A DNA stretch of 34,768 bases, taken from positions 124 through 34,891 of the forward strand of contig NZ_SSOJ01000130.1 of the NCBI RefSeq assembly GCF_029871205.1, read 5' to 3'. Origin of the DNA: Pseudomonas sp. BN417. GTDB lineage: Bacteria; Pseudomonadota; Gammaproteobacteria; Pseudomonadales; Pseudomonadaceae. The notes under the pieces are model-generated. The model saw nothing but the letters and a program-made list of their open reading frames with translations, was not told the DNA's origin and searched no databases. A program made the translations under genes and the position numbers. Positions 1-34,768 of this stretch are shown here, one piece after another (the stretch's first letter is position 1; each line of letters starts with the position of its first letter).

Positions 1-233
1 GGGGCAAGTTTTTTGGTTTGTTTTCACGGGGCCGGCCATCCGGCGATTGGAAAAGGGACTCGCCCGGGAGGGCGAAACAGAGACCTGAAGCCCGCTCGGC
101 AATGAGCTGAACACCAGAACCTCAAGCCTCACTCACACCGGATTGCCAATCCGGTCTGAGCAAAATCTCCCCGGTAATCCGCGAAGAACCTTTTTTGTGG
201 CTCGATGGTGGGGCGGGTTATATCGCGGGCAAT
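1..233. other. Non-coding region with several small hairpins
   Basis: No convincing reading frame covers this stretch. It lies beyond the 3' end of rpsT. Four short inverted repeats follow one another: GCCGG/CCGGC (31-35/40-44), TCGCCC/GGGCGA closing a GGGA loop (60-65/70-75), GCTC/GAGC (94-97/104-107) and a longer stem at 132-160 containing ACCGGAT/ATCCGGT. None is followed by a T run, so none looks like a simple terminator. The stretch could be an untranslated region of a gene outside the window or a structured RNA. I recognise no known RNA family. Confidence 0.35.
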
Positions 234-260
234 AAAAAACCGGCCAGGAGGCCGGTTTTT
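234..260 (-). terminator. Rho-independent terminator of rpsT
   Basis: The stem ACCGGCC (239-245) / GGCCGGT (250-256) closes an AGGA loop and is flanked by an A run on the left and a T run on the right. On the minus strand it is a GC-rich hairpin followed by U residues, 16 bases after the rpsT stop codon. The symmetry means it could also stop transcription entering from the left. Confidence 0.9.
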
Positions 261-275
261 CGCAAGAACTCAAGC

Positions 276-551
276 TTAGGCAGCAGCTTGACCGAGCGCC
301 TTGATGTGGGCGTTCAGGCGGCTCTTGTGACGAGCAGCTTTGTTCTTGTGGATGATGCCTTTGTCGGCCATGCGGTCGATCACCGGTACAGCGGCGGTGA
401 AAGCGGCTTGAGCCTTGGGCAGGTCTTTGGCGTCGATAGCCTTGACCACGTTCTTGATGTAGGTACGAACCATGGAGCGCAGGCTGGCGTTATGGCTACG
501 ACGCTTCTCAGCCTGTTTGGCGCGTTTTTTGGCAGAAGGTGTATTGGCCAC
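276..551 (-). CDS. rpsT: 30S ribosomal protein S20
   Basis: Ribosomal protein S20 binds 16S rRNA early in 30S assembly. The 91-residue product is rich in Lys, Arg and Ala and carries the family's N-terminal S-A-K-K-R and the central [10 protein letters not shown] segment. I chose the GTG at 549-551 as start because GAGGAG lies 7 bases upstream and S20 proteins begin A-N-x-x-S-A-K-K directly after the initiator. The in-frame ATG at 579-581 lies upstream of that ribosome binding site. A non-ATG start is also known for E. coli rpsT, where it takes part in autogenous control; similar control here is inference. The gene is monocistronic, with its own promoter (598-626) and terminator (234-260), and is divergent from murJ. 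Confidence 0.97.
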
Positions 552-597
552 CGTCAAGCTCCTCGAAACTGGGGGATACATTCAAATAAGGCCGCGA

Positions 598-626
598 ATC
601 TTGCCTACCCGTCCGATCCTTGTCAA
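598..626 (-). promoter_or_regulatory. Sigma-70 promoter of rpsT
   Basis: Read on the minus strand, a perfect -35 TTGACA (621-626) is followed after 17 bases by CAAGAT (598-603). The region just downstream is GC-rich, as in stringently controlled ribosomal promoters. The site lies 47 bases upstream of the GTG start. Confidence 0.7.
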
Positions 627-765
627 GGGCAATCGGGAGGTCGCGGCGACGAGCGTGCATTCTCGCACAGGATGATTTATTCCCGCTCGGCCTCTACACT
701 CGGCAGCCTTGACCGCCCGGCCCGCAAAGCGTCGCCGGGTCGCGCGTTTCCTGTCCGGACCCCTT

Positions 766-2301
766 ATGAACCTGCTCAAGTCGCTGGCGGCCGTCAGCTC
801 CATCACCATGCTTTCCCGCGTCCTGGGTTTTGTCCGCGACACCATCGTTGCGCGCTATTTCGGCGCCGGCATGGCCACCGACGCCTTCTTCGTTGCTTTC
901 AAATTGCCCAACCTGCTGCGCCGGATCTTCGCCGAAGGCGCCTTCTCGCAGGCTTTCGTGCCCATCCTGGCCGAGTACAAGACCCAGCAGGGCGAGGAGG
1001 CGACCCGGACTTTCATCGCTTATGTCTCGGGCCTGCTGACCCTGATCCTGGCGCTGGTGACCCTGCTGGGCATCCTGGCCGCCCCCTGGGTGATCTGGGT
1101 GACCGCGCCGGGGTTCGCCAAGGAGCCCGAGAAGTTCGCCCTGACTACCGACCTGCTGCGGGTGACCTTCCCCTATATCTTCCTGATCTCGCTGTCGTCC
1201 CTGGCGGGCGCCATCCTGAATACCTGGAACCGCTACTCGGTGCCGGCATTCGTGCCGACCCTGCTGAACGTCAGCATGATCGGCTTCGCGCTGTTCCTGA
1301 TTCCCTATTTCGATCCGCCGATCATGGCGCTCGGCTGGGCGGTGCTGGCCGGCGGCCTGGCCCAGCTGGTCTACCAGCTGCCGTCGCTGAAGCGCATCGG
1401 CATGCTCGTGCTGCCGCGGCTGAACCTGCGCGATGCGGGCGTCTGGCGGGTGCTGAAGCAGATGGGGCCGGCCATTTTCGGGGTTTCCGTAGGACAGATT
1501 TCGCTGATCATCAACACGATCTTCGCCTCCTTCCTGGCGGCGGGCTCAGTGTCCTGGATGTATTACGCCGATCGCCTGATGGAACTGCCATCCGGCGTGC
1601 TGGGCGTTGCCCTGGGCACCATACTGCTGCCCTCCCTGGCCAAGACCTACGCCAGTGACGACCGCCATGCCTACTCGCAGCTGCTCGACTGGGGCCTGCG
1701 CCTGTGCTTCCTGCTGGTGCTGCCCTGCACCCTGGCCCTGGCCCTGTTGGCCGAACCCTTGACGGTGTCGCTCTTCCAGTACGGCAAGTTCAGCGCCAAC
1801 GACGCGTTCATGACCCAGCGTGCGCTGATCGCCTACGCCGTCGGCCTGCTCGGGATCATCCTGGTGAAGGTGCTGGCTCCCGGGTTCTACGCGCGGCAGA
1901 ACATCCGCACGCCGGTGCGCATCGCCATCTTCACCCTGGTGGCGACCCAACTGATGAACCTCGCCTTCGTCTTCCCCCTGCGCCATGCCGGCCTGGCCCT
2001 GTCTATCAGCTTGGCCGCCTGCCTGAATGCCGGATTGCTTTACTGGCAGCTGCGTAAGCAGCATCTGTTCCAGCCGCAGCCGGGCTGGGGCAGGTTCCTC
2101 GCCAAACTGGTGCTGGCGGTGCTGGTGATGTGCGCCGTGCTGCTGGGCGTGATGCTCCTGATGCCGGCCTGGGAGCAGGGCGGCATGACCGAGCGGCTGC
2201 TGCGCCTGGGCGCGCTGGTAGGGGCGGGCGTAGTGGCCTATTTCGGCATGCTGGCGCTGCTGGGATTCCGCCCACGCGACTTCGCCCGGCGGGCCGTCTG
2301 A
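766..2301 (+). CDS. murJ: Lipid II flippase MurJ (MviN)
   Basis: MurJ moves lipid II from the inner to the outer face of the cytoplasmic membrane for peptidoglycan synthesis and belongs to the MOP exporter superfamily. The 511-residue product is hydrophobic throughout, consistent with about 14 transmembrane helices. It carries the conserved N-terminal segments S-R-V-L-G-F-V-R-D and [12 protein letters not shown], including the Arg residues of the central cavity. The ATG at 766 ([12 protein letters not shown]) fits the family N-terminus, although the ribosome binding site is weak; longer in-frame starts add a basic extension atypical of the family. The gene is divergent from rpsT and is followed by ribF after a 110-base gap with its own promoter. 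Confidence 0.96.
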
Positions 2302-2353
2302 TTCGCTGACGCCCATCCCGTCGCCACTTGTCGCACTGGCGGGCGTATGCCGC

Positions 2354-2383
2354 CTGTTGTCCGGCGCCGGCTGTGCGTATAAT
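2354..2383 (+). promoter_or_regulatory. Probable sigma-70 promoter for ribF-ileS-lspA-fkpB
   Basis: A perfect TATAAT lies at 2378-2383, 28 bases before the ribF ATG. The best -35 candidates are CTGTTG (2354-2359, 18-base spacer) or TTGTCC (2357-2362, 15-base spacer), so the -10 is much stronger than the -35. Confidence 0.55.
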
Positions 2384-2411
2384 CGACCACTTTGTGAACA
2401 AGACTTGTGCT

Positions 2412-3350
2412 ATGCAGCTGGTTCGAGGCCTACACAACCTGCGGCCCCAACATCGGGGCTGTGTCGCCACCATTGGCAATTTCGACGGCGTGCACCGCGG
2501 CCACCAGGCCATTCTCAAGCGGTTGCGCGAGCGTGCGGCTGAGCTGGGTTTGCCCAGTTGCGTGGTGATTTTCGAGCCGCAGCCGCGTGAATACTTCGGC
2601 CCGGATACAGCGCCTGTGCGCCTGACGCGCTTGCGCGACAAGCTTGAGCTGCTGGCGCGCGAGGGCGTGGACCGGGTGCTCTGCCTGGCTTTCAACCGCC
2701 GTCTGCGCGAACTCAGCGCCGCGGAGTTCGTCCACGCGGTGCTGGTGGAAGGGCTGGGAGCGGCGCACCTGGAGATCGGCGACGATTTCCGCTTCGGTTG
2801 CGATCGTGCCGGCGATTTCGCCTTCCTCCTGCAGGCTGGCGAGGCCGAGGGCTTCAGCGTCGAAGCCGCGGCTACCGTGGAGCTGGATGGCCAGCGGGTC
2901 AGCAGCACGCAGGTGCGCCAGGCCCTGGCCGCGGGCGACTTCCCCCTCGCCGAGCGCCTGCTGGGCCGTCCCTTCACCATTACCGGCCGGGTGCTGCACG
3001 GGCAGAAGCTCGGCCGCCAGCTGGGCACCCCGACCGCGAACGTGCAGCTCAAGCGCCGCCGCGTCCCGCTCAACGGCGTGTACCTGGTGAGCGTGGAGCT
3101 GGACGACCAACAACTGCCTGGCGTCGCCAACATCGGCGTACGTCCCAGCGTCAAGGGCGACGGGCGCGCCCACCTGGAGGTCCACCTGCTGGACTATTCC
3201 GCCGACCTCTACGACCGGCGGATCAGCGTGACCTTCCACCACAAGCTGCGCGATGAGCAGCGTTTTGCCTCCCTGGAGGCGCTGAAGTCGGCGATCGATG
3301 CGGATGTCGCTGCCGCCCGTGCCTATTGGCAGGGTACTCAATCAAATTGA
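2412..3350 (+). CDS. ribF: Bifunctional riboflavin kinase / FAD synthetase
   Basis: RibF phosphorylates riboflavin to FMN and adenylates FMN to FAD in the cytoplasm. The 312-residue product has the nucleotidyltransferase signature G-N-F-D-G-V-H-R-G-H at residues 22-31 in its N-terminal FAD-synthetase half. Its C-terminal kinase half carries G-T-P-T-A-N at 205-210. The start at 2412 (MQLVRGL) gives the usual family length; an ATG at 2328 would add 28 residues atypical of RibF. The ribosome binding site is poor. The gene is followed after 15 bases by ileS, the standard ribF-ileS-lspA arrangement of gammaproteobacteria. Confidence 0.97.
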   Translation: MQLVRGLHNLRPQHRGCVATIGNFDGVHRGHQAILKRLRERAAELGLPSCVVIFEPQPREYFGPDTAPVRLTRLRDKLELLAREGVDRVLCLAFNRRLRELSAAEFVHAVLVEGLGAAHLEIGDDFRFGCDRAGDFAFLLQAGEAEGFSVEAAATVELDGQRVSSTQVRQALAAGDFPLAERLLGRPFTITGRVLHGQKLGRQLGTPTANVQLKRRRVPLNGVYLVSVELDDQQLPGVANIGVRPSVKGDGRAHLEVHLLDYSADLYDRRISVTFHHKLRDEQRFASLEALKSAIDADVAAARAYWQGTQSN

Positions 3351-3365
3351 AGAGCCTGGACTGAA

Positions 3366-6200
3366 ATGACCGATTACAAAGCGACCCTCAACCTGCCGGA
3401 GACGGCATTCCCGATGAAGGCCGGTCTGCCCCAGCGCGAACCGGAACTGCTGCAGCGCTGGAACAGTATCGACCTGTACAGCAAGCTGCGGCAGATCGGG
3501 GAAGGGCGCCCGAAGTTCGTCCTGCATGATGGCCCGCCCTACGCCAACGGCAGCATTCACATCGGTCACGCGGTCAACAAGATCCTCAAGGACATCATCG
3601 TTCGCTCCAAGACCCTGGCAGGCTTCGATGCCCCCTACGTGCCGGGCTGGGACTGCCACGGCCTGCCAATCGAGCACAAGGTCGAGACCACCCACGGCAA
3701 GAACCTGCCCGCGGACAAGACCCGCGAGCTGTGCCGCACTTACGCCGCCGAGCAGATCGAGGGCCAGAAGGCCGACTTCATCCGCCTGGGCGTGCTGGGT
3801 GAATGGGACAACCCCTACAAGACCATGGCATTCGCCAACGAGGCTGGCGAGATCCGCGCCCTGGCCGAGATGGTCAAGCAAGGCTTCGTGTTCAAGGGGC
3901 TGAAGCCGGTGAACTGGTGCTTCGATTGCGGCTCGGCCCTGGCCGAAGCTGAAGTCGAGTACCAGGACAAGAAGTCCGACGCGATCGACGTCGCCTTCGC
4001 CGTGGAAGACGCCGACAAGCTGGCCGCCGCCTTCGGCCTGCCGAGCCTGGCCAAGCCCGCCGCCATCGTCATCTGGACCACCACGCCCTGGACCATCCCG
4101 GCCAACCAGGCGCTGAACGTCCATCCCGAATTCAACTACGCGCTGGTCGACACCGGCGAGCGCCTGCTGCTGTTGGCCGAAGAGCTGGTGGAGAGCTGCC
4201 TGCAACGCTACGGCCTGGAAGGCGAGGTCATCGCCACCGCCAAGGGCGAGGCGCTGGACCTGATCCGCTTCCGCCATCCCTTCTACGAGCGCCTCTCGCC
4301 GGTCTACCTGGCCGAGTACGTCGAACTGGGCGCCGGCACCGGTATCGTCCATTCCGCGCCGGCTTACGGTGAGGACGACTTCCGTACCTGCAAGCAGCAC
4401 GGCATGAGCAACGACGACATCCTCAGCCCGGTGCAGAGCAATGGCGTCTATGTCGAATCGCTGCCCTTCTTCGGCGGCCAGTTCATCTGGAAGGCCAACC
4501 CGGCCATCGTCGCCAAGCTGGAAGAAGTGGGCGCGCTGCTCAAGCACGAAAGTATCAGCCACAGCTACATGCACTGCTGGCGCCACAAGACCCCGCTGAT
4601 CTACCGCGCCACCGCGCAGTGGTTCGTCGGCATGGACAAGCAGCCCGCCGCGGGTGCCACCCTGCGCGAGCGTGCGCTGACCGCCATCGAGCGCACCGAG
4701 TTCGTCCCAACCTGGGGCCAGGCGCGCCTGCAGGGCATGATCGCCGGCCGTCCCGACTGGTGCATCTCGCGCCAGCGCAACTGGGGCGTGCCGATCCCCT
4801 TCTTCCTGCACAAGGCCAGCGGTGAACTGCACCCGCGCACCGTCGAGCTGATGGAGCAGGTCGCCCAGCGCGTCGAGCAGGAAGGCATCGAGGCCTGGTT
4901 CAAGCTGGACGCCGCCGAGCTGCTGGGTGACGAGGCCGGCCAATACGACAAGATCAGCGATACCCTGGACGTCTGGTTCGACTCCGGCACCACTCACTGG
5001 CACGTGCTGCGCGGTTCCCACGCCGAGCTGGGCCACCCCAGCGGCCCTGCCGCCGACCTCTACCTGGAAGGCTCGGACCAGCACCGCGGCTGGTTCCACT
5101 CGTCCCTGCTGACCGGCTGCGCCATCGACGGCCATGCGCCGTACCGCCAGTTGCTGACCCACGGCTTCACCGTGGACGAGTCGGGCCGCAAGATGTCCAA
5201 GTCCCTGGGCAACGTGATCGCCCCGCAGCAGGTCACCGACAGCCTGGGCGCCGACATCCTGCGCCTTTGGGTATCGGCGACCGACTATTCCGGCGAGATG
5301 GCCGTCTCCCAGCAGATCCTCCAGCGCAGCGCCGATGCCTACCGCCGCATCCGCAACACCGCGCGCTTCCTGCTGGCCAACCTGAATGGCTTCGAGCCGG
5401 CCCGGGACCTGCTGCCCGCCGAGGATATGCTGGCCCTGGACCGCTGGGCCGTGGACCGCGCCCTGCTGCTGCAGCGCGAGCTGGAAGAGGCCTATAGCGA
5501 ATACCGCTTCTGGAACGTCTACTCCAAGGTGCACAACTTCTGCGTGCAGGAGCTGGGCGGCTTCTACCTCGACATCATCAAGGACCGCCAGTACACCACC
5601 GCGGCCGACAGCGTGGCGCGCAAATCCTGCCAGACCGCGCTGTTCCATATCGCCGAGGCGCTGGTGCGCTGGGTCGCGCCGATCCTGGCCTTCACCGCCG
5701 AGGAGATCTGGCAGTACCTGCCGGGCGAGCGCAACGAGTCCGTCATGCTCAACACCTGGTACCAGGGCCTGGCCGAACTGCCGGAAGGCACCGAACTGGA
5801 TCGCGAGTTCTGGGAGCAGGTGATGGCCGTCAAGGCCTCGGTCAACAAGGAGCTGGAGAACCTGCGCAGCACCAAGGCCATCGGCGGCAACCTGCAGGCC
5901 GAGGTGACCCTGTTCGCCGAAGACGCCCTGGCCGCGCGCCTGGCCAAACTGGGCAACGAACTGCGCTTCGTGCTGATCACTTCCGTCGCTGAAGTCCAGC
6001 CGCTGGCGAGCGCCCCGGCCGATGCCGTGGAAACCGACGTGGCCGGCCTCAAGCTGAAGATCCACAAGTCCGCCTTCACCAAGTGCGGCCGCTGCTGGCA
6101 CCACCGCGCCGACGTCGGCCAGTTTGTGCAGCACCCGGAGCTGTGCAGCCGTTGCGTGGAGAACATCGATGGCGCCGGCGAGGTTCGTCACTATGCCTAA
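3366..6200 (+). CDS. ileS: Isoleucyl-tRNA synthetase
   Basis: This class I aminoacyl-tRNA synthetase charges tRNA-Ile and edits mis-activated valine. The 944-residue product has the HIGH motif at 65-68 and KMSKS at 609-613. A C-terminal zinc site is formed by Cys 907, 910, 927 and 930. The central W-T-T-T-P-W-T motif marks the editing (CP1) domain. Length and zinc finger match the bacterial mupirocin-sensitive IleS type. The last eight bases overlap the lspA start, so translation of the two is probably coupled. Confidence 0.98.
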
Positions 6201-6696
6201 GGGATATGGCCGCCTCGGCTGGCTCTGGCTGACCGTACTGGTGTTCGTGGTGGACCAGGCGAGCAAGTGGTTCTTCGAGACCGAGCTCAGCCTCTACCAG
6301 CGGATCGTGGTCATTCCCGACCTCTTCAGCTGGACCCTGGCCTACAACACCGGCGCGGCCTTCAGCTTCCTCGCCGACAGTTCCGGCTGGCAGCGCTGGC
6401 TGTTCGCCCTGATCGCCATCGTGGTCAGCGGCGTGCTGGTGGTCTGGCTCAAGCGCCTCAAGCACGGCGAGACCTGGCTGGCCATCGCCCTGGCCCTGGT
6501 GCTGGGCGGTGCGCTGGGCAACCTGTACGACCGCATCGTGCTCGGCCATGTGGTCGACTTCATCCTGGTGCACTGGCAGGACCGCTGGCGCTTCCCGGCA
6601 TTCAACGTGGCCGACAGCGCCATTACCGTCGGCGCGATCATGCTGGCGCTGGACATGTTCAAATCGAAGAAATCCGGAGAAACCGCCCATGACTGA
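6193..6696 (+). CDS. lspA: Lipoprotein signal peptidase (signal peptidase II)
   Basis: LspA is an inner-membrane aspartyl protease that removes signal peptides from diacylglyceryl-modified prolipoproteins. The 167-residue product has four hydrophobic segments and the catalytic dyad Asp122 (G-H-V-V-D-F) and Asp141 (N-V-A-D-S). These correspond to Asp124 and Asp143 of the P. aeruginosa enzyme. The start at 6193 lies inside the last codons of ileS (8-base overlap). The stop overlaps fkpB by eight bases in the same way. Probable substrates within the window include BamD. Confidence 0.97.
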
Positions 6697-7126
6697 ACAT
6701 CGCATAGGGCCGGACATGGAGGTTACCCTGCATTTCGCCATCAAGCTCGACAATGGCGACGTGGTCGACAGCACCTTCGAGAAGCAACCCGCCACCTTCA
6801 AGGTGGGCGACGGCAACCTGCTGCCGGGCTTCGAGAGCGTGCTCTTCGGCCTCAAGGCTGGCGACAAGCGTGTGCTGGCGATCGAACCCGAGCAGGGCTT
6901 CGGCCAGCCCAGCCCGCAGAACGTGCAGGTGATGCCCCGCGGCAACTTCCAGGACATGGAACTCTCCGAAGGCCTGCTGATCATCTTCAATGACGCGGCG
7001 AATGCCGAGCTGCCCGGTGTGGTCAAGTTCATCGATGACAGCCACGTGACCATCGACTTCAACCACCCGCTAGCCGGCAAGCCGCTGTCCTTCGAGGTGG
7101 AGATCCTGTCGGTCCGCCCCGTCTGA
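6689..7126 (+). CDS. fkpB: FKBP-type peptidyl-prolyl cis-trans isomerase
   Basis: The 145-residue protein belongs to the SlyD/SlpA (FkpB) class of FKBP isomerases, which speed proline isomerisation and act as chaperones in the cytoplasm. Visible family features are the F-E-K-Q-P-x-T-F-K-V-G-D-G strand and the P-E-Q-G-F-G-Q-P loop before the inserted flap domain. It lacks the His-rich tail typical of SlyD, which favours FkpB. ATG 6689 follows a GGAGA ribosome binding site and overlaps the end of lspA, completing the ribF-ileS-lspA-fkpB unit. Confidence 0.95.
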   Translation: MTEHRIGPDMEVTLHFAIKLDNGDVVDSTFEKQPATFKVGDGNLLPGFESVLFGLKAGDKRVLAIEPEQGFGQPSPQNVQVMPRGNFQDMELSEGLLIIFNDAANAELPGVVKFIDDSHVTIDFNHPLAGKPLSFEVEILSVRPV

Positions 7127-7140
7127 AGGGGCGGGGCAAC

Positions 7141-7180
7141 TGTAGGAGCGAGGGGGACGCCGAGTTCTTGCTCGCGAATG
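7141..7180. repeat. REP-type intergenic repeat, copy 1
   Basis: The arms TGTAGGAGCGAG and CTTGCTCGCGAA are those of the common Pseudomonas REP sequence. Here they are separated by an extra GGGGACGCCGAGTT. The same 40 bases recur exactly at 28666-28705. The copy sits in the fkpB-ispH gap, so read-through mRNA would carry it. Confidence 0.75.
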
Positions 7181-7219
7181 GGCAATTCCCGGCCGCGACG
7201 GCTGTACGAGGTAACCAGC

Positions 7220-8167
7220 ATGCAAATCAAACTCGCCAACCCCCGTGGCTTCTGCGCCGGCGTCGACCGCGCCATCGAGATCGTCAACCGCGCCCTCGAG
7301 GTGTTCGGTCCGCCGATCTACGTGCGCCATGAAGTGGTGCACAACAAGTTCGTGGTCGAAGACCTGCGCGCCCGCGGCGCCGTGTTCGTCGAAGAGCTGG
7401 ACCAGGTGCCGGACAACGTCATCGTCATCTTCAGCGCCCACGGCGTTTCCCAGGCCGTGCGCCAGGAGGCCGCGCGCCGCGGCCTCAAGGTGTTCGACGC
7501 CACCTGCCCGCTGGTGACCAAGGTGCACATGGAAGTCGCGCGCTACAGCCGCGACGGCCGCGAATGCATCCTCATCGGCCATGCCGGGCACCCGGAAGTC
7601 GAAGGCACCATGGGCCAGTACGACGCCAGCAACGGCGGTGCCATCTACCTGGTGGAAGACGAGGAAGACGTCGCCCGCCTGGAAGTGCGCAACCCCGAGT
7701 CCCTGTCCTTCGTCACCCAGACCACCCTGTCCATGGACGACACCAGTCGCGTCATCGACGCGCTGCGCGCCAAGTTCCCCAGCATCGGCGGCCCGCGCAA
7801 GGACGACATCTGCTACGCCACCCAGAACCGCCAGGATGCGGTCAAGCAACTGGCCGGCGAAAGCGACGTGGTTCTGGTGGTCGGCAGCCCCAACAGCTCC
7901 AACTCCAACCGCCTGCGCGAACTCGCCGAACGCATGAACACCCCGGCCTACCTGATCGACGGCGCCGAGGACCTCAAGCGCGAGTGGTTCGACAAGGCAC
8001 AGAAAGTCGGTATCACGGCGGGCGCGTCGGCACCCGAAGTGCTGGTGCAAGGCGTGATCGAACAGCTCAGGGAATGGGGCGCCGAGGTCGCGGTCGAGCT
8101 GGATGGCCGGCCGGAGAATGTGACCTTCTCGATGCCGAAGGAATTGCGGGTGGTCGACGTCGGCTGA
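7220..8167 (+). CDS. ispH: 4-hydroxy-3-methylbut-2-enyl diphosphate reductase
   Basis: IspH (LytB) performs the last step of the MEP isoprenoid pathway, reducing HMBPP to IPP and DMAPP with a [4Fe-4S] cluster. The 315-residue product has the three cluster ligands Cys12 (F-C-A-G-V-D-R), Cys96 (A-T-C-P-L-V) and Cys198 (C-Y-A-T-Q-N-R). It also has the conserved S-N-S-S-N-S active-site loop. I chose ATG 7220 because GAGG lies 8 bases upstream and the family starts [14 protein letters not shown]. An in-frame ATG at 7178 adds residues encoded by REP-adjacent DNA. The gene converges with fimT with only 17 bases between the stops. Confidence 0.98.
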
Positions 8168-8184
8168 GATTCCCCTTTATGCCA

Positions 8185-8700
8185 TCAACATGGACCGGGT
8201 TGTTCCTTGGTACGACGCACCCGGCCTGTAGCACTGATCACTAATTTTCGGACGGCCAGCTTGCCGTCGGCATGGCAGAGCACCAAGGTTCCTGCCTGAA
8301 ATGCTCCGCCGGGCATTGAAGTCCGCCCTGTCGGCATATAACGCACAAATCGCCTCACGGGTGTGTTCCCCTTGATGATCAGCCCGTCGGGCTGCGGGCC
8401 AACCTCAGCCAACACCTGCTCACCTTCGTCCCACCTGGCGTTGTTGTTCTGGTCGGCGTAAACACGCCATCCTGCGGACCAATTCTCGCCCTGGTTGTCG
8501 ACCAGCACCGGGACCCTCCTGGTGATCGAAGCTTGTCTCGCCTGGTTGAAGCTGACGAAGAGCGCGTGGCTTGCCGTGCTCAGTTGGGAGGAGCGTATGA
8601 ACTCTGTCATTGCTGGCACGCCAAGGCTGATGAGTAGTGTGATGAGCGTCAGCGCAACCAGCGCTTCGATGAGCGTGAAGCCGCGAGGGATTCCAGCCAT
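8185..8700 (-). CDS. fimT: Type IV pilus minor pilin FimT (GspH/FimT family)
   Basis: The 171-residue prepilin has a short leader ending MAGIPRG, then F-T-L-I-E-A-L with Glu5 and a hydrophobic N-terminal helix. The F-N-Q-A-R-Q-A-S-I-T-R-R segment matches the GspH/FimT family. The C-terminus reads S-A-T-G-R-V-R-R, so a GRxR motif is present at 159-162. In Legionella and Xanthomonas FimT this motif forms the DNA-binding tail used in natural transformation. Cys142 and Cys171 could form a disulfide. An AGGAGA ribosome binding site lies about 11 bases upstream. The gene stands alone, convergent with ispH and divergent from pilus operon A. A role in DNA binding is inference from the motif. Confidence 0.85.
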   Translation of the reverse strand: MAGIPRGFTLIEALVALTLITLLISLGVPAMTEFIRSSQLSTASHALFVSFNQARQASITRRVPVLVDNQGENWSAGWRVYADQNNNARWDEGEQVLAEVGPQPDGLIIKGNTPVRRFVRYMPTGRTSMPGGAFQAGTLVLCHADGKLAVRKLVISATGRVRRTKEQPGPC

Positions 8701-9053
8701 GGCATCCGTGCTCTCCTGGCGTGAACGAGTGGACGACCTGTCGTCCGTGGTCTTGGCCCGCCCGTCGCCGATGAAAGGACGTCAGTCGGAACCGACCTAT
8801 AAGCTTCTGGAATTGAAGGATTTTCTCAACGTCACCCGATCTTTGGGGCAACGAAGAAATCTCCGGAATTTGGTGGCAGGTCACTTTGTGGCCTGTAGGA
8901 AAGGCGCATCCTATATGCGCGATTGTGCTAAGGCTTAATGCGGACCAGTTGTTTCGCGTGGGGTCTGTCGAGTTATCGAATGTCAGAGCCAAGGCAGGCC
9001 TGACCAAGGCTGTTGTTGGTGTGGGAGTTGCGGCAGCAGTAGGAGGGTGGAGA
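8701..9053. promoter_or_regulatory. Divergent control region between fimT and pilus operon A
   Basis: This 353-base region has lower GC than its surroundings and no gene I can support. It must hold the promoters of fimT (-) and operon A (+), but I find no strong sigma-70 or sigma-54 match. Two operator-like inverted repeats are visible. One is GGACGAC-CT-GTCGTCC at 8731-8746, in the probable fimT leader. The other is GCGCAT-CCTAT-ATGCGC at 8904-8920. Any regulator binding them is unknown. Confidence 0.4.
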
Positions 9054-9134
9054 ATGGGCGAGTTGAAAGGATCTCAACTGAAGTCGAGGGCTGTGATGTC
9101 GAATCCGGCATTCCTCCGGTCGTACAACCAATAA
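9054..9134 (+). CDS. 26-residue small ORF leading pilus operon A
   Basis: An ATG at 9054 follows a perfect AGGAGG (9041-9046) at 7 bases, the best ribosome binding site in this part of the window. The ORF reads M-G-E-L-K-G-S-Q-L-K and ends at TAA 9132-9134. Those last bases overlap the ribosome binding site of the next gene, pilE (AAGGTGA, 9133-9139). The peptide is polar and basic with no membrane segment, prepilin motif or recognised domain. It could be a leader peptide coupling translation into pilE, a small protein, or chance; the ribosome binding site is the main evidence. Confidence 0.4.
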   Translation: MGELKGSQLKSRAVMSNPAFLRSYNQ

Positions 9135-9143
9135 GGTGACCCC

Positions 9144-9536
9144 GTGGGCAGAACGAAACAGGGCGGTTTTACCCTCATAGAACTCATGATTGCGGTCGCG
9201 ATCGTTGGCATCCTGGCTGCAATCGCCTATCCCAGCTACCAGCAATATGTGATTCGTGGGAACCGGGCTGCGGCGCAGGCGCAGATGATGGATATCGCCA
9301 ACCGCCAGCAGCAGTACCTGCTGGCCAATCGTACCTATGCGACCAAGACCCAGTTGACGACCAGCGGCTATGGCCTGCCGAGTGAACTCGTTGGTAAGTA
9401 CGACTACAGCATCACCCTGGGGGCGGGCTCCGTGCCGAGTTACACCATCACTTTCACTGCTGAGGGTTCCCAGTTGAGCGACGGTAACCTGTCCCTTACC
9501 AGCGACGGGGTCAAGGCCCCCTCGAGCAAGTGGTGA
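9144..9536 (+). CDS. pilE: Type IV minor pilin PilE, operon A
   Basis: The 130-residue prepilin has an 8-residue leader ending K-Q-G-G, then [14 protein letters not shown] with Gly-1 and Glu5. It continues with [10 protein letters not shown], typical of PilE-type minor pilins that link the tip complex to the pilin shaft. Start is GTG 9144, with AAGGTGA upstream; the in-frame TAA at 9132 rules out a longer protein. It is the first pilin of operon A and overlaps pilV by GTGA. Unlike the second PilE of this window (22816), it has a standard Gly at the prepilin peptidase site, and it lacks the C-terminal Cys pair seen there. Confidence 0.88.
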
Positions 9537-10108
9537 GCGACATGGTCGATCTTCATTGGCTCCAACGGCAGCGCGGCATGACCTTGATCGAGGTGTTGGT
9601 CACCATCCTCATTCTTTCCATAGGATTGCTCGGGATGGCAGGCCTGCAGGCGCGCCTGCAGCAATCGGAAATTGAAGCCTACCAGCGGTCCCAGGCGTTG
9701 CTGCTGCTCGAAGACATGGCCAATCGCATAGCGTCAAATCGCAACGCGGCATCCAGTTACGTGACCGGTACTGCCAATCCTCTGGGGTCTGGCATGACCT
9801 GTCCGACCACCCTGACCGCCCAGGCAGATCGTGACAAGCAGGAGTGGTGCAACAGCCTGCAGGGTGCAGCCGAGACCAGCGACGGGACCAAGGTCGGGGC
9901 CATGATCGGTGCACGGGGCTGTGTCGAGTCCCTTGGCAGCAATCAGTACATGGTGACCGTGGCATGGCAGGGATTGACGCCGATCTCCGCGCCGCCGTCC
10001 GGAGTTGCCTGCGGTGCCAACAGTTACAACGGTGCGACCGGGGCCAAGTGCGAGTCCGACCGCTGCCGTCGTGTTCTTACAACCATAGTGCGTGTTGCCA
10101 ATCTATGA
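9533..10108 (+). CDS. pilV: Type IV pilus minor pilin PilV, operon A
   Basis: The 191-residue prepilin reads Q-R-Q-R-G, then [21 protein letters not shown]. It has Glu5 and the G-L-L-G-M-A-G-L-Q pattern of the PilV family, the counterpart of GspI. The body contains several Cys residues, including C-E-S-D-R-C near the end, which probably form disulfides. Start is taken as GTG 9533, giving the 4-base GTGA overlap with pilE; GTG 9530 and ATG 9542 are alternatives in the same frame. It ends in an ATGA overlap with pilW. The product should join PilW, PilX and the GspH-type pilin in the tip complex. Confidence 0.88.
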
Positions 10109-11244
10109 CAGAACGTATTCGTCGCAGGGCCCCAGTTCCGTTGCTGTCGGGCCGGCAGCGAGGCTTCGGCCTGGTTGAGCTGATGATCGCTGCCACCATC
10201 AGCCTGCTGATGATGGCGGCCATCCTGACACTCTTTCTCGATGTGTCGCGGACCAACGATGAGATGGCCAAGACCAATGCCCAGATCGAGAACGGCAAAT
10301 TCGCCCTGCAGTTGATCCAGGAAGACCTCGCCCATGCGGGCTTCTGGGACGGCTTCGTTCCCGAATTCGACGACTTCACCATCACCACCGTGCCCGCCGA
10401 CGTCCCGACCACGGTGCCGGGCCCCTGCTCCTGGAGCGCCGCGGATAACACCAATCTGCTCGGGATCTCGGTGCAGGTCTACGATGGCGTGCCTCCCGGT
10501 TGCGACGCGATAGTGACCGACAGGAAAGCCAACACGGATGTCCTGGTGGTCCGTCATGCCGACACCTGTGTCCCGGGTGTCGGCAATTGCGCCGCGCTGG
10601 ACAACACCAAGCTCTACTTCCAGCCGTCCTTCTGCTCGACCGATGCGTCACGCTACGTGTTGAGCAACAGTTCGGCGGCCTTCACCCTGCACAATCGCAA
10701 TTGCACGACGGTGGCGAGCAAGCGCCAGTTCGTTTCCAACATCTACTACATCCGGGATTACTCGGTCACGGCTGGTGATGGCATCCCGACATTGATGCGT
10801 TCCGAGTTCGGGCCCGGGGCGCAACCCAAGGCCGCAGAATCGCTGATCGAGGGTGTCGAGTCGCTACGGGTAGAGCTGGGTATCGACAGCATTGGCGATG
10901 GTGGTGGCGCCAACAACTATCTGGCCGCCGTGACCTTCGCTACCGATTCCAGCGGTAACGCCAATCGTTCGCGCCCGACCAACCGCGGGGATGGGGCACC
11001 GGATGGAACTTTCGTCCGCTGCCCGGCGGCGGGCTGCACGCTGGCGCAGCTAATGGATGTGGTCGCGGTCAAGGTCTATGTGCTGGTGCGAAGCGTCCAG
11101 CCTTCGCCCGGCTACAGTGACGGCAAGGGCTATGCGCTGGGGCAGGCTGCTGCGATTGCCGCCAGCAATGACGCCTACAAACGCCATGTCTATTCCACCA
11201 CTACTCGCCTGGTGAACGTGTCCAGCCGGAGGGAAACCCCATGA
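10105..11244 (+). CDS. pilW: Type IV pilus assembly protein PilW, operon A
   Basis: The 379-residue prepilin has a 20-residue leader ending G-R-Q-R-G, then F-G-L-V-E-L-M-I-A with Glu5. The following helix is rich in Met and Leu. A conserved N-G-K-F-A-L-Q-L-I-Q-E-D-L-A-H-A-G-F segment is typical of PilW (GspJ-like). The C-terminal third contains I-E-G-V-E-S-L-R-V-E-L-G, also a PilW hallmark, shared with the second PilW of the window (V-E-G-V-E-S-L-R-T-S-F-G). It overlaps pilV (ATGA) and pilX (ATGA), so the three are probably translated together. Confidence 0.9.
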   Translation: MTERIRRRAPVPLLSGRQRGFGLVELMIAATISLLMMAAILTLFLDVSRTNDEMAKTNAQIENGKFALQLIQEDLAHAGFWDGFVPEFDDFTITTVPADVPTTVPGPCSWSAADNTNLLGISVQVYDGVPPGCDAIVTDRKANTDVLVVRHADTCVPGVGNCAALDNTKLYFQPSFCSTDASRYVLSNSSAAFTLHNRNCTTVASKRQFVSNIYYIRDYSVTAGDGIPTLMRSEFGPGAQPKAAESLIEGVESLRVELGIDSIGDGGGANNYLAAVTFATDSSGNANRSRPTNRGDGAPDGTFVRCPAAGCTLAQLMDVVAVKVYVLVRSVQPSPGYSDGKGYALGQAAAIAASNDAYKRHVYSTTTRLVNVSSRRETP

Positions 11245-11738
11245 TGTTGGGTCCATCGCGACCAGCCCAGCGAGGCGCCACTTTGGTGGTTGGCCTCATC
11301 ATGTTGCTGATGCTCATGCTGCTGGTTGGCGGCGCTTTCACCATGAGCGGGAGCAGCCTCAAGTCAGTCGGCAACATGCAGGCTCGTGAGCAGGCCCTGG
11401 CGGCCGCCAATATCGCCACGGAGCAGGTGATCGGCTCGCCTTTCACGGACGATCCGACCGAGGAATCCATCGACGTTGATATCAACAATGACGGCACCGC
11501 TGACTATACGGTCAGTATCGCCGAGCCGATTTGCGTCAAGGCGACTGAGCTGTCTGTCGTCGGCGAAGGGCAGGAAAGCGGTGTTCGCTCTAACGTGTCG
11601 ACACCCAGTTCCCAATGGAGCACCGTCTGGGAGCTAGTGGCAACGGTGGATGATCCGGTCACTGGAGCGTCGGCCAAGGTGCGCTCGGGGGTCCGGGTGC
11701 TGCTGTCGCAGCTCGAGAAGCAGAGCGTATGTCCCTAA
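11241..11738 (+). CDS. pilX: Type IV pilus assembly protein PilX, operon A
   Basis: The 165-residue protein begins with a leader ending P-A-Q-R-G, followed by A-T-L-V-V-G-L-I-M-L-L-M and the S-G-S-S-L-K motif of the PilX N-terminal domain. It has no Glu at position 5, as in GspK-type tip pseudopilins. GGAGGG lies 7 bases before ATG 11241. The start overlaps the pilW stop. An E-Q-A-L-A-A-A-N-I-A-T-E segment corresponds to the Q-A-A-E-S-A-L of other PilX proteins but is diverged from the second PilX of the window (18847). A D-I-N-N-D-G-T-A-D stretch resembles a calcium loop; its meaning is unknown. Confidence 0.82.
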   Translation: MMLGPSRPAQRGATLVVGLIMLLMLMLLVGGAFTMSGSSLKSVGNMQAREQALAAANIATEQVIGSPFTDDPTEESIDVDINNDGTADYTVSIAEPICVKATELSVVGEGQESGVRSNVSTPSSQWSTVWELVATVDDPVTGASAKVRSGVRVLLSQLEKQSVCP

Positions 11739-11763
11739 CACAAGGTAGTTTCAGGAGAGCGGC

Positions 11764-14700
11764 ATGAGAACAGGGTTCTTGAAATCAGCGCTGGTGGCCA
11801 CGGCCATGGCGCTCGGGCAACCTGGCATGGCGGAGGACATCGACCTGTTTGTGGGGACTACCGAAACTACGAATGACGCGCCCAACGTCCTGATTGTTCT
11901 CGACAACACCGCTAACTGGAACCAGACCTTCGAAAACCAAAGAGCGGCCTTGGCCTCTGTGCTGGCAGGCTTGCCCGCGAACCAGTTTCGCGTGGGCCTG
12001 ATGGCGTTTACCGAAACAGGCGGGGGCAACAACAATACCGACGGCGCCTATGTGCGGGCGGCTATCCGCTTGATGAACAGCACCAACAAGACTCTCTACC
12101 AGCAACTGTTTCTAAGCATCGATAACAAGGAAACCAAGTCCAACAATGGCAAGGCCGCCCTGGCCATGTACGAGGCTTACCAGTACTTCAAGGCTGCTGC
12201 ACCTTATGCGGGCAATGGCAAGGAGCTTACTGACTATCACCTAAACACTTCGGGGACGGCGGCATCCAATGCGGTGTATGCCCTTTCTGGCAATGCTCTG
12301 GAGTCCAAGAACGCCCTCACTTACAACAACCCGATAGCCTCAGGGTGCGCCAAGAACTTCATCATCTATATCAGCAATGGCGCCGCCCAGGAGAACACCA
12401 GCAACAGGACTGTCGCTTTCGACGCCCTGAGTCGTGCGGGGGGGCGCACCACCGTCATTCCCATCTCGCCCACCGGGTCGCAGGACAGTGTGGCGGACGA
12501 ATGGGCCCGCTTCATGAAAACGAGCAGCCTCGGCGTAGTCACCTATACCCTGGACGTGGACAGGGTGACCAACGGGCAGGGCCCAGGCTGGAGCGCTCTG
12601 CTTAAGAGCATGGCCGGCGTCAGCGGCGGCAAGTACTTCTCCGTCAGCAGTTCGGGTACCCAACTTGCCGATGCCCTCAAAACCTCGTTCTCGGAGATCC
12701 AGGCGGTCAACAGCGCCTTCGCCTCGGTGAGTTTGCCGGTCAGCGTGAATACCCAGGGCACCTACTTGAATCAGGTCTTCATCGGCATGTTCCGCCCCGA
12801 TGAGAATCTGCTCCCGCGCTGGCAGGGGAATCTCAAACAGTACAAGCTGCGCCGCACCAATGGTAATGGTGAGCTTCGACTGCACGATGCCAATGGCAAC
12901 GTTGCCATCAACACCTCGACCAACTTTATAACCGGGTGTGCCAGAAGTTTCTGGACGCCCTCGGATACTGACACTTATTGGGCGAACTCATCCGTCCAGA
13001 ATAACTGCCCGACCGTGCCAGACTCGGATATCTCCAACTCGCCAGACGGCAATGTGGTGGAGAAGGGGGCACAGGGTTATCTGTTGCGCAGCAGTACCAC
13101 TCGCACCGTCTACACCTGCAGCCCGACCTTCGCTGACTGCAATAATACGCTGACCCCCTTCAACACGGATAACACCGACATCAGTTCGACCCTGCTTGGC
13201 GTGGCCAACAGCACCGAGCGCACTACCCTGATCAACTGGGCGCGCGGTCTGGATACCCAGGATGAGGACGTAGATGCGGTCACCACGGCCGAGATGCGCC
13301 GCACCGCCCATGGCGATGTCGTGCATTCACGGCCGGTGGCGATTGACTATGGCACTGTGACCACCCCGAATGTGGTGGTGTTCTACGCCGGCAACGACGG
13401 CGTGTTCCGCGCCATCAATGGTAACCGGACGGGCACCAATGCCGGCAATGAACTCTGGTCCTTCGTTCCGCCGGAGTTCTACGGCAAGCTCAACCGGCTG
13501 CGGCAGAACACCCAGACCATCAGCTTCAACGGCAGCACCGGGGGGCAGCCGAAGGACTATGGCATGGATGGCCCTATCACGGCGTTCCGCGGAACCATCA
13601 GCGGATCCGAAAAGACCTTCATCTATGCAGGCATGCGCCGGGGTGGGAGGGCACTTTACGCGTTCGATGTGACGAGCCCGAGCACCCCAGTGCTGAAGTG
13701 GAAGGTGGGTTGCCCCAACCTCACCAATGACAACAACTGCAGTAGCAGCGTGATGCAGGATATCGGCCAGACCTGGTCAAGTGCCATGGTGCTCAAGGCC
13801 CAGGGCTACGGTGGCGGCAATTCTCCGCTATTGATCATGGGTGGTGGCTACGACAACTGCGAAGACATCGACACCGGTACCGCCAACCACGACTCTTCTT
13901 GCTCTTCCGGCAAGGGACGGCGGATCTACGTGTTGGACGCCAATACCGGCAGCGTGCTGCAAACCTTCCAGACCAAGCGCGGTGTGGTGGGGGACGTCAC
14001 CGTAGTACCCAACAGTGCTGGCTTCGCTCAGTACGCCTATGCGGCTGACCTGGGCGGCAATGTCTACCGCATCACCATTGGCAACAATGCACCTGACGCC
14101 TGGGGCTTCACTCGGATTGCCTCGCTGGGCTGTTCTGATGGCGGCACCGGTTGTGCGATCAACCGCAAGTTCATGTTCGCGCCAGAAGTTGTCGCCTCGG
14201 GCGACAGCTACTACCTGCAACTGGGCTCAGGCGACCGCGAGAAGCCCCTCAGCAGCTATACCGCAACCGCGGGCCTGGCCAACTACTTCTTTAATCTCAG
14301 GGACCGGCCCACGCTATCCAGTTGGCTTGGGTCGGACGGTACTTGTACCGACAGTGGCGACAGTGTCATCTGCCTCAATTCGCTCCTGCCGATCACCAGC
14401 AGCGCGACCCCGACCCAGTCGGAACTGAACTCCAAGCCCAAGGGCTGGTATCTGGGGCTGGCGGCGTCCGAGCAGGTTGTCACTTCGGCAATCACGGTAT
14501 TCGGGCAGGTGATATTCAATACCCATCAACCGAGGCCGCTGGATCCGAACGCCTGCTCCGGCCTTGGCACCAACCGCGCCTATAACATCGCCTACAAGAA
14601 TGGGGCGGGCCTGGACGGAGAACGCTATGACGTGCTCGACGGCGGCGGGTTGTCGCCGTCCCCGGTAGGGGGAGTCGTGGAGCTGGACCCTGAACCAGGT

Positions 14701-14817
14701 GGTGGCTCGGAGGAATTGCCGTTCGTCTGTACCCTCGACTGTTGGGAGCCGGACGATGTGGTCACCACCATTACGCAGCCCAAGGGACGCGTCTACTGGA
14801 GCATCGACCGAGAATGA
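11764..14817 (+). CDS. pilY1: PilY1-type pilus tip adhesin A, without metal-site residues
   Basis: The 1017-residue secreted protein has a signal peptide (1-23, ending G-M-A). Its N-terminal von Willebrand A-like domain is followed by the C-terminal PilY1 beta-propeller (about 510-960), with Y-A-G-N-D-G-V-F-R-A-I-N and Y-A-A-D-L-G-G-N-V-Y-R. PilY1 caps the T4P tip with the minor pilins and acts in adhesion, surface sensing and control of retraction. The MIDAS positions are replaced: D47-N-T49-A-N51 instead of DxSxS, N-G-K-A instead of G-G-T-P near 128-131, and S-N205-G instead of T-D-G. The propeller loop before Y-A-A-D-L-G-G-N (749-759) has no acidic residue where calcium-binding PilY1 proteins have several. 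AGGAGAG precedes the ATG. It ends in an ATGA overlap with the next pilin. The DNA is visibly lower in GC than ileS or clpB. Confidence 0.88.
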   Translation: MRTGFLKSALVATAMALGQPGMAEDIDLFVGTTETTNDAPNVLIVLDNTANWNQTFENQRAALASVLAGLPANQFRVGLMAFTETGGGNNNTDGAYVRAAIRLMNSTNKTLYQQLFLSIDNKETKSNNGKAALAMYEAYQYFKAAAPYAGNGKELTDYHLNTSGTAASNAVYALSGNALESKNALTYNNPIASGCAKNFIIYISNGAAQENTSNRTVAFDALSRAGGRTTVIPISPTGSQDSVADEWARFMKTSSLGVVTYTLDVDRVTNGQGPGWSALLKSMAGVSGGKYFSVSSSGTQLADALKTSFSEIQAVNSAFASVSLPVSVNTQGTYLNQVFIGMFRPDENLLPRWQGNLKQYKLRRTNGNGELRLHDANGNVAINTSTNFITGCARSFWTPSDTDTYWANSSVQNNCPTVPDSDISNSPDGNVVEKGAQGYLLRSSTTRTVYTCSPTFADCNNTLTPFNTDNTDISSTLLGVANSTERTTLINWARGLDTQDEDVDAVTTAEMRRTAHGDVVHSRPVAIDYGTVTTPNVVVFYAGNDGVFRAINGNRTGTNAGNELWSFVPPEFYGKLNRLRQNTQTISFNGSTGGQPKDYGMDGPITAFRGTISGSEKTFIYAGMRRGGRALYAFDVTSPSTPVLKWKVGCPNLTNDNNCSSSVMQDIGQTWSSAMVLKAQGYGGGNSPLLIMGGGYDNCEDIDTGTANHDSSCSSGKGRRIYVLDANTGSVLQTFQTKRGVVGDVTVVPNSAGFAQYAYAADLGGNVYRITIGNNAPDAWGFTRIASLGCSDGGTGCAINRKFMFAPEVVASGDSYYLQLGSGDREKPLSSYTATAGLANYFFNLRDRPTLSSWLGSDGTCTDSGDSVICLNSLLPITSSATPTQSELNSKPKGWYLGLAASEQVVTSAITVFGQVIFNTHQPRPLDPNACSGLGTNRAYNIAYKNGAGLDGERYDVLDGGGLSPSPVGGVVELDPEPGGGSEELPFVCTLDCWEPDDVVTTITQPKGRVYWSIDRE

Positions 14818-15359
14818 GGCTTTCGTTCCAAACCGGCGGTGAAGCGGCGTCGACCAGGCGGCGTCGCGCAAGCGGCTTTACCCTGATCGAGCTCATGGTG
14901 ACCGTGGCAGTCCTGGCCGTTCTGATCAGCCTGGCCATCCCGTCGTTCGTTGATGTCACCCTGGGCAGCAAGTTGCGCGCGCAGGCGAACGACCTGGTGG
15001 CGGCGGTTTCGCTTGCCCGCAGCGAAGCGATCAAGCGCAACGAGCGGGTAACGCTGTGCGCTTCCACGAATGGATCGAGTTGCCTGTCTTCCGGCGGTTG
15101 GCATCAGGGCTGGATCATGCGTACTACGGACGGCACGGTAATCGGGGTTCATGCCGCATCCCCCAGTGGATTCCAGATCACCGATACCGACGGTGGCGCA
15201 CTGAGCGTCGATCTCCTGCCGTCGGGTGCCGCCTCGGACAGTCTTGATCTCAAGGTCTGCCGATCATCGCCCTCGGTCGGGGACCAGGAGCGGCTGGTGA
15301 AAATCAGCCTCACCGGTCGGGCCTACGTGACCAAGACCACCACAGGCAGCTGCTCCTGA
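14814..15359 (+). CDS. GspH/FimT family minor pilin (FimU-like), operon A
   Basis: The 181-residue prepilin has an unusually long leader of 21 residues with four consecutive Arg, ending [15 protein letters not shown] with Glu5 follows. The V-S-L-A-R-S-E-A-I-K-R-N segment is diagnostic of the GspH/FimT family. Four or more Cys residues in the globular part suggest disulfides. The C-terminal L-T-G-R-A-Y lacks the second Arg of the GRxR motif present in the lone FimT. ATG 14814 overlaps the pilY1 stop. In operon B the equivalent gene is first, here it is last. By analogy with FimU it should be part of the tip-priming complex. Confidence 0.85.
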   Translation: MRLSFQTGGEAASTRRRRASGFTLIELMVTVAVLAVLISLAIPSFVDVTLGSKLRAQANDLVAAVSLARSEAIKRNERVTLCASTNGSSCLSSGGWHQGWIMRTTDGTVIGVHAASPSGFQITDTDGGALSVDLLPSGAASDSLDLKVCRSSPSVGDQERLVKISLTGRAYVTKTTTGSCS

Positions 15360-15436
15360 TCGATAGCCGCGCAGATCAGATATCCCCCTCTGAGCGAGCA
15401 CCCACCACTTTTGCTGCCGTAGAATTCCCGCTCTAG

Positions 15437-15459
15437 GCCAGTGGGGCGCTCCCACTGGC
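15437..15459 (+). terminator. Hairpin after pilus operon A
   Basis: A perfect 9-base stem, GCCAGTGGG / CCCACTGGC, encloses a GCGCT loop, 78 bases after the last gene of operon A and 60 before thiO. There is no T run, so it may be a factor-dependent end, an mRNA stabiliser or part of the thiO leader. A TAGAAT at 15420-15425 could be a thiO -10, but no good -35 accompanies it. Confidence 0.35.
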
Positions 15460-15519
15460 AATCAAGAGCGACTGCCGCTGCGTACGTCGCCCCGGATCTA
15501 TTGATGTACTGGAGGTTCC

Positions 15520-16611
15520 ATGCGCGTTTTGCTGGTCGGTGGGGGAGCTATCGGGTTGCTGTCGGCGTACCTGTTGGCACGGGACGGAGTCGAGGTCTGC
15601 TTGTTGGACAAGGGGCCTTGTGGCCGCGAGTCGTCCTGGGCTGGCGGGGGCATCGTTTCGCCGCTCTATCCCTGGCGCTATTCCTCGGCCGTGACGGCAC
15701 TGGCGCATTGGTCCCAGGACTTCTACCCCCAGTTTGGCCAGCGCTTGTTCGCTGAAACCGGAATAGACCCGGAGGTCTACGAGACCGGCCTGTATTGGCT
15801 GGATCTGGACGACGAGGCCGAGGCCCTGGCGTGGGCCGCTCGCGAAGGTCGGCCGCTGGCGCCGGTGGCGATGGACCGGGTGCATGCCGCCGTGCCGCCG
15901 CTCGGGCCGGGTTTCCACCATGCCATCCATATGGCCGGCGTGGCCAATGTGCGTAACCCACGCCTGACGCGCGCGCTGCGCGAGGCCTTGCTGCGCCTGC
16001 CGAATGTGACCCTGCATGAGTCCTGCGAGGTGCGGGGTTTTATTCGCGATGGTCAGCGGATCACCGGGGTGAGCACCGCTGGCGGAGAGTTCCTGGCGGA
16101 CCGCGTGGTGCTCTGCGCTGGCGCCTGGAGCGGTGAACTGCTCGCTAGCCTGGGTCTGTCCTTGCCGGTGGAACCGGTGAAGGGGCAGATGATTCTCTTC
16201 AAGTGTGCCGAGGACTTCCTGCCGGCCATGGTTCTGGCGAAAGGGCGCTATGCGATCCCGCGGCGGGACGGTCATATCCTCGTGGGCAGCACACTGGAGC
16301 ATGCCGGTTTCGACAAGACCCCCACTAGCGAGGCCCTGGAAAGCCTGAAGGCATCCGCCTTTGAATTGCTGCCGCAATTGACGGACGCCGAGCTGGTCGG
16401 GCACTGGGCTGGCTTGCGTCCGGGCTCGCCGGAGGGGATTCCCTTTATCGGCCCGGTGCCCGGGGCAGAAGGGCTGTGGCTGAACTGCGGCCATTACCGC
16501 AACGGGCTGGTGCTGGCGCCGGCATCGTGCCGGTTGCTGGCGGACCTGATGCTCGGGCGCGAGCCGATCATCGATCCGCAGCCATACGCACCGGCGGGTC
16601 GTCTGGGGTAA
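15520..16611 (+). CDS. thiO: Glycine / D-amino-acid oxidase ThiO
   Basis: The 363-residue FAD-dependent oxidoreductase of the DAO family has the dinucleotide-binding G-G-G-A-I-G at 7-12 and the acidic end of the second strand (C-L-L-D-K-G). The C-terminal W-A-G-L-R-P-G-S-P-E-G-I-P-F-I-G and G-H-Y-R-N-G segments are typical of ThiO. ThiO oxidises glycine to the imine used in making the thiazole of thiamine. GGAGG lies 4 bases before the ATG. In P. aeruginosa thiO is also next to the minor pilin genes and pilR, so this is a conserved neighbour without a known link to pili. Here it separates the two pilin operons. Confidence 0.93.
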   Translation: MRVLLVGGGAIGLLSAYLLARDGVEVCLLDKGPCGRESSWAGGGIVSPLYPWRYSSAVTALAHWSQDFYPQFGQRLFAETGIDPEVYETGLYWLDLDDEAEALAWAAREGRPLAPVAMDRVHAAVPPLGPGFHHAIHMAGVANVRNPRLTRALREALLRLPNVTLHESCEVRGFIRDGQRITGVSTAGGEFLADRVVLCAGAWSGELLASLGLSLPVEPVKGQMILFKCAEDFLPAMVLAKGRYAIPRRDGHILVGSTLEHAGFDKTPTSEALESLKASAFELLPQLTDAELVGHWAGLRPGSPEGIPFIGPVPGAEGLWLNCGHYRNGLVLAPASCRLLADLMLGREPIIDPQPYAPAGRLG

Positions 16612-16629
16612 CGCAGGGTCTGCTGCGGC

Positions 16630-16660
16630 CGGGGCTTGCGAGCGATGATGGCAGGCCCCG
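16630..16660 (+). terminator. Possible terminator hairpin after thiO
   Basis: CGGGGCTTGC (16630-16639) pairs with GCAGGCCCCG (16651-16660), ten pairs with one G-T, around an 11-base loop. It lies 18 bases after the thiO stop. No clear T run follows, so termination is uncertain. Confidence 0.4.
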
Positions 16661-16726
16661 CACTGGCGTTCTGTTAAGCCGTCCTCGGCAATCTTGTGGG
16701 CAAGCTCGCAGTTCACAAAACACAAT

Positions 16727-16755
16727 TTAAAACGAACGTACCATTAAGCTACTAT
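16727..16755 (+). promoter_or_regulatory. Candidate sigma-70 promoter of pilus operon B
   Basis: In a locally AT-rich stretch after thiO, TTAAAA (16727-16732) and TACTAT (16750-16755) are spaced by 17 bases. Transcription from here would give a leader of about 125 bases before fimU. Confidence 0.45.
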
Positions 16756-16789
16756 GCGCGCCTACATTGCCGCTGGTCGCTGATTTTGG

Positions 16790-16799
16790 ACCGCTCGTC
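16790..16799 (+). promoter_or_regulatory. AlgR-like binding site upstream of fimU
   Basis: ACCGCTCGTC differs at one position from the AlgR consensus ACCGTTCGTC. AlgR is known to activate the fimU-pilVWXY1Y2E operon of P. aeruginosa. The site lies 88 bases before the fimU start and about 35 bases downstream of the candidate -10, so either the real promoter differs or AlgR acts from within the leader. A ten-base match is weak evidence by itself. Confidence 0.4.
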
Positions 16800-16819
16800 A
16801 TGGAAAGGTCGGCAAGGTC

Positions 16820-16856
16820 GGAGCAGGAAGCTCCGCGGCGTGAGCTCCGGCTCACG
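16820..16856 (+). promoter_or_regulatory. Structured leader of fimU mRNA with GGA loop
   Basis: Two hairpins stand in tandem. GGAGC-AGGAA-GCTCC (16820-16834) exposes a GGA in its loop, as in RsmA/CsrA sites. CGTGAGC-TCCG-GCTCACG (16839-16856) has a 7-base stem and a UNCG-type tetraloop. A third short dyad, GGTCCGGACC, follows before the ribosome binding site GAGGG (16876-16880). Confidence 0.4.
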
Positions 16857-16886
16857 CAGGTCCGGACCATTCTATGAGGGCAGGGA

Positions 16887-17354
16887 ATGTCGCAGCGAGG
16901 TTTCACGCTGATCGAACTGATGGTCACGCTTGTCGTGCTCGCAGTATTGATCGGATTGGCAGCACCGAACTTCTCCCAGATGCTTCGCGAGAACCAGGCA
17001 GCGGCAGAACTTGAAGCGTTCTCCGGCATGCTCGGCTATGCGCGCCGGGAAGCGGTCCAGGGGGCTCAGACCGTAAGGCTCAAGGGGCCGCTGGCGGCCG
17101 ATGGCAGCTGGCAGTTGTTGCGCGAGCGGGACAGCCTGGAGCTGCGCCGCTTCCCGGCTCTGACCTCATATGTGGCCGGACCGGCGGGGCTGCAAGACAT
17201 TCTCTTCGACTCGCAGGGCCGCCTGATCAGCGCGGCCAGGATGGCTTTCACCCTGGCGTTAAAAGACACGTCACTGGGCTGCACCACTTTCAATCGCAGC
17301 GTTTCCATCGAGCTGTCCGGTTCGATTTCTCTGCAGAAGGCAAGCTGCCAATGA
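16887..17354 (+). CDS. fimU: Minor pilin FimU (GspH/FimT family), operon B
   Basis: The 155-residue prepilin has a minimal leader MSQRG, then F-T-L-I-E-L-M-V-T-L-V-V-L-A-V-L with Glu5. The L-G-Y-A-R-R-E-A-V segment is of GspH/FimT type. Two Cys residues (G-C-T-T-F-N and the penultimate residue) probably form the conserved FimU disulfide. GAGGG lies 6 bases upstream of the ATG. It is first in operon B, as in P. aeruginosa, and overlaps pilV by ATGA. It is clearly diverged from the GspH-type pilin of operon A (14814), and its C-terminus lacks a GRxR motif. Confidence 0.87.
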   Translation: MSQRGFTLIELMVTLVVLAVLIGLAAPNFSQMLRENQAAAELEAFSGMLGYARREAVQGAQTVRLKGPLAADGSWQLLRERDSLELRRFPALTSYVAGPAGLQDILFDSQGRLISAARMAFTLALKDTSLGCTTFNRSVSIELSGSISLQKASCQ

Positions 17355-17788
17355 GTGCGTCGTCTCAGCGAGGTGCCTCGCTCATCGAGGTCCTCGTCGC
17401 CGTGCTCCTCTTCTCCATTGGTGTATTGGGTCTGGCTGCCATGCAGCTCACCGCGCTGAAGGCGAACCAGACCGCGTCCGTACGTTCCCATGCGACTTTC
17501 CTGGCCTACGAGATGGCGGATCGCATGCGCGCGGCGCGGGGAGATGCGCAGGCGGGCTTCTACAACCTGGCGGTCGGCGCCGCCCTGCCCTGTGATCCGG
17601 CGAAGGAAACCTGCCTGCCTTTTCAGCGGGACCTGGGGGAGTGGCGCGCCAACCTTGCCAGGCAACTCCCGGAGGGGAATGGCGGTGTGGTGCAGAACGG
17701 TGACCGCTTCACGGTGATCGTGCAATGGAACGAGGAGCGGGTGGGCGGTAATGCCGCTCAGCAATTCTCCTTCGTCACGCAGATTTGA
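17351..17788 (+). CDS. pilV: Type IV pilus modification protein PilV, operon B
   Basis: The 145-residue prepilin has an 8-residue leader ending S-S-Q-R-G, followed by A-S-L-I-E-V-L-V-A-V-L-L-F-S-I-G-V-L-G-L-A. The mature protein would therefore begin with Ala rather than Phe or Met. The A-D-R-M-R-A-A-R segment after the helix and the final V-I-V-Q-W-N-E-E are typical of PilV. Cys pairs occur at L-P-C-D-P and E-T-C-L-P. It is shorter than PilV of operon A (191 residues). It is followed by pilW after a 10-base gap. Confidence 0.9.
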   Translation: MSASSQRGASLIEVLVAVLLFSIGVLGLAAMQLTALKANQTASVRSHATFLAYEMADRMRAARGDAQAGFYNLAVGAALPCDPAKETCLPFQRDLGEWRANLARQLPEGNGGVVQNGDRFTVIVQWNEERVGGNAAQQFSFVTQI

Positions 17789-17798
17789 CGGGGTGCGC

Positions 17799-18830
17799 AT
17801 GCGCAAGCAACGCGGCTTGAGCCTGGTGGAGCTGATGGTGGCCATGGTGATCGGCCTGGTCATCAGCCTGGCGGTCCTCCAGGTCTTCATCAGCAACAAG
17901 AACACCTTCCTCCTCCGGGGGGCAGCGGGAAAGCTGCAGGAAAACGGGCGCTTCGCCCTGCAGTACCTGGCCTCCGAACTGCGCCCTGCTGGAGTGGGGG
18001 TAGGGACTCGGCTCGACGAGGACGATATCTGCGTGGTGGCCGCCAAAAGCGACTCCGCGGAATGGAGCGCCATGAACCGCCCCATCTGGGGAAGGCGCAT
18101 CACGGCAACCGGCGGCCTCGGGGCGGTGGGCACCGACCAGCTGGCGATCTTCGCCAATGACGGTTGCGAGTCCTTTCTCACGGCCGGCGAGCTGCTCAAA
18201 CCGTCGCTCAATGCGAATCTCAAGGTCACGGCCTATTGCCCGAGCATGCAGCAGGACCACGCGGTGATGGTGCTGGACATGGAGAAAGCGGTGGTCATCC
18301 GGATCACCAACAAGCCGAATTCGTCCGGCAACGGCCAGGTGACGCTGACCCATGCCGCGAGCAACAACGACAAGAACGCCAAGTGCGGTGGCTTCAAGTT
18401 CTCGGATATCCAGTTCAACGCCCCGGCGCGGGTGGTGGGCTTCGCCTACAGGACCTTCTATGTGGCGGATACCGGCCGCGTCACGGCGACCGGGCAGCCC
18501 ATCCGCGCCTTGTTCGTCCGCGATGCGGCGCAGGTTCCAGCGCAGACCAACGAAGTCGTGGAAGGCGTTGAGTCGCTGCGCACCAGTTTCGGCGTGGCCG
18601 CGGACAACAGCGTCGGCGTACAGACCTACCTGAGCCCGGCCGAGGTGGAAGCGGCCAACCGTTGGGACGATGTCCGCACGGTGAAGCTCGATCTGCTGCT
18701 GACCAGCAATGATCGAGTAGCGGGAGCCCAGGACCAGGCTGTCCACTTCGCGGGGGCGGCAGTGGCGGCGGATGGGCGCCTGCGCCAGGTATTCAGCACG
18801 GTGGTGGCCCTGCGTAACCGGGTCGACTGA
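17799..18830 (+). CDS. pilW: Type IV pilus assembly protein PilW, operon B
   Basis: The 343-residue prepilin has leader MRKQRG, then L-S-L-V-E-L-M-V-A-M-V-I-G-L with Glu5. It continues with L-Q-V-F-I-S-N-K-N-T-F and L-Q-E-N-G-R-F-A-L-Q-Y-L, the PilW hallmark, and V-E-G-V-E-S-L-R-T-S-F-G in the C-terminal part. I chose ATG 17799 because it places the leader at normal length; GTG 17793 would add two residues. The gene stands 10 bases after pilV and 16 before pilX. Confidence 0.92.
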   Translation: MRKQRGLSLVELMVAMVIGLVISLAVLQVFISNKNTFLLRGAAGKLQENGRFALQYLASELRPAGVGVGTRLDEDDICVVAAKSDSAEWSAMNRPIWGRRITATGGLGAVGTDQLAIFANDGCESFLTAGELLKPSLNANLKVTAYCPSMQQDHAVMVLDMEKAVVIRITNKPNSSGNGQVTLTHAASNNDKNAKCGGFKFSDIQFNAPARVVGFAYRTFYVADTGRVTATGQPIRALFVRDAAQVPAQTNEVVEGVESLRTSFGVAADNSVGVQTYLSPAEVEAANRWDDVRTVKLDLLLTSNDRVAGAQDQAVHFAGAAVAADGRLRQVFSTVVALRNRVD

Positions 18831-18846
18831 TGAGGCAAGGATAAGC

Positions 18847-19359
18847 ATGCAAAAGCAAAAAGGAGCGGTGCTGCTGGTTTGCCTGATCGCTCTCCTGGCA
18901 TTGACCGTGCTGGGCGTTACGGCGATGTCCGGCAGCACCCTGCAGGAACGGATGGCCGGCGGCGCGCGGGACTACAACGTGGCGTTCCAGGCGGCCGAGA
19001 GCGCCTTGCGGGTGGGCGAGGCCTATGTGCGCCAACAGGTGGAGGCCAGCGTCGATCCCACCCAGCTGTTCCTGGCCAGCACCGATTGCCCGGCGGTTAC
19101 GACCGCACAGTGGACGCCGCCCGCCGAACTCAACAGCCAGCCGCGAAAGCCGGTTTGCAGGGTTCGCAATTACTACGGTGCGTCGGGGGGCGCGACCACC
19201 TTCGTTTGCGAAACCGACGGCTCGATCGCCGAGAACCGCGCGTTCGACTGCCTGAGCCGGACCTATCTGTTCAACGTCGAAGCCACCGGTTACGCCGGCG
19301 GGGATGCCGAAGTGCACCTGCGTTCCACCGTGGCCATTGCCATCCGCAGCCAGAACTGA
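18847..19359 (+). CDS. pilX: Type IV pilus assembly protein PilX, operon B
   Basis: The 170-residue protein has leader MQKQKG, then A-V-L-L-V-C-L-I-A-L-L-A-L-T-V-L-G-V-T-A-M and S-G-S-T-L-Q-E-R-M-A-G, the PilX N-terminal domain. The conserved F-Q-A-A-E-S-A-L-R-V-G-E follows. There is no Glu5, as expected for the GspK-like tip subunit. Four Cys residues lie in the globular domain. AGGA precedes the ATG by 6 bases. This is a much more typical PilX than the operon A version. Confidence 0.9.
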   Translation: MQKQKGAVLLVCLIALLALTVLGVTAMSGSTLQERMAGGARDYNVAFQAAESALRVGEAYVRQQVEASVDPTQLFLASTDCPAVTTAQWTPPAELNSQPRKPVCRVRNYYGASGGATTFVCETDGSIAENRAFDCLSRTYLFNVEATGYAGGDAEVHLRSTVAIAIRSQN

Positions 19360-19375
19360 TCGAAGGGAGACACGG

Positions 19376-22300
19376 ATGATCGGCTCGAAATATTTCTTTG
19401 CGGTACGGGCATTGCTGGCCGGCCTGCTGACCGCCGCGGTCAGCCACAGCGCCCTGGCGGCATTCGTGCCCGGGCAGGTGCCGTTGAACCTGGGGGGGCA
19501 GGTCGAACCCAACCTCATGTTCATCCTGGATGACTCGGGCTCCATGCGCTGGGGCTACCTGCCGGACGATCTGCGCCCGGCCTATCTGGAAAGCACGAAG
19601 GAATGGGAACGGAGCGAAGAGTGTCAGGTGCGTGGCAGCTACGCCGGCAAGAACCTGCATTTCTGTCGGAAGACCGGTCACCGCTACCTGGCTTCCAGCC
19701 ACCTGAACAAGTCCTACTACAACCCCGCCGTGCAGTATCTGCCGCCGATCAAGAGCGATGGACAACGCTATGCCAATGCGAGCTTCGCCGCGGCGTCCGT
19801 AAACGGTTACGCCGCTGGTGGCCAGGCGGTCAACCTCGGCACGAGCTACATGGCGATCATGGACGACTTTTACGCGCCTAACAGCAGAGACTGCAGGAGT
19901 TGCACGCTTTACGAAGGCTTTGCCGTGGGCCCGAATAGTAGCGCCGGCGCGGCCTTCTACTACGAGTTCGTTGGCGGGGGCAGCTGCGCCAGCAATCCCC
20001 GCCAGGATGCCTGTTATACCGAGCGTAGCGTGGGCGCCGACGAGCAACAGAACTTCGCCAACTGGTTCTCCTACTATCGGACCCGCATGATGTCGGCCAA
20101 GGCCGGGGTCAGCCAGGCATTTTCCACGCTGCCCGGGGACGTCCGGGTTGGCTACGGTGCGATCAACCTGACTAGGAACACCGTCGACTCGGGCAAGACC
20201 GATACCCTGGTGCGCGGTGTGCGCCGCTTCGAGGGCACCGGGCGCTCCGAGTTCTATGACTGGCTCTTCGCGACCAACGCCGAAGGGGGCACCCCACTGC
20301 GCAAGGCGCTGGGCGATGCCGGCGAATACTACTCGCGCAAGGACGAGGCCGGCCCCTGGAGCTCGACGCCGGGCCAGACCGGCGGCAAGGAGTATGCCTG
20401 CCGCCAGAGCTACACCATCCTGACCACGGATGGTTACTGGAACGGTGACGCGGCCTCCACCGAGGGCGCGCGCGCCAACGTGGATAACCGCAACGGCCCG
20501 ACCATCAGCGGGCCGGACGGGCAGACCTATCGCTATGTGCCCAAGGCACCATTCAGCGACAGCGCGGACAACACCCTGGCGGACGTCGCCATGTACTACT
20601 GGAACCGCGACCTGCATGACACCCTGGCCAACCGCGTGCCGACCGATCCGGCGGACCCTGCGTTCTGGCAGCACATGGTGACCTTCGGTGTAGGTCTGGG
20701 CATGAGTGGCAGCATCGATCCGCAGACCGCGTTCGCCGCGGTCAAGAATGGCGCTTCGCTGACCTGGCCCAGCCCGACCAGCAGCGACCCGGCGAAGCTG
20801 GATGACCTGCTGCACGCCGCGGTCAACGGTCGTGGCGGTTTCTTCAGCGCCCAGGACCCGCAGCAGTTCGCCACCGCCCTGGGCGAGACCCTGGCGTCGA
20901 TCAGCGATCGTACCGGGTCCAACACCTCGGCCGTGCCCAACGCGCGCCGCCTGGACAGCAACACCCTGGTTTACGAGGCCTTCTATACCAGCTCGGACTG
21001 GTCCGGAAAGCTGCTGGCGAAAAAGCCCAAGCAGACCAGTGCCGGCATCGTTTTCGAGGAGGTCTGGGAGGGGGGGCAGAAGCTCGGGCGCAGCTCGCGC
21101 AGCCTGTTCACCCACGACGGCGCGGCAGGCGCCAACCATGGCCAGGCGTTGAACTGGGCCGGCCTGAGCGCAGACCTCAAGGCGCACTTCAATAACGATG
21201 AGGTGCTGTTCAACTACCTGATGGGCGACCGCACGAACGAGGCGCCGGCCGGCAGGAAATTGCGCAAGCGCTCCACCCTGCTCGGCGATATCGTCAACTC
21301 CACCCTGGTATTGGCCAACAAGCAGGACTGGGGCTTCAATGGCCGGGTACCCGTCGCCAGCGGCGGCCAGACCTACGCCGAGTTCGTCGCAGCCAAGTCG
21401 AGCAAGTCGCCGGTGCTGTTCGTCGGCGCCAACGATGGCTTCCTGCACGCCTTCAACGCCAACAACGGCAACGAACTCTTCGCCTACATGCCCAACGGCG
21501 TGTTGGGCAACGTCAAGCTCCTGGCCAACAGCGACTACAAGCACCGCTATTTCGTGGACGGCAAACTGCACATCCGCGACGCTCGCCTGAACGGTGCCTG
21601 GCGTACCGTGCTCCTCGGCAGCCTCGGGGCTGGTGGCAAAAGCGTCTTCGCCCTGGACGTCACGGACGCCTCCGGCAGCACCGGATTCAGTGCCAGCAAG
21701 GTGCTGTGGGAGATCAAGGACGACGCCGATCTGGGCTACAACTTCGGCGAGCCATTGGTCGGACGCATGAAGGACGGCAGCTGGGCGGCGATCTTCGGCA
21801 ACGGCTATGGCAGCACCAACGAGGACTCGGTGCTGTTCATCGTCGACCTGGCGACTGGCGCCGTGAACAAGGTGCGCGCGGGCAAGGCCACGGGCGGCCT
21901 GTCCAGCCCGTCCTTCGTGTATGCCACCGACAGCTCGGGCAACATCTACGTGAAGGATGTGTATGCCGGTGATCTCGGCGGCAACCTGTGGAAGTTCAAC
22001 CTCAAGGCCAATGAATCCGGCGCTGACGATTTCGAGGTCAGCCTGGGCTCCGGCACCAAACCGGAGCCGCTGTACGTCGCCAAAGACACCGCGGGCACGC
22101 ACCAGCCGATCACCGTCAAGCCGGAAATCGCCTACCACCCGGACGGCTATGCGCAGGGGGCCATCGTCTATTTCGGCACCGGCCGACTCTATACCTCAGG
22201 GGATGTGGTCGACACGACCAAACAAACCTTCTATGGCATCTGGGACAAGCTGGCGAGCAACGGCTCCTCCACCGCCTTCAGCGGCCGGTCGGACCTCGAG

Positions 22301-22819
22301 CAACGTTCGATCCTGTTCGAGGGCGAGGCCTTCGATCGCGATGTGCGGGTGCTCGACGCACCGGCCACCGCCATTGACTGGAGCAAGAAACGCGGCTGGT
22401 ATCTCGACCTGACCTCTCCGGTCAGGGGCGCCCAGGGCGAGCGGGTAATCTTCGCGCCGCGCATCCTGCTCAATCGCCTGGTCATCGAAACCGCCATCCC
22501 CTCTGCCGACCCCTGTCTGGCCGGCGGTTCCGGCTGGACCATGGTGCTCGACTTGGCCACTGGCGGGCGGCTCAACTATGTCCTGCTGGACCTGAACAAG
22601 GACGGCAAATTCACCGATGCAGACATGGTCACGGTCGGCGACCAGAAGCTCCCGCCGTCCGGCATCGGCTCTTCCGGCAGCATACCCACCGGCTCGTTCG
22701 ACCTGATCGATCCGCAGAAGTACTGGCTGTGCCGAGGCACCGGGGTGGATGACTGCATTCCGGCCGCCAATACCCTCAATGTTCTCGAAGGCCGTCAGTC
22801 CTGGAACCAGATTCGATGA
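19376..22819 (+). CDS. pilY1: PilY1 type IV pilus tip adhesin B
   Basis: The 1147-residue secreted tip protein has a signal peptide (1 to about 28, H-S-A-L-A). Its von Willebrand A domain keeps the MIDAS residues D52-D-S54-G-S56, T306 (G-G-T-P-L) and D352 (T-T-D-G-Y). The C-terminal propeller contains [12 protein letters not shown] and [12 protein letters not shown]. The loop D852-S-S-G-N856 to D861 lies where the second calcium site (851-859) of P. aeruginosa PilY1 is reported. A full 12-position EF-hand loop, D1072[11 protein letters not shown]1083, lies near the end. Length matches P. aeruginosa PilY1. Many Cys residues sit in the A-domain. Start ATG 19376 follows AAGGGAGA. It ends in an ATGA overlap with pilE. 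Confidence 0.94.
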
Positions 22820-23232
22820 GAAGCAGCAAGGCATTCACCCTGATTGAACTGATGATCGTGGTGGCGGTGATCGGCATCCTCGCCGCGATCGCCTATCCCA
22901 GCTACACGGAGTATGTGAAGCGGGGCAAGCGCGCCGAGGTGAAGGCGGTCTTGATGGAGGGGGCGCAGGCGCTGGAGCGTTATTACTCCACCCACGGCTC
23001 CTACCTGGATTCCGAAGGCAACTTTGCGGATACCTTCGCCACCCAGGCCCCGGCTTCAGGGGCGGCCAACTACACCATCGCCGCCCAGGGCGCACCGACC
23101 GCGACCTCCTTCCAGTTGCGTGCGACCCGTGCCGGCAGCATGGCCGGCGACCCTTGCGGCGACTTCCAGATCAGCCACACCGGCGAGCGCACGCTGGCCA
23201 ACGCCACGCGGACGGTGGCCCAGTGCTGGTAG
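22816..23232 (+). CDS. pilE: Type IV minor pilin PilE, operon B, with Ala at -1
   Basis: The 138-residue prepilin starts MRSSKA, then [16 protein letters not shown] with Glu5. The [16 protein letters not shown] segment is typical of PilE. The residue before the cleavage point is Ala (codon GCA) rather than the near-invariant Gly. Cys residues at G-D-P-C-G-D-F and the penultimate position should form the C-terminal disulfide loop. ATG overlaps the pilY1 stop. It is the last gene of operon B; no PilY2 gene lies between pilY1 and pilE, unlike in P. aeruginosa. Confidence 0.9.
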
Positions 23233-23281
23233 ACGGCAGAGGGGCTCGCCCCGGTTGTAGAGATTCCATCTCAATCGGCGT

Positions 23282-23366
23282 GTAGGGTGGAAATCCCTTT
23301 CGGGATTTCCACCATCGGTGTCCTGCAATGCCTCGGTGGTGGATAGAAAAGCGCTATCCACCCTAC
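23282..23366. repeat. 85-base double-hairpin intergenic repeat, copy 1
   Basis: The ends GTAGGGTGGA (23282-23291) and TCCACCCTAC (23357-23366) are inverted repeats. Inside, the left half forms GGTGGAAATCCC-TTTC-GGGATTTCCACC (23286-23313). The right half forms a hairpin from GTGGATAG and CTATCCAC. A second 85-base element with the same ends, in opposite orientation, lies at 31686-31770. The left hairpin may also end pilus operon B transcripts. Confidence 0.7.
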
Positions 23367-23581
23367 AAGGCTCGTAGGATGGGGCGGGCGGCGTTCCGCT
23401 GGAGCGAAGCGATACCCATCAGCCCTGATCGATGGGTATCGCAAGCTCTACCCATCCTACATGGCTCGCCGTCCGAGGGGCCGGGCATCAGTCGATGCCC
23501 AGCTTCTTCAGGCGATAACGCATCGAACGGAACGTCAGACCCAGACGCTAGGCAGCGGCGGTGCGGTTCCAGCGGGTTTCC
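23361..23581. repeat. Tandem duplication of the pilR 3' end, copy 1
   Basis: This 221-base unit is followed directly by a second copy at 23582-23787 (206 bases). It contains an inverted-repeat element (GTAGGATGGG to CCCATCCTAC, 23374-23460), a perfect 12-base stem GCGATACCCATC / GATGGGTATCGC, and 94 bases of pilR coding tail. Compared with copy 2 it has 15 extra bases near 23384-23400 and five base differences, all in the pilR part. The remaining non-coding part is identical. Confidence 0.85.
23488..23581 (-). pseudogene. Remnant of pilR C-terminus with amber codon
   Basis: Read on the minus strand, the segment encodes E-T-R-W-N-R-T-A-A-A, then TAG, then R-L-G-L-T-F-R-S-M-R-Y-R and the normal pilR ending and stop. 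It matches the last 30 codons of pilR with five base differences. Four are synonymous third-position changes and one turns CAG (Gln) into TAG. It has no start and cannot make a protein. Confidence 0.85.
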
Positions 23582-23787
23582 CCCTACAAGGCTCGTAGGA
23601 TGTGGTGGAGCGAAGCGATACCCATCAGCCCTGATCGATGGGTATCGCAAGCTCTACCCATCCTACATGGCTCGCCGTCCGAGGGGCCGGGCATCAGTCG
23701 ATGCCGAGCTTCTTCAGGCGATAACGCATCGAGCGGAACGTCAGGCCCAGACGCTGGGCTGCGGCGGTGCGGTTCCAGCGGGTTTCC
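23582..23787. repeat. Tandem duplication of the pilR 3' end, copy 2
   Basis: This copy includes the real end of pilR (23694-23787) and the 72-base inverted-repeat element 23595-23666, a shortened form of the one in copy 1. The hairpin with 12-base stem GCGATACCCATC / GATGGGTATCGC may end pilR transcription, though no U run follows. Confidence 0.85.
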
Positions 23788-25031
23788 TCGAGCGCCTGCA
23801 TGATCAGCTTGCGCTCGATGTCTTCCAGGTAGTCTTCCAGATTGTCGATCTGCGCCAGGTTGGCTTCGCCGGCCTCGGCCGCGCCCGTGGCTTCGGAGAG
23901 GCGCAGGTCGCGGGCCTGGATCTGGTCGTCCTCGCAGAGGGTGTAGGCCCGCTCGAGCATGTTCTCCAGCTCGCGCACGTTGCCGGGGAAGCGGTAGCAC
24001 TTGAGCTTGTCCAGGGCTTCCGGCGCCAGGCTGGCGGCCGGCAGGCCGCTCTGCTGGGCCAGGCGCTTGAGCATGGTTTCCGCCAGCAGGGGGATGTCCT
24101 CACGGCGCTCCCGCAGTGGCGGCACGCTGAGCTCAATGACGTTGAGGCGGTAGTAGAGGTCCTGGCGGAAGCGGCCGGCGGCCACCTCTGCCGCCAGATC
24201 CTTGTGGGTGGCGCTGAGGATGCGTACGTCCACCACCACTTCCTGCTGGCCGCCGACGGCGCGCACGGCTTTTTCCTGGATGGCGCGCAGCAGCTTCACC
24301 TGCATCGCCAGCGGCAGGTCGGCCACCTCGTCGAGGAACAGGGTGCCGCCATTGGCCGCCTGGAACAGGCCCTGCTTGTCTTCGACCGCGCCAGTGAAGC
24401 TGCCTTTCTTGTGGCCGAAGAACTCGCTTTCCATCAGCTCTGACGGAATGGCGCCGCAATTGACCGGCACGAAGGGGCGGTCGGCGCGCGGGCCCTGTTC
24501 ATGGATCAGCCGCGCCACCAGTTCCTTGCCGCTGCCGGATTCGCCGCTGATGTAGACGGGAGCCTGGCTGCGGGCGAGTTTCTGGATCTGCTTGCGCAGG
24601 GCATTCATCGGCGGCGAGGCGCCCAGCAGGCGGCCGTCTACCGGCGGTTCGCCATCTTCTGGTGAGCGCAGGCGCAGGGCGGTGTTGACCAGTTCGCGCA
24701 GGCGGCCGAGGTCCACCGGCTTGGTGACGAAATCGAAAGCGCCGGCCTTGAGGGCGTTCACCGCGGTGTCGAGGCTGCCATAGGCCGTGATCATCGCCAC
24801 CGGAACCAACGGGTGGCGCTGCTGGATGTGCTGAACCAGCTCCAGTCCGGTGCCGTCGGGCAGGCGCATGTCGGTCAGGCACAGGTCGAAGGGCTCGCGA
24901 GCCAGCCATTCGCGCGCTTCCTTGAGGTTACGCGCGCTGCGGGTGTCGAGCTTCATCCGCCCGAGGGTGATCTCCAGCAGTTCGCGGATATCGGGCTCGT
25001 CGTCGACGATCAGTGCTCTCTGTCGGGTCAT
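23694..25031 (-). CDS. pilR: Sigma-54 response regulator PilR
   Basis: PilR activates sigma-54 transcription of the major pilin gene in Pseudomonas. The 445-residue protein has a receiver domain (1-120, phosphoacceptor Asp54 in L-T-D-M-R-L-P-D, switch Lys104). An AAA+ domain follows, with Walker A G-E-S-G-S-G-K-E at 163-170, the sigma-54 contact loop G-S-F-T-G-A at 210-215, and Walker B F-L-D-E near 232-235. A Fis-type helix-turn-helix fills the last 40 residues. The contact loop has Ser in place of the more usual first Ala of GAFTGA. Two bases separate it from pilS. Its 3' end is duplicated downstream. Confidence 0.97.
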   Translation of the reverse strand: MTRQRALIVDDEPDIRELLEITLGRMKLDTRSARNLKEAREWLAREPFDLCLTDMRLPDGTGLELVQHIQQRHPLVPVAMITAYGSLDTAVNALKAGAFDFVTKPVDLGRLRELVNTALRLRSPEDGEPPVDGRLLGASPPMNALRKQIQKLARSQAPVYISGESGSGKELVARLIHEQGPRADRPFVPVNCGAIPSELMESEFFGHKKGSFTGAVEDKQGLFQAANGGTLFLDEVADLPLAMQVKLLRAIQEKAVRAVGGQQEVVVDVRILSATHKDLAAEVAAGRFRQDLYYRLNVIELSVPPLRERREDIPLLAETMLKRLAQQSGLPAASLAPEALDKLKCYRFPGNVRELENMLERAYTLCEDDQIQARDLRLSEATGAAEAGEANLAQIDNLEDYLEDIERKLIMQALEETRWNRTAAAQRLGLTFRSMRYRLKKLGID

Positions 25032-25033
25032 GG

Positions 25034-26635
25034 TCAGCTCAGTTTGCGCGGGTGGGCAAAGGTGATGCGGAAGCAGCTGCCGCCTTGCTCGCGCGGTTTG
25101 TAGTCGAGGCGGGCCTGGTTGCTCTCGCAGAGTTCGCGGGAGATGTAGAGGCCCAGGCCCGTGCCCTTGCTTTCGGTGGTGAAGAAGGGTTCGAAGATAT
25201 TGTGCACCTGCTCGGGTGGTATGCCTTCGCCGTCATCCTCGACTTCCAGCACCGGGAGGTCGCTTTCCGGATCACGAAAGAGCTTCAGCCAGACCTGGCC
25301 CTGGGTGTTCTGCTTGGCGCTGTAGCGCAGGCCGTTCTGCACCAGGTTGGTCAGCACCTGGGTCAGCTGGTGCGGGTCCATGCGGGTCTGCAGGGTGCTG
25401 CCGAGGGTGGCCAGGTGCAGGGTCTGGCCGGGGCCGGCGGAGGTGCGGAACTCGCTGGAGAAGCGGGTCAGCCAATATTTGAGGTCAAGCAGCTGCGGCT
25501 CCGATTGCCGGCGGCGAGAGAGCTGCAGGACGTTCTCGATCACCAGGTTCATGCGCCGCGAGTGGTCCTGGATGATCTGCGCCAGGCGCCGGTCCGGGCT
25601 CTGCAGTTCTTCCGATTCCTGAAGGAGTTGGGCGGCATGGCTGATGGCGCCCAGGGGATTGCGGATCTCGTGGGCGATGCCGGCGGTCAGGCGCCCGAGG
25701 GCGACCAGCTTGAGCTGCTGGGCCTGCTGGGCGATCTGCGAGATGTCCTCGAGGAACACCAGGAGATTCTGCTGGCTGCCATGCTGCAGGTGGACGAAGC
25801 TTGGTTGCAGCACAGGACCGTCGACGAAGGCCTGGATGCCCTGCGGTCGCAGGGTGGGGTTGGCCAGCCAGTGCTGGAGGCTCTTCAGCAACTCCGGGCA
25901 CTGCGAGTCGAGCGCCTGCCCGGCTAGTGCGTCCTTGCCCAGCAGGTTCTGGGCGCCGTTATTGGCGAGCAGTATGTGGTTCTGCGGGTCCAGTACCAGG
26001 ATGCCGGTGCGCATGCGCTCGAGAATCTGTGCGTTCAGCGCTTCCAGGTTGGCGACGTCTTCGGCGCGCTGTTCGGCCAGGGTCTCGCTGAGTTGCAGGC
26101 GACGGCTCAAACCCTGGATGAACAAGGCCGCGGCGAAGCAGAGGGCGCCGAAACCGCCGGCCTGGACGAACTGGCTGGACGCTTGCGGGTGGCTGAGGCT
26201 GAGGTAGAAGGTCAGGTAGATCAGCCCGATGGTCGCCACCGCTGCCACCAGCAGGCCGATGCGCCCGCGCAGCAGGATATTGGAGATGGCCACCGAGACC
26301 ACCACCAGGTTGGCGATGCCGCTGGGGGTACCGCCCGCCGCGAAGAACAGGCAGGACAGCAGCAGCACGTCCACCAGGGCCAGGCTGAACACCTGCACCA
26401 TGCTCCGCGGGCGCTGCACCAGCACGGCGATCAGGGTATTGAGGATCAGGTAGAACCAGCTGGCCTTGCGGAACAGCTCCGGTTGGGCCAGGTCGAGCAG
26501 GTTGTCGTCCAGGTCGCTGGAGATCAGCAGCACCAGCGCCAGGCCGATCAGCAGCCGGTAGAGGCTGTAGAGACGGAAGATGCGCCGCCCCTGGGCGCTC
26601 AGGGAGCTGGGGGCGGGTAGGGTATCAGCGCTCAC
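25034..26635 (-). CDS. pilS: Sensor histidine kinase PilS
   Basis: PilS is the polar membrane kinase of the PilSR pair; in P. aeruginosa it senses pilin in the membrane. The 533-residue protein has about six transmembrane helices (roughly 20-180), a PAS-like linker (about 205-300), the H-box G-I-A-H322-E-I-R-N-P-L-G, and ATPase motifs including N-L-V-Q-N-G and G-T-G-L-G-L-Y. The start is taken as GTG 26635 (V-S-A-D-T-L-P), which gives the family length (about 530). A frame open to 26827 would add residues unlike other PilS. The start overlaps the preceding small gene by 11 bases, so translation is probably coupled. pilR follows after 2 bases. Confidence 0.95.
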   Translation of the reverse strand: MSADTLPAPSSLSAQGRRIFRLYSLYRLLIGLALVLLISSDLDDNLLDLAQPELFRKASWFYLILNTLIAVLVQRPRSMVQVFSLALVDVLLLSCLFFAAGGTPSGIANLVVVSVAISNILLRGRIGLLVAAVATIGLIYLTFYLSLSHPQASSQFVQAGGFGALCFAAALFIQGLSRRLQLSETLAEQRAEDVANLEALNAQILERMRTGILVLDPQNHILLANNGAQNLLGKDALAGQALDSQCPELLKSLQHWLANPTLRPQGIQAFVDGPVLQPSFVHLQHGSQQNLLVFLEDISQIAQQAQQLKLVALGRLTAGIAHEIRNPLGAISHAAQLLQESEELQSPDRRLAQIIQDHSRRMNLVIENVLQLSRRRQSEPQLLDLKYWLTRFSSEFRTSAGPGQTLHLATLGSTLQTRMDPHQLTQVLTNLVQNGLRYSAKQNTQGQVWLKLFRDPESDLPVLEVEDDGEGIPPEQVHNIFEPFFTTESKGTGLGLYISRELCESNQARLDYKPREQGGSCFRITFAHPRKLS

Positions 26636-26861
26636 CAGGGCTCTGGTCCTGTTCAAGATGGGCTCGGCTGCAGTACCAGCGGTCGTCCCGGGACAGGGCG
26701 AGGGCACGGGGAACGTGCACGCCGCATTGGGCGCAACGCACCATGGGCTGGGTTTCTTCGTCCTGGCGCGGGGCCGGGCGGGGCTTCGAAGGGGTCTTGA
26801 AGCGGCGCCACAGCCAGATGGCGGCAAAGATCACGGCAATCCAGAACAGCAGGCGAAACAT
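26625..26861 (-). CDS. Small membrane-anchored protein with Cys motif (PP0621-like)
   Basis: The 78-residue product starts M-F-R-L-L-F-W-I-A-V-I-F-A-A-I-W-L-W-R-R-F, one transmembrane helix followed by a basic stretch. The tail has C-A-Q-C-G-V-H-V-P and later R-W-Y-C-S-R-A-H, a possible zinc-binding C-x2-C ... C-x3-H arrangement. It resembles small uncharacterised Pseudomonas proteins that I recall as the PP0621 family. Start ATG 26861 is chosen because the helix begins there; the ribosome binding site is weak. The end overlaps pilS, so it probably forms an operon with pilS-pilR. Function unknown; a link to pilin or membrane sensing is only suggested by position. Confidence 0.75.
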   Translation of the reverse strand: MFRLLFWIAVIFAAIWLWRRFKTPSKPRPAPRQDEETQPMVRCAQCGVHVPRALALSRDDRWYCSRAHLEQDQSPGER

Positions 26862-27033
26862 GCCGAAGGTGCTCTCATTTCGATGGGAAGCTGGCAGTTT
26901 AGCCAAGCCGGCTGTCCGCGCACAGAGACCAGCCGCACGCTGTCGCACCTTGCCTGGTTTTCGCTGGGGGCGAGGCGGAGTATGGTGGCGATGAGGCGCG
27001 TTCGATGCCTTGGACAACGCTCAGGAGGCGGCC

Positions 27034-28665
27034 ATGCGCCAGAGCCTGCGAATCGTGATGGCCCAGCTCAATCTCCGTGTCGGCGATGTTCACGGCAATG
27101 TCGAGCGGATCATCGAAGCGGCGAACTCCGCGCGCGAGGCCTGGGAAGCGGATGTCATCGTCTTCCCCGAGCTTTCCCTGTGCGGCTATCCGCCGGAAGA
27201 CCTGCTGCTGCGCTCCAGCATGCAGCGGCGCGTCGAACAGGGCCTGCAGCGGCTGCGCGACGAAGTGCGCGGCATCTACCTGGTCGTGGGCTATCCCTGG
27301 CTGGAGGACGAGCTGCGCTACAACGCCTGCGCAGTGATAGCCGACGGCCAGTTGCTGGCCACCTATTACAAGCAGCGGCTGCCCAACTACCGGGTGTTCG
27401 ACGAGAAGCGCTACTTCGAGCCGGGCCTGCAGCCCTGTGTGGTGGATATCAAGGGCGTGCCGGTGGCGTTGTCCATCTGCGAAGACATCTGGTTTCCCGA
27501 GCCCATGGAGCAGGCCCGAGCGGCAGGCGCGCAGCTGATGCTGAGCCTGAACGCCTCGCCCTTCCATTTGGACAAGCAGCTCGAGCGCGAGGAACTGCTG
27601 GCCGAACGGGTGGCGGAGGGCGAGATACCGGTGATCTACGTCAACCAGGTCGGCGGCCAGGACGAGCTGGTATTCGACGGCGGGAGTTGCGTGATGGACG
27701 CCGGTGGCATGATCTGCCAACGCGCGCCGGCCTTCGTCGAAGGCCTCTACCCGGTCGACCTGCAGTTGCAGGAAGGGTGCTGGATGCCACGCCGGACCCA
27801 CTGCGCCGAGTTGCCGGAGCTGGAGGCGAGCGCCTACCAGGCATTGGTGGTGGGCCTGCGTGACTACGTGCAGAAGAATGGCTTCAAGGGCGTGGTGCTG
27901 GGGCTGTCCGGCGGCATCGATTCCGCCCTGACCCTGGCGGTGGCGGTCGATGCCCTGGGGCCGGAGCGGGTCGAGGCGGTGATGATGCCCTATCACTACA
28001 CCGCGCAGATCAGCCTGGAGGATGCCGAGACCGAGGCGCGCCTGCTTGGCGTCGCCTACCGGGTGCTGCCGATCGCCCCCATTGTGGATGCCTTCCACCA
28101 GGCCCTGGTGCCCGTGTTCGACGGCCATGCCCGCGACGCCAGCGAAGAGAACCTGCAGGCGCGCTGCCGTGGCACCCTGCTGATGGCGATTTCCAACAAG
28201 AAGGGCAGCCTGGTCCTGACTACCGGGAACAAGAGCGAGCTGGCGGTGGGCTATGCAACCCTCTACGGCGACATGGCCGGCGGCTTCGACGTGCTCAAGG
28301 ACGTGCCCAAGACCCTGGTGTTTCGCCTGGCCGAGTACCGCAACAGCCTGGGGCCGGTGATCCCGCCACGGGTGATCGAGCGGCCACCTTCGGCCGAACT
28401 CGCGCCGGGGCAGCAGGATGAGGATTCATTGCCGCCCTATCCGCTGCTGGACGAGATCCTCAAGCTCTATATCGAGCACGACCTGTCGGCCAACGCCATC
28501 ATTGCCGAGGGGCTCGACGAGGATACGGTGAACCGCGTGCTGCGCATGGTCGACTGCAACGAATACAAGCGGCGACAGGCGGCGGTCGGGGTGCGGGTGA
28601 CCCAGCGCGGCTTCGGCCGGGACCGGCGCTATCCCATTACCTCCGGTTGGCGGCAGGGGGATTAG
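27034..28665 (+). CDS. nadE: Glutamine-dependent NAD+ synthetase
   Basis: The enzyme converts deamido-NAD to NAD with glutamine and ATP. The 543-residue protein joins an N-terminal glutaminase of the nitrilase family to a C-terminal ATP-pyrophosphatase domain. The glutaminase triad is Glu46 (F-P-E-L), Lys113 (Y-Y-K-Q-R) and Cys149 (S-I-C-E-D). The synthetase P-loop is S-G-G-I-D-S at 292-297, followed by T-T-G-N-K-S-E. AGGAGG lies 5 bases before ATG 27034; an in-frame TTG at 27010 is less likely. It is divergent from the small gene upstream of pilS and converges with bamD. Confidence 0.96.
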   Translation: MRQSLRIVMAQLNLRVGDVHGNVERIIEAANSAREAWEADVIVFPELSLCGYPPEDLLLRSSMQRRVEQGLQRLRDEVRGIYLVVGYPWLEDELRYNACAVIADGQLLATYYKQRLPNYRVFDEKRYFEPGLQPCVVDIKGVPVALSICEDIWFPEPMEQARAAGAQLMLSLNASPFHLDKQLEREELLAERVAEGEIPVIYVNQVGGQDELVFDGGSCVMDAGGMICQRAPAFVEGLYPVDLQLQEGCWMPRRTHCAELPELEASAYQALVVGLRDYVQKNGFKGVVLGLSGGIDSALTLAVAVDALGPERVEAVMMPYHYTAQISLEDAETEARLLGVAYRVLPIAPIVDAFHQALVPVFDGHARDASEENLQARCRGTLLMAISNKKGSLVLTTGNKSELAVGYATLYGDMAGGFDVLKDVPKTLVFRLAEYRNSLGPVIPPRVIERPPSAELAPGQQDEDSLPPYPLLDEILKLYIEHDLSANAIIAEGLDEDTVNRVLRMVDCNEYKRRQAAVGVRVTQRGFGRDRRYPITSGWRQGD

Positions 28666-28740
28666 TGTAGGAGCGAGGGGGACGCCGAGTTCTTGCTCGC
28701 GAATGGGGCCCGATAGAAGCTTCGCGAGCAAGCTCCTAGG
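28666..28740. repeat. Paired inverted REP elements, copy 2
   Basis: The first 40 bases are identical to 7141-7180, including the extra GGGGACGCCGAGTT between the REP arms. They are followed by an inverted REP without the insert (TTCGCGAGCAAG 28721-28732, CTCCTA 28733-28738). The two can fold into one long hairpin in which the insert bulges out. The pair starts one base after the nadE stop. Confidence 0.75.
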
Positions 28741-28763
28741 GTTGCAAGGCATGCGGCAATGAA

Positions 28764-28788
28764 AAAGGGAGGCCATTGGCCTCCCTTT
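28764..28788. terminator. Bidirectional terminator between nadE and bamD
   Basis: A perfect 11-base stem, AAAGGGAGGCC / GGCCTCCCTTT, has a 3-base loop, with A-rich DNA before and T-rich DNA after it. It sits between two convergent genes and can serve both. Confidence 0.88.
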
Positions 28789-28806
28789 CTTCGTTTACGG
28801 CGGTGT

Positions 28807-29826
28807 TCAGTCGAACAGCCCGAAGGTCATGTAGCTGAACCAGGAACGGCCGCCGTCGTCGGCTTTCGACTGGGGTTCTTCTTCCTGCACGTCATCCTGG
28901 TTTTCCGGCAGCAGTTCCTGCGGAATCTGTTCCTTGGCGTCTTCGTACTGCTTGATCACGTCCTGGGCGGCGCGGGTTTCGCCCGGGGGCAGCGGCGCGT
29001 CGCTCTCGATCAGGCCCAGGGTGGACTTGGCCAGCCAGGAGCGGTTGTCGGCTTCTTCCTCGCGCGCTACGAACTGCCCGTCCACCAACTGCGGGTGTTC
29101 CGGGTAGTTCAGCTTCAGGGTTTCCAGGCTGGAGGCGGCCAGGTCGTTCAGGCCCAGGCGCTGGTAGGACTCGACCATCACGGCCAGACCATCGCCCACG
29201 GCCGGGGTTTCCTGGAAGTTCTCCACCACGTAGCGGCCGCGGTTTGCGGCGGCGACATAGGCCTGGCGGGTCAGGTAGTAGTGGGCGACGTGGATCTCGT
29301 AGGCGGCCAGCAGGTTGCGCAGGTAGATCATGCGCTGCTTGGCGTCCGGGGCGTAGCGGCTGTTCGGGTAGCGGCTGGTGAGCTGGGCGAACTCGTTGTA
29401 GGAGTCGCGGGCGGCGCCCGGGTCACGCTTGGTCATGTCCAGCGGCAGGAAGCGCGCAAGCAGGCCACGGTCCTGTTCGAAGGAGGCCAGGCCCTTCAGG
29501 TAGTAGGCGTAGTCGACGTTGGGATGCTGCGGGTGCAGGCGGATGAAGCGCTCGGCAGCGGATTTGGCGGCTTCCGGCTCGACGTTCTTGTAGTAGGCGT
29601 AGATCAGTTCCAGCTGCGCCTGCTCGGCGTAACGGCCGAAGGGGTAACGGGATTCCAGGGCCTTCAGCTTGGCGACAGCAGGGGTGTAGCTGCTGTTGTC
29701 CAGGTCTGCCTGGGCCTGCTGATACAGCTCGGCTTCGCTCAGGTTCTCGTCCACCACTTCCTTGTTGGAAGAACAGGCGGCGGTGAGGGCGAGAGTGGCG
29801 ATCAGCAGCAGGTGTTTCACTTGCAT
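28807..29826 (-). CDS. bamD: Outer membrane assembly lipoprotein BamD (ComL)
   Basis: BamD is the essential lipoprotein of the BAM complex that inserts beta-barrels into the outer membrane; it binds BamA, BamC and BamE. The 339-residue precursor has a signal peptide ending L-A-L-T-A-A with lipidated Cys18. TPR repeats follow, including [13 protein letters not shown] and [12 protein letters not shown]. The acidic C-terminal tail ends S-Y-M-T-F-G-L-F-D, as in other Pseudomonas BamD. Position 19 is Ser, not Asp, in line with outer-membrane sorting. It is divergent from rluD. Confidence 0.97.
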
Positions 29827-29874
29827 GGCGGCTTGCGTCCCTGTGACGGCTGGCTGTCTTGGCTGGAGCCGTCC

Positions 29875-29883
29875 TGTTATGAT
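29875..29883 (+). promoter_or_regulatory. Extended -10 promoter element for rluD-pgeF
   Basis: TGTTATGAT provides an extended -10 (TG-n-TATGAT), 90 bases before the rluD ATG. The best -35 candidate, CTGTCT at 29854-29859, is weak, as is common for extended -10 promoters. Confidence 0.45.
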
Positions 29884-29973
29884 GGGCGCCCCGGAACCCC
29901 CGGGACAAAGACGCGGTATTTAACCACAAGCGCGCAACCGAAACCAAAGGCTGCGCCCCCTCCGTTCCCGAGC

Positions 29974-30948
29974 ATGTCTTCCATCAACAAACAGGTCATC
30001 CAACTCAGCGCCGAGGTACCGTCCGAATTGGGCGGGCAACGTCTCGACCAGATCGCTGCGCAACTTTTCGCCGAGCACTCCCGTTCCCGCCTTGCCGGCT
30101 GGATCAAGGACGGCCTTCTCACAGTCGACGGCAGCGTGCTGCGCCCGCGCGACATCGTGCACGGCGGTGCGCTGCTGGAGCTGAATGCCGAGCAGGAGTC
30201 CCAGGGAGAGTGGGTAGCCCAGGACATCGAGCTCGATATCGTCTACGAAGACGAGCACCTGCTGGTGCTGGACAAGCCCGCCGGCCTGGTGGTGCATCCG
30301 GCTGCCGGACATGCCGACGGTACCCTGCTGAATGCCCTGCTGCACCACGTGCCGGGGCTGGCCAATGTGCCGCGGGCCGGTATCGTCCACCGCCTGGACA
30401 AGGACACCACCGGCCTGATGGTGGTGGCCAAGACCCTCGAAGCCCACACCAGCCTGGTGGCGCAGCTGCAGGCCCGCAGCGTGAGCCGTATCTATGAGGC
30501 CGTGGTGGTCGGCGTGATCACCGCTGGCGGCAAGATCGATGCCCCCATCGGCCGGCATGGCCAGCAACGCCAGCGCATGGCCGTGGTCGCGGGCGGCAAG
30601 CCGGCGGTCAGCCATTACCGGGTGCTGGAGCGTTTCCGTTCCCATACCCATACCCGCGTCAAGCTGGAAACCGGCCGCACCCACCAGATCCGCGTGCACA
30701 TGGCCTATGTGAACTACCCGCTGGTTGGCGACCCGGTCTACGGCGGGCGCTTCCGCATTCCGCCGGCGGCCAGCCCGACCCTGGTGCAGACCCTCAAGGA
30801 GTTCCCGCGCCAGGCACTGCATGCGCGCTTCCTCGAGCTGGACCATCCGGTGACCGGCGCGCGCATGAAGTGGGAATCGCCCCTGCCCGACGATTTCGTC
30901 TGGCTGCTCAGCCTGCTGCGCCAGGACCGCGAGTCCTTCGAGCAATGA
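29974..30948 (+). CDS. rluD: 23S rRNA pseudouridine(1911/1915/1917) synthase
   Basis: RluD makes the three pseudouridines of helix 69 in 23S rRNA, needed for normal ribosome assembly. The 324-residue product has an N-terminal S4 RNA-binding domain (about 18-75). The catalytic motif is H-R-L-D142-K-D-T-T-G-L. The uracil-binding part includes G-R-T-H-Q-I-R-V-H-M and the G-D-P-V-Y-G that follows. The start at 29974 (MSSINKQVIQLSAEV) gives family length although the ribosome binding site is weak. The stop overlaps the pgeF start by ATGA. Confidence 0.96.
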   Translation: MSSINKQVIQLSAEVPSELGGQRLDQIAAQLFAEHSRSRLAGWIKDGLLTVDGSVLRPRDIVHGGALLELNAEQESQGEWVAQDIELDIVYEDEHLLVLDKPAGLVVHPAAGHADGTLLNALLHHVPGLANVPRAGIVHRLDKDTTGLMVVAKTLEAHTSLVAQLQARSVSRIYEAVVVGVITAGGKIDAPIGRHGQQRQRMAVVAGGKPAVSHYRVLERFRSHTHTRVKLETGRTHQIRVHMAYVNYPLVGDPVYGGRFRIPPAASPTLVQTLKEFPRQALHARFLELDHPVTGARMKWESPLPDDFVWLLSLLRQDRESFEQ

Positions 30949-31670
30949 ACGCCTGGCTGACGCCCGACTGGCCCGCTCCGTCAAGGGTGCGGGCCTGCGT
31001 CACCACCCGCGAGGGGGGCGTCAGCCTGCCGCCATATGAAGGCCTGAACCTCGGCAGCCACGTCGAGGACGACCCGCTGGCCGTCGAGCAGAACCGCAGG
31101 CTCCTGACCTCGGCCCTCGGCTGTCGGCCCGCCTGGCTTAGCCAGGTCCATGGCGTGCGTGTGGTCGAGGCCAATCCGAACCGGGTCGATGAAGCCGATG
31201 CCAGCTGGACCGCGGAGCCCGGCGTCGCCAGCGCGGTACTGACGGCCGACTGCCTGCCGGCGCTCTTCTGCGACCGGGCCGGGACCCGCGTCGCGGCTGC
31301 CCATGCCGGTTGGCGCGGACTGGCGGGCGGTGTGCTGGAGGCGACTCTGGACGCCCTGGTCCTGCCGCCCGAAGAGCTGCTGGTCTGGCTCGGCCCGGCT
31401 ATCGGTCATGCCGCCTTCGAAGTCGGCCCGGAAGTGCGCGAAGCTTTCCTGGCCAGTCATCCGGAGGCGGACCAGGCCTTCCAGCCCAGCGCCAATGCCG
31501 GGAAATTCATGGCCGATATCTACCAGTTGGCGCGAATCCGTCTGGCCGCGCGCGGTGTACAGGCCGTGTACGGCGGCGGCTTCTGCACCGTCAGCGATCC
31601 ACGCTTCTATTCCTACCGTCGTGCTTCGCGCACCGGCCGTTTCGCCAGCCTGGTCTGGCTGGCGGACTGA
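30945..31670 (+). CDS. pgeF: Multicopper-oxidase-like polyphenol oxidase family PgeF (YfiH)
   Basis: The 241-residue protein belongs to the YfiH/LACC1 family. Members have been described as peptidoglycan editing factors that remove L-Ser-containing muropeptide precursors, and as purine nucleoside-processing enzymes. The zinc ligands are visible: His69 (S-Q-V-H-G), Cys103 (T-A-D-C) and His120 (A-H-A-G-W-R). The C-terminal F-Y-S-Y-R-R segment is typical. ATG 30945 overlaps the rluD stop, a pairing common in gammaproteobacteria. The exact substrate cannot be told from sequence. Confidence 0.93.
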   Translation: MNAWLTPDWPAPSRVRACVTTREGGVSLPPYEGLNLGSHVEDDPLAVEQNRRLLTSALGCRPAWLSQVHGVRVVEANPNRVDEADASWTAEPGVASAVLTADCLPALFCDRAGTRVAAAHAGWRGLAGGVLEATLDALVLPPEELLVWLGPAIGHAAFEVGPEVREAFLASHPEADQAFQPSANAGKFMADIYQLARIRLAARGVQAVYGGGFCTVSDPRFYSYRRASRTGRFASLVWLAD

Positions 31671-31685
31671 CGGGTAGAGCCCCTT

Positions 31686-31770
31686 GTAGGGTGGATAGCG
31701 CTTTTCCTATCCACCTTTCCGACCTGACCCTGCCGCTATTGGTGGACCGGTGAAGCGTGGTCCACCCTAC
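31686..31770. repeat. 85-base double-hairpin intergenic repeat, copy 2
   Basis: Ends GTAGGGTGGA and TCCACCCTAC and total length are the same as in the element at 23282-23366. Reversed, the two share about 30 bases at this end (GTGGATAGCGCTTTTC and a hairpin partner), then diverge in the middle and in the second hairpin. It follows the pgeF stop by 15 bases. Confidence 0.7.
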
Positions 31771-31776
31771 GCCCTT

Positions 31777-31810
31777 GTGTGGGAACTCATTCGCGAATGA
31801 GTTCCCACAC
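31777..31810. repeat. 34-base perfect palindrome
   Basis: The 17-base half GTGTGGGAACTCATTCG is followed immediately by its exact reverse complement; the centre is TCGCGA. It resembles a Pseudomonas REP core. It may cap pgeF transcripts. Confidence 0.7.
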
Positions 31811-31857
31811 TGACATATGCCCGCCAGCCTTCCTGACCCAGGTCAACCGCACAAAGG

Positions 31858-31885
31858 TTGAATCCCCCAGAATCGTCCTTATCTA
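31858..31885 (+). promoter_or_regulatory. Candidate heat-shock (sigma-32) promoter of clpB
   Basis: GTTGAAT (TTGAAT at 31858-31863) resembles the sigma-32 -35 CTTGAA. CCTTATCTA (31877-31885) follows after 13 bases and partly matches the sigma-32 -10 (CCCCATnTA). The site is about 75 bases before clpB. A sigma-70 reading (TTGAAT, TATCTA, 16-base spacer) is also possible. Confidence 0.4.
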
Positions 31886-31960
31886 TGCTTCATCCCGGCG
31901 GGCTTTTCTTGTCTGGCGCCGTCATCGTGCCAGCCCGCTATCAAAAGGAAGGACGAACCC

Positions 31961-34525
31961 ATGCGAATCGACCGTTTGACCAGCAAGCTGCAACTGGCGC
32001 TTTCCGACGCCCAGTCCCTGGCGGTTGGCCACGACCACCCGGCCATCGAGCCCGTACACCTGGTGCTGGCCCTGCTTGACCAGCAGGGCGGCTCCATCAA
32101 GCCCCTGCTCATGCAGGTGGGCTTCGACGTGGTGGCCCTGCGCCAGGGCCTGACCCGTGAGCTCGACCATCTGCCGAAGATCCAGAACCCCACCGGCGAC
32201 GTGAACCTGTCCCAGGACCTGGCGCGCCTGCTCAACCAGGCCGACCGCCTGTCCCAGCAGAAGGGCGACCAGTTCATCTCCAGCGAACTGGTGCTGCTCG
32301 CCGCGATGGACGAGAACACCCGCCTCGGCAAGCTGCTGCTCGGCCAGGGCGTGACCCGCAAGGCCCTGGAAAATGCCGTCGCCAACCTGCGTGGCGGCCA
32401 GGCGGTGAACGACCCCAATGCCGAGGAATCCCGCCAGGCCCTGGACAAGTACAGCGTCGACCTGACCAAGCGTGCCGAGGAGGGCAAGCTGGACCCGGTG
32501 ATCGGCCGTGACGACGAGATCCGTCGCACCATCCAGGTCCTGCAGCGGCGGACCAAGAACAACCCGGTGCTGATCGGCGAGCCCGGCGTCGGCAAGACCG
32601 CCATCGCCGAAGGCCTGGCCCAGCGTATTGTCAACGGCGAAGTGCCCGACGGCCTCAAGGACAAGCGTCTGCTGGCCCTGGACATGGGGGCGCTGATCGC
32701 CGGCGCCAAGTTCCGCGGCGAGTTCGAGGAGCGCCTGAAGGCCGTGCTCAACGAGCTGGCCAAGCAGGAAGGCCGGGTCATCCTCTTCATCGACGAACTG
32801 CACACCATGGTCGGTGCCGGCAAGGCCGAGGGTGCCATGGACGCCGGCAATATGCTCAAGCCGGCCCTGGCCCGTGGTGAGCTGCACTGCGTCGGCGCCA
32901 CCACCCTGGACGAATACCGCCAGTACATCGAAAAGGACGCCGCGCTGGAACGCCGTTTCCAGAAGGTGCTGGTGGACGAGCCGAGCGAGGAGGACACCAT
33001 CGCCATCCTGCGCGGCCTGAAGGAACGCTATGAAGTGCACCACGGCGTGACTATCACCGACGGCGCCATCATCGCCGCGGCCAAACTGTCGCACCGCTAC
33101 ATCACTGACCGGCAGTTGCCGGACAAGGCCATCGACCTGATCGACGAAGCCGCCAGCCGCATCCGCATGGAGATCGACTCCAAGCCCGAGGCCCTGGACC
33201 GCCTGGATCGCCGCCTGATCCAGCTGAAGATCGAGCGCGAGGCGCTGAAGAAGGAAGAGGACGAGGCCACGAAGAAGCGTCTGGCCAAGCTCGAGGAAGA
33301 CATCCTCAAGCTGGAGCGCGAATACGCCGACCTGGAAGAAATCTGGAAGTCCGAGAAGGCCGAAGTGCAGGGCTCGGCGCAGATCCAGCAGAAGATCGAA
33401 CAGGCCCGGCAGGACATGGAGGCCGCGCGGCGCAAGGGCGACCTGCAGCGCATGGCCGAGCTGCAGTACGGCGTGATTCCAGACCTGGAACGCAGCCTGC
33501 AGATGGTCGACCAGCATGGCAAGACCGAGAACCAGCTGCTGCGCAACAAGGTCACCGACGAAGAGATCGCCGAAGTGGTCTCCAAGTGGACCGGCATCCC
33601 GGTGGCGAAGATGCTCGAAGGCGAGCGCGAGAAGCTGCTGCGCATGGAAGATGACCTGCACAAGCGGGTGATCGGCCAGCACGAGGCCGTGGTCGCCGTC
33701 GCCAACGCCGTGCGTCGCTCCCGCGCCGGCCTGGCCGACCCGAACCGGCCCAGTGGTTCCTTCCTCTTCCTCGGCCCGACCGGGGTGGGCAAGACCGAGC
33801 TGTGCAAGGCGCTGGCCGAGTTCCTCTTCGATACCGAGGAGGCGCTGGTGCGCATCGACATGTCCGAATTCATGGAGAAACACTCGGTGGCACGCCTGAT
33901 CGGTGCCCCGCCGGGTTACGTCGGTTATGAGGAGGGTGGTTACCTGACCGAGGCGGTGCGCCGCAAACCCTACTCCGTGGTGCTGATGGACGAGGTGGAA
34001 AAGGCCCACCCGGATGTCTTCAACGTGCTGCTGCAGGTGCTGGAGGACGGTCGCCTGACCGACAGCCACGGCCGTACCGTGGACTTCCGCAACACCGTGG
34101 TGGTGATGACCTCCAACCTGGGCTCATCGCAGATCCAGGAACTGGTCGGCGACCTCGAGGCGCAGCGCGCGGCAGTGATGGACGCCGTGAGCGCGCACTT
34201 CCGTCCCGAGTTCATCAACCGGATCGACGAAGTGGTGGTGTTCGAACCGCTGGGTCGCGAACAGATCGGCGGCATCGCCGAGATCCAGCTGCAACGCCTG
34301 CGCAAGCGCCTTGCCGAGCGCGAGCTGAGCCTGGAGTTGAGTCCGGAGGCCCTGGACAAGCTGATCGCCGTGGGTTACGACCCGGTCTACGGCGCCCGTC
34401 CGCTGAAGCGGGCGATCCAGCGCTGGATCGAGAACCCGCTGGCCCAGCAGATACTCGCCGGCCGTTTCGGCCCGGGCGCCACCATCGCCGCCAGGGTGGA
34501 GGGTGAGGAGATCGTCTTCAGCTGA
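31961..34525 (+). CDS. clpB: ATP-dependent disaggregase ClpB
   Basis: ClpB is a hexameric AAA+ chaperone that works with DnaK to rescue aggregated proteins. The 854-residue product has the N-domain (about 1-145). Nucleotide-binding domain 1 has Walker A G-E-P-G-V-G-K-T at 206-213. The long charged coiled-coil M-domain lies at about 410-525. Nucleotide-binding domain 2 has Walker A G-P-T-G-V-G-K-T at 605-612. G-Y-V-G-Y-E-E-G-G is the substrate pore loop of the second ring. Length equals that of P. aeruginosa ClpB. AAGGAAGGA precedes the ATG. It is monocistronic, with a terminator 16 bases after the stop. Confidence 0.98.
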
Positions 34526-34540
34526 TCTCCGGCGCAAGAC

Positions 34541-34566
34541 AAAGCCCCGCATTGCGGGGCTTTTCT
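34541..34566 (+). terminator. Rho-independent terminator of clpB
   Basis: The stem AAAGCCCCGC / GCGGGGCTTT (34541-34550 / 34554-34563) has an ATT loop and is followed by TTTTCTTT. Confidence 0.93.
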
Positions 34567-34768
34567 TTGCGCATCTGTCAGGTGCCACCCCCTGTGGGGG
34601 CGAATTCATTGGCTATGTCTGCGTTAAATGTTGCTAGAACGTCCTGAGCCGAGTTGCTTATCGAGTGGGCTGCGAGTCCCGGTTTCGCCTCCCGGCGAGT
34701 CACTTCTTTCAAACGTCGGGATGCCGAACCACAAAGAAGTAACCAAGAACGCTCGCCCCTGCATCCGG
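34567..34768. other. Non-coding right end with inverted repeat
   Basis: I see no supported gene in these 202 bases. An inverted repeat ACTTCTTT (34702-34709) / AAAGAAGT (34733-34740), followed by AACCAAGAACGC, resembles a repeat often met between genes in Pseudomonas and related bacteria. A CCCCCTGTGGGGG hairpin lies near 34587-34599. The feature may continue beyond the window. Confidence 0.4.

Follow-up and report, generated by a model that had tools for sequence, protein, structure and literature searches.

The tip of a type IV pilus is thought to set what the pilus binds and senses. Variation of pilus genes and their horizontal exchange at fixed sites have reportedly been described by Giltner et al. 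in 2011 under the title 'Pseudomonas type IVa pilin island', a study which is said to cover pilA alleles and single minor-pilin sets, and not a stable tip set together with an exchangeable one. According to published work on P. aeruginosa and M. xanthus, the minor pilins and PilY1 prime the pilus and are located, or proposed to be located, at its tip (PMC5979040, PMC7541494). The P. aeruginosa genes are described as the operon fimU-pilVWXY1Y2E, of which the minor pilins differ between strains PA14 and PAO1, with 61-75% similarity (PMC5979040, PMC4064291), and PilY1 of this species is described as having an intact MIDAS (PMC9210963). Genomes with several PilY1 are known from Myxococcus, Xylella, Neisseria and Kingella (PMC13190605). 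In M. xanthus, clusters 1-3 are described as complete minor-pilin/PilY1 sets that share a single major pilin and a single T4aP machine; either cluster 1 or cluster 3 is enough for pili, and a phosphorelay acts on pilY1.1 and pilY1.3 with opposite effect (PMC7541494, PMC9109919). Xylella fastidiosa is reported to carry paralogous minor-pilin sets, three PilY1 and a FimT with the GRxR motif which is the DNA receptor, and its two minor-pilin sets are mostly opposite in their effect on movement and competence (PMC9956873).

The locus analysed here consists of the same gene families as the P. aeruginosa operon, but P. aeruginosa is described with one set only, which includes pilY2. With M. xanthus it shares the presence of several complete sets alongside a single major pilin and a single machine. 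The M. xanthus PilY1 are of other types, two of them with DUF4114, and the clusters are not described in those reports as a stable set and an exchange slot at one locus. The likeness to Xylella lies in two minor-pilin sets, several PilY1 and a GRxR FimT; the Xylella sets, however, are placed in two separate regions and the report speaks of no block exchange (PMC9956873). In the open-licence literature, searched by title and abstract start, no description of two tip sets at this locus was found, and the open-licence literature also gave no stable set beside an exchange slot and no PilY1 family with a uniformly rewritten MIDAS. Multi-tip pili are already known from Myxococcus and Xylella.

Anatomy of the locus

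The window, i.e. the whole stretch of 34,768 nucleotides that was analysed, comes from a Pseudomonas related to P. resinovorans, and the nearest named thiO genes are those of Pseudomonas sp. BN102 (97%) and then P. resinovorans (91%). Between ispH (7178-8167) and pilR (23694-25031, minus strand) lie, in this order, a fimT-like pilin gene, set A (9144-15359), thiO and set B (16887-23232), as listed in Table 1. Two complete minor-pilin/PilY1 operons on the plus strand had been predicted from the letters alone, and this was confirmed by the open reading frames, all of them intact, and by Pfam and NCBIfam scans. In both sets PilV (TIGR02523), PilW (PF16074), PilX (PilX_N, PF14341), PilE (ComP_DUS type) and a GspH/FimU-type pilin (PF12019) were matched, together with a PilY1 having a C-terminal beta-propeller (PF05567). 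The genes inside each set overlap or almost touch, so each set is probably one operon. The lengths given earlier for PilY1-A (1017) and for PilY1-B (1147, from 19376) are correct, but PilV-A has 192 residues from 9530 and not 191. The start of pilW-A is at 10105, the listed open reading frame from 9844 being 5'-extended, and the GspH pilin of set A starts near 14814. The absence of pilY2 from the window was also borne out, as the end of pilY1-B (22819) overlaps the start of pilE-B (22816) and leaves no room for it.

Table 1. Features of the two-set locus, with positions in the window
Feature	Position	Strand	Basis
fimT-like GspH pilin, divergent from set A, C-terminal GRVR (GRxR)	8185..8700	-	PF12019 and motif
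Leader/promoter region of set A	8701..9143	+	alignment; recognisable in 8/8 genus genomes including BN411
pilE-A, PilE-type minor pilin	9144..9536	+	profile match
pilV-A	9530..10108	+	TIGR02523 above cut-off
pilW-A	10105..11244	+	PF16074
pilX-A	11241..11738	+	PF14341
pilY1-A, 1017 aa, VWA fold with rewritten MIDAS, propeller	11764..14817	+	PF05567
GspH/FimU-type pilin of set A	14814..15359	+	PF12019
Block divergent from BN102 (61-84% identity per 200 bp)	9330..15519		edges in pilE-A and at thiO start codon
thiO, right edge of A block	15520..16611	+	TIGR02352 above cut-off
Set B leader: conserved TACTAT, CCGCTCGTC-like box, GGA-loop hairpin 16820-16834	16612..16886	+	alignment; putative elements
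fimU-B	16887..17354	+	PF12019
pilV-B	17351..17788	+	TIGR02523 above cut-off
pilW-B	17799..18830	+	PF16074
pilX-B	18847..19359	+	PF14341
pilY1-B, 1147 aa, VWA, intact MIDAS (DDSGS, T306, D352), propeller, EF-hand-like loop	19376..22819	+	PF05567
pilE-B	22816..23232	+	PF16732, PF07963

The gene order is E-V-W-X-Y1-H in set A and H-V-W-X-Y1-E in set B. The shared V-W-X-Y1 core with swapped ends had been seen rightly, but the circular permutation suggested along with it is ruled out by the gene order, in which only the ends are exchanged. The true circular permutation of the B order (E-H-V-W-X-Y1) is the content of slot A in Pseudomonas sp. BN411. Set A was also expected to be lower in GC, and its genes indeed have 59-63% as against 62-66% for those of set B; in all eight genomes of the genus having both, the PilY1 of slot A lies below PilY1-B in GC. 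In the gap between pilE-B and pilR, which is much shorter in BN102, a 182-nt sequence occurs twice in direct orientation (97%, spacing 206 nt) at 23400-23787, where the 3' end of pilR is partly duplicated and more short repeats are present. BN102 in turn carries about 7.2 kb of extra DNA at about 28661-28753 of the window.

The fimT-like pilin ends in GRVR, and the GRxR motif was present in 10 of the 10 listed loci that have a divergent fimT beside slot A, while the GspH pilin inside set A of the window is without it. This gene could possibly encode a competence pilin beside an exchange slot.

The two PilY1 proteins differ at the metal site. In the VWA domain of PilY1-B the DxSxS and the non-contiguous T and D are present, and D52, S54, S56, T306 and D352 were invariant in an alignment of 50 rows. 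PilY1-A has the VWA fold and does not show this combination of residues, a mapping which rests on the strand order in two models since hhalign aligned only the C-terminal halves of the two proteins. The site is rewritten throughout the sampled PilY1-A family, and the EF-hand-like loop of PilY1-B is absent from PilY1-A. The tip formed with PilY1-A is predicted to be metal-independent, and a PilY1 family in which the metal site of the VWA domain is consistently rewritten would offer a natural test of whether PilY1 needs the MIDAS metal.

Age and distribution of the two sets

PilY1 was the one set gene for which trees were built. Of the 140 rows, those identical in their last 600 residues were collapsed to give 121, L015_3p (730 aa) was excluded, and a FastTree phylogeny of 120 proteins over 910 columns was rooted at the midpoint, several long branches being flagged. 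In this tree the midpoint split separates PilY1-A from PilY1-B with 100% local support. The two PilY1 types are thus deeply separated, and a recent duplication is ruled out, as the original prediction had held; a placement of A and B as sister copies, looked for in PilY1, was not found. PilY1-A clusters with the PilY1 of other E-V-W-X-Y1-H sets, whose carriers belong to other genera of the family or, in the case of G043, to another family of the order. The same side of the tree holds 15 P. aeruginosa-like minus-strand PilY1, the remaining ones lying on the side of B. Relatives of PilY1-A also exist in betaproteobacteria, at 57-60% identity among the 120 of 3003 protein database matches listed.

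The P. aeruginosa set presumably lies in the same ispH-thiO-pilRS neighbourhood as the sets of the window and on the opposite strand. Distribution at this place was surveyed in the best 80 of 576 named thiO loci, several stretches being cut by contig ends. Two PilY1 genes were present in 4 of these 80, one plus-strand PilY1 in 23 (in one case a 150-aa piece), one minus-strand PilY1 in 26 and none in 27. Relatives with a single set on the opposite strand, the arrangement that the original prediction named for P. aeruginosa, do exist, and the ispH-thiO-pilRS neighbourhood is present in the 26 named minus-strand relatives.

Within the genus of the window, the A+B pair occurs in 8 of 18 genomes. 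Eight of the 18 have a B-type PilY1 at at least 81%, and slot A is occupied in all eight; A and B share a contig in seven of the pair genomes and are on two contigs in P. resinovorans (G004). Nine of the remaining ten genomes have a minus-strand set at thiO, one of which (G015) carries an extra A set elsewhere. P. boanensis (G010) has E-H-V-W-X-Y1 ahead of thiO, at a contig end. In the wider sample of 398 family genomes, A-type PilY1 (E up to 1e-60, identity down to 37%) was detected in 46, belonging to 9 of 19 genera, and B-type PilY1 at at least 70% in 10, all ten of which are A carriers too. P. cavernae (G372) and the MAG L008 each carry an A-like set and a B-type set in tandem ahead of thiO; in P. 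benzenivorans (L015) an A-like set is followed by a set of another type. In G026 no set other than A is present at ispH-thiO, and G043 has A between ispH and pilRS; at other loci (L157, L159, L160, L163) the flanking contexts of A differ, as judged from the ORF listing. In a PF05567 scan, A was the sole match in 9 of the 46 A-carrying genomes, which suggests that set A can suffice by itself; this status as the only PilY1 is not watertight, since A escaped the model in 4 of the 46.

Carriage of close A relatives on plasmids was ruled out, as only 8 of 72,556 plasmid records matched, the best at 31.5% identity. Putida-like loci (L027, L028, L031 and others) retain remnants (fimT, W, E) between ispH and thiO, with no PilY1 detected there. 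The genomes G025, G074, G084, G122 and G198, all of one genus (g9), gave six or seven PF05567 matches, some of them pieces of one gene, and have several PilY1 genes at scattered places in addition to A.

Slot A compared between close relatives

Upstream of the slot, the window and BN102 are 97.4% identical over 5.3 kb. Measured per 200 bp, the identity is 90-100% up to about position 9330, falls to 61-84% up to about 15515 and is again 96% from the thiO start codon; thiO and set B are 92.7% identical overall and pilRS 97.3%. The edges of the block, in pilE-A (around codon 62) on the left and at the start of thiO on the right, are sharp within tens of bases. Synonymous divergence (dS by Nei-Gojobori) is 0.52 in pilE-A and 1.14-1.99 in the other five genes of set A, as against 0.17 in ispH, 0.14 in fimT, 0.25 in thiO, 0.11-0.26 in set B, 0.11 in pilR and 0.07 in pilS, so that the mean dS of A is about eight to nine times that of B. 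The dS of A exceeded that of ispH, pilR and pilS in 6 of 7 genome pairs, these pairs being mutually non-independent. No excess in A was seen between G011 and G016, and exchange would therefore not be constant.

Another case is that of BN411 and G009. Their identity amounts to 95.1% across 12.4 kb on the upstream side and to about 96% across 12.7 kb on the downstream side, with a dS of 0.07-0.14 in the B genes; in slot A there was no blastn match between them, the gene order differs and the break starts at the ispH-fimT border. The leader between fimT and pilE-A can be recognised in the eight genus genomes including BN411, and the genes thus seem to have been replaced behind a kept leader. The PilY1-A and PilY1-B trees are in conflict: in the AU test, the window+BN102 pairing of the flanks was rejected for PilY1-A (p 7e-8) and the BN102+G009 pairing of A was rejected for PilY1-B (p 1e-40).

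Set A differs between close relatives as a sharply bounded block, likely by way of exchange through homologous recombination. The suggestion that A was acquired from elsewhere, which had rested on GC, now has much firmer grounds in the dS excess, the sharp edges and the AU tests. Surface proteins often diverge fast, and one could argue that there was no exchange and that A simply evolves faster in place, under relaxed or diversifying selection or local mutation. This is extremely improbable, because the excess sits in synonymous sites, where faster protein evolution alone cannot explain it, and because sharp edges, conflicting trees and the different gene order in the BN411 slot all speak against it. 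The dN/dS of the A genes is 0.10-0.20 between the window and BN102, a rough value as dS above 1 is near saturation, and 0.03-0.11 between G011 and G016. Being well under 1, these ratios indicate that A has been kept functional; with intact open reading frames and a dN/dS of 0.03-0.20, a relic is unlikely.

It should be noted here that set B is not exempt. Between the window and G009, dS is 0.79-1.22 in B and 1.31 in thiO, compared with 0.37-0.58 in ispH, pilR and pilS, which shows that set B, too, apparently underwent an older exchange. Within pilY1-B, at 19541-19940, the identity to BN102 falls locally to 76-78%; this corresponds to about residues 56-188, an insert that follows the first VWA strand of the model, and could perhaps reflect a small swap at the domain level inside this more stable set. 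In view of the raised dS and of this stretch, B is more stable than A and not strictly fixed. The gene fimT was saturated for dS in several of the older genome pairs, so the exchange zone is wider than A.

One pilus machine and two possible tips

The genome of the window is a draft of 166 contigs. It gave two PF05567 PilY1 matches, both at this locus, one PilQ and one PilB above cut-offs and one PF00114 pilin, the major pilin; two further PilB/GspE-like ATPases and other secretin matches all stayed below cut-offs. The multi-tip arrangement, in which several sets go with a single major pilin and a single machine, is thus found here, and the gene content is consistent with two tips on one shaft and motor. 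On balance we favour, as reasonably probable, the reading that the locus holds two long-separated tip sets, that the A block is likely exchanged and B is more stable, and that one machine would be used by the cell to build two alternative tips. The five minor pilins and the PilY1 of each set would prime assembly and stay at the tip. Tip B would be the usual metal/calcium-type tip and tip A a VWA adhesin working without a MIDAS metal; by analogy with M. xanthus the cell could assemble pili with either, and what the pilus grips would be set by whichever set is expressed. Slot A would be exchanged by recombination in its flanks, with the 5' part of pilE or fimT on the left and thiO on the right, perhaps using DNA imported through the adjoining FimT. 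Such swapping would provide the cell with a second type of tip that is exchangeable.

Other explanations of the pair have to be weighed against this. The two sets could divide tasks, one serving twitching and adhesion and the other, probably A beside fimT, DNA uptake, the exchange of A being a by-product. The GRxR of the divergent fimT, known from the DNA-receptor FimT (PMC8897410, PMC9956873), fits such a division, as do the two Xylella sets with their mostly opposite roles in movement and competence (PMC9956873). However, fimT adjoins single sets as well, the GspH pilin of set A in the window has no GRxR and nothing in the present data ties A to competence, which makes a division of this kind rather unlikely. 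That both sets do the same job, A being a backup whose divergence has no functional meaning, would agree with the many relatives that live with one set or none at this place and with the older exchange in B. It is nevertheless quite improbable, given that 8 of 18 genus genomes have retained the pair, that purifying selection acts on A and that metal-site residues consistently set the two PilY1 types apart throughout their families. A further thought is that set A serves another filament system, type II secretion or a second pilus machine, and not the main T4aP, for which the extra ATPases and secretins below cut-offs could provide. We regard this as very improbable: A comprises all the genes of a T4aP tip, PilY1 among them, no more than one PilB, one PilQ and one PF00114 pilin reach the cut-offs, and A sits between ispH and pilRS, a place that A-type sets fill alone in G026 and G043.

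Returning to two alternative tips on one machine, a stronger version can be put forward tentatively and with more doubt than conviction. In it, slot A would be a dedicated tip exchange site: a conserved metal-dependent tip would be kept for core functions, a metal-independent one would repeatedly be swapped wholesale behind a retained promoter by transformation through FimT, and close strains would grip different surfaces with the same pilus. Wherever a stable tip set is paired with an exchangeable one, tip specificity would be open to simple deletion tests, and tip complexes would join the surface structures that block recombination diversifies.

Both leaders contain putative regulatory elements, neither of them significant by itself. 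An AlgR-like nonamer, CCGCYCGTC, stands once upstream of each operon and is conserved in the leaders; it was picked after viewing the alignment, and its 2 occurrences in the window compare with 1.9 expected. The B leader carries the hairpin GGAGC-AGGAA-GCTCC, which has GGA in its loop, shows changes among relatives that preserve the pairing, and resembles RsmA/CsrA-binding sites. There was no Rfam match to a structured RNA within 8000-24000 at E up to 1, and a scan for sigma-70-like promoters returned no site where shuffles gave a mean of 3.3, so that it is uninformative. The GGA-hairpin pattern was matched in 6 of 9 genomes, with no match in P. cavernae, and in the leader alignment G009 and BN411 have the same hairpin letters, though outside the search pattern.
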